From: Larkinella rosea
GTDB taxonomy: Bacteria; Bacteroidota; Bacteroidia; Cytophagales; Spirosomataceae
Length of the DNA stretch: 64,000 nt
NCBI RefSeq assembly: GCF_003858635.1
Contig: NZ_RQJO01000016.1
Location: 248,001-312,000 of the forward strand
Reading direction: 5' to 3'
Shown here: positions 1 through 64,000 of the stretch, piece after piece
How positions within the stretch are numbered: the stretch's first letter is position 1
How the letters are laid out: every line of letters begins with the position of its first letter
Notes under the pieces: model-generated
The model's input: the letters and a program-made list of their open reading frames with translations, nothing else
Database searches by the model: none
Told to the model about the DNA's origin: nothing
Program-made: the position numbers and the translations under genes

Positions 1-217
1 AGTAAAAAATTGAGGTGTGAGAATTTTCGAGAAGGTTATAATTTTAACAAAGCACTTATAATCAACAAAAAAGCCACATCTTCAATCTTTGAAGAGTCCA
101 TAGGTAGTTGAAAACCATACTTCTCTAAAAACCGATCAATTGGGTTAATTTCGAATCATCCTGTTGATACGATATGTTTTATGACACCATTCAACTTAAG
201 GCAACAAATTTAATCCG

Positions 218-1864
218 TTAAACCGACAAGAGTTTTTTCGCGATTTTAAAATCAATCAATTCCTGATCAGATCTTTTAGTCTTGCTTCTTGGGTTAAATT
301 TGCCTCTTTTATAATTATGTATCAATATTAATACTTTTGAGATTTCAAAATCCTTCCATCTACCAAGAATATATTGATCAGGCGTAAATAAATATGCTGA
401 ACTTGAAGTTAGCTCATACGATTCACAAAGCGATTTATCAATCGACAGATTTATCTCTAAAAAGAAAACTTTGTTTGAAATTAAATTAATTTTTTCTTCC
501 TGAGTTAATATTCCTTCCGATACCAAAATAGTAAAGTCATACGGAAGACTTTCAACCAGGTATGATTTTGCACTTTCAATAAAACAATCTATAGCGCAGT
601 TTCCGGGGCTTCTTTCTGTGGAGTCCCATTTCCCTTCCTCACTGTCAGGAAGTGGGTTATACATATTTGGTACACTTAGGCGGCCACAATTTATCTTATT
701 TCTGAAATCTTTATTTGAACTAGCCTTAATCAACAGCTGGTTTCGAACAGATTCGGCCCTTTTTGACGGAGGACTTATAAACAAGGTTGAATTTATGGTG
801 CATTCAAGGTTTTGCCGAGCCGCCAACGTTCGTTCACTATTATACCTATTTAAAAGACGGTTGGCCGTGTTATCATTTAGAATTTCATGAAGTTTCCAGG
901 CAAGATTATCCGCATCCTGTATTCCCGAGTTAGCCCCTCTGGCCCCAAACGGGCTAAAAACATGCGCCGAATCACCGGCAAATACTACAGAATTATAGAC
1001 AAATTTTGGCAGCATTTTACAGCTAAATTTGTATTTGCTAACCCATAAAATTTCAATTTCCTTATCACCAACCACATTTTTAATCTTGTTATATAGATAG
1101 ATTTTGTCTTCGATTACGTTCCTATCAATATTCTTACCAAGCTTAAAATCAATTCGCCAAATATTGTGAGGCTGTTTATGGAGTAAAATAGTGCTTTCAG
1201 GATCGTATAGGGGTGAAAACCAAAACCAGCGCTCGGAAGGGAAATCAGAATCCATCCTAAAATCGATAATCAGGAATTCATCTTCAAACCGTTCTCCTTC
1301 TAATTGCAGCCCCAGCAAATTGCGAATGGGGCTTTTACTCCCATCACAGGCAAGCAAAAAATTAAAATAATATTCTACTTCTTTCGTATCATTTACCAAT
1401 ACTATTGAATTTAGATCTAAACCCTTATCCGTATTTGAAACTTTTTCATTCCTTCTTAAGTCGTGGATAGTGTGATTCAACTTGATATCAATATACTTTT
1501 CACTCAATGCTTTTTTTAGTAATATCTCTTCTAAATCCTGCTGCGATATATTAATAAAAGATGGAAACTTCGCGTTATTATTTGGAATTACTTCAAATTT
1601 ATCAACCTCTTTATCTTGAAAAAATATTCTCCCGGTATGCCACCGTACGCCAATCTTCATTACGGCATCAGCAACATCAATTTTATCAAATATTTCCAAC
1701 GTCTTTCTTGAAAAGCATATGGCCCGGCTTCCCACCGATGCCTGTTTTTTCTCATCTATTAGAACTACTTTCTGACCTTTTTTCGCCAGTAATAAGGCCA
1801 ACGTAAGCCCAACAAGGCCAGCGCCTGCAATGACAATCTGGTGTTTTTGAATTTCATTTTCCAT
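218..1864 (-). CDS. FAD-dependent monooxygenase (PHBH/phenol hydroxylase type)
   Basis: This 548-residue protein has the layout of class A flavoprotein aromatic hydroxylases, which use NAD(P)H and O2 to hydroxylate ring compounds. An N-terminal dinucleotide fold carries GAGLVG at residues 14-19, a DG-type motif CDGSKSPIR lies near 173-181, and the second FAD motif GDSAHVFSPFGARG is near 297-310. The last ~150 residues look like the degenerate thioredoxin-like domain that ends phenol-hydroxylase relatives. The start is the ATG at 1864; no better start is visible. The gene is much AT-richer than the genes that follow (about 28-40% GC in lines I counted), with AT-rich flanks, and no pathway partner is adjacent. 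This suggests acquisition by transfer. The family is clear; the substrate cannot be told. Bases 1-217 beside it are AT-rich and show no gene. Confidence 0.85.
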   Translation of the reverse strand: MENEIQKHQIVIAGAGLVGLTLALLLAKKGQKVVLIDEKKQASVGSRAICFSRKTLEIFDKIDVADAVMKIGVRWHTGRIFFQDKEVDKFEVIPNNNAKFPSFINISQQDLEEILLKKALSEKYIDIKLNHTIHDLRRNEKVSNTDKGLDLNSIVLVNDTKEVEYYFNFLLACDGSKSPIRNLLGLQLEGERFEDEFLIIDFRMDSDFPSERWFWFSPLYDPESTILLHKQPHNIWRIDFKLGKNIDRNVIEDKIYLYNKIKNVVGDKEIEILWVSKYKFSCKMLPKFVYNSVVFAGDSAHVFSPFGARGANSGIQDADNLAWKLHEILNDNTANRLLNRYNSERTLAARQNLECTINSTLFISPPSKRAESVRNQLLIKASSNKDFRNKINCGRLSVPNMYNPLPDSEEGKWDSTERSPGNCAIDCFIESAKSYLVESLPYDFTILVSEGILTQEEKINLISNKVFFLEINLSIDKSLCESYELTSSSAYLFTPDQYILGRWKDFEISKVLILIHNYKRGKFNPRSKTKRSDQELIDFKIAKKLLSV

Positions 1865-2127
1865 CGTATAAACTAATGTTGAGTAGCATTACTAATTAAT
1901 TAAATTGAAAATTGGATCGATCCGAAAATGAGGAAAACCTGATAAAATGGCTGGTTGTATAGCCTCCTACTCAGGCTACAGCGTCGCTGTCTGTTGATTG
2001 GTAAACGGTTTCCATCAGAAGCAATATATAAAAAATGACAATAGATACTTTTATCTGAACGCCCTCCCAAAATCGAGCTGGTATTTATAAATAAAATGCG
2101 TTAAAATTGCACGAATTTAGTAGCCAT

Positions 2128-2718
2128 ATGCACCCAAGGACGAACAGCGAAAAACGGACGGAAGAAGAATCGCTTCTCTGGACGGCTTTGCGCGCCAGTG
2201 ACCGCAATGCGCTGGGGAAGTTGTTCGATGCCTATGTGCGGGAGTTGCTGACGTATGGCTACCGGATGTCCCGGGATATGGCCTTGACGAAAGACGCCGT
2301 TCAGGACGTTTTTGTCGATCTTTGGGCCTACCGCGAAACGCTTTCGCCCACCGTTGAGGTGCGGTTTTATCTCTATAGCTGCCTGCGAAGAACGCTGCTC
2401 AAACAGTTGAAAAACCGTCAGCCGTTGTCTACTGATTGGGCCGAAGCCGAAATGAACAGTGAGCCTTCCGCCGAAACCCAATGGATGGAGTCGGAAACGG
2501 GCGACCAGCAACGGGCTCAGATTTCCAGCGGACTTCAGGCCTTATCAAACCGGGAATACGAGGTCGTTTCGCTGAAATACTATACAGGTCTGAAAATCCG
2601 CCAGATTGCCACGCTGTTGAACCTGAAAGAGCAAACCGTTGCCAACACCCTGCAAAATGCCCTTTTGAAACTGCGCAAACACCTCGTCCACCTCCTTTTC
2701 CTGTACCTGCTTTTTTAA
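2128..2718 (+). CDS. ECF-type RNA polymerase sigma factor
   Basis: A 196-residue sigma-70 family protein of the Bacteroidota ECF group that pairs with FecR anti-sigma factors and directs transcription of SusC/SusD genes. Region 2 is visible as the DNALGKLFDAYVRELLTYGYR stretch followed by KDAVQDVFVDLW. Region 4 is ALSNREYEVVSLKYYTGLKI followed by RQIATLLNLKEQTVANTLQN, the helix-turn-helix that reads the -35 element. The ATG at 2128 is preferred; an in-frame TTG at 2107 would add seven residues but has no visible ribosome binding site. A FecR gene follows after 190 bp and an STN-bearing SusC after that, the standard trans-envelope signalling order. Confidence 0.9.
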   Translation: MHPRTNSEKRTEEESLLWTALRASDRNALGKLFDAYVRELLTYGYRMSRDMALTKDAVQDVFVDLWAYRETLSPTVEVRFYLYSCLRRTLLKQLKNRQPLSTDWAEAEMNSEPSAETQWMESETGDQQRAQISSGLQALSNREYEVVSLKYYTGLKIRQIATLLNLKEQTVANTLQNALLKLRKHLVHLLFLYLLF

Positions 2719-2813
2719 TAGTTTATTGTTTCTAGGTTGAGTTAACTGTATATAAATCAATACGTTAATTCAAAACTATAAGCACTAAACTATAAACTAA
2801 CTTTTTACCAATA

Positions 2814-2831
2814 ACTTTTTTGCAAAAAAGT
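2814..2831. promoter_or_regulatory. 18-bp perfect palindrome upstream of fecR-like gene
   Basis: ACTTTTTTGCAAAAAAGT is a perfect palindrome in the 190-bp gap between the sigma factor and FecR. It is bracketed by a looser inverted pair, TACCAA before and TTGGTA after. It could be an operator or a hairpin in the transcript. Its role is unknown; only the symmetry is seen. Confidence 0.4.
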
Positions 2832-2908
2832 GCTTTCCTCTTTGGTAGTAAACTAAAAACCGGCTCTCTGTACTTAAAATAGGATAATTATATCCTGATT
2901 TCGTATCA

Positions 2909-4030
2909 ATGAGCAACTATTTGCCCTATACACCGGAGGAATTTGCGACGGACGATTATTTCATCCACTGGGTGCTTTCGACCGACCTGGAAGCCGAGAC
3001 GTTCTGGCAAAACTGGCTGGAAACGTACCCTTTCAAGCGCAACGAGGTGGAAACCGCCCGGCAACTGGTACTGGTTGCTCATCAACTGCCGGAACCAACC
3101 CTGCCCGACTCCGAGATCGCGGCCTTAAAGCAGTCGGTCTTCGATCGCATCGATGCCGATGAACCGTCCCAAACCGTCGTTCGTCCGCTGCTTTCCCGAT
3201 GGTATTGGGCAGCCGCCGTTCTGGCCGGTTTAGTCAGTTTTGGCAGTTGGTATTTTATGACGCAGGAACGCGAAACCAAAGCCGAATACGCTCAACTGGT
3301 GAAGCAGGCGACCGAAAAATACGACCTGGTTGAAGTGGAGAACCAGACCAAACCAACCCGTCTGATTGTACTGCCGGATGGGAGTTCTGTCTTGCTAAAA
3401 AAGGGCAGTAAACTGTCTTATCCCACGTATTTCAACCGGAATGTCCGGGAAATTTACCTCACGGGCGAAGCATTCTTTGAAATTGCCAAAGATCCAACCC
3501 GTCCTTTCTACGTGTTTGCCAATGAAATCGTTACGAAAGTATTGGGAACAAGCTTCAACGTGAGGGCTTTCCCCGACGACAAACGTATACAAGTTACCGT
3601 TAAAACCGGTAAGGTTTCCGTTTACGAAGCGAAAAGCCCCGAAGCTGCGCACCAGGCCCAAACCCGTCGGCTGGAAGGCCTGATTCTGAACCCCGGCCAG
3701 AAGGTAGTTTTCTCGAAAGAAGCCAATCAGCTGGAAGCCAACGTGGTGAAGCAAACCGTACCACCGGTTTCAGCCAGGCAACCTGAAACCATTCAGGAAA
3801 TGGCCTTTGAGTACGATGAAACACCGGTCAGCCAGATTTTTAGCCAGTTGGAAAAGACGTATTCCATTCGGATTGCGTACGATCACGAGCGGCTCGGCAA
3901 TTGTCCGGTGACGGCTTCGCTGACGGATGAACCGCTGTACGAAAAGCTGAAACTGACGTGCCGGGCCATTCGGGCGCACTACGAGATCGTGAACGGCGAA
4001 GTCGTCGTAACCGGAAAAGGCTGCAACTAA
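2909..4030 (+). CDS. FecR-family anti-sigma factor
   Basis: This 373-residue inner-membrane protein is expected to hold the upstream ECF sigma factor inactive and release it when the SusC transducer signals substrate. A cytoplasmic N-terminal part of about 95 residues leads to one membrane helix at ~98-117 (WYWAAAVLAGLVSFGSWYF). The periplasmic FecR domain follows (LIVLPDGSSVLLKKGSKLSY, then VREIYLTGEAFFEI). A C-terminal DUF4974-like domain (~295-365, FEYDETPVSQIFSQLEKTY) is the usual contact to the STN domain of the transporter. Length and order are typical of Bacteroidota FecR proteins. The neighbouring SusC has an STN domain, so the three genes form a complete signalling set. Confidence 0.92.
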   Translation: MSNYLPYTPEEFATDDYFIHWVLSTDLEAETFWQNWLETYPFKRNEVETARQLVLVAHQLPEPTLPDSEIAALKQSVFDRIDADEPSQTVVRPLLSRWYWAAAVLAGLVSFGSWYFMTQERETKAEYAQLVKQATEKYDLVEVENQTKPTRLIVLPDGSSVLLKKGSKLSYPTYFNRNVREIYLTGEAFFEIAKDPTRPFYVFANEIVTKVLGTSFNVRAFPDDKRIQVTVKTGKVSVYEAKSPEAAHQAQTRRLEGLILNPGQKVVFSKEANQLEANVVKQTVPPVSARQPETIQEMAFEYDETPVSQIFSQLEKTYSIRIAYDHERLGNCPVTASLTDEPLYEKLKLTCRAIRAHYEIVNGEVVVTGKGCN

Positions 4031-4103
4031 CTCATAACAACCCTTTATCTATCCTAAACCTTTAACATAATGCCCGTATGAAGTAGCGTGCCGCATCAAA
4101 GGA

Positions 4104-4133
4104 AGGGCGTTGAAAGTGCCGTTTCAACGCCCT
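4104..4133 (+). promoter_or_regulatory. Perfect 12-bp stem-loop between fecR-like gene and susC
   Basis: AGGGCGTTGAAA (4104-4115) pairs perfectly with TTTCAACGCCCT (4122-4133) around a six-base loop. There is no T-run after it, so it is not a standard intrinsic terminator. It lies 75 bp before the SusC start and may separate the regulatory genes from the transporter transcript, or stabilise or attenuate the message. Seen directly; function inferred. Confidence 0.55.
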
Positions 4134-4207
4134 GAAAATCCCACCTCATCGTGCCGGATGAGCCGGATTTGTATTGTCAAAATGGCTAGATTTTAACAAT
4201 CAAAAGT

Positions 4208-7200
4208 ATGAAGAAGAAACTACAACTTCAGCATTGGTGTATCAAAATGCTCAAACTAACCCTGTACCAACTCCTCCTGCTGGGGCTGTGCATCAACCTC
4301 GCTTCGGCCCACGTCATCCGGGCTCAGAACGTGCTGGATCAGGTCGTGAGCCTGAAAATTGTTGACCGGAAATTCAAGGATGTGTTGCAATTGCTGGAAA
4401 AGAAAACGACCGTTAAATTCGTCTACAGTTCCCGGGTTATCGACGTCAACCAGCCGGTTTCGCTGATCGTGACGAACAGCACCATGCAGGAAACGCTGGA
4501 AAAACTGTTCCGGCCGCTGCGAATTCGATATGAATTATCGGGCCGACAGATTATTCTGGACCGTATCGAAACCGGTTTTTTGCCGGCAACTACGGCTCCT
4601 CTGGAGAGAAAACAGACGGATAATACCGTTACCGGAAAGGTATCGGACGAAAAAGGAGACGGTTTGCCGGGCGTCAGCGTGCTGCTAAAAAACACCACGC
4701 AGGGCACAGTGACGGATGCCAGCGGGCAGTTCCGAATTCAGGTTCCCAACGCATCGGCCACGCTGGTTTTCTCCTTTCTGGGCTACGAAACCAAAGAGAT
4801 TATTATAGGCAATCAAACCACATTGGTGGTTCAGTTGACGCCCGGTTTGCGGTCGTTGAATGAAGTGGTGGTGGTGGGTTATGGAACCCAGACGAAGCGG
4901 GAAGTAACGAGCGCCATTTCCAAAGTCAATACCAAAGAATTGAATGAATTGCCCGTAGCCGAAGTCGGACAAGCCTTGCAGGGCCGCGTGCCGGGCCTGA
5001 CCGTTACCAACGTCAGTTCACCGGGAACAGCCCCCAATATCCGCATCCGGGGTGTTAGCTCGGTCAGTTTTTCGACCGATCCACTGTATGTCGTGGACGG
5101 TTTTCCGACCACCAATCTGGCGAGTTTTGATAACAAGGATGTTGAATCGGTCGAAATCCTGAAAGACGCCAGTGCCGCAGCTATTTACGGATCGCGGGCG
5201 ACCAACGGCGTCATCCTGCTGACCACCAAAAAAGGGCAGAAAGACAGCAAGCTCCGGGTCAACGTCGACTCGTACGCGGGGGTGGAATCGGCCTGGCGGC
5301 TGCTCGACCCGATGAATACGGACCAACGTAACCGCTTCATGGACCGCATGTATTCGGGCGACAACCTCGAAAATGCCCCCGCCCGCCCGAGTCGCTATAC
5401 GGCCACCGAAATGAATAAACTCCCCTATCCCGGCGCAACCCAAACTTACGGCCAAACCAACACCAACTGGCAGGATCTGTACTTCAAAACCGGTTTTCTG
5501 ACGAACAATAACGTGTCGGTTTCGGGTGGCAGCAAAACCTCGACGTTTTACAGCTCGGCGGGGTACATGAAGCAGGAAGGCATTGTCAAAGGAGTTGGTT
5601 TTGAACGGTATAACTTCCGGGTGAACTCGACGCATGATTTAGGTTCCCGGTTTACGTTCGGGCAAAATCTGCTGGTGGCTTACACCAATCAGCTTTACAA
5701 CAACGCCGACGGCCAGACCGGCGACCAGGGCACGCCCCTTTCGCTGCTGCAATTTGCGCTGCCCCACCTGCCCGTCAAAGACCCCAACACCGGCATCTGG
5801 ATCAAAGCCGGGGGCGACGCCATCGACGGCCACCCGTTCCCAAATCTGATTGCCGACATTGAAAACATCGTCTTCAAGCGGAAAACCGTCAAGATTCTGG
5901 GAAGCGCCTTCCTGGATGTGAAACTCCTGGAGTCGCTGAAATTCCGGAGCACGTTCGGGATGGACTACGCCAACGGTCTGGAAGACGGGATCGATCAGAG
6001 TTATACGGTGAACGACGGACAGAATATTTTCAAAACCAACGACGGTCTTTCCAGCATCACCAACAACCGGAACGCGTATTCGTCCCTGCTGTTTTCGGAG
6101 CAACTGACCTACGACAAAACCTTCGCGTCGGCCCACCACCTGAACGCAGTCGTCGTTTTCGAAGGGCAAAAGACCTCTATTCGCACGGAATTGATGACCG
6201 GCAAACAGTCGAATCCGGCCATTAAAACGCTCAACGGGGCCACAAACATCAGTGCGTTGAACACGATTGAGGAAAACCTGCTGCTGTCGTACGTCGCCCG
6301 GGTTGGGTACGCCTACAAGGGCAAGTACATTCTGAACGCCAGCATCCGGCGCGACGGCTCGTCGGTCTGGGCACCGGGCAACAAATACGCCAACTTCCCG
6401 GCGGCTTCCATTGGCTGGAACGTGAGCGACGAACCGTTTTTTCAGAAACTGGCGGTTTTCTCCGACCTGAAACTCCGGGCCAGCTACGGCGTTACGGGCC
6501 TGAATCCGTCGGCGCTGAGCAACTATCCTTGGCAATCGCTGATTTACAATTCGTCGTATCCGTTCAACAACAACACCGTCGTCAACACCGCTTTTTACAA
6601 CAAGCTGGCCAACCAGAATCTGGAATGGGAAAAAACGAACCAGTTCAACGTTGGTCTGGATGCGAGTCTGTTCCACAACACGGTTTCGCTGACGGCCGAG
6701 TATTTCGACCGTGTAACCGACAACCTGATTCTGAAAGCGCCAACGCCCCCTTCCTTCGGCTACGTACAGTTTACGGACGTCAACATCGGAAAAATGCAGA
6801 ACAAGGGCTGGGAACTGCAATTGGGTTACCGTGCACCCCGCAAGCGGGATTTTAGCTGGGGCATCAGTGGAAACATCAGCCGGGTCCGCAACAAAGTCCT
6901 GCGGCTCGATTCGCCAAGCGGAGCCATTTTCGGGGGTGATGGCAATTACTTCTCCAGCTGGGGTGTTCCCGTGACCCGAACCGTCGCGGGCGACCCGATC
7001 CAGTCGTTCTACGGCTGGGATTTCGACCGGATTTACCAGACCCAGGCCGAGGTCGATGCCGATAATGCGGCCGCCCGAACCAAAACCGGTAGTGCGAATG
7101 CCTATTACCAGAACCAGGCAACGGCTCCCGGCGACGTGCGGTTTCGCGATCTGAACGGCGACGGTTTTGTGGATGACAAAGACCGGAAAGTAATCGGATC

Positions 7201-7738
7201 GTTTCTGCCCAAGTTTACGTATGGCATGAACCTGACGGCTTCCTACAAGCATTTCGACCTGTCGATTCTGTTTCAGGGCGTGCAGGGCGGTGACATTTAC
7301 AGTGGGATTGGCGTGTACGCCGGGGCCTTCCGGTGGCCGTTGGGCGGTAGTTTAGCCGCCTACGAAAATGCCTGGACCAAAGAAAACCCGAGCACTACCA
7401 ATCCACGCATCAAGTGGAGCGATCCGAACGACAACTCCCGGGTGTCGTCCCGCTGGTTGCAGGATGCATCGTACCTGCGGCTGAAAAACATCAACATCGG
7501 CTACGAGTTACCGGCGGACGTGCTGGCGGCCAAAACGAACGGAGCGATTTCGAAATTCAGGATTTACGTAGCCTCGCAGAACCTGCTGACCCTCACCGGC
7601 TACACACTGGGCTACGATCCGGAAATTGGCATGAAAATCGGCAGTAACCGGGGTGCGGGCAACCTGACCAACGGCATCGACTACGGGCAGTACCCGGCGG
7701 CCCGTTCGTTTTCAGTGGGTTTGCAAATCGGTTTTTAA
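4208..7738 (+). CDS. SusC/RagA-family TonB-dependent receptor with STN signalling domain
   Basis: A 1176-residue outer-membrane beta-barrel that imports oligosaccharides with the SusD lipoprotein encoded next, powered by TonB. A signal sequence (~20-40) is followed by an STN domain at ~46-117, which signals to FecR. A carboxypeptidase-regulatory-like domain spans ~140-211 (VTGKVSDEKGDGLPGVSVLL). The conserved VVVGYGTQ lies near 221-228, with the plug after it (ISKVNTKELNELPVAEVGQA, IRIRGVSS, DASAAAIYGSRATNGVILLT). The rest is barrel and ends in an aromatic-rich strand (FSVGLQIGF). The ATG at 4208 starts a basic, then hydrophobic leader. Presence of STN separates this receptor from the second SusC in the window and ties it to the sigma/FecR pair. 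Substrate is inferred to be an alpha-linked, possibly galactose-containing glycan from the downstream enzymes. Confidence 0.95.
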   Translation: MKKKLQLQHWCIKMLKLTLYQLLLLGLCINLASAHVIRAQNVLDQVVSLKIVDRKFKDVLQLLEKKTTVKFVYSSRVIDVNQPVSLIVTNSTMQETLEKLFRPLRIRYELSGRQIILDRIETGFLPATTAPLERKQTDNTVTGKVSDEKGDGLPGVSVLLKNTTQGTVTDASGQFRIQVPNASATLVFSFLGYETKEIIIGNQTTLVVQLTPGLRSLNEVVVVGYGTQTKREVTSAISKVNTKELNELPVAEVGQALQGRVPGLTVTNVSSPGTAPNIRIRGVSSVSFSTDPLYVVDGFPTTNLASFDNKDVESVEILKDASAAAIYGSRATNGVILLTTKKGQKDSKLRVNVDSYAGVESAWRLLDPMNTDQRNRFMDRMYSGDNLENAPARPSRYTATEMNKLPYPGATQTYGQTNTNWQDLYFKTGFLTNNNVSVSGGSKTSTFYSSAGYMKQEGIVKGVGFERYNFRVNSTHDLGSRFTFGQNLLVAYTNQLYNNADGQTGDQGTPLSLLQFALPHLPVKDPNTGIWIKAGGDAIDGHPFPNLIADIENIVFKRKTVKILGSAFLDVKLLESLKFRSTFGMDYANGLEDGIDQSYTVNDGQNIFKTNDGLSSITNNRNAYSSLLFSEQLTYDKTFASAHHLNAVVVFEGQKTSIRTELMTGKQSNPAIKTLNGATNISALNTIEENLLLSYVARVGYAYKGKYILNASIRRDGSSVWAPGNKYANFPAASIGWNVSDEPFFQKLAVFSDLKLRASYGVTGLNPSALSNYPWQSLIYNSSYPFNNNTVVNTAFYNKLANQNLEWEKTNQFNVGLDASLFHNTVSLTAEYFDRVTDNLILKAPTPPSFGYVQFTDVNIGKMQNKGWELQLGYRAPRKRDFSWGISGNISRVRNKVLRLDSPSGAIFGGDGNYFSSWGVPVTRTVAGDPIQSFYGWDFDRIYQTQAEVDADNAAARTKTGSANAYYQNQATAPGDVRFRDLNGDGFVDDKDRKVIGSFLPKFTYGMNLTASYKHFDLSILFQGVQGGDIYSGIGVYAGAFRWPLGGSLAAYENAWTKENPSTTNPRIKWSDPNDNSRVSSRWLQDASYLRLKNINIGYELPADVLAAKTNGAISKFRIYVASQNLLTLTGYTLGYDPEIGMKIGSNRGAGNLTNGIDYGQYPAARSFSVGLQIGF

Positions 7739-7762
7739 CTTCCAACGATAGACATCACTTCC

Positions 7763-9262
7763 ATGAAAAAACAGACACTACTCATCGGACTGATCGGCTG
7801 GTTTATCGGGCTGAGCAGTTGTGAAAATAGCCTCGACAAGGTCAATCCGAATGCGGTCACGGCGGAAACGTATTTTAAAACCAGCGCCGAATTGTTAAAA
7901 GGCGTCAATGCCGCTTACACGACCCTGAACGGCAGCTACCTGGTCGGCGACGCCTACATCTGGCTGCACGATTTGCGCTCGGACGATTTTGTGGGCACGA
8001 CCCTGGCCGACGACCGGGGCGAGATTCTGCGTGGAACGCTGGGCGTCAACAATTCCTACACCGAGCGGGTCTGGAAAGGCTTTTACATCGTTATTCACCG
8101 CTGCAACGTGGTCATCAACAACACCATTGCCAGCGACCCGGACGATCCGTCGGGCCAGCTTAAAAACCGGGTGGTGGCCGAAGCCAAGTTTCTGCGGGGA
8201 TTGGCGTATTTCGAACTCGCCAGCCTGTGGGGCGGGGTTCCCTTGATTACCAAACCGGTAACCGATTTTGGCGGTTTTGTGCCCCGATCGACGCAGAAAG
8301 CCGTGTATGAAGCCGCCATTCAGGATTTGAAAGACGCGGCAGCCGCCCTGCCCCCCACCTACGAAGCCGCCGAAAACGGACGCGCCACCAGCGGAGCAGC
8401 CAACACGCTGCTGGGCCGGGCGTACCTGCAACTAAACGATTACGCCAACGCCAAAACCGCCCTCGAAAAAGTCCGAAGTTCGGGTTTATATGCCCTTTCG
8501 CCGACCAGCACGGAGAACTTTCAGGAAGAAACCGAATTCAATAAAGAGTCGGTTTTCGAGTATATTTTCGCGCCCTCACCCTCGGCTGCCGAAGACGAAG
8601 GCGACGATTATGCCCAGGGCCAATACCGCGAATCGACCAACGGAACCCGGCAGTACGACATGAATACCGGCAACGGAATTGTACTTCCTTCGCCGGGGCT
8701 CAAAGGCGAGTTTGAAACCGGTGATCCGCGCAAAAAAACAACGATTTACGAAGTGGGTGATCAATGGGCCGGGGGCGTGATGACCCAGGAATCCTGGAAA
8801 AAATACACCCTGAGTTACAAGAATGCGACGCCCGGTAACGTGACCAGCGCCCTTAACCGCCGGATTCGCTACGCCGAAGTGCTGCTGATGCTCGCCGAGT
8901 GTGAAAACGAAGCCGGAACTGCCCAGGCCGCCATCGCCCGACTGAACGACATTCGAAACCGCGCCGAACTGAAAACCGCCGGTCTGCCGACCTATCCCAA
9001 CGCCAAATATCCCTGCAACTCGAAGGACGAAATTCTGAAAGCCGTCATGCACGAAAAGCGGGTGGAACTGGCCGGTGAACAGGTTCGGAACCGGGACATT
9101 CTTCGCTGGCGGGCGGCCGGAAAACTGGCGCTGGCGGGTGGAGACCCAATTCCGTATTTCCAGGCTAATAAGCACGCATTATTACCGATTCCCCAATCCG
9201 AAATCGACCGCAATACCGCCCTGGGCTCGGGCGGGGTGTCGGCGCAAAATCCAGGCTATTGA
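7763..9262 (+). CDS. SusD/RagB-family substrate-binding lipoprotein
   Basis: A 499-residue surface lipoprotein forming the lid over the SusC barrel and binding the glycan. The leader MKKQTLLIGLIGWFIGLSSC ends in the lipobox cysteine C20. The body shows SusD hallmarks: an N-terminal TPR-like helical part (AEAKFLRGLAYFELASLWGG), then NTLLGRAYLQLNDYANAK, and the C-terminal signature region RYAEVLLMLAECENEAG with ILKAVMHEKRVELAGE. It starts 24 bp after susC, so the two are co-transcribed. The C-terminus ends near LLPIPQSEIDRN, as SusD proteins usually do. A strong terminator follows. Confidence 0.95.
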   Translation: MKKQTLLIGLIGWFIGLSSCENSLDKVNPNAVTAETYFKTSAELLKGVNAAYTTLNGSYLVGDAYIWLHDLRSDDFVGTTLADDRGEILRGTLGVNNSYTERVWKGFYIVIHRCNVVINNTIASDPDDPSGQLKNRVVAEAKFLRGLAYFELASLWGGVPLITKPVTDFGGFVPRSTQKAVYEAAIQDLKDAAAALPPTYEAAENGRATSGAANTLLGRAYLQLNDYANAKTALEKVRSSGLYALSPTSTENFQEETEFNKESVFEYIFAPSPSAAEDEGDDYAQGQYRESTNGTRQYDMNTGNGIVLPSPGLKGEFETGDPRKKTTIYEVGDQWAGGVMTQESWKKYTLSYKNATPGNVTSALNRRIRYAEVLLMLAECENEAGTAQAAIARLNDIRNRAELKTAGLPTYPNAKYPCNSKDEILKAVMHEKRVELAGEQVRNRDILRWRAAGKLALAGGDPIPYFQANKHALLPIPQSEIDRNTALGSGGVSAQNPGY

Positions 9263-9274
9263 TCCACACCATTG

Positions 9275-9330
9275 AAAAACCGCCTTTGAGCAGACCGAAG
9301 GTTTCAGCGGCAGGCTTAAGGCGGTTTTTC
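9275..9330 (+). terminator. Intrinsic terminator after susD
   Basis: AAAAACCGCCTT (9275-9286) pairs perfectly with AAGGCGGTTTTT (9318-9329) around a 31-nt loop, and the 3' arm ends in a T-run. It lies 12 bp after the SusD stop and just before the GH97 start, so it probably limits read-through into the enzyme genes. Confidence 0.75.
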
Positions 9331-9340
9331 TTCCTTGATT

Positions 9341-11335
9341 ATGAAACCTACTCGTATAAACCAGTATTTGATTAGCCTTTTCGGAATACTGAGTTTCTTG
9401 CCCGGCTTCACGCAAACCGTTACTACCCAAGACCTTAGTTCGCCCGACCAGGCCCTGAAAGTTTCGGTTAGTCTCGGCCCGGCCATCACCTACCGGGTTT
9501 ATTACCAGAACCGGCTGATCGTTGCATCCTCCGAAATCGATCTGGTTTTGCAGGATGGTCAAAAGCTGTCTGCCCGAGCCGGGAAACCCAAGTTTACCAC
9601 CCGGCAAAACCGGGGTCAGATTGTTTCGCCCGTTCCGGAAAAACGGAAGGTTATACCGGATGTTTATCAGGAACTTACGGTTGATCTTCGCAATTCGTTC
9701 AGCCTGATTTTCCGGGCGTACAACGACGGCGTGGCTTATCGGATCGTTACAGCATTTAAAGACAGTATTACCGTCAAAAACGAAACCGCCCGGTTTCAGT
9801 TTCCCGAAAACCACCGGCTGTATTTTCCGGAAGTCGTCAAGCGACCCGACCAGGATCGGTACCACACCAGTTTTGAGGAAGTGTACAGTTTCAAACCGCT
9901 GGACAGCCTGAGCAGCCGGAACCTGTTTTTTACACCGGTTTTGGTCGCGCCGACGACCGCACCCAAAATTGCCCTGACCGAATCCGATCTGGAAGATTAT
10001 CCGGGCATGTTTCTCACCGGAACCGGCTCTAAAACCATGCAGGGCGAATTTGCTCCCTATCCGCTGGACGAAGCCATCGCGGGAGGTGAATATTCCCAAA
10101 AATACGTAACCCGACGAGCCGATTACATCGCCAAAACCGCCGGAACCCGCAGCTTCCCCTGGCGCGTCCTGATCGTCGCTCCACATGACAGGGATTTACC
10201 CGGCAATGATTTGGTGTACCGGCTGGCGTCGCCTTCCCGCGTGGCCGATGTTTCGTGGGTGAAACCTGGCAAAGCGACCGACGAATGGATTATCTCCTCG
10301 AACCTGTTCAACGTGCCGTTCAAGAGCGGCATCAATACTGAAACCTACAAGTTTTACATCGACTTCGCCAAACGGTTTGGATTCGAGCGGATTATGATGG
10401 ACGCGGGCTGGAGCGACACGCAGGATCTGTTCAAAATCCGGCCCGAAATCAACATGGATGAAATCATGGCCCACGCCAAAAAGCAAGGCATCGGCGTCAG
10501 CATGTGGACCTTGGGGATGACGCTCGAACGGCAGCTCGAACCCGCCCTGGAGCAATTCAACCGTTGGGGCGTGGATTTTATCATGACCGACTTCTTCGAC
10601 CGCGACGACCAGAAAACCGTTCGCTTGTTTCAGAAAATCGCCGAAGCCTGCGCCCGGCACAAGCTCATGATTATGTTCCACGGGGCCTATAAACCGGCCG
10701 GTTTTAACCGAACCTACCCGCACGCCGTGGCCCGCGAAGCAGTGCTGGGTTCGGAGTTCAACATCTGGAGCAACAAACCCTCGCCCGACCACAACCTGCT
10801 GCTGCCCTTTATCCGGATGCTCAGTGGCCCGATGGATTACGAACCGGGATTGCTCGCGAATGCCACCCCCAAAACCTTCCGGCCCATCGGTGAGAATGTG
10901 ATGTCGATGACCACACGCTGTCAGCAACTGGCGATGTTCATCGTCTACGAAAGTCCGATTCAGTTTTTTTCCGGGAATCCGTCGCAGGGCCTGGCCGAAC
11001 CGGCTTTTATGGAACTGATGGGCAGTATTCCGACCACCTGGGATACGACCCGGGTGCTGGACGCCCGCGTGGGCGATTACCTGATGACGGCCCGTAAAAA
11101 GAATCAGGACTGGTTCGTGGGTGCCATGACCGACTCCACGGCCCGCGATCTGACGCTTTCCCTTGATTTTCTGGGTGAAGGTACCTACGAAGCTGCCATT
11201 TGCGAAGATGGCGTGAATGCCGATCGCTACGCTTCCGATTATAAATTATCGACAAAAACCGTCACCAAAAAGGATGTTCTGCCGGTTCATCTGGCGCCGG
11301 GGGGCGGTTACGTCGTCCGCTTGCGAAAGAAATAA
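9341..11335 (+). CDS. Glycoside hydrolase family 97 (retaining alpha-galactosidase-like)
   Basis: A 664-residue secreted or periplasmic enzyme, signal peptide MKPTRINQYLISLFGILSFL up to the FTQ region. An N-terminal GH97 beta-sandwich (residues ~25-280; ending with FPWRVLIVAP) precedes a TIM barrel (FERIMMDAGWSD, IGVSMWTL) and a C-terminal all-beta domain. The segment DFFDRDDQ at 417-424 matches the strand of retaining GH97 enzymes that holds the catalytic aspartate, in contrast to the inverting SusB type; NRTYPHAVAREAVLGSEFN follows as in the family. The ATG at 9341 is chosen over the upstream TTG at 9335. Expected activity is hydrolysis of alpha-galactosides or related alpha-linked sugars brought in by the SusCD pair upstream. 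Linkage specificity is inferred. Confidence 0.9.
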   Translation: MKPTRINQYLISLFGILSFLPGFTQTVTTQDLSSPDQALKVSVSLGPAITYRVYYQNRLIVASSEIDLVLQDGQKLSARAGKPKFTTRQNRGQIVSPVPEKRKVIPDVYQELTVDLRNSFSLIFRAYNDGVAYRIVTAFKDSITVKNETARFQFPENHRLYFPEVVKRPDQDRYHTSFEEVYSFKPLDSLSSRNLFFTPVLVAPTTAPKIALTESDLEDYPGMFLTGTGSKTMQGEFAPYPLDEAIAGGEYSQKYVTRRADYIAKTAGTRSFPWRVLIVAPHDRDLPGNDLVYRLASPSRVADVSWVKPGKATDEWIISSNLFNVPFKSGINTETYKFYIDFAKRFGFERIMMDAGWSDTQDLFKIRPEINMDEIMAHAKKQGIGVSMWTLGMTLERQLEPALEQFNRWGVDFIMTDFFDRDDQKTVRLFQKIAEACARHKLMIMFHGAYKPAGFNRTYPHAVAREAVLGSEFNIWSNKPSPDHNLLLPFIRMLSGPMDYEPGLLANATPKTFRPIGENVMSMTTRCQQLAMFIVYESPIQFFSGNPSQGLAEPAFMELMGSIPTTWDTTRVLDARVGDYLMTARKKNQDWFVGAMTDSTARDLTLSLDFLGEGTYEAAICEDGVNADRYASDYKLSTKTVTKKDVLPVHLAPGGGYVVRLRKK

Positions 11336-11359
11336 CTCCATTCGATAGTCTTGTTCAAC

Positions 11360-13747
11360 ATGATGCGCCTGATTTGCTGCCTGTTTGCTTTTTTTATACT
11401 CACGTCCGTTTACGCTCAAACCGACAAAACCGTTTATCCCGGAGCCGATGAAAAAACGCCTTCGATGGCGATGTATTTCGACTGGATCAACCGAAACTGG
11501 AACGGCTCCAATGAGCAGAAAACATTGAAAAACCTCGGCTTCTTCGGCTGGATGAAACGGCAATATGGCATGCAACTCGACGTATTTCTGCTCGATGCCG
11601 GGGTGTTCGACAACGGGCCCAACTGTTCGTCGACACCGAAAGAAATGGCCTACGGCAATCTGAACTCCCCCTGGTTCCGAAAAGCGTATCCCAACGGGTT
11701 CAAAACCATTGCCCAACGCGCCGACAGCATCGCTACGCGCCTGGGCTTGTGGATTGGTCCGGACGGTTACGGCAACACCCCCGAAGAAGCCCAACAGCGC
11801 GTGGACCTATTGGCGAATCTCTGCCGGGATTACCGGTTCAAAATTTTCAAAATGGACGCCTGTTGCAGCGATTTGCGTCCCGAAAAAGAACTGTACTTCA
11901 TTGAAGCCATGCAAAAAGCCCGGCGGTATTCGCCCGATCTGATCGTGTTGAATCACCGCATTTCACTGAGTGAGGAGGCTAAAAAATACACGACGACCTT
12001 TTTGTGGGAAGGCAAGGAAACGTACATCGACGTCAATAATTTCAATGATGCAACGGCCATTCACCACCGGCAGGGAAACATGAAGCGCGGATACCCGCCC
12101 AACCTGCTGCGCCTGACCGAAGACCACGGCATCTGCCTTTCCTCGGCACTGGATTTCTGGGAAGACGACCTGATTTTGCAGGCATTCAACCGCAGCCTGA
12201 TCATGGCGCCCGAGATTTACGGCAATCCCTGGCTGCTGCGCGACGACGAATTTCCGACCCTGGCCCGCATTTACAACCTCCACCGGCAATACCGATCCAT
12301 TCTGACGGAGGCCATTGCGTTGCCTGAAACGGATTACGGGTACAAGGCGGTTTCCCGCGGAAACGCTACCACCCGGTTTATCACGTTGCGGAATCTGGGC
12401 TGGACCAGCGAGATTCGGTCTATGCATTGCGATAGCTCCATCGGTTTGGGACCGGCTCCGCGTTTCACGGTCAAGCAGATTCACCCGACCGAGAAGGTCA
12501 TCGGCGTTTTTGAGTACGGCAAATCGGTGCCGGTGGAGGTTCAACCGTTTCGGTCGGCCCTGTTTATGATAACCGCCGAAGATACTGATTTTTCGATTTC
12601 CGGAATTGACTACAAATTGATCAATGACCAGCCCGGCAAACCGCTGGTGATTCAGCTACTCGGACAACCGGGGACAACGCATACCGTTCAGATTAAAACA
12701 GGAAACCGGGCGTTCACCAAAGCAACGCTGGATGGAAAAACCGTTGACGCTATCGATTCCGGGATGAAGGTGACGTTTCCCGGAAAGTTACAGAAGGATG
12801 CTTCGCACCGGAAAACGGGTACGCTTTCGCCCATCCCAATGCCATCAAACTACCGGGCGGTTTACGAAACGATGTGTTTTGCCAACGACAACAATGCGCT
12901 GGAAGTGCGCAGTCTGGCCCGTGCGGGGAAAACGAAATATCCGGAAGTCCAGGCCGCCCGCGACGCTTTTTTCAACGATCCGACGTTTGTTCAAACCGGA
13001 TCGTGGGATCGCTACGCCTTTGATGGCGATACTGGCACGGCCTTTAACGCCTACGCCAGTACCTACACGAAAGGCGTCATTCAGCCCGGCGCCCTGCGGA
13101 TCGATTTGCAGCATCCAACGCGCATCGACCAGCTCGTTCTCCGCCAGATTCCCGCTGACTACCAGCCCGGTTCGGTTGCTTTTTCCAATGATCTGGTTCG
13201 CTGGCAGTCGGCAACGGTGAAACGAATCGGGAGCACTTTATACCTGACGGTTCCGGTGGGCGGACCATATCGGTACGTAAAAATGGCAAATGCCCCGTTG
13301 TCTGTTCGGGAAATTGAGGGATTTTACAAAAATCGAAAACTCCCCGCAAGCGCATGGAAAGCCAGCAATCTGTTTGAAAAGGAGAAAGAAGCGAAGCTGG
13401 CCTGGGCGCATTCGTTTTCAATTGCCGAAGCAGATTCGGGCAGTTATCTGGCCCTGGCCGTACCGGGCAACTACAAAACCGAGGGACTGTTCGCGGCCAT
13501 CCGCAGTGGAAATGAAGTCATCGCTCCCACCGACCGGAGCCCGTCATTTCCGTACAACAACTGGGAACACGTCGATACGGTCGATGGACATGTGACCTTC
13601 TATTTCCCGCTTAAAAACCGCCTGCTGAACCAGCCGTTAACGGTAGCGTTATTTTCAACGGACGGAACTTTGACCACACTCCAACCGACCCTTTGGCTGA
13701 CGACGTACCCAAACTCCTTTCTGAAGAAAGAATTGATTTTGGAATAA
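11360..13747 (+). CDS. Predicted secreted glycosidase (clan GH-D-like barrel) with discoidin-like C-terminus
   Basis: A 795-residue exported protein (leader MMRLICCLFAFFILTSVYAQ). The N-terminal ~400 residues look like an alpha-galactosidase-type TIM barrel: AMYFDWINRNWNG, LDVFLLDAGVFDNG, LGLWIGPDGYGN, and FKIFKMDACCSD, whose KMD (Asp at ~166) resembles the nucleophile strand of GH27/GH36 enzymes. A beta-sandwich follows. A region at ~530-650 (FDGDTGTAFNAYAS, ALRIDLQHPTRIDQLVLRQI, YRYVKMANAPLSVREIEGFY) resembles an F5/8-type C sugar-binding domain. The gene starts 24 bp after GH97 and is surely in the same operon. I cannot assign a CAZy family from sequence alone; glycosidase is likely, precise family uncertain. 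Start is the ATG at 11360, or 11363. Confidence 0.7.
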   Translation: MMRLICCLFAFFILTSVYAQTDKTVYPGADEKTPSMAMYFDWINRNWNGSNEQKTLKNLGFFGWMKRQYGMQLDVFLLDAGVFDNGPNCSSTPKEMAYGNLNSPWFRKAYPNGFKTIAQRADSIATRLGLWIGPDGYGNTPEEAQQRVDLLANLCRDYRFKIFKMDACCSDLRPEKELYFIEAMQKARRYSPDLIVLNHRISLSEEAKKYTTTFLWEGKETYIDVNNFNDATAIHHRQGNMKRGYPPNLLRLTEDHGICLSSALDFWEDDLILQAFNRSLIMAPEIYGNPWLLRDDEFPTLARIYNLHRQYRSILTEAIALPETDYGYKAVSRGNATTRFITLRNLGWTSEIRSMHCDSSIGLGPAPRFTVKQIHPTEKVIGVFEYGKSVPVEVQPFRSALFMITAEDTDFSISGIDYKLINDQPGKPLVIQLLGQPGTTHTVQIKTGNRAFTKATLDGKTVDAIDSGMKVTFPGKLQKDASHRKTGTLSPIPMPSNYRAVYETMCFANDNNALEVRSLARAGKTKYPEVQAARDAFFNDPTFVQTGSWDRYAFDGDTGTAFNAYASTYTKGVIQPGALRIDLQHPTRIDQLVLRQIPADYQPGSVAFSNDLVRWQSATVKRIGSTLYLTVPVGGPYRYVKMANAPLSVREIEGFYKNRKLPASAWKASNLFEKEKEAKLAWAHSFSIAEADSGSYLALAVPGNYKTEGLFAAIRSGNEVIAPTDRSPSFPYNNWEHVDTVDGHVTFYFPLKNRLLNQPLTVALFSTDGTLTTLQPTLWLTTYPNSFLKKELILE

Positions 13748-14221
13748 ATAGCCGGGCAATAGTGATCGTAACATTAAACCTGTTCAGACTACTGGAAACG
13801 ATCCCCACTCGTTTGCTATTTGATGATTCGATCCCACAAAATTCAAACTCTGTTGGGAATCTTTTCCAGTAAGCTGAACAGTATGGTCGTCAGCCAAAAG
13901 TGGACTTGCTACATTTGACTGGAGGGATTTTTTAGGCAGGTTTGAGCCAATGCTAAAATTTGACTACTATTAAAAGCGGGTTCAATTTGGTACAGACCAC
14001 CAAATCCAAAATTAAGGCTTCCGAGAAACGAATGTTGAGGGCTTTTTGAACTTACTTCTTGACGCATATAGAACTCCATTTCGATGCGGCTACCCAGTTC
14101 AATTGATTTTTCTAAAAATTAACCCTAAACAGATCTTGTCATAGGATACCTCCGACGAACTGAGTGAAAGTAAACGTGGTTTTCAACCGATCACGTACTT
14201 TGAGGAGTGTGATATACCACC
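13748..14221. other. Convergent intergenic region, no confident gene
   Basis: 474 bp between two convergent genes, AT-richer than its neighbours. It holds a long imperfect inverted repeat (separate entry). On the minus strand a 56-codon open frame (13909-14079, MEFYMRQEVSSKS...) reads like an ordinary peptide but has no recognisable family or start signal. It may be a gene remnant. Confidence 0.4.
13780..13881. repeat. 28-bp imperfect inverted repeat
   Basis: The left arm at 13780-13807 (starts CTGTTCAG, then TACTGGAAA) is matched by the reverse complement of 13854-13881 at 24 of 28 positions, with a 46-nt loop. No target duplication is evident at the edges. It may be a transcription-end structure serving both convergent operons or the remains of a small mobile element. 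Confidence 0.5.
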
Positions 14222-15832
14222 TCAATTGGAAGGAGGTTTCATACCGGGCTGGGTAATGATAAAACCGGTTTTGGCTTTTTCGTCCGCGACCATTTTCTTC
14301 ACGTCGGACAACAGCTTTTTGGCGTCGTAGACAACGCCGTCCTTGACGGTATATTTTACGCCACCGACCCGAATCACTTCGTTTTCTTTTGTCAGTTTGA
14401 TGGCGCCGGTTCCGTACAGAACCTGCAGGTTCGTCAGTGGATTTTCCTCAACAATCACCAGATCAGCCAGCTTCCCGATTTCGACACTGCCCAGGTCTTT
14501 GTCAATCCCGAGCGATTCGGCTCCGTTCAGCGTCGCGGCTTTGATGACTTCCAGCGGGTGAAAACCGGCTTCCCGCAGCAATTCCATTTCCCGGATAAAC
14601 GCAAAACCGTAGATTTCGTAAATGAAACCCGAGTCGGTGCCCGTCGTTACCCGCCCGCCCCGGTTTTTATATTCGTTCAGAAAAGCCATCCAGAGCCGGT
14701 AATTTTCTTTCCACTGAATTTCCTGCTCCGTTCCCCACGAATGCCAGTACGAACCGTGCGCGTTCCAGCTCGGCGTAAAGAACGTCCAGACTTTCGGCAT
14801 CGTGTATTCTTCGTGCCACTCCGCCCGCCGAGCCCGCATCAGGTCGCGATTGGCTTCGTAAATGTTCAGCGTTGGCGACAGCGTAAACTTCAACGCAATC
14901 AACTCGTCCATTACTTTGTTCCACTTCTCCGTAAAAGGCGCAGCGGCCTGTTTCCACAGCGTTCCCGCTTCGCCAAACCGGTCTTGCTCGTTGGTGTAAT
15001 TGTAGTCGAGCGAATAATTCTGCACGGTGCGGTCGGCAAACAGGGCTTCGGGTAAACCGTACCAGTGTTCCAGTGAATTCAGACCAGCCCGGGCGCTGTT
15101 CATGACGTTCCAGCGGCCGACATCCGTCTGCGAATGGTGCATCATCGAGCGCAATCCCATCTTCTTGTTTTCATCGAGTGCCGCCGTCATGATGTCCGGA
15201 GCAGCCCCGAAAAACTTAATACCGTCGGCGCCTAGTTTTGCATTGTTCCGGACCCATTGCCGGGCCTGTTCGGGGGTAGAGATGGGCGTTGGACTTCCTA
15301 AACCGAAACGCGTATACGCCCGGATGCGCGGGGCGGTAATCTGATTTTTGTTACTCTTTTCCCGGGCGTCGATCGTCCAGTCCAGGCCGTTCATACTCCC
15401 CGGTTCGGCAATGGTCGTCACCCCGTGCGCCATCCAGAGCTTGAACACGTACTCAGACGGGGTTCCCCGGCTTCCCGACCCAATGTGGGCGTGGGTATCG
15501 ATAAAACCGGGCATGATGTACATCCCGGCGGCATTCAGTTCTTTTCCGCCCGGTTTGAGTTTGGGCCGCCGTTGCGGATCGATGGGTTGCACTTCATTGC
15601 CAACGGTGACAATATTCGTGATGCGGTTTTTCTCGATAACAATGTCAACCGGCCCGAGTGGGGGCGATAAGGTGCTGTTAATCAGAATCGCCGACCGAAT
15701 AATAAGCTGCTCGTACGGTCCGTCGCCCTCAGACTTCTCCAGGGCTTTCAACAACGTTGTCTGGCCGTAGACCCGCGACGTCAGCAGCAGGCCGAGCCCC
15801 CAGATGGCTAGTTTCAGTAAATAATTTTTCAT
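14222..15832 (-). CDS. Secreted metal-dependent amidohydrolase
   Basis: A 536-residue amidohydrolase-superfamily protein with a signal peptide (MKNYLLKLAIWGLGLLLTSR, cut near VYGQ). The metal-binding HxH of strand 1 is GFIDTHAHIGSG (H114, H116). Later ligand candidates are in SMMHHSQTD and LNSLEHWYG, and the final aspartate is in VTTGTDSGFIYE. The C-terminal part returns to the small beta-sandwich (LGSVEIGKLADLVIVEENPL), as in imidazolonepropionase, dihydroorotase and prolidase-like amidohydrolases. It is the last gene of a minus-strand series beginning with SusC/SusD and two serine carboxypeptidases. A role in cleaving peptides or cyclic amides released by those peptidases is plausible but inferred. 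Confidence 0.85.
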   Translation of the reverse strand: MKNYLLKLAIWGLGLLLTSRVYGQTTLLKALEKSEGDGPYEQLIIRSAILINSTLSPPLGPVDIVIEKNRITNIVTVGNEVQPIDPQRRPKLKPGGKELNAAGMYIMPGFIDTHAHIGSGSRGTPSEYVFKLWMAHGVTTIAEPGSMNGLDWTIDAREKSNKNQITAPRIRAYTRFGLGSPTPISTPEQARQWVRNNAKLGADGIKFFGAAPDIMTAALDENKKMGLRSMMHHSQTDVGRWNVMNSARAGLNSLEHWYGLPEALFADRTVQNYSLDYNYTNEQDRFGEAGTLWKQAAAPFTEKWNKVMDELIALKFTLSPTLNIYEANRDLMRARRAEWHEEYTMPKVWTFFTPSWNAHGSYWHSWGTEQEIQWKENYRLWMAFLNEYKNRGGRVTTGTDSGFIYEIYGFAFIREMELLREAGFHPLEVIKAATLNGAESLGIDKDLGSVEIGKLADLVIVEENPLTNLQVLYGTGAIKLTKENEVIRVGGVKYTVKDGVVYDAKKLLSDVKKMVADEKAKTGFIITQPGMKPPSN

Positions 15833-15942
15833 CTTGCTGTATCGTCTCGTTCAGCCGGAATTCAATAAAGCCCTCTGAAGAACCAGGAAATCAGTACCTT
15901 CAGAGGGTTGGGAAACAGGGGTTGCAAACCGCCGTGAGCGGT

Positions 15943-17544
15943 TTAGGGAGCCATCGTATACTTAGCCGGTTGCCCGGCTTTTGGCGTCGATTTTTTAATA
16001 AAATTGCGGATGTCTTCGTTGGCCGAAACCAGATCTTCCTGCCGCAAATACATCATGTGACCACTGCGATAGCCCTTCCATTCCATGCGGTTTTTGAGTT
16101 TCCCGCTGGGGTCCATCTGCCACATGTTGTATTGCGCGTTGAAATAATCACAGGCACCGTCGTAGTAGCCAGACTGCACCAGCAGATTCAGGTACGGATT
16201 CTGAGCCATTGCCTGCCGCAGGTTTTCGCCGGTATTGTCGGCGTTTTCACCCGTGCGCAACCACGGTTGTACCGGACCGAACATGTAGTATTTCAGATCG
16301 GTTTTGTAGCCGAGTACCTGCCGGAAATAATAGTTGATCGGCGGGGTGAACGAATGCAGCCATGACGTCAGCTCAGCCGCGTACTCCGGACGTTCGCCCG
16401 CGCCCTGGCTGTCGATCCCCAGGTAGCGCGAATCCAGCCGACCCACGGTATAACCGCGATCCCGCAACAGTTCCTTCCAGAAAAAAGACGACGGAATGTT
16501 CAGGTTGTGTTCCAGCACCACCTTTTCCGACAGCCCGGAATACATCGCAAATTTGGTGGCCACCTGCTTCCGCTTCGCCGGATCGACAAAACCGCCCATC
16601 GTCAGGGTTGGAATCAATTCGTCGATGGTGAATTTCTCAACTTCCGGTAGCAGGGCCACCAGGTCTTTCTTCTGCAAATCAGCGCTTAACGCCTTGTGGT
16701 ACCAGGCTGTCGCGGAATAATACGGCAGCATGTTGGCGGCCGAAACCGGTCCCCGGCGTTCGATCCCGAGGTTGGTCGGCGACACCAGAATGACGCCGTT
16801 GATGTACATCCAGTTGGCGTTTTGCAACTCCAGCGCCAAACCCGAAACCCGTGTCGTTCCGTAACTTTCACCAATCAGATACTTGGCGGACGACCAGCGG
16901 TTTTTCCGGCTGACAAACGTACTCAGCCAGTCGGCCAGGTACTTGATGTCGGCATTGACGCCGAAGAATTTCGACTTCGGAATGCTGTTGTTCGCCGGGC
17001 GGGAATAACCGGTATTGACGGGGTCGATGAACACGATGTCGGCCACATCCAGAATTGAGTTCGGATTGTCCTTGATCGTGTACGGTTGCACCGGATAACC
17101 TTCGCTGTCGATGTTCAGCAGTTTAGGCCCGGTATAGGCCATGTGCATCCAGACCGACGCCGTACCCGGCCCACCATTGAACGAAATCACCAGCGGACGG
17201 CTCGCCCGATCTTTTACATCCGAGCGTTCGTAATAGGTAAAAAACACCCCGGCAATCGGTTTGCCGTTTTCGTCCCAGACCGGCTGCGTACCAACGGTGG
17301 CCGTATAGGGAACCTTTACCCCCTTGATGGTCACGGTATTGGAGGTTGTGATGGTCGAATCCATCAACAGCTTCAGGTCGTTGGGGCCGGGCTTTGGAGA
17401 ATAGTTTGCACCGCCCGGTGTTGGAGCGGGTGCGCCAGCGGCCGGACTGGGCGGCCCACCGGCTCCGGGCCGTCGTTGTTGTTGGGCCAGCGTGAACGAA
17501 GCCGTGGTGATTCCGAGTACTAAGGCAATTATAATTCGCTTCAT
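15943..17544 (-). CDS. S10-family serine carboxypeptidase (copy 1)
   Basis: A 533-residue exported peptidase that removes C-terminal residues from peptides. A signal peptide (MKRIIIALVLGITTASFTLA) is followed by a Pro/Gly/Ala-rich linker (residues 21-50) that the neighbouring copy lacks. The catalytic serine is in LIGESYGTTR (S227), the aspartate in SGYYDGACDYF (D462) and the histidine in RSGHMMYL (H496). The oxyanion-type motif SFNGGPGTASVWMHM is also present. It lies 60 bp after its paralogue (17605-19113) and 110 bp before the amidohydrolase, in one minus-strand operon. The triad is complete, so it should be active. Confidence 0.9.
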   Translation of the reverse strand: MKRIIIALVLGITTASFTLAQQQRRPGAGGPPSPAAGAPAPTPGGANYSPKPGPNDLKLLMDSTITTSNTVTIKGVKVPYTATVGTQPVWDENGKPIAGVFFTYYERSDVKDRASRPLVISFNGGPGTASVWMHMAYTGPKLLNIDSEGYPVQPYTIKDNPNSILDVADIVFIDPVNTGYSRPANNSIPKSKFFGVNADIKYLADWLSTFVSRKNRWSSAKYLIGESYGTTRVSGLALELQNANWMYINGVILVSPTNLGIERRGPVSAANMLPYYSATAWYHKALSADLQKKDLVALLPEVEKFTIDELIPTLTMGGFVDPAKRKQVATKFAMYSGLSEKVVLEHNLNIPSSFFWKELLRDRGYTVGRLDSRYLGIDSQGAGERPEYAAELTSWLHSFTPPINYYFRQVLGYKTDLKYYMFGPVQPWLRTGENADNTGENLRQAMAQNPYLNLLVQSGYYDGACDYFNAQYNMWQMDPSGKLKNRMEWKGYRSGHMMYLRQEDLVSANEDIRNFIKKSTPKAGQPAKYTMAP

Positions 17545-17604
17545 GGACTTCTTTACAGGTTAAAAGTAATGGAGTACAAACCGTTGAGACATCTGACCGG
17601 ATCC

Positions 17605-19113
17605 TTAGCGGCTGCCGCCCGCTTCCGTGTATTTGGCGGGTTGTCCCGGTTTGGGCGTGGTTTTGATGATGAACTGACGGATATCTTCGTTGGACGTAAC
17701 AAGATCTTCCTGACGCAGATACATCATGTGACCACTCCGGTACCCTTTCCAATCCAGCCGATCTTTCATTTTGCCGCTCGGATCGATGTGCCACATGTTG
17801 TATTTCGCATTGAAATAATCCGTCGCTCCGTCGTAATAACCCGACTGAATCATCACGTTCAGGTACGGATTCTGGGCCATGGCCTGCCGCAGGTTTTCGC
17901 CGGTATTATCCGCGTTCAATCCTTCGCGATCCCACGGGCGGGTTTGCCCGGCGATGTAGTATTTCAGATCGGTTTTGTATTTGAGGTGCTCGCGTAAATA
18001 GGTGTTGATAGCGGGCGTAAAGGTGTGCTGCCACGACGTATTTTCAGCCGCGTAATCGGGTCGTTCACCCGCCGTTTGTCGATCGATACCGAGGTAGCGG
18101 GAATCCAGCCGGCCCACGTTGTAGCCTTTGTCCCGCAGCAGTTCTTTCCAGAAATAGGAGGTCGGTATAGCCAGGTTGTTTTCGGCGACCACTTTTTCGG
18201 ACAAACCCGAATACCGGGCCACTTTGGAAACGAGTTGTTTTTTCTTTTCCGCATCCAGAAAACCGCCCCGGGCCAGCGCCGGAATCAATTCATTCACCGT
18301 AAATTGCTCGACTTCGGGTAAAACGGCATTCAGGTCTTTCGATTGCAGATCTTTTGGCAAGACTTTGTGATACCAGGCCGCTGCCGCAAAATACGGTAGC
18401 ACGTTTCCGGCAGCAACCGGGCCTTCCCGTTCCAGACCAAGACCCGTGGGCGACACCAGAATGACGCCGTTCAGGTACATCCAGTGTACATTTTGCAGCT
18501 CGAGCGCCAGTCCCGAAACCCGCGTGGTTCCGTAGCTTTCACCGATCAGATACTTCGGTGACGGCCAGCGGTTTTTCCGATTCACGAAAGTCGCAATCCA
18601 CTCCGACAGGTACTTGATATCCGCGGTTACCCCGAAGAATTTTGACTTCGGAATCGAGTCGTTGATGGCCCGCGAAAAACCGGTGTTGACCGGTTCCACG
18701 TAAACAATGTCAGCTACGTCCAGAATCGAGTTTGGATTGTCTTTAAAACCGTACGGCTGAACCGGATACCCTTCGTCATCCACCAAAACCCGTTTCGGAC
18801 CGGTATAGCCGAGATGCATCCAGCAGGAAGCCGCGCCAGGCCCCCCGTTGAACGAAATAAACAGCGGCCGCGTCGTTCGGTCGGTCACATCCGAACGTTC
18901 GTAATACACGTAAAACAGGGAGGCAATCGGTTTACCGTTTTCATCCCAAACCGGCTGATTACCAGCTGTGGCCGTATACGGAACCACCTTGCCTTTGATC
19001 GTAACCTGGTCTTTGGTCGTTACGTCGGCGTCAAGTTTAAGGGTACGGTTTTGTGCGAATGCCACCGTACAGGCAACAAAGCACAAGAGGAATAAGGAAA
19101 TCGAGTGTTTCAT
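17605..19113 (-). CDS. S10-family serine carboxypeptidase (copy 2)
   Basis: A 502-residue paralogue of the next gene downstream, highly similar along its full length apart from the missing Pro-rich linker. A signal peptide (MKHSISLFLLCFVACTVAFA) leads to the mature enzyme. The triad is S193 in LIGESYGTTR, D428 in SGYYDGATDYF and H462 in RSGHMMYL; SFNGGPGAASCWMH gives the oxyanion region. The two genes are an evident tandem duplication. Position 64 bp after a SusD gene implies that the peptidases act on material captured by that SusCD pair, probably in the periplasm or at the surface. Confidence 0.9.
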   Translation of the reverse strand: MKHSISLFLLCFVACTVAFAQNRTLKLDADVTTKDQVTIKGKVVPYTATAGNQPVWDENGKPIASLFYVYYERSDVTDRTTRPLFISFNGGPGAASCWMHLGYTGPKRVLVDDEGYPVQPYGFKDNPNSILDVADIVYVEPVNTGFSRAINDSIPKSKFFGVTADIKYLSEWIATFVNRKNRWPSPKYLIGESYGTTRVSGLALELQNVHWMYLNGVILVSPTGLGLEREGPVAAGNVLPYFAAAAWYHKVLPKDLQSKDLNAVLPEVEQFTVNELIPALARGGFLDAEKKKQLVSKVARYSGLSEKVVAENNLAIPTSYFWKELLRDKGYNVGRLDSRYLGIDRQTAGERPDYAAENTSWQHTFTPAINTYLREHLKYKTDLKYYIAGQTRPWDREGLNADNTGENLRQAMAQNPYLNVMIQSGYYDGATDYFNAKYNMWHIDPSGKMKDRLDWKGYRSGHMMYLRQEDLVTSNEDIRQFIIKTTPKPGQPAKYTEAGGSR

Positions 19114-19177
19114 AAGTTACTGTGAATCGGAAACGGGTTTTGTCGAGGTAACTGGGAACTAGTTGAAAACAAACTGA

Positions 19178-20569
19178 TTAACGGTACACTTCATTCTGCT
19201 GGATGTTGGTATTGGTCCGAACTTCGGCAGACGGAAAAGGCAGCACCTGCCGACCCGCGACCTTGATGGAATAGCTTGGCAAACTTCCTTTCGACCGGCG
19301 CACATTGGAGAAAACCGTCATGCCCAGTCCGCGCCGGATCACATCGAACCAGCGTTGGCCTTCGCCCACAAATTCCAGTTTGCGTTCCTGCAAGATGGCG
19401 GTAATCAGATCGGCTTTGGTGCTGGCGGTCGTTTTGGCAATGCCCGCCCGGGTCCGTACGGCGTTGAGATCATCGGCGGCACCGGTCACGTTGTTTTGCT
19501 CCGCCCGCGCTTCGGCCCGGATCAGGTATTGCTCGGACATTCGAAGCAACTGGAAATTGTCGGCGTTCTGAGCCGCACTCCATTTGGTGGGGTAATACAC
19601 GTTCGCGGTGGTATTTTTGGCCACCAGCGTACCCCGGACATCCGCCGGATTGGCCACCATTTCAGCATACATGGCATCGTGCAAAGCCGTGCCGCCCCGA
19701 CCATTCTGGCTCGACGGATAATACCACTGCCGAATACCCTGCCCGTCGTTCTCGTTGAACTGGAGTTCAAACAAGGTTTCGGCGCTGTTTTTCGTCTTGA
19801 AAATCGTTTCGAACGGCGTGTTCAGCGGCTTATTGGCAATGGCATCCGTGGCGTATTTCTCGGCGTTGGCCCACTGCTGGTTGTAGAGGTAATAGCGGGC
19901 CAGCAAGGCTCGGGCGGCCGGTTTGGTCGCTTTGGCTTTGGACAAAACCGCCGTCGCGCGGGTTTCGGGGAGTTTAGCAAGGGCTTCCACCAGATCCTTT
20001 TCCGCCTGGTCGTAGGTTTGGCGCAACGTACTTCGCTTGGCGTAATCTTCCTGCGAAATACCGACCGAAGGCGTCAGTTTGATGACCGCACCGTCCGTAC
20101 CATAGACATTCGGAACACCGCCCCAGAAACGGGCCAGGTCAAAATACGCGAGCCCCCGGACAAAATACGCCTGACCCATCATGTCATCTTTATCCGCCTG
20201 GGCAATGGTCATGCCCGGCACGTAGGCAATGATGCTGTTGGAAATGTCGATGCAGCGGTAGAGGGTCGTATACAAATCCTCGACTTCGGAATTATCGGCT
20301 CCCCAGTTGAATTCATCGGCCGCGATGAGCGCGTCCCAGGTATCGATCTGCTGCGACATGTCCGAGGCTACGTCGCTGATGACCTGAACGCGCCACTGGT
20401 AAACGATTTGCAGGTTATTGTACAGCCCGTTGACAACGCCCTGCGCGCTGTTCAGGTCAGTAAAAGCCTGGTTGCTACTGATTTGGGCCAATGGCTCAAT
20501 CTCCAGAATGCTGTTGCAGGACGAAGCCGTGGCGATGAGTAATAAAGCGGTTAGTATCTTCTTCATCAT
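19178..20569 (-). CDS. SusD/RagB-family lipoprotein (second system)
   Basis: A 463-residue substrate-binding lipoprotein. The start is placed at ATG 20569 (MMKKILTALLLIATASSC, lipobox cysteine C18), 8 bp after the susC stop; a longer frame from a GTG at 20608 would overlap susC and bury the leader. SusD features include AYFVRGLAYFDLARFWGGVP, ARALLARYYLYNQQWANAEK, the MSEQYLIRAEARAEQNNV helix, and AILQERKLEFVGEGQRWFDV, with a C-terminus ending at LPFPSAEVRTN. It pairs with the SusC at 20578-23634. Peptidases downstream suggest that this pair handles peptides, as RagAB does in Porphyromonas; that is inference. Confidence 0.93.
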   Translation of the reverse strand: MMKKILTALLLIATASSCNSILEIEPLAQISSNQAFTDLNSAQGVVNGLYNNLQIVYQWRVQVISDVASDMSQQIDTWDALIAADEFNWGADNSEVEDLYTTLYRCIDISNSIIAYVPGMTIAQADKDDMMGQAYFVRGLAYFDLARFWGGVPNVYGTDGAVIKLTPSVGISQEDYAKRSTLRQTYDQAEKDLVEALAKLPETRATAVLSKAKATKPAARALLARYYLYNQQWANAEKYATDAIANKPLNTPFETIFKTKNSAETLFELQFNENDGQGIRQWYYPSSQNGRGGTALHDAMYAEMVANPADVRGTLVAKNTTANVYYPTKWSAAQNADNFQLLRMSEQYLIRAEARAEQNNVTGAADDLNAVRTRAGIAKTTASTKADLITAILQERKLEFVGEGQRWFDVIRRGLGMTVFSNVRRSKGSLPSYSIKVAGRQVLPFPSAEVRTNTNIQQNEVYR

Positions 20570-20577
20570 ACTGAGAA

Positions 20578-23500
20578 TTAAAATGTTAGATTGATCCCTC
20601 CCATCCACACACGCGGCTGCGGCATAACGCCCTGATCAACCCCCTGAACGGTTTCGGAAGGACTCACCGATACTTCCGGGTCCAGACCGGTGTACTTGGT
20701 AAAAGTCAGCACATTCTGACCGGAAGCATACACCCGGACGTTTCCGGCCCCAATTTTGGAAGCGATCGTTTTCGGGATATTGTAACCCAGCGTCAGGTTT
20801 TTCAACCGCAGGTATGACGCATCTTCCACGTGCCGCGAGGGCCGGTAGTTGATGTCGTAATTGACGCGGGCCATACGCGGAATGTCGGTTACATCACCCG
20901 GTTTTTGCCAGCGATCGAGTTGCTGGGCACTGTACCCCGTGGTCCGCTCCCCGCCGTGTTCGAAGAAATAGCGGTTGTAGTTGAAGACGTAATTCCCGTA
21001 GCTGTATTGAAAAAAGGCCGTCAGGTCGAAGTTTCCGTACTTGAGGGTATTCGACAAACCGCCCTGAAAGTCCGGCCAGGCACTTTTACCGATGATAAAC
21101 CGGTCGCGGTTGATGTTGAACTTGCCATCTTCACCGGCCCGCCAGATGATGTTACCGGTTTGCGGATCAACCCCTTTCTGCTCATGCACGTAGAACGAAA
21201 ACAGTGGGTAGCCTTCCTCAATCCGGATGTAATCCCGGGTGAACGCGCTGATCGGGGCTGCCAGTTTTTTCACCAGGTTCTTGTTATGGGAAATGTTGAA
21301 CGCGATGTCCCAGGTTAGTTTATTCCCCACATTGGGCGACGCGTTGATGCCTAGCTCAAAGCCCTTGTTCTCCATCGCTCCGTAGTTCTGCAACAGCACG
21401 CTGTAGCCGGTCGAACGGGGTGTGGGCACTTCCAGCAGCATGTCTTTCGTCTGCTTGTTGTAGTAATCGAAGGTGAAGCGCAGTTTGTTGCTGAGTAGCG
21501 CCATATCAAACCCGATGTTAAACTGAGCGGTGGTTTCCCATTTCAGGTCAGGGTTCGCTAACTGGATGGGGTTGAACCCCGGATAATTGACGTAAGCGGC
21601 CGATCCGCCCGAACCCGGTGTGGGCCCTCCCCCACCGCGCAGGCCACCGCGCTGACCACCCCACAAACCGAGGGAAGCAAAGTTGCCGATACCGCCCTGG
21701 TTCCCGGTAACCCCGTAGCTCATCCGCCATTTAAATTCGGAGATGGCCTTAAACCCTTTCATAAAGTTTTCTTCCGACATCACCCAGCCGACGGAAGCGG
21801 ACGGGAAGAAACCCCAGCGATGGTTAGCCCCAAACCGTGACGAACCATCGTACCGGAAGTTACCCGTGAACAAATACTTCTTGTCGTAGTCGTAATTGAC
21901 CCGGCCGAAGAATGACGCAATGCTCCAGGCCGTCTGATCGGCGTTGGAATTTTTAACGGCAGCCGCAGCAATGGTCCGGAAACTGTTGCTCGGAAAACCG
22001 CTACCGGTCGCCGACGAATAGTTGTTGACGTTTTTCTGAATCGTGGTTCCGGCCAACAGGTTGAAATTGTGTTTGTCGGCCAGTCGGAACTGATACGTCA
22101 GTACGTTTTCGTTGATCCAGTTAAAATCATGCACCACGCTGCTCGTTGCCGTACCGCCAATGTCACCGGCACCCGCCACCAGGTTGGTGTTGGAATACTG
22201 GTTTTCATTGATGTAGTTATTGTCAATACTCCAGTTGGTCCGGAAAATCAGGCCGTTGGCAATCGTCCAGTCGGCAAAGAAGTTACCAATAATCCGATCC
22301 GTCGTCATGAGGTAATCGGTTTCATTGGCGAGGGCCACCGGGCTTTCCCAAACCGGTCGGTTGTAGGTACCATCCGCGTTATAAATCGGGATGTTACTCG
22401 GATAAAAGAACGCATTGGCTAACGCCGAACTGGTGTTGTTCCCGTTCTGAACCCGGTTACGCTGGCTGTTGGTATACATGATGCTCGTACCAAACCGCAA
22501 CACGTCGGAAGCGACAAAGTCGATGTTGGCCCGGAAGGATTTCCGGTTAAAGAGCGTCGGTTTGATCAAGCCTTCCTGCCGGAAATTATTGGCCGAAACC
22601 AGGTATTTCACCTTTTCGTTGCCACCGGAAATCGACGCATCGATGTTATACAGCCCGCCATTTTGCATGATTGGATCGAGCCAGTTCGTATTGATAGCCG
22701 CATCGGGATTGGCATAAGGCGCCTTAAAAGCTACTCCCGACGGGTTGAGAGCCGTTACCGAACCGTAGGTATCCGACCAGTTATTGGCGGCCGCTTCGTT
22801 TTGCAGTTTTTCAAACGTCGGCCCATCGACGCGGAGTTTGTTGGGATTACGCCAGGCGGAGGAAGTGCCGCCGTAGAACGAAATCGCGACTGTCGGCTTA
22901 CCGGATTTTCCGCGTTTCGTCGTAATCAGAATCACCCCGTTGGCGGCCCGCGCTCCGTAGATGGCCGTTGCCGACGCATCTTTCAGGATTTCCATGGATT
23001 CGATGTCGGACGGATTGATATCCGAAAGCGGATTCGTGGGTGAGCCAAACGTGGTACGTGCTAAATTCTGGGAAACAATGGGAACACCGTCGATGACGTA
23101 CAGCGGTTCCGAACTGGCGTTGATGGACGTTGCTCCCCGTACCCGAACCATCACGCTGGTTCCCGGCTCACCCGAACCGGCACTGACCTGAACACCCGGA
23201 CTCCGACCCTGCAAAATCTGATCAGGACTCGGGCTCGGAATGTTTTTGATCTGGTCGGCACTTACCGTCGAAATTGCCCCGGATACCGTCCGGCGGTTCT
23301 GCGCTCCGTAGCCCACCACCACCAGTTCCTGCAAGGTCTTGGCCTCGGTTTCGAGTGTTATCGTGTAAACCGTCTGACTCGTAACCGGCACCCGAAACTT
23401 CTGATACCCGACGAAAGAAGCCACTAACGTCGCTCCGGACGGCACCTGCAGGGTGAATTTTCCGTCAGCATCGGTTTGCGTTCCCTTCAATGTTCCTTCG

Positions 23501-23634
23501 ATCACGATCGATACCCCCGGTAACGGCGAATTGTCCTCTTTCGCCATCACCGTTCCTGAAATGGATTTATCCTGCGCATAAACCAGCCAGGCGTGACAGA
23601 ATAAAAACAAAAACCATAGTAGTTTAGCCTTCAT
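20578..23634 (-). CDS. SusC/RagA-family TonB-dependent receptor (second system)
   Basis: A 1018-residue outer-membrane transporter with signal peptide MKAKLLWFLFLFCHAWLVYA, a carboxypeptidase-regulatory-like domain at ~23-96 (SISGTVMAKEDNSPLPGVSI), the VVVGYGAQ motif near 105, and plug and barrel after it. There is no STN domain, so unlike the receptor at 4.2 kb it cannot signal to a FecR protein; control must be different. A glycine-rich insertion (GGLRGGGGPTPGSGG) lies in a likely extracellular loop. It heads a five-gene minus-strand operon: SusC, SusD, two S10 peptidases, amidohydrolase. Length is near the usual ~1000 residues. Confidence 0.95.
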   Translation of the reverse strand: MKAKLLWFLFLFCHAWLVYAQDKSISGTVMAKEDNSPLPGVSIVIEGTLKGTQTDADGKFTLQVPSGATLVASFVGYQKFRVPVTSQTVYTITLETEAKTLQELVVVGYGAQNRRTVSGAISTVSADQIKNIPSPSPDQILQGRSPGVQVSAGSGEPGTSVMVRVRGATSINASSEPLYVIDGVPIVSQNLARTTFGSPTNPLSDINPSDIESMEILKDASATAIYGARAANGVILITTKRGKSGKPTVAISFYGGTSSAWRNPNKLRVDGPTFEKLQNEAAANNWSDTYGSVTALNPSGVAFKAPYANPDAAINTNWLDPIMQNGGLYNIDASISGGNEKVKYLVSANNFRQEGLIKPTLFNRKSFRANIDFVASDVLRFGTSIMYTNSQRNRVQNGNNTSSALANAFFYPSNIPIYNADGTYNRPVWESPVALANETDYLMTTDRIIGNFFADWTIANGLIFRTNWSIDNNYINENQYSNTNLVAGAGDIGGTATSSVVHDFNWINENVLTYQFRLADKHNFNLLAGTTIQKNVNNYSSATGSGFPSNSFRTIAAAAVKNSNADQTAWSIASFFGRVNYDYDKKYLFTGNFRYDGSSRFGANHRWGFFPSASVGWVMSEENFMKGFKAISEFKWRMSYGVTGNQGGIGNFASLGLWGGQRGGLRGGGGPTPGSGGSAAYVNYPGFNPIQLANPDLKWETTAQFNIGFDMALLSNKLRFTFDYYNKQTKDMLLEVPTPRSTGYSVLLQNYGAMENKGFELGINASPNVGNKLTWDIAFNISHNKNLVKKLAAPISAFTRDYIRIEEGYPLFSFYVHEQKGVDPQTGNIIWRAGEDGKFNINRDRFIIGKSAWPDFQGGLSNTLKYGNFDLTAFFQYSYGNYVFNYNRYFFEHGGERTTGYSAQQLDRWQKPGDVTDIPRMARVNYDINYRPSRHVEDASYLRLKNLTLGYNIPKTIASKIGAGNVRVYASGQNVLTFTKYTGLDPEVSVSPSETVQGVDQGVMPQPRVWMGGINLTF

Positions 23635-23886
23635 AGACAGTACGGATTTGGGTGTTGGTTAAGCAAAGAAAAGCAACATTTTAGTACTCAAAATACCCTC
23701 AAACCCATTCGGCTAATATCTATTTATCAAAAGACAATTTTGGTTAAGTTGCCGAATTATAATCTACTGATACCCTTACTAATAGAATAATATTCTGCAT
23801 TAACTCGTAACTTATACTGATAAATTTTGACAAGTCATTAGTCAACACAAGCCTTCGATGGCTTCCGATTGCTATTAAATAAATCC
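23635..23886. other. Upstream region of the second SusC operon
   Basis: About 250 bp of AT-rich sequence between the SusC start (minus strand) and the pruA terminator. It must hold the operon promoter, but I see no clean TAnnTTTG element and no strong symmetry. No gene is visible. Confidence 0.4.
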
Positions 23887-23927
23887 AAAAAAAAGCCAGC
23901 AGGATGATGAGAACATCCTGCTGGCTT
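23887..23927 (-). terminator. Intrinsic terminator of pruA
   Basis: On the minus strand AAGCCAGCAGGATG pairs perfectly (14 bp) with CATCCTGCTGGCTT around a seven-base loop, and eight T residues follow (23894 down to 23887). It lies 25 bp beyond the pruA stop codon. Confidence 0.9.
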
Positions 23928-23951
23928 ACCGATCAAATTTACCTGGGTGGG

Positions 23952-25592
23952 TTATACGGACCCTTCCGGGTTTAAAAACGGATAACCGTAACGCCGGGGC
24001 GGGTCAAATGTCTCTTTGATCGTCCGTGGCGACACCCAGCGGAGGAGGTTCAGCGCCGAACCGGCTTTGTCGTTGGTTCCCGAGCCTCTTGCTCCGCCAA
24101 ACGGTTGCTGACCGACCACGGCCCCAGTCGGTTTATCGTTGATGTAAAAATTTCCGGCGGCATTTCGCAGACCCGCCAAAGCCTTTTCGATGGCATACCG
24201 GTCGTTGGCCAGCACCGATCCCGTTAGCGCGTAGATCGAGGTTTTATCGATGACGGCCATGACCGATTCGTAGTCCGCATCGTCATATACGTAAACGCTC
24301 AAAACCGGCCCGAACAGCTCTTCACACATGGTAACATACTGCGGATCATCGACGCGTAAAACCGTCGGTTGAATAAAATACCCCTGTGTTTTGTCGCACG
24401 TTCCGCCCGCGACGATTTCAACGCCGGCCTCTTTTTTGGCCTGATCGATGTATTTTGCAATTTTATCGAATGATTTTTCCGAAATAACCGCGTTGACAAA
24501 ATTTTCGAAATCTTCGACCGGCCCCATTTTGATCGTTTGCAACTCCCGGATCAACCCATCCTTCACGGCTGGCCACAGAGACTGGGGAATATACGCCCGG
24601 GAAGCCGCCGAACATTTTTGTCCTTGATACTCAAATGCGCCCCGAATCAACGCCGTGCAAACCACATCGGCATCCGCACTTTGGTGCACCAGGACAAAAT
24701 CTTTCCCGCCGGTTTCGCCAACGATGCGGGGATAACTCTTATAGCGGGCAATGTTCGTCCCGATGGTTTTCCAGATGGTTTGAAAAACCGGGGTGGAACC
24801 GGTGAAATGGATCCCGGCAAAATCGGGATGGCTAAAAATGACGTCACCGGCCATAGGACCATCTACGTAAATCAGGTTAATCACTCCAGCCGGCAAACCG
24901 GCTTCTTTCAATACCTCCATAATCACCTGAGCGGCATAGACCTGATTTTCCGACGGTTTCCAGACCACCACATTGCCCATCATGGCCGCCGATGTCGGCA
25001 AGTTGGCCGCAATGGCGGTGAAGTTGAACGGGGTCAGGGCAAACACAAATCCTTCCAGCGGCCGATGGTCCATCCGGTTCCAGACACCCGCCCCTGAATT
25101 GGGTTGCGAAGCATAGATTTGGGCCATATAATACACATTAAACCGCAGAAAATCAATTAATTCGCAAGCGGAGTCAATCTCAGCCTGAAAGGCATTTTTA
25201 GACTGGCCTAGCATCGTAGCCGCATTGATTCTGGCCCGGTACGGCCCTGCCACGAGGTCGGCGGCTTTTAGAAAAATGGCCGCCCTTTCGTTCCATGCAA
25301 GTGCGTCCCAGTCGGCTTTTACCGCGAGGGCAGCATCAATGGCCATCTGAACATGGCTACGATCTCCTTCGTTGTAGTATCCAAGCAGGTGGTGATGATC
25401 ATGGGGTGGATGGATGGCTATTTTTTTATCGGTACGGACCTCGGCATCACCAATGTACATTGGAAGATCGACTTCCCGGGAGCGGGCAATGGCCAAAGCC
25501 GCCTGTAAGGAAGAACGTTCGGGCGTACCGGGAGCATACGTTAAAACAGGTTCATTTGTGGGTTCCGGAACACGGAATAATCCATTTGACAT
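23952..25592 (-). CDS. pruA: L-glutamate gamma-semialdehyde dehydrogenase
   Basis: A 546-residue NAD-dependent aldehyde dehydrogenase that converts glutamate semialdehyde (from pyrroline-5-carboxylate) to glutamate, step two of proline degradation. Visible motifs are ALTPFNFTAIAANLP, VVWKPSENQVYAA, the nucleotide-binding FTGSTPVFQTIWK, the general base region GETGGKDFVLVH, and the catalytic cysteine in EYQGQKCSAASRAYI (C327). NFYINDKPTGAVVGQQPFGG near the C-terminus is typical of the monofunctional PruA group. Length fits this group. It is divergent from the proline dehydrogenase gene at 25743, with a 150-bp shared control region. Confidence 0.97.
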   Translation of the reverse strand: MSNGLFRVPEPTNEPVLTYAPGTPERSSLQAALAIARSREVDLPMYIGDAEVRTDKKIAIHPPHDHHHLLGYYNEGDRSHVQMAIDAALAVKADWDALAWNERAAIFLKAADLVAGPYRARINAATMLGQSKNAFQAEIDSACELIDFLRFNVYYMAQIYASQPNSGAGVWNRMDHRPLEGFVFALTPFNFTAIAANLPTSAAMMGNVVVWKPSENQVYAAQVIMEVLKEAGLPAGVINLIYVDGPMAGDVIFSHPDFAGIHFTGSTPVFQTIWKTIGTNIARYKSYPRIVGETGGKDFVLVHQSADADVVCTALIRGAFEYQGQKCSAASRAYIPQSLWPAVKDGLIRELQTIKMGPVEDFENFVNAVISEKSFDKIAKYIDQAKKEAGVEIVAGGTCDKTQGYFIQPTVLRVDDPQYVTMCEELFGPVLSVYVYDDADYESVMAVIDKTSIYALTGSVLANDRYAIEKALAGLRNAAGNFYINDKPTGAVVGQQPFGGARGSGTNDKAGSALNLLRWVSPRTIKETFDPPRRYGYPFLNPEGSV

Positions 25593-25629
25593 AACGATCT
25601 AGTTGTTAGAAATACGGCATTTCAAAGGT

Positions 25630-25641
25630 AAAGGCGCCTTT
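25630..25641. promoter_or_regulatory. Palindrome in the divergent pruA / proline dehydrogenase region
   Basis: AAAGGCGCCTTT is a perfect 12-bp palindrome in the 150-bp gap between the divergent proline-degradation genes, flanked by further CAAAGG/CCTTTG half-sites. It is a candidate operator for joint control of both genes. The regulator is unknown; the AraC protein at 27288 is nearest. Confidence 0.4.
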
Positions 25642-25715
25642 GGCTTAGGCTGCGTCAGAAATTGTCCATGTATCATCCAATATTGCCAAAACCCGTACCC
25701 CCGGAATTCCGCAGT

Positions 25716-25723
25716 TAGATTTG
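25716..25723 (+). promoter_or_regulatory. Candidate -7 element for proline dehydrogenase
   Basis: TAGATTTG is an exact match to the Bacteroidota -7 consensus TAnnTTTG, 20 bp before the start codon. No TTG is seen at the usual distance upstream, so the -33 part is missing or an activator is needed. Confidence 0.4.
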
Positions 25724-25742
25724 TAGAAAAAACCGTAGGTGT

Positions 25743-26960
25743 ATGATGAAGATAAAATCGATTGTTCCGCTGGATAATACCGCCGATGCCTTTGCGTACA
25801 AATCAGATACTCAACTGCGAAAAGCCAATGCGTTGTTTTACCTGATGAACCAGAACTGGCTGGTCAAGTTGGGGGCAAAACTGACTGAACTGGCGGTTCA
25901 ATGGAGACTCCCCGTCAAAAGTCTGATCCGATCCACCATTTTTGAACAGTTTGTCGGCGGAGAAACTCTCGATGAAACAACGGGCCTGATTGAAAAACTG
26001 AACCAGTTCAACGTCAAGGTCATTCTGGATTACGGCGCTGAAGGCAAGGCAACCGAAGCGGATTTTGACACCATAAAAGAGGAATTTATCCGGGTGATCA
26101 CCTATGCGTCAAACCGGCCCAACGTGCCGCTCATTGGCATCAAGATTACGGCATTGGCCCGGTTTGAATTACTCGAAAAACTGAATGAGCTGGCACTGGT
26201 TTCGCGGTTTAACACCGTGATTGACACCAGTCCGCTGACGGCTGCTGAAAAACAGGAATGGGATCGCGTGGTCCGAAGAACGGTTGAAATTTGCACCGCT
26301 GCCGCACAAAAGGGCATTGGAATTCTTATCGATGCCGAAGAATCCTGGATCCAGAATACCATCGATGCGCTCACGATGGAAATCATGCTGGCGTTTAATA
26401 AAGAGAAAGCCGTGGTTTTCAACACGATCCAGTTATACCGCCACGACCGACTCGATTTCCTGAAATTAAGCCACGCGCTGGCTTCTAAAAACGGGGCTTT
26501 TTTAGGGGCAAAAATTGTTCGCGGGGCCTACATGGAAAAAGAGCGAAAAAGGGCTCAGGAAAGGCAGGAAACGGTGCTGATTCAGCCCGACAAAGCTGCT
26601 TGTGACGTTGATTTTAACAAAGCGATTGACTTTTGCATCGACCACCTGGATACGGTTTCTTTGATTGTTGCCAGTCACAACGAATACAGCGTTCAGTATG
26701 CCGTCAACCTGCTGCGGGCCAGATACTTTCCGCTGGATCATCCGCATGTTCATTTTTCCCAATTGTACGGTATGAGCGATCACATTACGTTCAATCTTGC
26801 CAAAGCGGGCTGCCAGGTCAGCAAATACCTTCCCTACGGCCCGATTGCTGACGTCATCCCCTATTTAATGCGACGCGCCCAGGAAAATAGTTCAGTCGCC
26901 GGCCAGACCAGCCGTGAATTATTTCTGATCCGAAAAGAAATCCGGAGACGCCATCTTTGA
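25743..26960 (+). CDS. Proline dehydrogenase
   Basis: A 405-residue FAD enzyme oxidising proline to pyrroline-5-carboxylate, the first step of proline degradation; electrons go to quinone. The beta8-alpha8 barrel motifs are visible: GIGILIDAEESWIQ, FNTIQLYRHDRLDFL, KIVRGAYMEKERKRA, ASHNEYSVQYA, LYGMSDHITFNLA, and the C-terminal KYLPYGPIADVIPYL with RRAQENSS. This is the monofunctional form, in keeping with a separate pruA. It starts at ATG 25743 (or 25746). The AraC regulator 327 bp downstream and the permease beyond it may belong to the same amino-acid pathway. Confidence 0.95.
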   Translation: MMKIKSIVPLDNTADAFAYKSDTQLRKANALFYLMNQNWLVKLGAKLTELAVQWRLPVKSLIRSTIFEQFVGGETLDETTGLIEKLNQFNVKVILDYGAEGKATEADFDTIKEEFIRVITYASNRPNVPLIGIKITALARFELLEKLNELALVSRFNTVIDTSPLTAAEKQEWDRVVRRTVEICTAAAQKGIGILIDAEESWIQNTIDALTMEIMLAFNKEKAVVFNTIQLYRHDRLDFLKLSHALASKNGAFLGAKIVRGAYMEKERKRAQERQETVLIQPDKAACDVDFNKAIDFCIDHLDTVSLIVASHNEYSVQYAVNLLRARYFPLDHPHVHFSQLYGMSDHITFNLAKAGCQVSKYLPYGPIADVIPYLMRRAQENSSVAGQTSRELFLIRKEIRRRHL

Positions 26961-27287
26961 GGAAAACCGGCGACCCTTGTGGCCAAATTTCGAATTAGAT
27001 TTATTTCAGAAATACAAAAATACATTCACAAAATACCACCTATTATTTTACCGTCTAGTTAAACTCCCATAGTTTCCATAAGTATTAGCCAATCTTCAAC
27101 AAATAGTATCCTGCATATTGCCCCAAAAGCAAAATTTGGCTAATATTGGTTTAGACTCCCTTCTCTATTAAAAGATTCGTACTACAGTTGGTTACAGTGC
27201 AGCCCTTGATTCATCTGGGCAATCTTCTCATGACTTGTATTGTATTATTCTTAGAATAAATGGTTAAACAACTCCTATCTTACCACT
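26961..27287. other. AT-rich intergenic region
   Basis: 327 bp between proline dehydrogenase and the AraC gene. It must contain the AraC promoter, but no clear TAnnTTTG box, repeat or hairpin with a T-run is evident, and no gene is seen. Confidence 0.35.
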
Positions 27288-28169
27288 ATGAAAGTACTAC
27301 AATTTACTCCGCCGGTTCCGCAAGAGGATTCCGTAATTGTAGACGAAGATTTCCTTTCACACTTTTACAATTATTTTCATCGACACAAGCAGCTGCAGAT
27401 TACGCTGATTATTAACGGTTCCGGAACCTTGATGGTCGGAAATTACAGCCAGTCATTTAAACCCAACGACGTCTACATTGTGGGGGCTAATCAACCCCAT
27501 ATTTTCAAATCGGACCCGCATCATTTCATCCATCCGCAGGTCGGGAACGCCCACGCCATTCACATTTTTTTTGATCTGGAGCGTATTCCCAAAGCCTTTC
27601 TGGAACTGCCGGAGATGGGCCTGATCAGCCGGTTTCTTAAAACCATCCAGAATGGACTGCAGCTTCCCCCGAAACATGCGATTCAGGTTGGAGGAGTTAT
27701 TAAAAAGCTAAAAAACAAGTCAAGTCTGGAACGTCTTCTGGCCGTGATCAAACTATTCCAGTATTTCTCAAAAGAAGTGAAGGAGTGGAAATCACTGCAC
27801 ACTGGATTCTTAAGTTATCCCATTTCCGATTCAGAAGGTATCCGAATGAATGACATCTTTCAGTTTACACTCGACCATTACGCCGAGAATATTACGCTCG
27901 ACCGAATTGCCGATATTGCCAACATTACGCCCCATGCTTTTTGTAAATACTTTAAAAAGCATACCCGAAAAACGTACAATACGTTTCTGAATGAAATCCG
28001 GATTAACGAAGCCTGCAAACGGATTATGAACAGCAGTTATGATGGCATCTCTACGATCGCGTATTCGACCGGTTTTAACAGCGCGACGAATTTTAACCGC
28101 GTATTCCGGAAGACAACCGGCATGTCACCCAGTGACTACATTCGCGCTTATAAGAGCAAAAGTCGGTAG
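27288..28169 (+). CDS. AraC-family transcriptional regulator
   Basis: A 293-residue regulator with an N-terminal cupin-like sensing domain (HRHKQLQITLIINGSGTLMV, FKPNDVYIVGANQPHIF) and a C-terminal pair of helix-turn-helix motifs at ~195-290 (ITLDRIADIANITPHAFCKY; ISTIAYSTGFNSATNFNRVF). Bacteroidota proteins of this build often control nearby sugar or amino-acid genes. It lies between proline dehydrogenase and a convergent amino-acid permease, so proline or amino-acid control is a fair guess but not shown. Confidence 0.9.
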   Translation: MKVLQFTPPVPQEDSVIVDEDFLSHFYNYFHRHKQLQITLIINGSGTLMVGNYSQSFKPNDVYIVGANQPHIFKSDPHHFIHPQVGNAHAIHIFFDLERIPKAFLELPEMGLISRFLKTIQNGLQLPPKHAIQVGGVIKKLKNKSSLERLLAVIKLFQYFSKEVKEWKSLHTGFLSYPISDSEGIRMNDIFQFTLDHYAENITLDRIADIANITPHAFCKYFKKHTRKTYNTFLNEIRINEACKRIMNSSYDGISTIAYSTGFNSATNFNRVFRKTTGMSPSDYIRAYKSKSR

Positions 28170-28207
28170 TTTTCTTTTGTTGGCAACATGCGTTTAAAAA
28201 GCTTAAA

Positions 28208-28241
28208 ACCATGCCATTTACGCTTCTGTAAATGGCATGGT
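28208..28241 (-). terminator. Terminator between AraC gene and permease
   Basis: ACCATGCCATTTAC (28208-28221) pairs perfectly with GTAAATGGCATGGT (28228-28241), 14 bp with a six-base loop. On the minus strand it is followed by TTTTAAGCTTTTT, so it ends the permease transcript; it may also stop the AraC transcript from the other side. Confidence 0.85.
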
Positions 28242-28244
28242 CTA

Positions 28245-29690
28245 CTATTCAGTTTCTGACGGTTCTACTGTAACTTTTCCTTTGCCCGAATTGGCTTTTA
28301 CGATGAGAAAATAAACCGGTATTCCAGTGAGCGTAATGATCAGGCCCGGCCACGTATAATTCGGTTTATAGATAATTAGTAGGATACAGAATGCAAGTCC
28401 CATCAAAATGTAAATAACCGGCAACACCGGATAACCGACGGCTTTATACGGCCTTGGCGCATCCGGTAACCGTTTGCGGAGGATAATAATTCCGGCAATG
28501 GTCAGCATATAAAAGACCACTACCACAAAGGAAATCATATCGAGCAAATCGCCGTATTTTCCGCTCAGACTCCAGATACTGGCCAGCACGCACTGAATCC
28601 ATAAGGCCAGACCCGGAACAGACTTTGCATTCAGTTGGCCCACTTTTCTGAAAAACAATCCATCCTTTGCCATGGAATAATAGACCCTTGCACCGGCCAT
28701 GATCAACCCGTTGTTGCAGCCGAATGTAGAAACCATGATCATCAGCGCGATGATGACCGTACCAGCGTTTCCAAAGATCACGTGGGAAGCCGTCACAGCC
28801 ACCCGATCTTTGTCGGCCGACGCAATCGCCTGCAACGACAAAACACCGGTATACATAATGTTTGTCAACAGGTAGATTGCGGTTACAATAAGCGTCCCCA
28901 ACGCGAGACTAAGTCCAATATTTTTCTTCGGATTTTTGATTTCACCGGCGATAAACGTCACTGTATGCCACGAATCGCTGCTAAAAATTGACCCCACCAT
29001 GGCTGCGGCAATCGCTCCGAAGGCCGCCAGCGTAGTATAGGATTCCGTGCTGCCGTCAGGGTGCAATTTGTGCAGATCCCAGATGATAGCATCCGCCCAG
29101 TTGGCGCTCCAGACCTCCGGTTTTAGGGCGTAAAGGCCGAAAACGATCAATCCTAATAGACTCAGCAACTTAGCCAAAGTAAACGTGGTCTGAATGATTT
29201 TACCGCTGTTTACGCCACGGGTATTGACAAATGTGAGAAATACAATCACCAGGATTGACAGCAATTGCGCAGCCGAAATAGACAGGAAGCCTAAGTCAAT
29301 CAGAACGTTGTCTTCACTGAATGGCGGGAAAATATAAGCGGTAAATTTGGCGAAAGCTACTCCCACAGCTGCAATCGTAGCCGTATGAATGACCGTAAAA
29401 AAACTCCAGCCGTATAAAAAACTGATCAACGGATTATAAGCCTCCTTCAGATAGACGTATTGTCCACCGGCTTTTGGGAACATCGCACTCAATTCTCCGT
29501 AGCTCAGGGCTGCCGTCAGGGTCATGAATCCGGTGATGACCCAAACGAACATCAGCCAGCCTGCACTGCCGACATTTCGCGTAATATCCGCACTGACAAT
29601 AAAAATACCGGAACCGATCATGCTCCCGGCAACCAGCATGGTGGAATCGATTAACGTTAAAGAAGGTTTGAACGAATGAGTTTCCTGCAT
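28245..29690 (-). CDS. APC-family amino acid permease
   Basis: A 481-residue inner-membrane transporter with about twelve hydrophobic segments. The first carries the substrate-binding pattern GSMIGSGIFIVSADITRNVG; YGELSAMFPKAGGQYVYLKE is the usual helix 2-3 loop of the family. The start is set at ATG 29690 (MQETHSFKPSLT), because a longer TTG-initiated frame from 29735 adds residues not expected in the family. It probably exchanges or imports amino acids. Neighbouring proline-degradation genes hint at the substrate, but family-level specificity cannot be read. Confidence 0.9.
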   Translation of the reverse strand: MQETHSFKPSLTLIDSTMLVAGSMIGSGIFIVSADITRNVGSAGWLMFVWVITGFMTLTAALSYGELSAMFPKAGGQYVYLKEAYNPLISFLYGWSFFTVIHTATIAAVGVAFAKFTAYIFPPFSEDNVLIDLGFLSISAAQLLSILVIVFLTFVNTRGVNSGKIIQTTFTLAKLLSLLGLIVFGLYALKPEVWSANWADAIIWDLHKLHPDGSTESYTTLAAFGAIAAAMVGSIFSSDSWHTVTFIAGEIKNPKKNIGLSLALGTLIVTAIYLLTNIMYTGVLSLQAIASADKDRVAVTASHVIFGNAGTVIIALMIMVSTFGCNNGLIMAGARVYYSMAKDGLFFRKVGQLNAKSVPGLALWIQCVLASIWSLSGKYGDLLDMISFVVVVFYMLTIAGIIILRKRLPDAPRPYKAVGYPVLPVIYILMGLAFCILLIIYKPNYTWPGLIITLTGIPVYFLIVKANSGKGKVTVEPSETE

Positions 29691-30324
29691 TGGACAATTA
29701 TCTATTGAGGCTGTAAACGGATTTATTCGCACCAAAGGTAACGGGCCTTATCACAGAAAAGCGTGCAGGTTTTAATCAATGGTTGACAATTTTAATCCCA
29801 TTACTGACAACTTTGCTCCATAAAAAATGAATATGGATCAGGATTTTGAATGAATGGGTTCTTGTGTTCCCTTAAATCCGTATACGTGTTTTGTAGTACC
29901 CTGAACAAGCCTTACATAAATGATGACCAACTATTTTGATTTTATATCGTCTACTGGGTTACTTTCTTGATGAATTCTTGAACGAACATACTGCCCCAGA
30001 GCAGCCGCTTATTAAGTTACAAAAAGGGTAAGGTCAAAAAGGGATTAGATACTGAACTCTCTATTGTAAAATAGTAAATGGTGGTATTGATTACAGGATT
30101 ACAGATATCCTACTAATACTAAGTGAACCAAGTTATGCCTCAATTAAAGCGGATTCATTTGATCCAATCCTGCGAACGGTGGTGAAACCACCATGGAATT
30201 AGCCACGAGTGTTTTTGAGAATAAATAATGAAAATAAGAGCAAGTTAACAGGGAATATGCGTGGGATAAGGGTTAGGTTCTAAAACAAACTCGATACTCT
30301 TTTCAAACGTAGGCCGTATTCACG
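29691..30324. other. AT-rich intergenic region, no gene found
   Basis: 634 bp between the permease start and the serine-hydrolase stop, both on the minus strand. A small hairpin (GGTGGT-gaa-ACCACC near 30178) is the only symmetry noted. No coding frame or known element was recognised. Confidence 0.45.
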
Positions 30325-32025
30325 CTATGCCTTACTGGCTATTTTTTTGAACCGGTAGTTACTGCTTCTGGGATCGCCATTGAGCAGAAGACCACAGACG
30401 ATCCCTTTTGTATCCCGTTCAAAACTGCATAAATTGATAAATGGATTTTGGGCCGTAAATCCACCCGGCCAGACCGGTGATAACTGCAGGTTGGGCCGCT
30501 TGGGGGTGACCAGTTCCAGCTTATCATTTTTAACGATAACCTGGTAGGTGGTCCCAAGCTCTTTACTATAGTAGTCTCCGGCATAATCCTTTAGCCCGGC
30601 CATAACTGGCTCGTTGGTATCCAAGCGGGTAAACTGCTGGCCTTTGTACTTCACGGTCATCACCTTTTCAGGCTGAAACAGGAGTTCAGAGCCATCTTCT
30701 TCGTCCTCTACCCTAAAACGGTTTGCTGAAACGCGTACCGCTGAAACTTTACCCAGGTTCGGCAGCCATGCCGTTAAAATATTGCCATCTTTTTCAATGC
30801 GGAGGTAATTACTTTTACCTTGTTTAAAAACACCCGTGAAAGCATCCATTTCTAACGCCACTGGGGCCTTGTTTGATTGCTCCGAATCTACCGCCATGCC
30901 ACTTTGAGGCTGTGGCTTGAACTGATTCGCCAGGAAAATATCGGTGATTTGAATCGCTGCGGTTTGCGCATTGAAGAATGTACTGTTTGTGAGTACCACC
31001 ACGCCAAACTTTTGTTCCGGAAAAAAAACATCGAAGGTACTAAAACCAGCCCAGGAACCGGCACTGGTAAACATGGGTAGGTCATGATAGCTACCGGAGG
31101 TTATGCCGGAAGAATAGCGGTTGATCGTGCCATCGTTCAACCGTCCGGGCGTTTTCATGAGGGTAAGGGCCTGACTGCCAGCAACCCTGGCACTGCCAAA
31201 ATTAATGAGCCATTTGGCCATATCTTCAACGTTACTGAATACCGAACTCGAACCCAGACCGGTTAAGGCATTGACGGGCTTATACCAACTACCATTAGCG
31301 CCTTTGACATAGCCAAATGCACGGTTTGAAATCAGCTCACTGTAATTATCTTGTACCAATGTACTCGTCATGTCAAGGGGATCAAAGATTTGCTCATTTG
31401 CCCATTTCCGAAAGCTTTTCCCCGTGACTCTCTGTATCAATTCGGCCAATAAGTTATAGCCCGTATTGGAGTACAGGTATTTGGTGCCTGGCGCATTATT
31501 CAATGATTTCTGACGGTAGGCAAAATTGAGTATCTGGTTAAATGTTATGGGATCATCGGTTCGACCGCCGGCGATATAAAAGGAGCCGTACCAATCGCGA
31601 ATGCCGCTGCTGTGCTGCAGCAAGTGTTCGATGGTGATCGTTTTCCCAAAATCGTTCAGCTCAGGAATATACGCTCGAATGTCATCCTGGAGCCGAATTT
31701 TACCTTCGGTAGCCAGCTTGCAAATGAGCAAGCCCGTAAACTGTTTTGCCAGCGAGGCCAGGTCAAAAACCGTAGCTGGTGTCATCTTTACACCATGCTC
31801 CAAATCGGCCATGCCGTATCCTTTGCTCAGTATTATTTTCCCATCCCGAACCACGGCAAGGGCGATACCCGGGGACGTTGTTTGATTCAGGTGGGCGTAA
31901 AGAGAGTCAATTCGGTCCTCATACGATGGATTGTCTTGTGCGCAGATTACAGGCGATAGCATGAAAAACACTCCCCATAAGGTTGAGGCAAAATAAAAAA
32001 GCGGTTGAAAAAGCCTGCTCGCCAT
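30325..32025 (-). CDS. Serine hydrolase of the beta-lactamase/penicillin-binding class C family
   Basis: A 566-residue exported protein (signal peptide to about residue 30). The catalytic SxxK is FDLASLAKQFTG (S91, K94), and the YxN motif is YLYSNTGYN (Y185, N187). After the ~350-residue hydrolase domain comes a C-terminal lipocalin-like beta domain (MDAFTGVFKQGKSNYLRIEK, VMTVKYKGQQFTRLD, YAGDYYSKELGTTYQV), as in many Bacteroidota esterase/D-aminopeptidase relatives. The true substrate could be an ester, a peptide or a cell-wall fragment. It is the last gene of the PadR-permease group, 86 bp after the NTF2-like gene. Confidence 0.88.
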   Translation of the reverse strand: MASRLFQPLFYFASTLWGVFFMLSPVICAQDNPSYEDRIDSLYAHLNQTTSPGIALAVVRDGKIILSKGYGMADLEHGVKMTPATVFDLASLAKQFTGLLICKLATEGKIRLQDDIRAYIPELNDFGKTITIEHLLQHSSGIRDWYGSFYIAGGRTDDPITFNQILNFAYRQKSLNNAPGTKYLYSNTGYNLLAELIQRVTGKSFRKWANEQIFDPLDMTSTLVQDNYSELISNRAFGYVKGANGSWYKPVNALTGLGSSSVFSNVEDMAKWLINFGSARVAGSQALTLMKTPGRLNDGTINRYSSGITSGSYHDLPMFTSAGSWAGFSTFDVFFPEQKFGVVVLTNSTFFNAQTAAIQITDIFLANQFKPQPQSGMAVDSEQSNKAPVALEMDAFTGVFKQGKSNYLRIEKDGNILTAWLPNLGKVSAVRVSANRFRVEDEEDGSELLFQPEKVMTVKYKGQQFTRLDTNEPVMAGLKDYAGDYYSKELGTTYQVIVKNDKLELVTPKRPNLQLSPVWPGGFTAQNPFINLCSFERDTKGIVCGLLLNGDPRSSNYRFKKIASKA

Positions 32026-32111
32026 AGCCTATGTTTTTTGGTCGTCGATTTAAATAAGTAAGTATTGACCCCTTAATCCGTTTATGCAATCGGGAGCAGT
32101 AAGGGAAATGC

Positions 32112-32564
32112 CTACAACGATTTTGGGGGTGACTGCCAGAGTACATTAACGATCATCCAGCGCCCATTGTCCTTCATTAAATGCAGGTAATCGATGCCCC
32201 AGACGGCCGTTACTTTGGCGGTGGCAGTTTTGTCGGCCATATCCAATACCTCTACCTTTCTGGGCGAGGTTGCGGTAGCTCGTTTACCGTCCTTGTTCCA
32301 GATCTTGGCCAGCCGGATCAGTGCCGGAAAGGGCATTTCCAGCTGCTTGGAATAACTGCCCGCTTTTTGATCAAATGAAAAGCCTCGTTTCTGAAGGGTT
32401 GGGTGCACACTCGCGTAAGCCAGCGTGGTATCGGCCTGATAGAACGTATCGATGTAGTTGAAGCATGCCTGCCGAACACCCGCGATTTCCTCGGCCGGAG
32501 CCGATTGATCAAAATCCAGGGGTAGAAAAAAGGCAACGAGTAAACCGATTAAGGTAGTTTTCAT
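32112..32564 (-). CDS. NTF2-like protein (putative lumazine-binding family), secreted
   Basis: A 150-residue protein with a short leader (MKTTLIGLLVAFFLPLDF) and the cone-shaped NTF2-like pattern: CFNYIDTFYQADTTLAYASV, a middle strand region (VEVLDMADKTATAKVTAVWG), and the final strand GRWMIVNVLWQ. This matches the so-called putative lumazine-binding/SnoaL-like family common in Bacteroidota, whose function is unsettled. It starts 10 bp after the ABC-type permease gene and should be co-transcribed with it and with the serine hydrolase. Confidence 0.75.
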   Translation of the reverse strand: MKTTLIGLLVAFFLPLDFDQSAPAEEIAGVRQACFNYIDTFYQADTTLAYASVHPTLQKRGFSFDQKAGSYSKQLEMPFPALIRLAKIWNKDGKRATATSPRKVEVLDMADKTATAKVTAVWGIDYLHLMKDNGRWMIVNVLWQSPPKSL

Positions 32565-32574
32565 GGCTATTAAG

Positions 32575-35334
32575 TTATTCAGAACGTAAGCTTTTTACTG
32601 GATTGGTTAGGGCGGTTTTGAGGCTTTGCAGCGAGATGGTGATAAAAGCCAGTACTAGCGCCAATGCGCCAGCCGCAACAAATACCCACCATGGAATAGC
32701 GATTCGATACTCGAAAATCTGAAGCCATTGGTGCATGGCGTACCAGGCAAGGGGCGAGGCAATTCCGATGGCAATGAGGACCAGTTTCAGGAAATCTTTG
32801 GAAAGTAACAGGACAATGCTGGCAACCGATGCCCCAAGCACTTTACGCACACCAATTTCTTTGGTCCGTTGCTGAGCAGAAAATGTCGCTAACCCGAATA
32901 GGCCCAGACACGAAATCAGGATGGAAATGAGGGTAAACGTGCGGACAATGCGCGAGGTACGGTTTTCTGCGTGGTAGTTCTTCTGAAAATCTTCATTCAG
33001 GAAGGTGTATTCAAACGGCTCATCCGGTCGCAAGGTTTTCCATTTCTGTTCCAGAAAGCCCAGTATGTTGGTCATGTCAGCGGTGTTGACGTGGACGATA
33101 ATGTAGTTGAAACTAGGTCGTCGGCTCAGCATGAACGCATAGGGAGTGATAGGCTGGTGCAGGTCTTCATAGTGAAAATCATGTACGACACCCACAATCT
33201 CAAACGGAATCGTTTCGCCCTGCCAGTCAAAGTTCAGATGCTGTCCGATGGCGTTAGTCTCCGGTATCTGGAATTGGCGCAGAGTGGCTTCGTTGACGAC
33301 GATCCGATTGGCCGTATCACCGGGAAACTGGCGCGAGAACATTCGCCCCTGCTTCAGCCGGAAACCCATGGTTTGCAGATACTCAAAATCGACCCGGTTG
33401 GTGCGAATATCGTGCCCCTGTTCCACGCTTTGGTCAGGTCGGTGAAACACCATGTCGCTCAGGTTTGCAATACCGGGGTAAAACTGGGTTCCAGCCGCCG
33501 ACACAACCTGATTGTTTTGGAGAATTTCATTCCGAAAAGCCGTATACGTAGTCCGCGAATCACCACTGCGGAAGGGAATGGCAATCTGCTGGTTTTGCGT
33601 AAAACCCAGGGGTTTGTCGCGCAGGTAGTGCATCTGCTTCTGAATGACAAAGGACGCCAGTACAAGACCCACCGACACCACAAACTGAAACACCACCAAT
33701 CCCTTCCGCAATGCCACTGCCGACAGCGAGTTGGTGAACTTGCCTTTAAGCACCTTTGCCGGATTGAAGAGTGACAGATAGAAAGCGGGATAACTGCCCG
33801 CCAGAAGGCCGGTCAGTAACGCCATGCCCAGAAAAATAAGGAGAATTTGCGGCTCAACGAATTCGCGGATCGAAAGCGCTTTGCCCGTTAATTGATTGAA
33901 GAGGGGTAGCAGTAAAATGCCCAGGGCCAGCGCAATCAGAAATGCCAAAAACGTCAGCACGATCGATTCGCCCAGAAATTGCCATACCAGCGCGCCCTGA
34001 TGGGCTCCCATGACTTTCCGAACCCCAACTTCCGCGGCTCGTTTGGCCGACCGCGCCGTGGCCAGATTCATGAAGTTGATACAGGCAATCAGTAAGGTAA
34101 AGAGCGCAATGGACCCGATCATATACAGATAGATAACACTGTTTGTGGGCGTAACAACGGACGGAAAATGGGCGTACAAATGAAGGTCAGGTACCGGAAC
34201 GAGAAATAACTGCTGGTCGAAGCCAACCAGTTTGAGGTCGGCACGGGCGTATTTTTCGATAAATGCCGGCAGCTTGGCGGCTAATGCCTGAACGGCGGTA
34301 TTCGGCTGAAGGCGCAGATACGTCAGGAACATGTTGTTATTGGCAAAATCCGGATGCCCTTCCCGTAGGAAATGGCCGATGTCGCCGGTATAAATAGGCA
34401 GGAAGAACCGAGCGTCGATGTGCGAGTTGGTGGCGGAGGTACGGTATACGCCCGTTACTTTAAAGTCTTCACTCAGGCCCGCGTCGCCCCCAATCCGAAC
34501 CAGTCGTCCCAGCGCGGACGCGGAGCCAAACAACTTAGCCGCCACCTCTTCCGACAGCACGACGGAATGGGGGTCGGTCAGCGCCTTGTGCGGATTGCCT
34601 TCGATAAAGGCGTACGTAAATAAATCGAAGAAGGTTGAATCGACCTGATAGCCCTTCGTCTCATAAAACGACTGCAATGGTTTTCCCTGCTCACGGACCT
34701 GAAGCAGGGATTTCTCATCGGCCATGTATAATCGGGCCATCTGGATAATCTCCGGGTATTCGGCTTTGAGCGCTGGTCCGTAGGGGGCCGAGACCGCGGC
34801 ATGCTCCCGTCCGGCATTCTGCCCAACAGTCGATCGGGACCCCAACAGGTACAGTTCCCTGGCATGTTGGTGGTGGGTATCAAAGGACCATTCACTGCGG
34901 ATATACAGTGTCAGCAGCATACAGCAAGTCAGCCCCAGGGTCAGGCCCAGCACATTAATGGACGAAAAGGATTTGCTTCTCAGCAGGTTGCGCCAGGCAA
35001 CTTTGACATAGTTCAGCAGCATAGTTGGGCTCAGGATAGGGGGTTGAGAATAGGCTTGTGTTGGCCCGGTTCGAGACCGGCTAAAGGGGCGAATTAGTCG
35101 CAGGACTGCCAGCGAATACCGCCAACGGGCGCCCCGCAAACCGACCATTTTCACCCAGTAGGTGTACATCTCCTGCAGATCCCCTTGCAGTTCATCCTCC
35201 AGTCCGACTGGACTGAACTGGCTTAGCAACCATTCTGCCCAGCGTGGCGGCTGCCGGGCCGAGTGTCGGTCCAACGACGTTCGGCGATCCGCGGGTTCTG
35301 GAATGCCCTTACTACCTTTCGTTATACGCCCCAT
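32575..35334 (-). CDS. MacB/FtsX-type ABC transporter permease with N-terminal prefix domain
   Basis: A 919-residue membrane protein. An N-terminal prefix (PPRWAEWLLSQFSPVGLEDE, LQGDLQEMYTYWV) precedes two repeats of the FtsX/MacB unit. Each has a first helix (NLLRSKSFSSINVLGLTLGL), a large periplasmic loop and a three-helix block (RSAKRAAEVGVRKVMGAHQG; RTKEIGVRKVLGASVASIVL). Such proteins are usually controlled by an adjacent PadR regulator, as here. No ATP-binding partner is encoded in the window. The start is ATG 35334, which overlaps the PadR stop by 13 bp and is better than a non-ATG start at 35391. It may export a lipid, peptide or antibiotic; the substrate is unknown. Confidence 0.88.
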   Translation of the reverse strand: MGRITKGSKGIPEPADRRTSLDRHSARQPPRWAEWLLSQFSPVGLEDELQGDLQEMYTYWVKMVGLRGARWRYSLAVLRLIRPFSRSRTGPTQAYSQPPILSPTMLLNYVKVAWRNLLRSKSFSSINVLGLTLGLTCCMLLTLYIRSEWSFDTHHQHARELYLLGSRSTVGQNAGREHAAVSAPYGPALKAEYPEIIQMARLYMADEKSLLQVREQGKPLQSFYETKGYQVDSTFFDLFTYAFIEGNPHKALTDPHSVVLSEEVAAKLFGSASALGRLVRIGGDAGLSEDFKVTGVYRTSATNSHIDARFFLPIYTGDIGHFLREGHPDFANNNMFLTYLRLQPNTAVQALAAKLPAFIEKYARADLKLVGFDQQLFLVPVPDLHLYAHFPSVVTPTNSVIYLYMIGSIALFTLLIACINFMNLATARSAKRAAEVGVRKVMGAHQGALVWQFLGESIVLTFLAFLIALALGILLLPLFNQLTGKALSIREFVEPQILLIFLGMALLTGLLAGSYPAFYLSLFNPAKVLKGKFTNSLSAVALRKGLVVFQFVVSVGLVLASFVIQKQMHYLRDKPLGFTQNQQIAIPFRSGDSRTTYTAFRNEILQNNQVVSAAGTQFYPGIANLSDMVFHRPDQSVEQGHDIRTNRVDFEYLQTMGFRLKQGRMFSRQFPGDTANRIVVNEATLRQFQIPETNAIGQHLNFDWQGETIPFEIVGVVHDFHYEDLHQPITPYAFMLSRRPSFNYIIVHVNTADMTNILGFLEQKWKTLRPDEPFEYTFLNEDFQKNYHAENRTSRIVRTFTLISILISCLGLFGLATFSAQQRTKEIGVRKVLGASVASIVLLLSKDFLKLVLIAIGIASPLAWYAMHQWLQIFEYRIAIPWWVFVAAGALALVLAFITISLQSLKTALTNPVKSLRSE

Positions 35335-35660
35335 AGCTGTAACACCGGGGTTGGAATCTGTTCCCACAATTGGCTGCGCACCTGCCGACACTCGATCAGC
35401 GCCCGTTGACCCGCCACCGTGACGGTGAACAGCCGTTTCTGACGACCTCCCCGCTCGGAAGTGGCACCACCCATCTGGGAGGAGACGAATCCTTTTTCTT
35501 CCAGACGTTGCAGGGTGGTATGGACAGTGGGGAAGCTGATGCTGCGGGCCATCTGCTGATCGATGGTTTGGGTAATCGACGCGCAGTATGCCAGTTCCTG
35601 CAGAGCGGCCACCGTTAGCAGGACGACTTCTTCTAACTCACCTAAAAAGGGTCGTTTCAT
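35322..35660 (-). CDS. PadR-family transcriptional regulator
   Basis: A 112-residue winged-helix repressor. The start is ATG 35660 (MKRPFLGELEEVVLLTVAAL), which gives the family's normal N-terminus; the frame extends upstream but without a sensible beginning. SFPTVHTTLQRLEEKGFVSS is the recognition helix and wing entry, and GGRQKRLFTVTVAGQRAL the wing and C-terminal helix. Its overlap with the following permease gene means translation coupling. It most likely represses this operon, responding to a substrate of the transporter. Confidence 0.9.
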   Translation of the reverse strand: MKRPFLGELEEVVLLTVAALQELAYCASITQTIDQQMARSISFPTVHTTLQRLEEKGFVSSQMGGATSERGGRQKRLFTVTVAGQRALIECRQVRSQLWEQIPTPVLQLWGV

Positions 35661-35854
35661 AGCGGAAAGCGGTAAGAATTGATTCTGTTCAATTTCAAAA
35701 GTTAAATAAGGCGGATCTGCAATCAGGGTGCCGAACGAGGTCGAGCGGAATCTGTTAGTATTAGTATAGACTTTGTCGTACAAATACCTGGCCAAAATTT
35801 TAAGATTGGTCTAATGACCTTAGAATCGCCGTTTTACCAATTTATGTGGTGAAA

Positions 35855-35878
35855 TTTTGTCCAAAAATGGACATAAAT
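35855..35878. promoter_or_regulatory. Palindrome upstream of PadR operon
   Basis: TGTCCA-AAAA-TGGACA (35858-35873) with matching AT-rich flanks forms an inverted repeat about 200 bp upstream of the PadR start. PadR proteins bind inverted repeats, so autoregulation is possible, but the distance is long. Seen symmetry, inferred role. Confidence 0.35.
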
Positions 35879-36148
35879 CGTACAATAACGGACAGGGCGG
35901 ACGATGGTAGACGATCCTATTCCTATATTCAAACAATGAAAAATTAATGTAGAAAGCGGAGCTGTGCAACAGCCACGCGCTTTATTGAGACGGAGAATGA
36001 TTGCTTTATCATACTCATTCGTAGAAAAAAGAACGTCTACTGGTGACCAGGTCAGCAATGCTCAACTTAGTTTGCGCTCCCAATCTTAAATTGGATCTTT
36101 AATCGCAAATGCGGTATTATGGTCTGCGGTAGTGGCGCTTTTCGCTTA

Positions 36149-36228
36149 TTTTTTGAACCGATATGCTGACCCAAAATGTGCCCCAGATGTGTGTTAAGAA
36201 TTAATATTCTCAGAAAGTCATGAATTTG
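36149..36228 (+). repeat. Dispersed intergenic repeat, diverged copy
   Basis: TTTTTTGAACCGATATGCTG followed by ACCCAAAATGTGCC lines up with the repeat at 40445 and 60359 (TTTTTGAAC, GCTGACCC, then TCAGAAAGTCATGA-like text). Similarity is partial; it is the weakest member of the family. Confidence 0.4.
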
Positions 36229-36393
36229 TGGTTAATCTGCCATTTTCGATAAGAAACCGTAGTGTAGGATAAAAGGCTCGTGTGATCCGGATGGTAAAGC
36301 GGACCGGTCTATTTGATTGGTTTTGATTATTATTGGTTCAATGGGGCCAAACAGTTTAGATCATACCCTTTTAATGTTGTGGTCTTTTCTCAT

Positions 36394-36434
36394 TTTGACT
36401 ACAAATCCCCTCAATTAGACTACAGATAATGACT
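36394..36434 (+). promoter_or_regulatory. Two 21-bp-spaced GACTACA direct repeats upstream of the SDR gene
   Basis: GACTACA occurs at 36397 and again at 36418, a period of exactly 21 bp, about 60-80 bp before the SDR start. Direct repeats at this spacing fit binding by an AraC-type dimer, and two AraC genes follow downstream. A possible -7 box, GACCTTTG, ends at 36452. Its offset from the repeats differs from that at the HTCS-region sites. Confidence 0.4.
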
Positions 36435-36479
36435 GGTATACCTTGACCTTTGACGCATCATAATTTCAAGGTATTTACT

Positions 36480-37352
36480 ATGATACATCAGAATCAAAAT
36501 GTAGCCTTTCAAACGGCAACACCCCCTGTAATTTCTCCTAAAGTCTGGTTCATCACGGGTGCTTCCCGTGGTTTTGGACGCGTTTGGGCCGATGCCGCCC
36601 TTCGGCGTGGCGACCTGGTGGCGGCTACTGCCCGAAAATTGGAAAGCATTTCCGACCTGAAGGAAAAGTATGGACAGAACCTACTGACACTGGAGCTTGA
36701 CGTGACACGGCCTGAGCAGGCAAAAACAGCTGTGGAGCAAGCTCACACTCACTTCGGCAGGATTGATATTGTGTTGAATAATGCCGGTTATTCCCTGGTT
36801 GGCACTATTGAGGAAGCGAGCGCGGATGATATTCGTGCACTGTACGAAACCAATGTCATCGGCCCGGTTTCTGTTATTCAGGCGGCTCTGCCCCTATTGA
36901 GAAAGCAGGGGGGCGGTCACATCCTCGGCACTTCCAGCAATCTTGGGCACGTAACCTTACCGGTGATCGGATATTACGCTTCGTCGAAATGGGCATTTGA
37001 AGCCATCCACGAAAGCCTGGCGGAAGAAGTCAAACCATTCGGGATCAATGTAACCATTCTCGAACCGGGCGCTTATGCCACCGAGTTCGGAACCCCGGAA
37101 TCCTTAAAGTTCGCACAAGGGCTCGACATCTATGCAACTTTTAAAGAGGAGTTCTTTGGTAGGTTGAGGGACCAGGAACGGGGCGATCCCAACGCAACGC
37201 CAAAGGCGCTCTTTCAACTCGTTGATGCTCCACAACCGCCACTCCGGTTTTTTCTCGGCAGCCACAATTTACCCTGGGTGCGTGAGGCCTATGCAGAGCG
37301 GTTAGCCACCTGGGAAGCGTGGGAAGACGTTTCCAATTCGGCTCAGGGCTAA
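36480..37352 (+). CDS. Short-chain dehydrogenase/reductase
   Basis: A 290-residue classical SDR oxidoreductase. The cofactor motif TGASRGFG lies near residues 26-33, the structural NNAG in IVLNNAGYSLVG, the serine in LGTSSNLGHV, and the catalytic YxxxK in YYASSKWA. An arginine in the first loop (TARK) suggests NADPH preference. The ATG at 36480 is preferred over an upstream TTG. Members of this subgroup are often beside AraC regulators, as here. A terminator follows 50 bp later. Substrate unknown. Confidence 0.93.
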   Translation: MIHQNQNVAFQTATPPVISPKVWFITGASRGFGRVWADAALRRGDLVAATARKLESISDLKEKYGQNLLTLELDVTRPEQAKTAVEQAHTHFGRIDIVLNNAGYSLVGTIEEASADDIRALYETNVIGPVSVIQAALPLLRKQGGGHILGTSSNLGHVTLPVIGYYASSKWAFEAIHESLAEEVKPFGINVTILEPGAYATEFGTPESLKFAQGLDIYATFKEEFFGRLRDQERGDPNATPKALFQLVDAPQPPLRFFLGSHNLPWVREAYAERLATWEAWEDVSNSAQG

Positions 37353-37401
37353 CCCGGATAGCGAACCCACAGACCACGAAAATGGTTGATTATGTACTCT
37401 T

Positions 37402-37440
37402 GGTAACCGATCGTTGAAATGGCATCGGTTATCATTTTTT
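37402..37440 (+). terminator. Intrinsic terminator after the SDR gene
   Basis: GGTAACCGAT (37402-37411) pairs with ATCGGTTATC (37424-37433), with one G-T pair, and is followed by ATTTTTT. It lies 50 bp after the SDR stop and 13 bp before the AraC start codon, so the AraC promoter must overlap it or AraC depends on read-through. Confidence 0.7.
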
Positions 37441-37452
37441 ATAACCTGACAG

Positions 37453-38373
37453 ATGAACAAAGTAGAAAACAGTCCGAAAAAAGTGGAATCGCTGGCCGAT
37501 GCGCACCTGGCATTTGGTTTGCAGAAACCGCAGCACCCATTGGTCAGTTTGATCAACGGTTCTTACACGCAGGTCGATGAGTCCCGGATTTCGCATCACC
37601 ATGTGCTGGGTTTCTATAAAATAGCGTACAAACCCAAGCTGAACGGCAAATTAAAGTACGGCCAGAGCTATTATGATTTTGATGAAGGGGGGCTGTTATT
37701 CGCTGCTCCGGGCCAGGTCGTCGGTAGCCATGACAACGAGGTGAGCGCGTGTTCCGACTATACGTTGCTGATTCATCCGGATTTCTTTTTAGGGTATTCC
37801 CTCGCCAGAACCATCAAAAACTACGGCTTCTTCTCGTATTCAACCCGGGAAACGCTGCATCTTTCAGAAGATGAAAAGCGAACGATCTTTGAGATCTTTC
37901 AGATGATTGAAAAAGAATTGTCCAGCCGGATCGATGATTTCAGTCAGGACGTGGTTATTTCCCAAATTGAATTGTTACTGAACTATGCGAATCGTTTCTA
38001 CAAACGTCAGTTCATAACCCGCAAAGCCGTGAACCACGATCTGCTGCAAAAGCTGGAGGACTTATTGAATCATTATTTTAACGATGAACGGTCGTTGAGT
38101 CAGGGATTGCCAAGTGTGAGCTATCTGGCGGACCACTTAAACCTAACACCCAGTTATTTGAGTGATATGCTGCGGTCATTGATTGGACAGAATGCCCAGC
38201 ACTATATTCACGATAAACTGATTGAAAAGGCCAAAGAAACGCTGTCTACCACCAATTTATCGGTAAGTGAAGTGGCATATACCTTAGGATTTGAGCACTC
38301 GCAATCGTTTAGTAAACTCTTTAAATCGAAAACGAACCTTTCACCATTGGAATTCAGACGGTCGTTCAATTAA
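37453..38373 (+). CDS. AraC-family transcriptional regulator (paralogue A)
   Basis: A 306-residue regulator with an N-terminal cupin-type part (KLKYGQSYYDFDEGGLLFAA) and a C-terminal double helix-turn-helix (VSYLADHLNLTPSYLSDML; LSVSEVAYTLGFEHSQSFSK) ending NLSPLEFRRSFN. It is clearly paralogous along its whole length to the gene at 39416; the two bracket an NAD(P)-binding reductase. In related clusters such regulators control the adjacent oxidoreductases, possibly in response to an aldehyde or quinone-like compound; that is inferred. Confidence 0.92.
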   Translation: MNKVENSPKKVESLADAHLAFGLQKPQHPLVSLINGSYTQVDESRISHHHVLGFYKIAYKPKLNGKLKYGQSYYDFDEGGLLFAAPGQVVGSHDNEVSACSDYTLLIHPDFFLGYSLARTIKNYGFFSYSTRETLHLSEDEKRTIFEIFQMIEKELSSRIDDFSQDVVISQIELLLNYANRFYKRQFITRKAVNHDLLQKLEDLLNHYFNDERSLSQGLPSVSYLADHLNLTPSYLSDMLRSLIGQNAQHYIHDKLIEKAKETLSTTNLSVSEVAYTLGFEHSQSFSKLFKSKTNLSPLEFRRSFN

Positions 38374-38445
38374 ACCGGTTTTCAACGAATTATTTTTATG
38401 AATTAGCCAGATGAGCTCTCATCATATATATTGATACAACAAGGA

Positions 38446-38453
38446 TAGATTTG
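38446..38453 (+). promoter_or_regulatory. Candidate -7 element for the NmrA-like gene
   Basis: TAGATTTG matches the Bacteroidota -7 consensus TAnnTTTG exactly, 51 bp before the start codon at 38504. No TTG at the standard distance upstream was found. Confidence 0.35.
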
Positions 38454-38503
38454 GTTACGCCTATGGAGCGGTGACTGACGATTTTTGCAAAAAAAACAGC
38501 ATT

Positions 38504-39403
38504 ATGAAAATCATTGTCACAGGTTCATTAGGACACATCAGCAAACCGCTCACCGAAGCGTTGGTACAAAAGGGATATAAAGTAACGGTGATCAGCAGCA
38601 ACCCCGATAAGCAGAGCGCCATTCAGGGTTTGGGTGCTACCGCTGCCATCGGTTCCATTCAGGATGCCGGTTTTCTGGTCAATACGTTTAGAGGGGCTGA
38701 TGCGGTCTACACGATGGTGCCGCCGGTAAGCTATTTTGACCCAACTCTCGACCCCATTGCCTATTTCCGTACAATCGGCAACAACTATGCGCAGGCCATT
38801 CGCCAAACGGGCATCAAACGGGTGGTGAACTTAAGCAGTTGGGGAGCGCATCTGGATAAAGGCAACGGCGGAATTGCGGGTGCCTACCATCTGGAGCAGA
38901 TCCTGAATGAACTTCCGGACGAAGTGAGTATTACGCATATGCGTCCCACGTCTTTCTACTACAATTTGTTCAGCTTTGTGCCAGCTATTAAAAGCGCCGG
39001 GATCATGGCCGCTAATTATGGCGGAGAGGATCGCACCGTATTGGTAGCGCCTTCGGATATTGCCGCTGCCGTTACTCAGGAATTTGAAACACCTGCGGTA
39101 GGTCGCCAGGTACGCTATGTCGCCAGTGACGAACTGAGCTGTAACGAAGTAGCCCGAATTTTAGGTGAAACCATCGGAAAACCGGATTTAAAATGGATCG
39201 TGGTTCCGGCCGAACAAATGCTAAACCGCCTGGAAGCCGCCGGTATGCCTCCGCATATGGCTAGAAGTTTAGTGGAACTACAGGCAGGCCATCACAGTGG
39301 TATTATTGCGGAAGATTATTACCGGAACCGGCCCGTTGCCTTAGGTAAGGTCAAAACCGCTGATTTTGCCAGGGAGTTTGCGGCCGCGTTTCATCAAAAA
39401 TAA
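38504..39403 (+). CDS. NmrA-like NAD(P)H-binding reductase
   Basis: A 299-residue atypical SDR with the Rossmann start MKIIVTGSLGHISKPLTEAL, a second strand VTVISSNPDK, and VNLSSWGAHLDKGNGG in place of the classical YxxxK site, as in NmrA/HSCARG and azoreductase-like proteins. These sense or reduce NADPH-linked substrates such as quinones. The ATG at 38504 is preferred to a GTG at 38471. It starts 131 bp after paralogue A and ends 12 bp before paralogue B, so it is co-transcribed with the latter. Confidence 0.88.
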   Translation: MKIIVTGSLGHISKPLTEALVQKGYKVTVISSNPDKQSAIQGLGATAAIGSIQDAGFLVNTFRGADAVYTMVPPVSYFDPTLDPIAYFRTIGNNYAQAIRQTGIKRVVNLSSWGAHLDKGNGGIAGAYHLEQILNELPDEVSITHMRPTSFYYNLFSFVPAIKSAGIMAANYGGEDRTVLVAPSDIAAAVTQEFETPAVGRQVRYVASDELSCNEVARILGETIGKPDLKWIVVPAEQMLNRLEAAGMPPHMARSLVELQAGHHSGIIAEDYYRNRPVALGKVKTADFAREFAAAFHQK

Positions 39404-39415
39404 GGATATTGTGTC

Positions 39416-40336
39416 ATGGTAAACCAGCCGCCCTACCTCATCAGAACCATCAGTGAATTTCATCAGTTCAGGAAACTTCCCGGTCCGGCGCATCCGTTGG
39501 TGAGTGTGGTGGAGTTTGAGAAGATGAGGGAGCTTGCCGAAGATCATCCCCGAAGTTGGATCCTTGACTTTTACGCCATCGCACTGAAAAGGAACTTTGG
39601 TGCTAAGCTAAAATATGGACAGCAGGTGTATGATTTTGATGAGGGTATCATGACCTTTATGGCGCCGGGCCAAAAGATCGGTATTGAAACGGGGTCTGAT
39701 GAGCACTTAGAACATTCGGGATGGTTATTGATTTTTCATCCCGACTTCTTATGGCATACGCCCTTAGCCAAAACGATCCGGCAGTACGAATTCTTTGATT
39801 ACTCGGTCAAGGAAGCCTTGTTCCTTTCTGAACAGGAAGAGGCCATCATTACCGGTATCATGCAAACCATCCGCCAGGAATATCATTCGCACATTGATGC
39901 GTTTACTCAAAACATCCTGGTAGGCCAGGTAGAGGTTCTGTTGAACTACGCCGATCGGTTCTATCAGCGTCAATTCACGACCCGTAAGGTCAGCACTCAC
40001 GATATCCTGATTCGGCTGGAAGACCTACTGACGGACCTATTTAAAAATGACACGGTAGCAAAAAATGGGCTGCCCACCGTTCCTGACATAGCCGAAGCTT
40101 TAAATGTTTCACCTAATTACCTGAGTGGCCTGTTAAAAACACTGACCGGAAAAAGTACGCAGCAGCATCTGCACGATCGGATCATTGCGAAAGCGAAAGA
40201 AAAGCTCTCCGGAACGAGTTTGTCGGTGAGCGAAATTGCGTATGAACTGGGGTTTGACTACCCGCAGTCGTTCAGTAAATTGTTTAAAGCCAACACCCAT
40301 CTTTCACCGGTTGAATTTCGCCGATCCTTTAATTGA
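39416..40336 (+). CDS. AraC-family transcriptional regulator (paralogue B)
   Basis: A 306-residue paralogue of the regulator at 37453, same length and same ending (LSPVEFRRSFN). The N-terminal part has KLKYGQQVYDFDEGIMTFMA; the DNA-binding part has VPDIAEALNVSPNYLSGLL and LSVSEIAYELGFDYPQSFSK. It directly follows the NmrA-like gene (12 bp). The pair is an old tandem duplication around the reductase. Confidence 0.92.
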   Translation: MVNQPPYLIRTISEFHQFRKLPGPAHPLVSVVEFEKMRELAEDHPRSWILDFYAIALKRNFGAKLKYGQQVYDFDEGIMTFMAPGQKIGIETGSDEHLEHSGWLLIFHPDFLWHTPLAKTIRQYEFFDYSVKEALFLSEQEEAIITGIMQTIRQEYHSHIDAFTQNILVGQVEVLLNYADRFYQRQFTTRKVSTHDILIRLEDLLTDLFKNDTVAKNGLPTVPDIAEALNVSPNYLSGLLKTLTGKSTQQHLHDRIIAKAKEKLSGTSLSVSEIAYELGFDYPQSFSKLFKANTHLSPVEFRRSFN

Positions 40337-40389
40337 GTAGACCTGGTGCAGCTTTCGGTGTAAAGGTGGGTAACTGCCTGTGTGACTAA

Positions 40390-40518
40390 ATTACATGGAA
40401 TAGCCTTGCACAACTGCGGTCATTTTATTGCAGTGTAAAACCAATTTTTGAACGGACCCGCTGACCCGAATTGGGCACAATTTCTCTTTTCAGACATAAT
40501 AGGGTCAAAAAGCTATGA
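40390..40518 (+). repeat. Dispersed intergenic repeat copy
   Basis: About 130 bp matching 60303-60433 in the same orientation: ATTACAT, AATAGCCTTGCACAA, GGTCA, TTTTTGAAC/TTTTTAAAC, TGACC, AATTG and a shared end TCA-AAAG-TATG. Substitutions are many but spacing is kept. The right half also occurs at 50129 (as part of the 832-bp duplication) and weakly at 36149. Confidence 0.55.
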
Positions 40519-41276
40519 TTTGCGAATCGGGTCCGATGCCCTTTCTCCCCTTTCCGATGAAAGAAAACCGACAGTCCAGCAAAACTTCACGGAACTGTCG
40601 GTTCATTTCCATTTATTCGAGTTCAATCAGAAAGCGGATTTCACCGCTTGAGCATCTCAGGGTTTAAGCACCTTCAGAGTAACGGATTGTTGACCGCTGC
40701 TAACCCGCAGCACCAGCAGACCCGAAGCCACAGAACCCACACTCAGCGTCTGGCGCTCCACCGCACCCGCCTGCTCGATCTGACACTCCTTCACCCGCCG
40801 ACCACTCAGATCCGTCAGCTGTAGGCCTAGCGGCTGTCCTTCCACGCCCCGCACCTCAACGACCAGCTGATCACGGATTGGATTGCCCAGCACCGTCACC
40901 TGAAGCGGTGAACCGGTTTCGGCCGATAGCCGTGCCGGGGCACATTGATACGCCCTGGGCGAGCCTTTCAACTCGTAGGTACTGCCGAGCACCCGAGCCC
41001 GGACGACTGTCCCGTTGGTCACACTCCCCGGCGGGCTGAAATTGTAGGCATGTGATCCGTTGCCTTTTCCGGCGTCTTTCAAATCGGGGCGGTAAATATT
41101 GGCCACGGTACTGCCCAATACCGTTCCCGGACCATCCAGATAAAATTCGACCGTCAGTGGCGTGTTGGGCTTTTTGCGATCCCACACCCATCCGCGGATA
41201 CCGCCACAATCCAGTTTATCCAGATAGCCCTCAAAATCCCCGGTGACGGTGGTGGTGGAGGCCGGGTTGACCGTCA
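40445..41276. repeat. 832-bp near-identical direct repeat, copy A
   Basis: This stretch equals 50129-50960 at a constant offset of 9684 with only about six or seven substitutions noticed. It covers the downstream noncoding 210 bp, the terminator, the T9SS sorting domain and the last extracellular domain of the 1309-residue surface protein. Identity falls sharply beyond 41276. Recent duplication or gene conversion is the natural explanation. Confidence 0.9.
40561..40603 (-). terminator. Intrinsic terminator of the 1309-aa surface protein gene
   Basis: On the minus strand AACCGACAGT pairs perfectly with ACTGTCGGTT (40566-40575 with 40594-40603), followed by TTTTCTTT. It lies about 55 bp beyond the stop codon. 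The duplicated copy at 50244 keeps it with compensating differences. Confidence 0.8.
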
Positions 41277-44200
41277 ACGGGAAGCTGACGGAGTTGCTGG
41301 CTCCCAGCGGGTCAGTAGCCTGATAGGTTAGGACAAATATCCCCGACTGAGTCGGTGTGCCGCTGATGATCCGGTTCGGCAGTTGCAGACTTAAGCCCTC
41401 TGGCAAACCACTCAGTTCGTAGCTCAAGGTTCCGCCTTCCGGATCGGTGAAGGCAACCAACATGGCCGAGAAAGGAACGCCAACCTGGGCCACTACGGGC
41501 GTAACCAAAACCGTCGGTGTTGGGGGTTTCGGTGGTTGGTTACTTTCAGGTGTAAGGTTCCCCTGACAGATCAGGGTTTTCGGTGAATCTTTTAACACAA
41601 AGCTGTTGCCCGTCACCCGCGCTGAGAGACTGTGCGGCAAACCGTCTTTGAGACGTTCGGGGATCGGCCAGAAAAAGGCGTGTTTCCCGTTCCCCTTGCC
41701 CGCGTCGAGCAAGTCTTGCCGAAACTCACTCGCCAGGATTGTCGCAAGGATGGCTGCTCCGTCAAGGATGTCGATGGAAATAGCGGTATTGGGTTTATTA
41801 CGGTCCCAGACCCAGCCCCGGAAGGTCGAGCAGTCCGCGCCGTTGATGAAACCATCAAAGGAACCAATCACCGTCGGAGCCATTACCTCCACCGTCAAGC
41901 TGGCGGGATCACTGGTACAGCTACTGACGGTACAGGTGGCCTGATAGACAAACGATCCGGGCGTCGTGGTAGCAACGGTAATAGTGCCGGTCCCCGAAGT
42001 TCCTCCCGGTCCATTCCAGTTGATGATTCCGTTACAATTGGTGGCGGTCAACGTTACGGCCGGTGCTCCCTGGATGACGGCCGAACTGGCCATATTCGGA
42101 ATGGGCGGTTTTGTTGGATCTCCACTAATGGTCACACTGGTAGAAGCCGAACAGCCACCGGTGGTGACCGTCACTGAGTACGTCCCAGCCGTGGTGATGG
42201 TGCGGTTGGCACTGGTGGAGTTGTCCTCCCAGCGGTAGGTGGTGCCTCCACTGGCCACTAAACTCACACTTGGACTCCCACAGGTTAAGGTCGCACTCGA
42301 CGGGGTGATGGTAGCCACCGGTACTTCACTGCTGCCTGAGATGGTAATCGACTTGGTGGCGGAACAACTGGCTCCATTGATGACCGTCACCGAGTAGGTG
42401 CCTGCCGTGGTGATGGTCCGGTTGGCACTCGTGGAGTTGTCCTCCCAGCGGTAGGTGTTGCCCCCACTGGCCACCAAACTCACACTTGGATTGGCACAGG
42501 TCAGTGTTGCACTGCTGGGCGTGATGAGGGCCACCGGCTCTTCACTACTGCCCGAGATGGTCACACTGGCCGTGGCCGTACAGCCACCCGGTGAGGTGAG
42601 CGTCACGGAGTAAGTGCCTGCCGTGCTCACGCTGATCTGGGCATTGGTCGATCCCGTATTCCAGCGGAAACTCCCCGTGCCATGAGCCGTCAGGCTCACC
42701 ATAGGACTAATACAACTCAGGGTCGCACTGCTGGGGTTGATGCTGACCGAAGGAGCGTTGGTAGTGCCACTCACTTCCACACTGGCCGTAGCTGTACGAT
42801 TATCGGATGATGTTACCGTTACTGAGTAGGTACCCGCCGTGCTGACACTGATTTGGGAAGTGGTCGCCCCCGTACTCCAGCGGAAGGTGCCCGTTCCATT
42901 GGCCGTCAGACTCACCGTGGGAGTGGAACAGCTCAGGGTCGCACTGCTGGGATTGATGCTGACCGAAGGAGCCTCTGTTCGTTCACTCACGACCACACTG
43001 GTCGTGCCCGAACATTCTCCAACGGTACCCGTCACGGAGTAGGTGCCCGGCGTAGTGACCGAAATACTTTCCGTCGTTTCCCCGGTCGACCATCGGTAAC
43101 TAAGCGCTTCCGAAGCAGTCAGGGTAGTCGTCTGTCCCTGGCTGATGGTCAGAGAGGGGTTGGCCGTCACAATGGGACCGTCATTGGGCCCACCTCCTGG
43201 GGTAGTGGTCAATAGGCCTGTGTTGTGGTCAACATCAAAATAGCCCCCATTGAGATTTCGTATTACCCCTGAATTATAAGTAATATTGCCACTACAGCAA
43301 GGCGCATACTCAATGATGAAACCGGAGTTGTTAAAATTGGTATATACATCAAAGTTTTGGTTTACCTTGTTTACCCGGCGTACCAACCAATGGCTTACGT
43401 TGCCATAGCTCTCGATATAGGCGTCACAACCGGTGTTGTAAAAATTGCCTACATTACGAATACCATTCAAGCCGAATTGTTCGATGGCTCCGATAATAAT
43501 CTGACCCTTGTTGGTAAACTCGGCATATGTATCGATGCCAGGGCCAGCGAGCTGTGGTATACGGTCAGGATAAGGATATATATCATCAGAAGGATCACTT
43601 AAACCAATAGTCCTGTTATCCTCGTTCTTCAAGGCAAGGTTGGTTGTGCGGTCAATGGCGATAACTCCGCCCGGATTGTTGTTGAATGTAGTCTGATTAT
43701 AGAGTCCCCAATAGGCTGCTTGTGCGATGCTGCCAATCGTAATTCTGGCTGCGTTGTTAACGATGCCAGTGTTCCACATACCAAATTTGGACGTTCGGTC
43801 AATGGTGATAATGCCACCCGCACTATTGTCCAGGGAGCCCAGGTTATAAAATCCAACGTAACCCACCTCTACAGTGGCTCCGATGGAAATCTGAGCCGCG
43901 TTATTGAATATATAAGAGTTTTCCAGGCCGTACCATTCTGTTCTGTTAATGGAGATAACACCCCCTGGATTATTATCGAAGCGAGCCGCGTTTGCCAGGC
44001 CTACGATTCCCACCGTTGTGTTAGCCCCGATGATGATGTGCCCTGAGTTCGTGAATTGCCTTCCTGTAGTAGCACTGTTTTGCAAACCATAGCTGGTTGA
44101 TCGGTCGATAGCGATGCCCCCCCCCGTTTCGTTGGAGAAGCTTCCCTTGTTTATAAGTCCATACCGACCTACCGCTGACGTGTTGCCAATCACTAACTGC

Positions 44201-44586
44201 CCCGCGTTAGTAACCGTGCCAACCGTGTAGAAAGCTGTTGTTTGGCCGCTACCAAAGTCCCTGGAGCCGTTTAAGGTCAGCTTACCACCACTGGTAATAC
44301 TCAGTGAGGCTCCGCTCTGTACTTCTACGGAACCAGCCAACGCCGAGACCGTAAGAACGGGCTGTGTAGCGGCACTGGCGGCAATCACGACATTGTCGCT
44401 GGCCGTAGGAATGCCAGCCGGGCTCCAGTTGCTGGCGGTGTTCCAGTTCGTCGTCGTCCCGATCCAGGTTTTTTGCGCCTGCGCGTTCAACCCGGTCAGC
44501 AGCAAAAGCAGGCCCGACAGAAGCCTGCCCAACAAGCGGAAATTGACGTGTCGTGGTTGACGGGCAAATGTGTAGTGTTGTCTCAT
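40657..44586 (-). CDS. Giant T9SS-secreted modular surface protein
   Basis: A 1309-residue secreted protein. The leader includes LLGRLLSGLLLLLTGLNAQA. Modules in order: a start typical of Bacteroidota adhesins (TWIGTTTNWNTASNWSPAGI); at ~140-335 four repeats of about 48 residues (NNPGGVISINRT, NNAAQISIG); at ~490-850 five Ig/PKD-like repeats of ~71 residues (PSSATLSC, STAGTYSVTV); a ~100-residue domain with ADCSTFRGWVWDR and AGKGNGKHA; a putative Ig (He_PIG) domain with AFTDPEGGTLSYELSGLPEG; a second GWVWDR/AGKGNG domain; and a type A sorting signal (NPIRDQLVVEV, LTDLSGRRV) ending LKVLKP. An adhesin or matrix role is likely. A 21-bp-repeat promoter lies ~210 bp upstream, divergent from the HTCS gene at 45031. 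Confidence 0.85.
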   Translation of the reverse strand: MRQHYTFARQPRHVNFRLLGRLLSGLLLLLTGLNAQAQKTWIGTTTNWNTASNWSPAGIPTASDNVVIAASAATQPVLTVSALAGSVEVQSGASLSITSGGKLTLNGSRDFGSGQTTAFYTVGTVTNAGQLVIGNTSAVGRYGLINKGSFSNETGGGIAIDRSTSYGLQNSATTGRQFTNSGHIIIGANTTVGIVGLANAARFDNNPGGVISINRTEWYGLENSYIFNNAAQISIGATVEVGYVGFYNLGSLDNSAGGIITIDRTSKFGMWNTGIVNNAARITIGSIAQAAYWGLYNQTTFNNNPGGVIAIDRTTNLALKNEDNRTIGLSDPSDDIYPYPDRIPQLAGPGIDTYAEFTNKGQIIIGAIEQFGLNGIRNVGNFYNTGCDAYIESYGNVSHWLVRRVNKVNQNFDVYTNFNNSGFIIEYAPCCSGNITYNSGVIRNLNGGYFDVDHNTGLLTTTPGGGPNDGPIVTANPSLTISQGQTTTLTASEALSYRWSTGETTESISVTTPGTYSVTGTVGECSGTTSVVVSERTEAPSVSINPSSATLSCSTPTVSLTANGTGTFRWSTGATTSQISVSTAGTYSVTVTSSDNRTATASVEVSGTTNAPSVSINPSSATLSCISPMVSLTAHGTGSFRWNTGSTNAQISVSTAGTYSVTLTSPGGCTATASVTISGSSEEPVALITPSSATLTCANPSVSLVASGGNTYRWEDNSTSANRTITTAGTYSVTVINGASCSATKSITISGSSEVPVATITPSSATLTCGSPSVSLVASGGTTYRWEDNSTSANRTITTAGTYSVTVTTGGCSASTSVTISGDPTKPPIPNMASSAVIQGAPAVTLTATNCNGIINWNGPGGTSGTGTITVATTTPGSFVYQATCTVSSCTSDPASLTVEVMAPTVIGSFDGFINGADCSTFRGWVWDRNKPNTAISIDILDGAAILATILASEFRQDLLDAGKGNGKHAFFWPIPERLKDGLPHSLSARVTGNSFVLKDSPKTLICQGNLTPESNQPPKPPTPTVLVTPVVAQVGVPFSAMLVAFTDPEGGTLSYELSGLPEGLSLQLPNRIISGTPTQSGIFVLTYQATDPLGASNSVSFPLTVNPASTTTVTGDFEGYLDKLDCGGIRGWVWDRKKPNTPLTVEFYLDGPGTVLGSTVANIYRPDLKDAGKGNGSHAYNFSPPGSVTNGTVVRARVLGSTYELKGSPRAYQCAPARLSAETGSPLQVTVLGNPIRDQLVVEVRGVEGQPLGLQLTDLSGRRVKECQIEQAGAVERQTLSVGSVASGLLVLRVSSGQQSVTLKVLKP
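42115..42985 (-). repeat. Tandem coding repeats (Ig/PKD-like modules)
   Basis: Four clear units of about 213-219 bp, plus a diverged fifth, encode the PSSATLSC...GTYSVTV modules. The two units nearest the C-terminus are very similar at DNA level (both encode YRWEDNSTSANRTITTAGTY), pointing to recent unit duplication and likely copy-number change between strains. Confidence 0.75.
43580..44175 (-). repeat. Degenerate ~48-residue coding repeats
   Basis: Four units encode F-NN-GG-I-IDRT ... N-A-I-IGA patterns with conserved glycine, asparagine and IDRT spacing, as in beta-helical or filamentous adhesin stalks. Divergence between units is high, so they are older than the Ig units. Confidence 0.6.
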
Positions 44587-44770
44587 GCTGGGTAAAATGA
44601 TAAAGATGAATTGAACGGACCTACCACCAACTGGCTCCCTTGGCGGAGCATTGATCTTGCCTGGTCACCTACCGACCTATCGGCTTTCCCGGCTTCTACC
44701 GCTGGGGGAATAGACCTGCTGCATTGATTGTCCCAAAAGTGAAGGGGGCCGTCCTTGCCCAAGATCAGGC

Positions 44771-44840
44771 CAAAGGTCGGGTATGAATACCGCATCAGAC
44801 GATAACAAATGGTCCAAATCCGATAAGAGATGTTCCATTT
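44771..44840 (-). promoter_or_regulatory. 21-bp direct-repeat operator and -7 box, surface-protein gene
   Basis: Minus strand: two 21-bp units abut at 44820-44840 and 44799-44819 (15 of 21 matches), cores AAATGGAACA...TTATCG and ATTTGGACCA...TTATCG. Twenty nt further on is GACCTTTG (44778-44771), a -7-like TTTG. The layout equals that at 49178, 53404 and 55975. The start codon is about 185 nt downstream of the -7 box, giving a long leader. Confidence 0.6.
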
Positions 44841-44956
44841 TGCCCAATTGGTCCAAAAATAGCCGGGAACGTGCGGACCATCCGGGGAGAGAAGCAAATT
44901 AACAGGGGGGATCTGCTTATTCGGAAACATTTAGAATCCGCACCGGTTAAAACTAT

Positions 44957-44983
44957 GGTTTACTTGACTCCCATTAGTAAACC
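44957..44983. promoter_or_regulatory. Inverted repeat upstream of HTCS gene
   Basis: GGTTTACT (44957-44964) and AGTAAACC (44976-44983) form a perfect 8-bp inverted repeat with 11-nt spacing, 47 bp before the HTCS start. It is a candidate operator for the HTCS gene. Confidence 0.45.
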
Positions 44984-45030
44984 AATAAATGTTTCTACTT
45001 TAATACGTAAGCCCAACTCTGTCATTCAAA

Positions 45031-48000
45031 TTGCCTGTTCATATACCGTCGTTCGTTCGAATTTTTGTCTTTCTGCTGAGTCTGCTGACCCCATCGGATT
45101 GGCTTTTGGCGCAATCTTTTCGCCTGCCCCAACCCGGAGTGATTACTGATCGCCAGGGATTGCCCCAGGCCTTTGTGCCTTCTATTCTTCAGGATAAACA
45201 GGGCTTCATCTGGGTCGCCACCCGCGATGGACTCTGCCGCTACGATGGGCAACGGTTCAAAGTTTTCCAGCCCGATCCCGACGGGCGACCATCGCTCTCC
45301 TTTGCCGGACTGAATCAAATCGAGCTGGACCACCACGGGAAAATCTGGATCGTTTCTGAACAGGGCGATATCGACCAATTCGATCCCCGAAGCGAAACAT
45401 TTGTCAATCTGTCCCGGCAAGCTGCCTTTCGCCGGCTTACAAAAATTAAAATAGCCTATTCGTTGCGGACCGATCGACAGGATCGGCTTTGGCTGATATC
45501 GCTTGGCGATGGCGTCATTTGTTGGGATCTTAAAAAAAACAAGGGCCAGTGGTTTCGCCACCAGCCTGATCAGCCCGGATCACTTCGTAGTAATTACGTA
45601 ACGGATGTGGTAGAAGCAGCCGATGGGCAAATCTGGCTAGCTACGGCAAAGGGGCTGAATCGGTTCGACGAAGCCACGCGCAGCTTTGTTGACCTGCAAC
45701 ACCAACCCGGAAATCCTCAATCGCTGCCCGAGGATACGGTTTACCGGGTCTATAGCCGGCCAACCGGAGAGATTATGGCCCTATCCCGACGGTATCTGAC
45801 GTTGCTTCAGCCCCGGACGGGCCAGTTACGCTCGTACCGCATGCCCGCCCAGGGAAACCACGTGGATGGTCACAGGATAACCATGGACCGGCAGGGAGCC
45901 GTCTACTTCGACCAGTTTAACACCCTGTTTCGGTTTACCGACCAGCAAGGGGTCCAGGTCTTGGGCCGCTGGAATCAGCTGAACGACGGGTGTAGCAGTT
46001 TGTTCGTCGATTGCACGAATGTATTATGGATCGGTACCGCCGGTTCGGGCATCCGCACCTACAATCTGCAACCCTTGCCTTTCCAGACGCGCCGGTATAG
46101 CCGTAATTTTTACCAGGACCTACTCACGAACGACTCGCTGGGTTTGCCACCCGTTTGGCGGGTGATCAAGGCGACACTGAGTGGCCTGAGCAGCTATAAT
46201 TTTCGCTCCGCCTTCGATTCTTCGGGCCGGTTCTGGTTTAATGTGGGCACGTCGGATCTCTACCGCCTGGATCGTAAAACCCGTCAGGCCGAGCGGTTGC
46301 CGCTACCTGTTACCTTTCGCTGGAATGCCCCCGGGTACATTCCCTGTCCGCTGACGACCGACCCCCAGGGGCGCGTTTGGGCGGTTTATGACACCACGGC
46401 GTATTGGTTCGATGAGCTGAAACAACATTGGACGGCTTTCCCATACCCCATTTCCGGTCAAAGCACAAATCCCATTACGGAACTTGTGGTGGATAACCAG
46501 TTTCTCTGGCTGGCCAGCCGGTCAGGTGGACTTTGGCGGATGAACCGCCGGAACGGCCAGCTGCACCAATTTGTCAACCGGCCGGGCGATCGGGCTTCCC
46601 TCAGTAGCAACTCACTCTACAGTATTTCGGCCGACCCCGACGATCCCAATCGCCTATGGATCGGGACCTTTGGCAATGGGCTTTGTCTCTTCGATAAAAA
46701 AACCGGTCGGGTCCTCCGGTTTACCAAATCCAATGGCCTGCCCAACAACGTAGTGTACTCGGTGAAAGCGGATCGGCAGGGGTATCTGTGGATGGGAACC
46801 AATAAAGGACTCTGCCGGATGAACCGCCGGACCTTCAGGACTGAGACCTTTACGCGGGATGACGGCATCATGGCCGATGAGTTCAATAGCTACCACTACG
46901 TCCAGTTTCCGGATGGGAAAATCCTGATGGGCGGACTGGAAGGCTTCACCAGGTTTGATCCCCGGCAGATCGGTCAGGATGCATTTGAACCCGTCGTTGA
47001 GCTGACCGAACTGCAAATCAACAACCAGATCATTCAGCCGGATATTCCGGGAATGGTTGATCCCGATACCGCTTCTGCCGCAAACCGATCGATACTCGGT
47101 ACGTTACCCATACAGGCCACGAATCAACTTACGTTGGCCTATAATCAGAACTACCTCACGGTTCAGTTTGCCGCCCTGCAATTCAATCAGCCGGGCAAAA
47201 ACCGGTATCGCTACCGGTTAAAAGGACTGGAAACCGACTGGAAACAGGTTGACAGACCCGAAGCCATTTATACCAACCTGCCCGCGGGCGATTACGTATT
47301 GTTGCTGAATGCGTCCAACACTTCGGGTCGGTGGAGTCGCCATGTTCGTATGCTGGCTATTACGATTTTGCCACCGTTCTGGGAAACCTGGTGGGCTTTT
47401 GGTCTGTATTTTCTACTGGGTCTGGGCGTTGTCCTGGGCCTGCTGCAAATCTACCTGAATCGGCTGCGATTAAATCAGGCTATTGAACTGCGGCAGAAGG
47501 AATCCGAACAGCTGCGGGCCGTCGATGCGATTAAAACCAACTTCTTTACTAACATCACCCACGAGTTTCGCACGCCGTTGACGCTGATCCTGGGGCCGAC
47601 CGAACAGCTGATGAGCCAAGAAACGGAGCCTAAAAACCGTCGACGTTTATTGCAAACCATTGAACAGAATGCCCATCAACTCTTACGGCTGATCAATCAA
47701 CTCCTGGATCTATCCAAGCTGGAAGCGAGTGTCATGTCCATTCACGAGTCCAGAGGGAACCTGACGGAATTCATCCGGCACTGGTTGCAACCCCTTCGTG
47801 ATCAGGCCACGAGCCAGGGATTGAGCCTGGTATTCCGTTCTGAAGTCACGGGAGAGTATTGGTTCGATGCCGAAAAGCTCGAACGCATTGTCTATAATCT
47901 GACGGCCAACGCCCTGAAATTTACGAAAAACGGTTCCATTCAGGTGTCGTTAGAAACCGCTTCGGGGCATATCCGACTAACTGTTGCCGATACAGGCATG

Positions 48001-49119
48001 GGCATTTCAGCCGAGCATCTTCCTCATATTTTCGACCGCTTTTATCAAGTCGGGCCGCAATCGGTCGGGCCGCGATCGGTTGGTGATGCGCGGTTCCCCG
48101 CTGGGACAGGCCGACCGGGCTCGGTTGATCAGTCCAATCCGGCCACGCCCCCGGGCACGGGAATCGGTCTGGCGCTCGTTCATGAATTGGTACAATTGCA
48201 GGGCGGGCAAATTTCCGTCGAGAGCCTGGTAGACCAGGGCACCACGTTTGTGGTTGAGTTACCTTACCGACAGGCAGATTCGGTAGCCGTTATGCCGGAA
48301 GTGGTTATCCCGGCGAGCCGGGAAGTCACCACTCCGGTCTGGACTGCTTTAGACGAATCCAATGAATCCCGGGTGCTGATCGTGGAAGATAATGACGAAC
48401 TGGCTCAGTTTATTGCCAACAGCCTGCCCCTGCACTACCGCATTCGCAAAGCCGTCAACGGACTCGATGGGCTGGAGCAAGCCCTGGAGTACCTGCCGGA
48501 CCTGATTATATCGGATGTGATGATGCCGGGGATGGATGGTTTTACCCTCTGCGACCGGCTGAAAACCGACCTGCGGACCAGTCATATCCCGGTTATTCTG
48601 CTGACGGCCAAAGCCTCCGTCGACAGTCGGATCGAGGGCTTGTCACAGGGGGCGGATGATTACCTGACCAAACCGTTTCAGGTGTCCGAACTCCAGCTTC
48701 GGGTGCGCAACCAGCTGGTAAGCAAACAACGGCAGCGTGAGTGGGTGCGGGCCAGTCTGGCCAATCCAAATCCGTCGGATTCCCGTCCGGCCACAGAGCC
48801 GGCAGATCCTTTTCTGAACCGGTTGTATGAGTTGCTGGAATCGAATCTGAGTGACCCCCGGTTTGGCATTGAGCAGATGATGCTGGAACTGGGCCTGAGC
48901 CGAACCAGCCTGTTTCGGAAGGTAAAAGCGTTGACCGATCTGTCGGCGAATGATCTGTTGCGAAATTACCGGCTCAAACGGGCCGCCCAACTATTGCGAA
49001 CCGGGCAGAGTGTCAATCAAACAGCCTATGAAGTTGGTTTTGAGAGTCCCGCTTACTTCAGCAAATGTTTCCGGGAACTCTATCAGCTTACCCCCAGCGA
49101 ATTTGCCGCACAGCCCTAA
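45031..49119 (+). CDS. Hybrid two-component system regulator (HTCS), copy 1
   Basis: A 1362-residue one-protein sensor-regulator. After a signal sequence (IFVFLLSLLTPSDWLLAQS) come two-component propeller repeats forming a periplasmic sensor (VITDRQGLPQAFVPSILQDK, GFIWVATRDGLCRYDG, LWIGTFGNGLCLFDKKTGRV), a Y_Y_Y domain, and one membrane helix near 786-806. The kinase has its histidine in NITHEFRTPLTLI (H844), then an ATP-binding domain (GTGIGLALVHELV). A receiver domain follows (DLIISDVMMPGMDG, D1162), and last an AraC-type double helix-turn-helix ending LYQLTPSEFAAQP. No ATG is suitable, so the TTG at 45031 is the start. It is divergent from the surface-protein gene. Its DNA-binding part is a good candidate to bind the 21-bp repeats around it. 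Confidence 0.93.
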   Translation: MPVHIPSFVRIFVFLLSLLTPSDWLLAQSFRLPQPGVITDRQGLPQAFVPSILQDKQGFIWVATRDGLCRYDGQRFKVFQPDPDGRPSLSFAGLNQIELDHHGKIWIVSEQGDIDQFDPRSETFVNLSRQAAFRRLTKIKIAYSLRTDRQDRLWLISLGDGVICWDLKKNKGQWFRHQPDQPGSLRSNYVTDVVEAADGQIWLATAKGLNRFDEATRSFVDLQHQPGNPQSLPEDTVYRVYSRPTGEIMALSRRYLTLLQPRTGQLRSYRMPAQGNHVDGHRITMDRQGAVYFDQFNTLFRFTDQQGVQVLGRWNQLNDGCSSLFVDCTNVLWIGTAGSGIRTYNLQPLPFQTRRYSRNFYQDLLTNDSLGLPPVWRVIKATLSGLSSYNFRSAFDSSGRFWFNVGTSDLYRLDRKTRQAERLPLPVTFRWNAPGYIPCPLTTDPQGRVWAVYDTTAYWFDELKQHWTAFPYPISGQSTNPITELVVDNQFLWLASRSGGLWRMNRRNGQLHQFVNRPGDRASLSSNSLYSISADPDDPNRLWIGTFGNGLCLFDKKTGRVLRFTKSNGLPNNVVYSVKADRQGYLWMGTNKGLCRMNRRTFRTETFTRDDGIMADEFNSYHYVQFPDGKILMGGLEGFTRFDPRQIGQDAFEPVVELTELQINNQIIQPDIPGMVDPDTASAANRSILGTLPIQATNQLTLAYNQNYLTVQFAALQFNQPGKNRYRYRLKGLETDWKQVDRPEAIYTNLPAGDYVLLLNASNTSGRWSRHVRMLAITILPPFWETWWAFGLYFLLGLGVVLGLLQIYLNRLRLNQAIELRQKESEQLRAVDAIKTNFFTNITHEFRTPLTLILGPTEQLMSQETEPKNRRRLLQTIEQNAHQLLRLINQLLDLSKLEASVMSIHESRGNLTEFIRHWLQPLRDQATSQGLSLVFRSEVTGEYWFDAEKLERIVYNLTANALKFTKNGSIQVSLETASGHIRLTVADTGMGISAEHLPHIFDRFYQVGPQSVGPRSVGDARFPAGTGRPGSVDQSNPATPPGTGIGLALVHELVQLQGGQISVESLVDQGTTFVVELPYRQADSVAVMPEVVIPASREVTTPVWTALDESNESRVLIVEDNDELAQFIANSLPLHYRIRKAVNGLDGLEQALEYLPDLIISDVMMPGMDGFTLCDRLKTDLRTSHIPVILLTAKASVDSRIEGLSQGADDYLTKPFQVSELQLRVRNQLVSKQRQREWVRASLANPNPSDSRPATEPADPFLNRLYELLESNLSDPRFGIEQMMLELGLSRTSLFRKVKALTDLSANDLLRNYRLKRAAQLLRTGQSVNQTAYEVGFESPAYFSKCFRELYQLTPSEFAAQP

Positions 49120-49177
49120 TCATCTTTCCCGCCTATTTTAGCCCTGTAACTACCACCCATTTGCCACTTTTCATCGC

Positions 49178-49246
49178 AATTGGAACAGGCGTTATGTTAT
49201 TTGGAACAGGCGTTATCGTACGTTTCTGTTTCTTCCCCTAGGTTTG
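49178..49246 (+). promoter_or_regulatory. 21-bp direct-repeat operator and -7 box, small-protein gene
   Basis: Two 21-bp units abut at 49178-49198 and 49199-49219 and match at 18 of 21 positions; both contain TTGGAACAGGCGTTAT. After 19 nt comes TAGGTTTG (49239-49246), an exact TAnnTTTG -7 element followed by TGA. The start codon at 49279 is 32 bp further. This is the best-preserved of the four sites. Confidence 0.75.
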
Positions 49247-49278
49247 TGACCGACTCTCTACCCTAACTTTCTACTGCC

Positions 49279-49530
49279 ATGACCCTTCATTTTACCCTTC
49301 AGGCTTCCGATCTTCCCTGTGTTTGTAGTGCAGAATTTGAAACACTCATGGACGTATTGAATAGCTTTATTTCCATTGGCAACGTTCTGGTATCCGCTTT
49401 CCTGATGGATGATGATGGCACTCGCATTGACTTACCCGTAAAGGCTTTTGATGGTTTACCCATAGCCGGTTGCATGCAAAATTTGACAATCAACTATCAA
49501 TACCTGCTCAATACGAAAAGCCGGGCCTAG
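49279..49530 (+). CDS. Small protein of unknown function (83 aa)
   Basis: An 83-residue protein beginning MTLHFTLQASDLPCVCSAEF with an ATG placed 32 bp after a strong promoter-like element. It has no signal peptide, no membrane segment, three cysteines (two in CVC) and an acidic DDDG turn. I do not recognise the family. The next gene, 59 bp downstream, is an internally deleted cysteine-synthase gene; the two look co-transcribed. Promoter structure argues that this is a real gene. Confidence 0.55.
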   Translation: MTLHFTLQASDLPCVCSAEFETLMDVLNSFISIGNVLVSAFLMDDDGTRIDLPVKAFDGLPIAGCMQNLTINYQYLLNTKSRA

Positions 49531-49589
49531 GAGGTCCGTTTACCTGTCCAATTTTTTACGTTGTCCCGTCCAAATAAATCTCCCCTCAC

Positions 49590-49958
49590 ATGATTTTAGC
49601 ACCAGAAACAACCCTGACAGCCGATGTCGAGGATAAGCTAGAACAACTTTGGAAGTTGGTTGGCAACACGCCCATGCTGGAATTATACTATACGGATCAG
49701 GGACAGCCCCGTTCACTTTACGTAACATGTGAGCATTACAACCTGACCGGCAGCATGAAAGACCGCATCAAGTTACAACGGAAAATGGGTCCCAAAGCCC
49801 GGGTGGTAACTGTTTTGTGTGACAGCCATAAAAAATACCTGAGCACGGACCCGGTTCGGCAGGAACCGATCAAACCGGGCTATGTCGCCCCCGGTATTGA
49901 GTTCACGAAATATCGGTCTATCAGCTGTTTATCGGTTAGCCTGTCCAGTGAGCTTTAA
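49590..49958 (+). pseudogene. Internally deleted cysteine-synthase-family gene
   Basis: The 122-residue frame joins the two ends of a PLP-dependent cysteine-synthase-like protein. Residues 1-60 give the N-terminus with LWKLVGNTPMLEL and the PLP lysine segment NLTGSMKDR (K57). Residues ~61-115 give the extreme C-terminus (KLQRKMGPKARVVTVLCDSH, then KKYLST). Around 200 residues of the core, including the phosphate-binding GNTG loop, are missing at about 49770, yet the frame is kept. A normal member has roughly 320-340 residues. It cannot be a working synthase. It could be a decaying gene or a short protein with another role, as it lies behind the 21-bp operator. Confidence 0.75.
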
Positions 49959-50128
49959 GGGTTGTTCCATTGATCGATAGTATTCCGCACCATACTAGGC
50001 CGATCGGCGAAGCTTACCCATAAGATTCCTTACCCGATTATAATCAGCACTTCCATCTGATTTCTATGGACGGCAAACACAGAATTTTAACCTTAAAATT
50101 GGATCCTGTTTAAAGGCATGTAGAGTCT

Positions 50129-50960
50129 TTTTTGAACGGACCCGCTGACCCGAATTGGGCACAATTTCTCTTTTCAGACATAATAGGGTCAAAAAGCTAT
50201 GATTTGCGAATCGGGTCCGATGCCCTTTCTCCCCTTTCCGATGAAAGAAAACCGCCAGTCCAGCAAAACTTCACGGGACTGTCGGTTCATTTCCATTTAT
50301 TCGAGTTCAGTCAGAAAGCGGATTTCACCGCTTGAGCACCTCAGGGTTTAAGCACCTTCAGAGTAACGGATTGTTGACCGCTGCTAACCCGCAGCACCAG
50401 CAGACCCGAAGCCACAGAACCCACACTCAGCGTCTGGCGCTCCACCGCACCCGCCTGCTCGATCTGACACTCCTTCACCCGCCGACCACTCAGATCCGTC
50501 AGCTGTAGGCCTAGCGGCTGTCCTTCCACGCCCCGCACCTCAACGACCAGCTGATCACGGATTGGATTGCCCAGCACCGTCACCTGAAGCGGTGAACCGG
50601 TTTCGGCCGATAGCCGTGCCGGGGCACATTGATACGCCCTGGGCGAGCCTTTCAACTCGTAGGTACTGCCGAGCACCCGAGCCCGGACGACTGTCCCGTT
50701 GGTCACACTCCCCGGCGGGCTGAAATTGTAGGCATGTGATCCGTTGCCTTTTCCGGCGTCTTTCAAATCGGGGCGGTAAATATTGGCCACGGTACTGCCC
50801 AATACCGTTCCCGGACCATCCAGATAAAATTCGACCGTCAGTGGCGTGTTGGGCTTTTTGCGATCCCACACCCAGCCGCGGATGCCGCCACAATCCAGTT
50901 TATCCAGATAGCCCTCAAAATCCCCGGTGACGGTGGTGGTGGAGGCCGGGTTGACCGTCA
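50129..50960. repeat. 832-bp near-identical direct repeat, copy B
   Basis: Counterpart of 40445-41276. Differences noted lie in the terminator stem, two noncoding sites just before the stop, and two codons near 50880-50893. It covers the same downstream noncoding stretch and the same C-terminal domains, here in the leucine-rich-repeat protein gene. Confidence 0.9.
50244..50287 (-). terminator. Intrinsic terminator of the LRR surface protein gene
   Basis: AACCGCCAGTCC (50249-50260) pairs with GGACTGTCGGTT (50276-50287) with one mismatch, and the minus strand continues TTTTCTTT. It is the duplicate of the terminator at 40561; the stem is lengthened by two G-C pairs at the loop and broken by one change. 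Confidence 0.75.
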
Positions 50961-53349
50961 GCGGAAAGCTCACTGAGTTGGTCAGCACCCCATCGCTGGC
51001 CGAGTAAGCCAGCACAAATGTGCCCGCAACGGTGGGGGTTCCCGAGATCAACCGGCTGGTCATGTTAATCGACAAACCGTCGGGCAAACCGCTTAGGGTG
51101 TAAGTCAACGGCTGTCCTTCGGGATCAGTGAAGGCGACCAGGGTACCGGAGAAGGGCACTCCAACCTGAGCAGCTAGAGGAGCGATCAACACGGTAGGCG
51201 AAGGTGGAACCGGGGCTTTATTGCTGGGCGTTCCGGTACCCTGACAGATCAGTGATTTGGGCGAATCTTTCAGAATAAAGCTGCTGCCACTGACGCGGGC
51301 GGAGAGGTTGTGAGCCAGTCCGTCCTTGATCAGATCGGGGATGGCATAGCTGAAGGCGTGTTTGCCGTTGCCCTTGCCCGCCGTTTGCAAATCCTGCCGG
51401 AACACATCGGCTAGAAACGACGCGATGACGGTAGGTCCGTCGAGAATATCGACCGAAACCGGAGTATTCACTTTGTTGCGATCCCAGGCCCAGCCCCGAA
51501 ACGTGCTGCAATCCGCCCCATTGACAAAACCGTCGAAGCTGCCGCTGACCAGTGGTGGACTGATGGTGACGGTCGTGCTGCCGGGCGGTGAAGCACAACG
51601 GCCCGTCGTGCAGGTTGCCGAGTAGACGATCGATGTGACTATCGCGGTGGGAACACTGATGACCGAGCCGCTTCCCGTCTGACCATTACTGCCCTTCCAA
51701 TCGACCGTGCCGCCGTCACAGCCCGTGATGTTCGCCGTTACAAAGGGCGTATTTTGCAGGATGGGTAGGGTAGCGGCTACACTGAGTACCGGAGCTGCCG
51801 GGCCGGGGCTGACTGTCAGGTTGAAGGCTGTGGAAGTCAGGCTGCTGACCAAACTACTGACCACCACCACGTAGGAACCTGCACTGGCCGTGGTGGTGGC
51901 GGGTAGGGTGAGCGTAGCCGAGGTCTGCCCACTGACTACTCCGCCATCCTTATACCACTGATAGCCTCGAATATCTCCGATAGCACTGACGGAGACGGCC
52001 ACGGCTGAGCCTGCGCAAACGGTCGAAGAACTGGTCGGCTGCTGGGTGATGGATAGGCAATTGGCCTGAACATCGTCGACTGAGTTGCAACCAGGAGCGT
52101 TGTTCGAGATGGTCACTTCGCCCGGCGGAGAGGCTAAATAGCGGCAGATGGCATCGATAGCGCATTCGCTCAGTTGGGGGTTGTCTTTGATGGTTAAATT
52201 GAGCTCAATGCGGGTTAGACTACTCAGTCCTTTCAGACTGTTCAAAGCAGCGTTGCTCTCTAAAGATAGGTTCCCTGTTACAGTTGTCACCCGGTCGAGT
52301 CCTGCCAGACTGCTCAGTTTGGGATTTCTATCCATTCCTATTCTCCGGAGGGTGGTGAGCTTGCTCAGGGCGGCCAGGCTAACCAGGTTATCGTTTTTAG
52401 TGATATAAAGATCACCCTGGAAATCCACCAGGTTGTCCAGCCCCGTCAGGTTGGTGAGTCCGGGACTGTTGTCGATAGTTATTGAATAGATTACAGAAAC
52501 TGGATCCATATCCATACGGGTCAATTTGCTCAGCGCGCTGAGGCTGGTGAGCCTCTCGTTGCTCGTGATTAACAGGCTTCCTTTGGTGAGAGTGGTAATA
52601 TTATCGAGACCAGTCAGGCTGATGAGCTGAGGATTGTTAACAACACCCAGACCGCCAAGGCTGGTGAGTTTGCTCAGGGCAGTCAGGTTATTGAGAACAT
52701 CATTGCTACTAATGGTCAGGTATTCGGTAACCGTGCTCAGGTTTTCCAGCCCCGTCAGGCTACTGAGCTTCGGATTATAACTAATATCCAGCGACTTAAG
52801 GCTTTTCAACTTTTCCAGGGCGGTCAGGCTATTTAATAAATCATTATTATCAATTCCAAGGTATCCCCCAACAGCCGTGAGGTTGTCCAGCCCCGTTAGA
52901 TTGGTGAGTTGAGGATTGGCTGTGATTCTCGCCACGCCTTCAATGCGAATCAACTTACCCAGGCCCGTCAGGCTCTTGAGTGAAGCATTTCCCAGAATAA
53001 AAAAATCCCCCCCGACGGCCGTGAGGTTGTCCAGCCCGGTCAGGTTGACCAGGCCCGGTGTTTCACCTATACTCAGATACCCTCCGATGCTTTGCAAACC
53101 ACTCAGTGCGCTCAGGCTGCTGACATCATCACCAAAAATGTTTAATGAACCCGGCAAATTGGTGCACCCGGCCGGAAATGCATCGATCTTTTCCTGGGAA
53201 CTTAATACTACATCCCCCGTTGGACACTGAGCGTAGGCCATTGTGAGCAGTCCACAATAAAAAAGCAGGAGCAACAGCAGCCTGCGGCCCCTGACTGATT
53301 GCCTGAACGATTGGGCCGATAAACTGCCTGGAAGTAGAAAAGAGTTCAT
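50341..53349 (-). CDS. T9SS-secreted leucine-rich-repeat surface protein
   Basis: A 1002-residue secreted protein. The start is ATG 53349 (MNSFLLPGSLSAQSFRQSVR, then a leucine-rich signal segment ending AYAQ). Residues ~40-420 are receptor-L/LRR-like repeats (LTGLDNLTAVGGYLGIDNND, SLTALEKLKSLKSLDISYNP). An Ig-like domain follows, then an ADCSTFRGWAWDR/AGKGNGKHA domain, an He_PIG Ig domain, a second GWVWDR/AGKGNG domain and a type A sorting signal. From the first GW-WDR domain on, it matches the 1309-residue protein at 40657, and the last part is almost identical. A binding or adhesion function at the cell surface is likely. A 21-bp-repeat promoter lies 55 bp upstream. Confidence 0.85.
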   Translation of the reverse strand: MNSFLLPGSLSAQSFRQSVRGRRLLLLLLFYCGLLTMAYAQCPTGDVVLSSQEKIDAFPAGCTNLPGSLNIFGDDVSSLSALSGLQSIGGYLSIGETPGLVNLTGLDNLTAVGGDFFILGNASLKSLTGLGKLIRIEGVARITANPQLTNLTGLDNLTAVGGYLGIDNNDLLNSLTALEKLKSLKSLDISYNPKLSSLTGLENLSTVTEYLTISSNDVLNNLTALSKLTSLGGLGVVNNPQLISLTGLDNITTLTKGSLLITSNERLTSLSALSKLTRMDMDPVSVIYSITIDNSPGLTNLTGLDNLVDFQGDLYITKNDNLVSLAALSKLTTLRRIGMDRNPKLSSLAGLDRVTTVTGNLSLESNAALNSLKGLSSLTRIELNLTIKDNPQLSECAIDAICRYLASPPGEVTISNNAPGCNSVDDVQANCLSITQQPTSSSTVCAGSAVAVSVSAIGDIRGYQWYKDGGVVSGQTSATLTLPATTTASAGSYVVVVSSLVSSLTSTAFNLTVSPGPAAPVLSVAATLPILQNTPFVTANITGCDGGTVDWKGSNGQTGSGSVISVPTAIVTSIVYSATCTTGRCASPPGSTTVTISPPLVSGSFDGFVNGADCSTFRGWAWDRNKVNTPVSVDILDGPTVIASFLADVFRQDLQTAGKGNGKHAFSYAIPDLIKDGLAHNLSARVSGSSFILKDSPKSLICQGTGTPSNKAPVPPSPTVLIAPLAAQVGVPFSGTLVAFTDPEGQPLTYTLSGLPDGLSINMTSRLISGTPTVAGTFVLAYSASDGVLTNSVSFPLTVNPASTTTVTGDFEGYLDKLDCGGIRGWVWDRKKPNTPLTVEFYLDGPGTVLGSTVANIYRPDLKDAGKGNGSHAYNFSPPGSVTNGTVVRARVLGSTYELKGSPRAYQCAPARLSAETGSPLQVTVLGNPIRDQLVVEVRGVEGQPLGLQLTDLSGRRVKECQIEQAGAVERQTLSVGSVASGLLVLRVSSGQQSVTLKVLKP

Positions 53350-53375
53350 AAGCGAATGGATTAGGTATGTGTTCA

Positions 53376-53445
53376 CAAATGTGGGCTGAACCGGCCCGAC
53401 AGGACTATAAAAAATGTTCCAAATACTATCAAAAATGGGTCAGCA
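53376..53445 (-). promoter_or_regulatory. 21-bp direct-repeat operator and -7 box, LRR gene
   Basis: Minus strand: units at 53425-53445 and 53404-53424 abut and match at 14 of 21 positions, both ending CATTTTT-N-ATAGT. Twenty nt later is CACATTTG followed by TGA (53383-53376), matching nnTTTG. The start codon is 27 bp further. Geometry is the same as at the other three sites. Confidence 0.65.
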
Positions 53446-53467
53446 GGCCATTAATGAGGAAATTGAC

Positions 53468-55525
53468 TTACGCGGGTTGCGGGATCAGGCCCAACGGCAG
53501 GGCGATTTGCATCCGGGTAAACTGCCCCGGCTCAGAAACCACCGAAAGTTTGCCGCCATGACCTTTCGTCACCAGGTCATAACTGAGCGATAGTCCCAGA
53601 CCGGTTCCTTCGCCGGTCGGCTTGGTCGTGAAAAATGGCTGGAAGACCTTTTCTATCGCGGATTCAGGAATCCCCATGCCGTTATCGTGCACCTCAATGA
53701 TCACCTGATCAGCCTCCTGCCAGGTCCGAAGCCAGACCGTTGGCTGGTAGCTTTCCGTCGTCGGCAGGCGGTTTTTCTTTTCCTGAACGGCATAAAAGGC
53801 GTTGTTATACACGTTCAGCAGTACCCGTCCAATGTCCTGGGGAATCACCATTACCGGCCTTAGCCCCTCCTCGAAATCAGTGTGAATGGTCACGTCAACG
53901 GGATTTTTGTCTTTTGTCCGCATTCCCTGACAGGCCAGCTGGAGGTATTCGTTCGCCAGTGCATTGAGATTGGTCGGCTCCCTGGTACCCGTAGTGGCCC
54001 TGCTGTGCGCCAGCATGCCTTTCACGATTGCATCGGCCCGGCGGCCGTGGTGGGCTATTTTGTTCAGGCTTTGACTGAGGTCTTCCAGGAATGCGCCGGC
54101 CAGTTCCTTTTGAGCTGGGAGAAGCTGCGGGACCATGTCCTCCCGAAACTCGTCAACCAGTTCCGTACCCACCTCGGCGAAATTGTTGACAAAGTTGAGC
54201 GGGTTCTGTATTTCGTGGGCAATACCTGCCGTAAGTTCACCCAGGGAGGCCATTTTTTCCTTTTGAATGAGCTGGTTCTGCGTCGTCTGGAGCTCGCGCA
54301 GCGCCTGCTCGGCTTTGCTACGCTGCTGATCAAGTTCGGTTTTTTGAAGCGTCAGCAACTGATTGCTTCGCCGTTGACGCTGGTTGTTCCGCCAAAGTAA
54401 CCCCGCTACCAGCACCACCACGGCCACCAGGCCCGAGAGCCCGTACAGTCGGATGCGGTTTTGGTACAAAGCCGCTGTTGCCGCCTGTTCCTGCCGACGT
54501 TGCTGTTCCTCAAAGCCCAGGGTGAGGAGTTGCTTGAGTTTTTCCTGACTGAAAAGACTGTCTTTAGCCGCAACGGCTACTTTATAATAGCGCAACGCCT
54601 GGGTGTTATCACGTCCCTCATAGAGCTTTGTAAGGAGTTCACTGGTGGAAAGAATGACATTTAAATAACCGCTTTGCTGCCCGGCTAAGAGGGCCCGGCG
54701 GGCGTTGACAATGCAGGAATCAATCGGCCCCTTTGCCTGGTAGACGGTAGCGATGCGCAAATAGATGTCGGCCAGGATAACCGTTGTGTTACTTTCCCGG
54801 GCCGCCACCAGGCCCCGGCGGTAGTAGGCCAGGGCAGCGGTTGTATCATGACGTTTCAACTGCAAATCGCCCAACTGGTAGAGATTGTGTTCCAGAACGA
54901 TTCGGCCGCCTTGCTGCTCCGACAAGGGGAGGGCCTGACGCAAGTAGTAGTCCGCCGAATCCAACTGGTCGATCTTTAGAAAGGCTTCTCCCAAATTGCC
55001 ATACAGGGTAGCATAACTATGGGCGTCCCGTTGGGAATCGTTCCGATGAACCAGTTCAAAAATACGCTGGGCTTCCTGGAGCAGACGTAACGCCTGTCGA
55101 TGATCCTTCTGATCCTGATAGGGAGCCGCCATGTTGTTAAGTGTTCGGTACGTAGCCGTCAAATCGTGGATGGAGCGGCTAATCTGTAAGGATTGCTGAA
55201 AACTACGGATGGCTTTCGGATAGTCGCCCAGGCTGGCCAGGCTGCTGCCCATTATACTTAGTCCCCGTGCCCGGCCCGGCTTGTCGTCCAGTTCCTGCGC
55301 GAGCTGGTAAGCCTGTTGGGCGAGTCGGTAGGTGGTATCGGGTTTGATGTCTAAATAAAGACGCCCCAACTGGTTCAGCAACCGAACCCGATTGGTGTCG
55401 GCGGGTTGATGGGCCAATTGCCGTTTCAGGCTATCAATCTCGGCGGACTGGGCACAGACCAGCCGGCCGTTTCCCCCAATTAGGAAAACAACAGGCAGCA
55501 GGATGGTGCGGATCAAAAGTTTCAT
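53468..55525 (-). CDS. TPR-domain sensor histidine kinase
   Basis: A 685-residue kinase. A signal sequence ([20 protein letters not shown]) precedes TPR repeats at ~60-340 ([40 protein letters not shown]), one membrane helix (~365-385, [19 protein letters not shown]), a coiled-coil linker, the phosphoacceptor region [17 protein letters not shown] (H437) and an ATPase domain ([35 protein letters not shown]). There is no receiver domain and no separate response regulator in the window. It lies 68 bp after the ABM-like gene and shares its 21-bp-repeat promoter. It may signal to an unlinked regulator or interact with the neighbouring HTCS proteins. Confidence 0.9.
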
Positions 55526-55593
55526 GCGTTTATTACTTGATTAGATACCTGGCCTAAATGTGGAAAATGCGTCGGTTACCGGTTTACCTGACC

Positions 55594-55890
55594 TCAGCTA
55601 ACCTGCGCATTTAGTTCATAATCAGCGGGTACCAGGGGTTGGATACAGTAGTGTTGCAGGTGCCCCAAAAGAGTCTGTAGCAATCGGTTGGCGTCAGCCG
55701 CCTGCCGGTCGGCCTGGGTCTCCCAAATCATCAGCAACATACACTGATTAGTCGCCGAATTGGCCAGCAACTGACCATGCAGAAAGCCCGGCTGTTGACG
55801 CAGGGCGGGTCCGATACTCAACCGAAAGTAGGTAGTAGCATCGCTTAGGGCTTCGGCCCGTAAGCCACCTTCGAGGGTACGTGCAAACAT
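55594..55890 (-). CDS. ABM-like (antibiotic biosynthesis monooxygenase fold) small protein
   Basis: A 98-residue protein beginning MFARTLEGGLRAEALSDATT, with the dimeric alpha-beta barrel pattern of the ABM fold: a helix with YFRLSIGPALRQQPGFLHGQ, a strand NQCMLLMIWETQADRQAADA, and a final helix LLGHLQHYCIQPLV. Such proteins may be small oxygenases or merely ligand-binding. No catalytic residue can be named. It is the first gene of a two-gene unit with the TPR kinase and is preceded by a 21-bp-repeat promoter. Confidence 0.7.
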   Translation of the reverse strand: MFARTLEGGLRAEALSDATTYFRLSIGPALRQQPGFLHGQLLANSATNQCMLLMIWETQADRQAADANRLLQTLLGHLQHYCIQPLVPADYELNAQVS

Positions 55891-55947
55891 AAGAATGACT
55901 GGAATAGAACGATTTGGAGCGTCAAGCCCGGACGGACTTGACGCTCA

Positions 55948-56016
55948 CAAACTTGTTCATTCCAGCCGGGCGGGACCATAATGAATAGGCCAAATACTAT
56001 AAAAAATCGGTCAAAG
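55948..56016 (-). promoter_or_regulatory. 21-bp direct-repeat operator and -7 box, ABM-kinase unit
   Basis: Minus strand: units at 55996-56016 and 55975-55995 abut and match at 15 of 21 positions (CTTTGACCGA...TTATAGT and ATTTGGCCTA...TTATGGT). Nineteen nt later is CAAGTTTG followed by TGA (55955-55948). The start codon at 55890 is 58 bp on. The site lies between the HTCS stop and the ABM start. Confidence 0.65.
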
Positions 56017-56059
56017 GTTGTGCAGCAGGCTATCAAATGCCGCATTCTCACCTGAACGA

Positions 56060-59000
56060 TCAGCCCTGCGCGATAAACTCACGGGGAGTTAGCTGGTAGA
56101 GTTCCCGAAAGCATTTTGAAAAATAGGATGGGCTGTCGAAGCCAACCCGGTAAGCCGTCTCGGTAATGGCATGGCCTTCGCGCAGGAGTTGGGCGGCTCG
56201 TTTCAGTCGGTAGTTGCGAACTAATTCATTGACCGATAGATCCGCTAAGGATTTGACTTTTCGAAAAAGACTGGAACGGCTCATGCCCAGCGCCGTGACC
56301 AGACTTTCCACGTTAAACATCGGGTCGTCTAAATGGGATTCGATCAATGCGTAGAGTTGGTCCAGAAACGGGTCTATAGGGGGACTAACTGACGGAGTTG
56401 CATTCGTTCCGGGTTGGGTCAGACTGGTCCGCACCCAGTCGCGCTGCCGTCGTTTGCTGTCAAGTTGGTTACGAACCCGCAGGTGAAGCTCCCGCACCTG
56501 GAAGGGTTTAGTCAGGTAATCGTCGGCTCCCTGCGAAAGCCCTTCCAGCCGGTTTTCGGTCGAGGTTTTGGCGGTGAGCAGAATCACCGGAATGTGGCTG
56601 GTGCGAAGGTCGGTTTTCAGGTGGCCACACAGCGCAAAACCATCCATCCGGGGCATAAGCACATCGGAAATGATCAGGTCGGGCTGGTATTCCTGCGCCT
56701 GCTCCAATCCATCACGCCCATCAACCGCCCGGCGAAGACGGTAGGTTGGAGGCAGACTATCAAGGAGGAAGAGGGCTAATTCGTCGTTATCCTCCACGAT
56801 CAGGATTCGCGGACGGTCCGCCGATGCGGCTTCGTCATCCGCCTTCCCCCATTGTTCCTCATGGATACCGTTCAGGTTAGCTACCTCGCCGGCCGAAGCG
56901 GATTCAGCTACGCGACGAAAGGGTAAATCCACCACAAAAGTGGTCCCCTGATTGACTACACTGGTCACCGAAATTCGCCCACCCTGTAAGTTGACCAGAT
57001 CCTTTACCAGCGCCAGCCCGATCCCCGTCCCCTGCCGGAGCTTGGAAGGGGTTCCCTTTTCACTGGCCGACGGCTTTACCTGATAAAACCGGTCAAAAAT
57101 GTGCGGTAGCTGTTCCGGTGATATACCTGAGCCAGTGTCGGAAATCGTTAGGCGTATCCCCTCAGGTGCGGGCATCAGCGAAAGGTGGATGCTGCCCGCT
57201 GTTGTAAATTTCAGGGCGTTGGCCGTCAGGTTGGAAACGATGCGTTCCAGTTTTTCGGCATCAAACCAGTGGGTGCCCTCCACCCCGGAGGTAAAGGTAA
57301 GGGTGAGTCCCTGCGAGGTAGCCTGCTCCGCCAACGGTTGTAGCCAGTAAGCGATGCTTTCAGACAGTGCACCGGGCGACTCATGAACTGGCATGACACT
57401 CGCTTCCAGCTTCGAAAGATCCAGCAACTGGTTAATGAGTCGCAACAACTGATGGGCGTTCTGTTCGATGGTTGTCAGTCGGCGGTAATTTTTCGGTTCC
57501 GGATTCTCACTGACCATTTGCTCGGTTGGCCCCAGAATCAGCGTCAACGGCGTTCGGAACTCGTGGGTAATGTTGGCGAAGAAGTTCGACTTCATCTGGT
57601 TGATATCCCTGAGTTGTCTGGCTTCCTGCTGACCGAGCGCAATTTCGCGCTGCTGTAAGGCGAGCGACTGCTTCAGTCTCACCCGGTTGGCATACACGCG
57701 TACGCCCACCAAGCCCAACCCAATGGCTCCTAAAGCGTACAACAGATAAGCCCACCAGGTCGACCAGAATGGCGGATGGATGATTACCGTCAGTTTACGC
57801 ATGTACCGGCTCCAGTGCCCCGACGTATTCGACGCATTGAGCCATAGGATGTAATGACCCGGTGGCAGGGCGGTGTAAACCGCAATGGGTCGTTTTGTTG
57901 CCGTCCATTGGTCATCAAGACCTTCCAGTCGGTAGCGGTATGTGTTTTTGGTTGGCCGGTTAAATTGCATGACGGCGAACTCAGCTGTCAGGTAGTTCTG
58001 ATCGTGGGCCAATGCCAGTTCCTGAGCCGCCGGAATGGATACGTATTCCCCGTTGGCATCCGACCATTTTGTGGGTAGCGAATCAACCGGCTGGTTATTC
58101 ACCAGTAAGGATGTCAACTCGACGGTTGGTTCATAGGCATCCTCGGTAAGGCGGATTGGATCAAAGCTGGTGATCCCCTCGAGTCCACCCATCACGATGC
58201 GTTCGCCTGAAGGAGCAGCCTGTGCGACCGGGATGGCATTCCCCAAACTCACTGCTCCTGGCAAATATAACCAGTGAAAGCGGTTGAACTCATCGGCCAG
58301 CAAGCCATCGTCCCGCGTAAATGTTCTGGTTTTGAAAGTTCGAAGGTCCAGTTGACAAATGCCTTTGTTGGTCCCCATCCACAGCGATCCGTGCCGGTCG
58401 GGAATCACCGAATAAATCACGTTATTCGGCAATCCATCCCGGTCGGTGAACCGCCGAAACCGGCCGGTTCGTTTGTCAAACGCACACAGTCCACCACCAA
58501 AGGTACCCAGCCAGAGCCGGTGCGGTACCTTCGGATCCTGCGACAAGCAAAATAAGGCATTGTTACTCAGCGATTGCGGGTCTTGAGGTTGATTGGCGTA
58601 CTGCTGCAGCTGACCGGATTTTCGATCCAGCCGCCAAAGCCCTTTCTGGTCGGTGGCCAGCCAAAAGGCTTCTTCATCAATGGTAAATACCAGCACCACA
58701 CCAATTTGTGCCGCCGGAATTCGGTAAGGCCCGGTTTGCCAGCGATGCTGTCGTTCCTCGTAGAACCAGGCTACCGAATCGTGTATTGCCCAAATCTGCC
58801 CATGCGGATCGGTCGCCAACGGACACGGTTTATCGCCGAACTCCCGGTTTTCAAATGGCTGGGGCAAGGGGCGGTGTTCAACCCGCTTTGTTTTTAGATC
58901 CACCCGCTGAATCTGGGAGGAGCCCGTATTGTACCAAAAATCACCTTTATTACCAACCGTATAGCGAAAGTCATAACTGCTTTTCCGTATAGTCAATGGC

Positions 59001-60145
59001 CGTTCACCGGCCGGGATGGCCAGCCCCGATTCACCCAGTATGTCGTCGTGAAACGAACGCTGATAGGCCTGAGTCTGGAACGGCATGGCCCGCAGGTCGT
59101 ATTTCCGAATGCCTCCGCCCCGAGTACCTTCCCACAACACATCCGACCGGTCGACCCACAGGCGAGTGCCCCAATTTTTATAGTCAGACGCTTGCTGCCG
59201 CGTCACGATCTCCACACCTTTCGGAAACGTTAACCGGGCGAGCGCATTTCCAAACACGAAGTAAATTCTTCCGGTGCGATCCTGCGTGAAATTAGCCTGT
59301 ACCCAGTCGGGAGTACCATCCGGCAACGGATACGTCTGAACCGCCCCCGTTCGGGGATGTAACCAGATGAGTTGCCGGGGCCCGGCTAGCAAGATGTGGC
59401 GGGAAGAAGCGGCAAACAGGCGATAGATGGGTTGATTGAAGCCATGATTTTCTGCGCTTCTGGCTACCTCCGAACCCGGTAGTTTGTAGGGCCGAAATTG
59501 ATGGATTTTCCGGTCAAAATACAAAAATCCCTGACTGGTTGCCAACCAGATTCGACCATCGGCGGATTCCGTGATATCGAAGATCGCTCCAGTAGATTGG
59601 TTGGGGAGATAAAACCGGGTGATTTGGCCGGTTTTCAGGTCTAGCCGAAGTAATCGGTTGGAGATGGCCGTGACCAGCCACAGTTGTTCCTGGTGGTCGA
59701 TACAGAAGGAAGTGAGTTTTTGTTGTCCCATCGCTTTTCGATAAGCGGGCCATTGAGACACATTGCTGAAGTGTTCCGAGCGGGGATCAAATCGGTCCAG
59801 GTCACCAAATTCGGACGTAATCCAGATTTGTCCGCGGTAATCGAGGGTTAAGCGACTGACTCCGGCAGACGAGAGTGACGGTCGTCCCCCGGCAGTGGGT
59901 TGAAATACTTTGAACCTGTTGCCATCGTAGCGGCAAAGGCCATCGCGTGTGGCTGCCCAAATAAAACCCTGACGATCCTGGACGATGTCAGGAACAAATG
60001 CCTGCGGCAGGCCCTGGCGGTCGGTGAGTAGCTCAGGCGCTGGTAAAGCAGCCTGCTGCGCACTGGCCAATAAACCCGCACCATGCCAAAGAACCAGTAA
60101 AGATGCGATCAGGCCAAACCCGCCCAACCATCCAGACTCCCGCAT
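56060..60145 (-). CDS. Hybrid two-component system regulator (HTCS), copy 2
   Basis: A 1361-residue paralogue of the regulator at 45031 with the same order of parts. Signal region (GLIASLLVLWHGAGLLASAQ); propeller sensor (LLTDRQGLPQAFVPDIVQDR, GFIWAATRDGLCRYDG, LWLGTFGGGLCAFDKRTGRF); Y_Y_Y domain; membrane helix (WWAYLLYALGAIGLGLVGV); kinase with NITHEFRTPLTLI (H861) and GTGIGLALVKDLV; receiver with DLIISDVLMPRMDG (D1161); and an AraC-type DNA-binding end (LYQLTPREFIAQG). All phosphotransfer residues are present. It lies 170 bp before the ABM-kinase unit, same strand. The sensors are similar enough to suggest related ligands. Confidence 0.93.
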   Translation of the reverse strand: MRESGWLGGFGLIASLLVLWHGAGLLASAQQAALPAPELLTDRQGLPQAFVPDIVQDRQGFIWAATRDGLCRYDGNRFKVFQPTAGGRPSLSSAGVSRLTLDYRGQIWITSEFGDLDRFDPRSEHFSNVSQWPAYRKAMGQQKLTSFCIDHQEQLWLVTAISNRLLRLDLKTGQITRFYLPNQSTGAIFDITESADGRIWLATSQGFLYFDRKIHQFRPYKLPGSEVARSAENHGFNQPIYRLFAASSRHILLAGPRQLIWLHPRTGAVQTYPLPDGTPDWVQANFTQDRTGRIYFVFGNALARLTFPKGVEIVTRQQASDYKNWGTRLWVDRSDVLWEGTRGGGIRKYDLRAMPFQTQAYQRSFHDDILGESGLAIPAGERPLTIRKSSYDFRYTVGNKGDFWYNTGSSQIQRVDLKTKRVEHRPLPQPFENREFGDKPCPLATDPHGQIWAIHDSVAWFYEERQHRWQTGPYRIPAAQIGVVLVFTIDEEAFWLATDQKGLWRLDRKSGQLQQYANQPQDPQSLSNNALFCLSQDPKVPHRLWLGTFGGGLCAFDKRTGRFRRFTDRDGLPNNVIYSVIPDRHGSLWMGTNKGICQLDLRTFKTRTFTRDDGLLADEFNRFHWLYLPGAVSLGNAIPVAQAAPSGERIVMGGLEGITSFDPIRLTEDAYEPTVELTSLLVNNQPVDSLPTKWSDANGEYVSIPAAQELALAHDQNYLTAEFAVMQFNRPTKNTYRYRLEGLDDQWTATKRPIAVYTALPPGHYILWLNASNTSGHWSRYMRKLTVIIHPPFWSTWWAYLLYALGAIGLGLVGVRVYANRVRLKQSLALQQREIALGQQEARQLRDINQMKSNFFANITHEFRTPLTLILGPTEQMVSENPEPKNYRRLTTIEQNAHQLLRLINQLLDLSKLEASVMPVHESPGALSESIAYWLQPLAEQATSQGLTLTFTSGVEGTHWFDAEKLERIVSNLTANALKFTTAGSIHLSLMPAPEGIRLTISDTGSGISPEQLPHIFDRFYQVKPSASEKGTPSKLRQGTGIGLALVKDLVNLQGGRISVTSVVNQGTTFVVDLPFRRVAESASAGEVANLNGIHEEQWGKADDEAASADRPRILIVEDNDELALFLLDSLPPTYRLRRAVDGRDGLEQAQEYQPDLIISDVLMPRMDGFALCGHLKTDLRTSHIPVILLTAKTSTENRLEGLSQGADDYLTKPFQVRELHLRVRNQLDSKRRQRDWVRTSLTQPGTNATPSVSPPIDPFLDQLYALIESHLDDPMFNVESLVTALGMSRSSLFRKVKSLADLSVNELVRNYRLKRAAQLLREGHAITETAYRVGFDSPSYFSKCFRELYQLTPREFIAQG

Positions 60146-60302
60146 GGCAATAAGGAATGGTAATATCTCGGAGAAAACCGAATATGCGAAAATTATTGAA
60201 TAGGAAATAGTGTGAGGAGGAAATCTTACTTCGTGGTGATCGAATCAATTAGTGGTCTGTACTGATCGTAAAAAGAACTCCTACTAGGAAGTAATTGCTT
60301 GT

Positions 60303-60433
60303 ATTACATTAAAATAGCCTTGCACAAATGAGGTCAAATGATTTCAATAAAATACCTGTTTTTAAACAGACCTATTGACCTCAATTGAGCTCCATTTTTA
60401 TTGAGGAATAACCAGGTTCAGAAAGTTATGCTT
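60303..60433 (+). repeat. Dispersed intergenic repeat copy
   Basis: Matches 40390-40518 in the same orientation with kept spacing (AATAGCCTTGCACAA, GGTCA, TTTTTAAAC, TTGACC, AATTGAGC). Its right end runs into the last codons of the M14 peptidase gene (minus strand), where the 40-kb copy carries a similar but noncoding text. It lies 158 bp upstream of HTCS copy 2. Confidence 0.5.
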
Positions 60434-61782
60434 TTGAGAACGGCCGTAATGCCGCGCAAATGCATTTCCTGGTACTTTTTTAAGAGCGCCCGATCGGTCT
60501 GATCGGTTTTACACTGGGCTAAATCAGCGGCTTCAAACGGTGCTTCAATATCAAAAGCGGGCGTATTTAATTCTTTGTAACTCCAGGTCGGCATACTGCC
60601 CGCCGTACAAAGGTAGAGTACCTTCTCCTGGGCCGCATCCCGGTTAGCCATGCCCTGCCAGAGCGTGTTGGCATAGGCATTGCTCCGATCGACAAAGGAT
60701 TTGCTTTGCAGACCATCCTTGGAAGCCGCTAAGGTTTGTCCCGCTATGCTGGCCAAACAGTGGTACGAAAAGATCACTTCCGGTTTGTGACTTTTCATAA
60801 ACTGCATGATGGCGACGGTTTCGTTTTCGCTCTCCGCAAAGGCCCCACGGTATGTATTCGACTGGGGATCATCCGTTGAATACCCGTAGGTTGTCTCCAC
60901 GTCCCCCCAATTCGCCGGAAAATTCCGATTGATATCCACCAGGTTCGCATTCCGGCGCAGATACCAGGGATTTCCTTTCACCTGCCGCTCCCGCATATCC
61001 GGATTCGCCGACGGAATGGCGACCACCGACACTTTTTTCAGCAAGTCAGGGTGGTTTTCCAGGAGGTTTTCCAGCACATAAAGAATAATTTCGGGACCGG
61101 CTTCGCCCGCATGGACGGCCCCAACCAGGGCAATGCAGCGCTTGCCCTGACCCACTTTAAGACTAACCAGGGGTCTTTTATTGGTCGTTACCCCAATTTG
61201 ATTGACCTGAACGAGCGCAGGAAACTTCTTTTGGAGCTCGTCGGCCCGTTTCTGAACCGTTTCATAGGGCCACCAGATTTCCGGGTCCCGCGCCTTCACC
61301 GGCAAGGGTCCTTCCGGTACGCCCAGAGCGGAACCAATCCAATAGCAGTAAACCGTGCCCAGTTTGATGGCCTTGTCTTCATAACGAAACTTGTTATCCA
61401 GCGAAGGCTCCATTTTTCCCTGAAAAATCAGGGCTGCTTTTTTGTGGTCAAGGGTTCGGAAATATTCACTGTAATCAATTCCAAATTTAAAATCAGGGCA
61501 CTCCATGCGGTAAATGCGGATCTGATCATAATGGTAGCTAAGCTCTTTCTTTTTGTAGTACCGCATGGACTTGTATGCGGAGATCACCATTTTATTCGTA
61601 TCGAAATAAGCCTCGCCTTCCCGCAGCGTCTGGTAATCCGGGGTAGGTTCTTGCGCGACGGGGAGGGAAATATCACCTTTGTTGCCGTTCAGGAAAGTCG
61701 GCATCACGAACGAGGACGTCGATAGACCGGCCAGCCCAAGAAAGCTCCGTCGATTGAACAATTGCTTGATTGATTTTGCCAT
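60418..61782 (-). CDS. M14-family zinc carboxypeptidase, Tat-exported
   Basis: A 454-residue metallopeptidase with a twin-arginine leader (NRRSFLGLAGLSTSSFVM). The zinc ligands are in GAVHAGEAGPE (H224, E227) and FSYHCLA (H341). The substrate-binding arginine and NRNF pattern are in NLVDINRNFPANWG, and the catalytic glutamate is in AFDIEAPFE (E413). Length and motifs fit a peptidase M14-like protein of the D,L-carboxypeptidase/succinylglutamate-desuccinylase-related type, perhaps acting on peptides or cell-wall fragments in the periplasm. The neighbouring genes give no firm pathway. Confidence 0.9.
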   Translation of the reverse strand: MAKSIKQLFNRRSFLGLAGLSTSSFVMPTFLNGNKGDISLPVAQEPTPDYQTLREGEAYFDTNKMVISAYKSMRYYKKKELSYHYDQIRIYRMECPDFKFGIDYSEYFRTLDHKKAALIFQGKMEPSLDNKFRYEDKAIKLGTVYCYWIGSALGVPEGPLPVKARDPEIWWPYETVQKRADELQKKFPALVQVNQIGVTTNKRPLVSLKVGQGKRCIALVGAVHAGEAGPEIILYVLENLLENHPDLLKKVSVVAIPSANPDMRERQVKGNPWYLRRNANLVDINRNFPANWGDVETTYGYSTDDPQSNTYRGAFAESENETVAIMQFMKSHKPEVIFSYHCLASIAGQTLAASKDGLQSKSFVDRSNAYANTLWQGMANRDAAQEKVLYLCTAGSMPTWSYKELNTPAFDIEAPFEAADLAQCKTDQTDRALLKKYQEMHLRGITAVLKSITF

Positions 61783-62334
61783 AACCCGTTTAACCTAGAA
61801 GAATTGAAAAACGTCCGTATTGCTACTCATGACGCACTAGTGCGAAAAGAGACTTGATGAAATCTTCTTTCTCCGTTCAGACCAAACGCCGTATATCATG
61901 TTTGTTTTTTGGTTTCGGTTACGTACCCAATAATATTGAAACAAAATTTTTATTCAAAATTCAAAGCAAATTCTTAAAATTACTTTTGCTTTTTACAGCC
62001 TATTTCCTTCCTGTGCGTTGAAGGCCGAGGTGGCTTGCAGGTATTTTATGGCGTTTTTCTGGTCAATAAACCAGGTACATGTAATTGGGAAAGAGAACGA
62101 GCAAACGTCATACTGATCCGCCGGGAAGCCATGGAGCAGCGGTATGATAGCTTTTCCGCACCGACCCAAAATCAGGATAGAGACCCCACTTTTAGTAAAC
62201 CGCCCCAGACCGCCCAGGGCCTGATCAGGGGAGCCAGTTTACCGCCCATACATTCACATCCGTCTTGCAGGGGGCTTAATTCGTATCTCGATGGATGAAA
62301 GGGGCGGTTTTTGTTTTTCTAGGAGACAGTTAGA
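61783..62334. other. Intergenic region with possible insertion-sequence end
   Basis: About 550 bp. The first 250 bp is AT-rich and holds the M14 promoter. At ~62170-62310 several ACCGCCC repeats occur, with AAACCGCCCC at 62197-62206 matched by GGGGCGGTTT at 62301-62310 and a T-run after it, and the palindrome CCTGATCAGG between them. The cluster of short direct and inverted repeats resembles an isolated IS end or a structured RNA end. An 87-codon frame at 62035-62298 overlaps it and is not convincing as a gene. Confidence 0.4.
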
Positions 62335-62476
62335 CAAAAGAAACTCAGTACTGGACATTTGTACAACGGCGTGGTATTCCGTTGTGGTAATGGCTTTACT
62401 AACCGATGCTTGTTCAGGTCCGGCAACGGAGTGCCACTCCGTTGTACATTTTATGTCCAGTACTGAGCAAAAGAAA
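62335..62476. mobile_element. MITE-like element with 9-bp target duplication
   Basis: The element at 62344-62467 (124 bp) starts CTCAGTACTGGACAT and ends with its reverse complement. The inverted arms continue inward through TGTACAACGG, giving about 26-29 bp with a short indel. Directly outside both ends is the same 9 bp, CAAAAGAAA (62335-62343 and 62468-62476), a target-site duplication. Inside lies a second perfect inverted repeat, CAACGGAGTG-C-CACTCCGTTG (62424-62444), and a diverged partner at 62364. No gene is encoded, so it needs a transposase from elsewhere. Confidence 0.8.
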
Positions 62477-62570
62477 AAAGATGGTCGTTTATCTTGTTGA
62501 TTTTTAGTCGGTTAATCGCTTGTCTATTCTCTTTATTCTTTTGTCTGCGTATAGTTTTGATGAACGTCTT

Positions 62571-63845
62571 TTAGGCTGCCAGATTCTTTTTTACAATTGC
62601 CATGGTTTCACGCTGACGTTGTGTGATGTATTTACGGGCCTCCTCTACTTTCGCTTTAGCCGCTTTGGGGTCCTTGGCCATCGCCAGGACTGTCGGAACG
62701 ATTTTCGCTACGTCGCCGGGCGTATCCATGTCGAATAGCCAGTCGCCCAGGCCAACATCGCGCCACATGGCACCTTTGCTGGTCTGCTCTTCAAACCGAC
62801 AAACGATCGCCGGAACACCCTGGGCAATGCACATGATGGGCGAGTGCATTTCCAGCCCGAACAACCCCGCCGACCGAATATAGGTACTGACCGCTTCATC
62901 GGTCAACCAGTAATGATCGCGCCAGACCACATTCTTTTTTACGTCTTCCGGTAGCGGATCGTAGAGCATTTCTTTGCCGATACGGACCTGGGTTTCGTTT
63001 TCGGGCACCAACAGCACCTTCAGGGGCGTTTGCCGAACTACCTGGATGATAGCTTCCCGGATGGGGGCGTTGTCCTGCTCTTTCATTTTGTCGTTATACG
63101 CCCGTTTGGCATCGTTGGGAGCCTGTTTTTTCTGAGGTAACTCCCACCAGGGCGAGAACCGGTATTGGGGAATGGCACAGAGGAATTTACCGGGCTCGAG
63201 GTTATGTTCCCGCAAAAACGCATCGGCAGCCGCATCGTTCCGGACATCGACGGCAAAAGCGCCATCGGGGCAAAACTCCATGATGGGGCAGTTTACCCCG
63301 TTTTTCTTCGCAAACGCCAGCGAAACCGAGTCGCGGAAATACGCAAACCGGGCTTTGCTCAACAGGCCGATATCGACCGGATTGAATTTGCTGCGCTCTT
63401 CGGGGAAGCCATAAACGCCGGGAAACGTAATGCCGTAGATGCCGTAGGGTTTACCGGTTTCCTGCACCCATCGTTCCAGGTCCTTGCGCGCTACCAGCTG
63501 CGGACCGGAGCCGTGCAGCAAAAAACCGCATTCGGTAAATGCCCGGGCAACCTCGTCGGGCGACTGAAGAATGGGGACCTTCGGAAACCGCTTTCGCAGC
63601 ATGGCTTCCACGCCATCACCCACATTAACTGGCCACAGCCGCACTTCAACGCCGGGCAGGTATTTTTCGAGCAGCGTCAGCACCCCGGGGGTATGCCCGA
63701 TGTCGCCAATGTTGGCGGTTTGCCACGAGGAGCGAAGAAGGATCGGTTTGGTAGCCAGATTGCTCGCTTTCAGGCCAGGAAGCACCCCCAAAAGGAGACC
63801 GGCCAAGGGAGGGACCTGCTGCAGAAAATTGCGTCGGTTAAGCAT
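62571..63845 (-). CDS. Polysaccharide pyruvyl transferase family protein with export signal
   Basis: A 424-residue protein of the WcaK/CsaB-like fold: an N-terminal glycosyltransferase-B-like half (ANIGDIGHTPGVLTLLEKYL, VGDGVEAML, ECGFLLHGSGPQLV) and a C-terminal half with FGLEMHSPIMCIAQGVPAIV, the usual nucleotide-sugar-binding region. Unlike cytoplasmic pyruvyl transferases it begins with MLNRRNFLQQVPPLAGLLLG, a twin-arginine-type leader. Its substrate and even pyruvylation itself are uncertain. A paralogue lies just upstream on the same strand and runs off the window. Confidence 0.82.
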   Translation of the reverse strand: MLNRRNFLQQVPPLAGLLLGVLPGLKASNLATKPILLRSSWQTANIGDIGHTPGVLTLLEKYLPGVEVRLWPVNVGDGVEAMLRKRFPKVPILQSPDEVARAFTECGFLLHGSGPQLVARKDLERWVQETGKPYGIYGITFPGVYGFPEERSKFNPVDIGLLSKARFAYFRDSVSLAFAKKNGVNCPIMEFCPDGAFAVDVRNDAAADAFLREHNLEPGKFLCAIPQYRFSPWWELPQKKQAPNDAKRAYNDKMKEQDNAPIREAIIQVVRQTPLKVLLVPENETQVRIGKEMLYDPLPEDVKKNVVWRDHYWLTDEAVSTYIRSAGLFGLEMHSPIMCIAQGVPAIVCRFEEQTSKGAMWRDVGLGDWLFDMDTPGDVAKIVPTVLAMAKDPKAAKAKVEEARKYITQRQRETMAIVKKNLAA

Positions 63846-63897
63846 GTTTTAGGAAATCGAATAATTGAATCAAAAACGCATTGATATGGGGTTGCGG

Positions 63898-64000
63898 CTA
63901 CACCATCACCTGTTGCTTCACGTAGCCCATCGTTTCGCGCTGCCGTTGCTCGACGAATTGACGGGCTTTGGCCGCCTTCGCGCGGGCGGCTTTGGGGTCT
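63898..64000 (-). CDS. Partial second pyruvyl-transferase-like gene
   Basis: The last 33 codons of a gene that continues beyond the window edge. The encoded end (DPKAARAKAAKARQFVEQRQ, then RETMGYVKQQ) closely matches the C-terminus of the adjacent protein (DPKAAKAKVEEARKYITQRQ, RETMAIVKK), so it is a tandem paralogue. The 52-bp gap implies one operon. Confidence 0.75.
   Translation of the reverse strand, partial: DPKAARAKAAKARQFVEQRQRETMGYVKQQVMV

Follow-up and report, generated by a model that had tools for sequence, protein, structure and literature searches.

Genes for two large membrane-bound HTCS proteins (AraC-type hybrid two-component systems) and four pairs of abutting 21-bp direct repeats lie in the analysed 64,000-nt stretch of the Larkinella rosea genome (the window; Table 1). 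An HTCS joins a propeller sensor, a histidine kinase, a receiver and an AraC-type HTH in one protein; HTCS-A shows this architecture by its Pfam matches, and HTCS-B is assigned to it by identity to HTCS-A (53% over 1372 aligned positions). In the PALP remnant, residues 1-62 and 293-354 of a full-length relative have counterparts that stand side by side in one frame. The 98-aa protein is 88% identical to one from Larkinella terrae whose match to ABM is weak (E 6e-4) and misses Pfam's cut-off.

Table 1. Genes, predicted operators and -7 boxes around HTCS-A and HTCS-B (window coordinates)
Feature	Coordinates	Strand	Remarks
Surface protein A	40657..44586	-	He_PIG; T9SS sorting domain
Weak -7 box GACCTTTG	44771..44778	-	
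Class A-like operator (predicted)	44799..44840	-	Ahead of surface protein A; distal 44820-44840, proximal 44799-44819
HTCS-A	45031..49119	+	Pfam: Reg_prop, Y_Y_Y, HisKA, HATPase_c, Response_reg, HTH_18
Class A operator (predicted)	49178..49219	+	Distal 49178-49198, proximal 49199-49219; 18/21 match
-7 box TAGGTTTG	49239..49246	+	Begins 19 nt past proximal unit
83-aa protein	49279..49530	+	First gene past class A promoter; multi-copy family, no Pfam or NCBIfam match
Cysteine-synthase-like (PALP) remnant	49590..49958	+	By comparison with full-length relative
Surface protein B	50341..53349	-	Receptor L domain, He_PIG, Ig; T9SS sorting domain (scanned as 50341-53376)
-7 box CACATTTG	53376..53383	-	
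Class B operator (predicted)	53404..53445	-	Ahead of surface protein B; distal 53425-53445, proximal 53404-53424
TPR histidine kinase	53468..55525	-	Second gene past 55975 promoter
98-aa protein	55594..55890	-	First gene past 55975 promoter; no Pfam match
-7 box CAAGTTTG	55948..55955	-	
Class B operator (predicted)	55975..56016	-	Just past HTCS-B stop; distal 55996-56016, proximal 55975-55995
HTCS-B	56060..60145	-	Assigned by identity to HTCS-A

Site layout and chance controls

All four pairs lie where the sequence-only reading had placed them, and their internal identity falls within its range of 14-18 of 21 positions (18 at 49178, 15 at 44799, 14 at 53404 and 15 at 55975). It had also described a TTTG 23-24 nt past each proximal unit, in three cases followed by TGA; we find the TTTG at 23 nt at 49178 and 55975 and at 24 nt at 44799 and 53404, with TGA directly after it at 49178, 53404 and 55975. 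The common core it proposed, with a spacer of six nucleotides, needs correction to TTTGGAAC-N5-TTATAGT. Exact TTTGGAAC occurs in only two of the eight units, and this core is a composite of two site classes, A and B. The class A unit has the consensus NNNTGGAACN5TTATCGT; in class B the distal unit reads TGACCnATTTTTnATAGT and the proximal unit TTTGGnnnATTnnTTATnGT.

TA stands ahead of TTTG at 49178 only, and the three other sites have TTTG without it. Class B boxes conform to CAnnTTTG, and together the class B and 44799 sites carry CAnn or GAnn before TTTG. At the position matching 53376..53383, L. terrae has the box CACCTTTG. Because the -7 box occupies this interval in L. rosea, the sequence suggests that surface protein B starts at the ATG at 53349 rather than at the GTG at 53376.

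A motif-free scan of both strands for period 21, at least 14/21 identity and TTTG 23 or 24 nt further on returned six places in the window: the four pairs, 29779(+) and 36383(+). The same scan at 33 other periods (12 to 45) gave 0-2 places each, and 40 first-order Markov copies of the window gave a mean of 0.05 and a maximum of one. The dimer at 36383 stands ahead of an SDR gene that adjoins a free AraC gene. Without the TTTG condition, period 21 at this identity came up 32 times in the window, every place being tallied once per strand; repeat identity alone is therefore weak evidence and was dropped. Single units were likewise set aside, as a genome-wide search with up to one mismatch showed no enrichment (41 matches versus 81 in the control). 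The dimer pattern, allowing up to three mismatches, matched eight times in the 8.17-Mb genome and its reversed control not once: the dimer, not the single unit, stands out from the background.

Two regulators, two site classes

The HTH domains of HTCS-A and HTCS-B are 68% identical, with the helix SRTSLFRKVKAL in the former and SRSSLFRKVKSL in the latter. Units were scored with leave-out class matrices whose training sets retained orthologous units, giving (distal plus proximal) 28.6+34.4 bits for A versus 6.1+9.8 for B at 49178, and 17.1+26.4 versus 9.0+21.6 at 44799. The B matrix scored 23.6+25.2 versus -9.1+20.6 for A at 53404, and 24.1+14.8 versus -3.4+15.2 at 55975, where the proximal unit alone does not discriminate. 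By sequence, class A (49178, probably 44799) probably fits HTCS-A and class B (53404, 55975) HTCS-B. The 44799 site is the weakest class assignment, and its box GACCTTTG is poor.

Five further class A dimers lie outside the window. Three stand ahead of a cysteine-synthase-like gene, a cytochrome c gene and an nSTAND ATPase operon, and the remaining two are found next to a second HTCS-A. The earlier reading had named occurrence of the motif across the genome without the TTTG spacing as counting against it, and for dimers the outcome was favourable: four of these five have TAGGTTTG at identical spacing and the fifth has TAGTATTG. That reading had taken the four promoters for HTCS sites forming one local regulon. 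Comparison upholds the first part, since the dimers show the behaviour expected of HTCS operators and keep a constant spacing to a -7 box of Bacteroidota type; the single local regulon is rejected in view of the five outside dimers and the two distinguishable site classes.

The Pfam matches of HTCS-A and HTCS-B targets or their close homologs comprise He_PIG/T9SS proteins, PALP, Cytochrom_C, a weak ABM, a TPR-kinase and nSTAND1, with no PUL-type target (susC/susD-like or glycan-degrading) among them. At L012, a TonB-dependent-receptor-like gene follows nSTAND, and genes that look like susC/susD by eye, without a domain scan, lie upstream of the dimer.

The 49178 site and its small gene are kept in four relatives, and L. 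terrae retains both class B sites. Surface genes homologous to surface protein A are led by class A dimers in three relatives. Class A dimers occur in five of the nine genus genomes (G000, 2, 3, 4 and 6), which are precisely those with an HTCS-A HTH of 81% identity or more, and in none of 50 genomes sampled outside the genus. Among 15 class A pattern matches, the box at the expected spacing is TAGGTTTG in 14 and TACCTTTG in one, the pattern itself having demanded TAnnTTTG at this spacing with up to two mismatches overall. The class B pattern has four matches in the nine genomes, two here and two in the syntenic L. terrae module, so that class B sites occur only in the two genomes with HTCS-B.

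Near-identical HTH helices could let HTCS-A and HTCS-B share all four sites in a single regulon, but we consider this unlikely. The similarity of the two HTH domains and helices speaks for such sharing, as do the fairly good scores of 44799 with either matrix and the equal ones of the 55975 proximal unit. Against it, the scores clearly set apart 49178, 53404 and the 55975 distal unit, and no match to the class B pattern turns up in the three genus genomes where class A dimers occur without HTCS-B.

In three relatives, HTCS, operator, small protein, PALP and cytochrome c form an intact operon. In L. rosea this operon is broken up, and pieces of it retain an operator of their own. A search for vestiges of the small gene past class A sites (300 null draws per locus) was significant at L001 (46 versus a null maximum of 29, 0/300) and L003 (32 versus 29, 0/300). 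It was not significant at L018 (13/300), L017 (61/300), L061 (98), L006 (100), L060 (124), L067 (128) and L002 (182), and L069 was unscored. A scan of the genome collection returned 14 stretches, including five from Larkinella and four from Spirosoma validum, two of which (L071, L075) adjoin an HTCS-A relative. The other five (Mariniphaga twice, Flavobacterium, Prevotellaceae and an Actinomycetes bin) have no HTCS-A match in the stretch examined and may be chance or unrelated repeats.

Predicted operators past HTCS stop codons across the family

The survey covered 60 full-length HTCS-like genes (38 + 22), 48 from the genus and 12 from other genera of the family. Within 300 nt past the stop codon, 21 was the uniquely best repeat period in 32 of the 60 (21 + 11), and 22 in five, against an expectation of about two genes per period over 34 periods; the sets include orthologs, and these counts are not independent. 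The 28 genes without a unique period-21 repeat include two ties and the L. rosea gene for HTCS-A2 (L034), with dimers 460-780 nt further on. Among shorter-frame relatives, 3 of the 15 examined had a unique period-21 repeat past the stop. Downstream sequence sufficed for 32 of the 34 registered dimers; TTTG stands 22-24 nt past the pair in 28 of them (exactly 23 in 24 cases; shuffled mean 1.0, maximum 5), and it was used neither in picking nor in registering the dimers. The proposed grammar is unit, unit, 19/20 nt and an 8-bp box ending in TTTG.

There is a small chance that HTCS binding represses or autoregulates rather than activates. Feedback is conceivable at 44799, which lies about 190 nt upstream of the divergent HTCS-A start codon. 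However, both in the window and in 28 of the 32 registered dimers with enough downstream sequence, the dimer lies upstream of the -7 box, not over it, and this is the usual place of an activator. Bacteroides HTCSs are, moreover, described as drivers of PULs in the accessible part of PMC11253607.

Across the 34 dimers, HTH identity correlated with dimer similarity at r=0.72 (0/2000 permutations) and with flank similarity at r=0.42, in a Mantel test not corrected for the tree. For the 460 pairs with flank similarity of at most 0.45 and HTH identity below 90%, the dimer value was 0.60 and the flanks gave 0.34-0.35. Helix-box covariation was 0.54 for HTH2 and the second box, 0.33 for HTH1 and the first box and 0.36 for HTH2 and the first box; the predicted helix-to-box attribution is partial. 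By eye, apparent rules are SRT to TGGAnC, SRMS to TGGGAn or TGGTAC, and SRMH to TGTTAC. Further apparent rules are R[KR]T to TG[TC]CCC, SRS[YQ] to GCAAC, SPAYFSK to TTATnG, TPSHF to GACAG and, in one case, NHSYF to CAACAG. Exceptions are L199 (SRRT, TGGCCC), the distal unit of L035 and HTCS-B (SRSS, TGACC/TGGCC).

AraC proteins also bind half-sites about 21 bp apart, free AraC genes lie in the window, and the 36383 dimer precedes the SDR gene beside one. That a free AraC protein or a sigma/anti-sigma system owns the dimers, with the HTCS genes as mere neighbours, nevertheless seems very improbable: in the 34 genes compared, the sequence of a dimer varies in step with the HTH of the HTCS next to it, even with unrelated flanks, and dimer presence and absence match HTCS-A and HTCS-B. 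Functionless duplication, by chance tandem copies or a mobile repeat, would suit the near-identical 49178 units and the abundance of period-21 identity in the window and of single near-units in the genome, but is scarcely credible given the fixed TTTG spacing, cross-species conservation, covariation and zero control matches for dimers.

Proposed mechanism and significance

From the site classes, fixed spacing, conservation, co-occurrence and covariation seen by comparison, we put at nearly 90% the probability that the pairs are activator sites of HTCS-A and HTCS-B; we infer binding, activation rather than repression, helix-box assignment and transcription starts. A signal would, through the HTCS phosphorelay, free the AraC-type domain, and two such domains would bind head to tail, one on each 21-bp unit. 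The two boxes of a unit lie about one helical turn from each other; the first HTH would read the TGGAAC-type box and the second HTH the one of TTATCG/TATAG type. With 19-20 nt between the end of the proximal unit and the 8-bp -7 box, the bound protein would sit over the -33 region and recruit primary-sigma polymerase. HTCS-A would drive the small protein and the PALP remnant from 49178 and probably surface protein A from 44799, and act in trans on the PALP, cytochrome c and nSTAND genes elsewhere. HTCS-B would drive 55975 (ABM-like protein, kinase) and 53404 (surface protein B).

Predicted HTCS sites of B. thetaiotaomicron are direct repeats averaging 21 bp, and the grouping of their motifs mirrors the clusters that the HTCSs form on the tree (Ravcheev et al. 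2013, PMC3878776). Protein architecture and repeat length are alike here. In the available part of that paper, HTCSs were chosen for susC/susD neighbours, and sites are placed neither past the HTCS stop nor at a fixed -7 distance; the targets scanned here are, in contrast, T9SS surface proteins, a small protein, PALP, cytochrome c, an ABM-like protein with a kinase and an nSTAND operon. The Bacteroidota primary-sigma promoter has TAnnTTTG at -7 and TTTG at -33, as far as PMC7366714 could be consulted. The 49178 site and 14 of the 15 class A pattern matches, with TAGGTTTG, resemble it, whereas class B and 44799 differ ahead of TTTG, and the -33 element would here be covered by the proximal unit. 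For the LacI-family recognition code, derived from local regulation, each regulator was paired with an operator close to the gene that encodes it (Camas et al. 2010, PMC2978694, in the part available), as here; unlike LacI, the AraC-type domain reads a 21-bp unit with two helices. The accessible text of PMC12125979 deals with a XylR-type AraC protein, not an HTCS. Our literature search found no paper on this Larkinella regulon, on an AraC HTCS recognition code or on operon fission or duplication. Direct-repeat HTCS sites of 21 bp are thus known from Bacteroides; the non-polysaccharide targets, rigid promoter grammar and scattered operon are new.

With more reserve, we lean towards a wider reading: many HTCS genes of the family carry their cognate operator-promoter right past the stop codon in one rigid grammar, regulator-operator pairs can be read from genomes alone, the two-helix AraC-type code is decodable, and in Larkinella operator copies let an operon be duplicated, dismantled and scattered without losing shared control. 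Bacteroidota have many HTCSs, but operators are known for few of them, and the studies we found centre on gut polysaccharide loci. Position and spacing together provide candidate regulator-operator pairs from sequence for 32 of the 60 full-length HTCSs, make AraC recognition rules testable and point to non-polysaccharide regulons. Docking sites and regulators change together in relatives, which should help to assign a regulator to a gene. The broken-up operon, whose pieces keep a copy of the operator, illustrates one way in which an operon may give rise to a regulon.

Predicted tandem 21-bp operators and their spacing from the promoter

The four pairs of abutting 21-bp units that the sequence-only reading had placed in the window lie exactly at the coordinates it gave, with 18, 15, 14 and 15 of 21 matches within pairs. 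TTTG, the end of the -7 box, follows the proximal unit at 23 or 24 nt in all four, then TGA in three. Two details needed correction: the core spacer measures 5 rather than 6, and the eight units, supposed to share one core, comprise two motifs, classes A and B. A motif-free scan, which required a 21-bp period, 14 or more matches of 21 and TTTG 23/24 nt on, returned six places in the window, the four pairs and two others; 33 other periods gave 0–2 places each, and 40 Markov copies of the window a mean of 0.05 (maximum 1). The tandem at 36383 (TCATTTTGACTACAAAT.. / TCAATTAGACTACAGAT..), whose TTTG keeps this spacing, precedes a short-chain dehydrogenase gene adjoining a free AraC regulator, and the same grammar perhaps also serves ordinary AraC proteins. 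The period-21 pair at 29779 has TTTG at the right distance and no obvious same-strand gene close downstream; it may be chance.

The period was also measured in the 300 nt past the stop codons of all full-length HTCS relatives from HTH searches (n = 60, each with an open frame no shorter than 1300 aa); the genus contributed 48 of them (E ≤ 1e-22) and the rest of the family 12 (E ≤ 1e-26). Period 21 was the single best self-match period in 32 (26/48 and 6/12) and not in 28, including HTCS-A2, the window genome's second HTCS-A; period 22 was best in 5, about 2 being expected per period. Shorter-frame relatives showed period 21 in 3/15 loci examined. We registered 34 dimers (two with ties), those of HTCS-A and HTCS-B among them. 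Downstream sequence sufficed for 32 of them; in 28 of these TTTG lay 22–24 nt past the pair, exactly 23 in 24, against a mean of 1.0 (maximum 5) in shuffled controls. Unit letters are diverse (TGGAAC..TTATCG, TGTCCC..GACAG, TGGGAA..GATAG, GCAAC..GATAG and others). One HTCS subgroup (L036, L037 and L195, all after HTCS stops) has a 22-bp, not 21-bp, period; in the first two, TTGGCACAGGATTAACA or a near copy occurs twice in the repeat.

Correspondence between regulators and predicted operators

HTH identity correlated with dimer similarity (n = 34, r = 0.72, reached by 0/2000 permutations; these statistics ignore kinship). Flank similarity correlated with HTH identity at 0.42 across the 34 because orthologs are included. 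Restricting the comparison to the 460 pairs whose flanks are unrelated (similarity at most 0.45) and whose HTHs are less than 90% identical gave a correlation of 0.60, again ignoring kinship, and mean dimer similarity rose from 0.41 to 0.67 with flanks constant at 0.34–0.35. Partial correlations, likewise blind to kinship, were 0.54 for HTH2/second box and 0.33 for HTH1/first box, with cross values of 0.10 (HTH1/second box) and 0.36 (HTH2/first box); the HTH2/second-box pairing is clearer than HTH1/first box. In Bacteroides, motif groups had already been described as following HTCS clusters (PMC3878776).

By architecture, HTCS-A and HTCS-B are members of the HTCS family, and their operators are predicted to be HTCS-type; the targets scanned did not qualify as polysaccharide loci. 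One 21-bp unit, its two boxes about one turn apart, would fit one AraC-type domain, and two domains would sit head to tail on a pair. If TTTG marks -7, the spacing would put the pair at about -32 to -73 and the proximal domain against the polymerase, over the -33 element (consensus in PMC7366714). For two Bacteroides HTCSs, restraint of DNA binding by the receiver domain has been examined by EMSA (PMC11253607).

In leave-out scores, with orthologous units kept in the training sets, 49178 fell to class A, 53404 and 55975 to class B, and 44799 leaned to class A; the 55975 proximal unit by itself did not discriminate. The assignment of 44799 is supported by G003, G004 (L. terrae) and G006, where class A dimers lead surface genes 52–54% identical to surface protein A over 724–799 residues. 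The class B pattern occurred four times in the nine genus genomes, at the two class B sites of the window and the same two places in L. terrae, whose HTCS-B/ABM-like/kinase/surface module keeps the window's gene order. Surface proteins A and B have a common C-terminal part (76% identical over 494 aa, best BLAST segment only); relatives of A match mainly C-terminally, with a YVTN-type propeller in front, and these proteins look mosaic.

Probable dispersal of the class A operon

A genome-wide motif scan had been proposed as a check. Over the whole 8.17-Mb assembly, the single-unit pattern with at most one mismatch was not enriched (41 matches vs 81 in the control); its ten exact matches reveal three 21-bp tandems beyond the window, both units exact in two and one partner mismatched once in the third. 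The dimer pattern (up to 3 mismatches) gave 8 matches vs 0, three in the window and five elsewhere, missing 53404 because its distal unit is too divergent. TAGGTTTG begins exactly 19 nt past the proximal unit in 4/5 outside dimers, TAGTATTG in the fifth. Dimer plus TAnnTTTG at fixed spacing (up to 2 mismatches) matched 15 times in the nine genus genomes, control 0.

Predicted operators, associated features and operon pieces of the window genome
Feature	Position	Context
Pair	44799-44840 (-)	
Pair	49178-49219 (+)	
Pair	53404-53445 (-)	
Pair	55975-56016 (-)	
Tandem	36383-36424 (+)	
Period-21 pair	29779-29820 (+)	
Free AraC regulator	37453-38373	
Surface protein A	40657-44586	
Surface protein B	50341-53376 (as scanned)	
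~85-aa protein	49279-49530	
Outside class A dimer	L009	upstream of cytochrome c gene
Outside class A dimer	L011	upstream of cysteine-synthase-like PALP gene
Outside class A dimer	L012	upstream of nSTAND ATPase operon
Two outside class A dimers	L010	divergent pair adjoining second HTCS-A gene
Class A dimer and hairpin	L010:9255-9433 (-)	
Operon piece 1		HTCS-A1-dimer-small-PALP remnant
Operon piece 2		HTCS-A2 with two dimers and second small gene
Operon piece 3		dimer-PALP
Operon piece 4		dimer-cytochrome

Class A dimers occur in 5/9 genus genomes and 0/50 others, a sample of relatives searched with a pattern unable to catch TTGGATC/TTGGACC-type dimers. All five have HTCS-A with HTH at least 81% identical, and exactly these five carry PALP-subfamily proteins (80% identity or more); the other four genus genomes have only synthases of at most 38% identity (E up to 1e-20). 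A related TTGGATC/TTGGACC-type dimer follows the stop instead in G005 and G007 of the genus (HTH 72–75%), likewise in G025 of another genus (75%), and adjoins an HTCS-A relative in Spirosoma validum. The PALP protein, here termed cysteine-synthase-like, scores below the NCBIfam cysteine-synthase cut-offs (296 bits vs 344 for cysKM).

Three genomes (G002, G003, G006) share the order HTCS-A, dimer, 83-aa protein, PALP, cytochrome c. L. terrae has two pieces, HTCS-dimer-cytochrome and dimer-small-PALP, and a third dimer (L024) without HTCS, small, PALP or cytochrome genes; the window genome has at least four pieces. Its PALP remnant matches PALP residues 1–62 and 293–354, and a small-gene trace persists between promoter and gene in the PALP and cytochrome pieces (0/300 shuffles for both); the corresponding L. 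terrae traces were not significant (61/300 and 13/300). The best reading is that the operon was duplicated and its copies shed complementary genes, each retaining the operator; the sequence of losses is our inference. The duplication seems to predate the split from L. terrae, since in the HTCS tree A1 branches next to the group formed by A2 and the L. terrae protein (98/96).

The small protein at 49279, without Pfam or NCBIfam match, belongs with L142–L171 to a ~85-aa family that has a DxxLPxxAFDG-like motif and is matched 2 to 13 times in each genus genome (E ≤ 0.01); a member in S. validum (L082) follows an HTCS-type dimer. At L010:9255-9433, a terminator-like hairpin of 11 pairs stands about 100 nt past a class A dimer that has TAGGTTTG, and the stretch separating them contains no evident gene. 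This may be a dead promoter, or one from which an HTCS drives a small RNA.

The novelty in kind is modest; the usefulness lies in the rigid grammar and in the data set of paired regulators and predicted operators.
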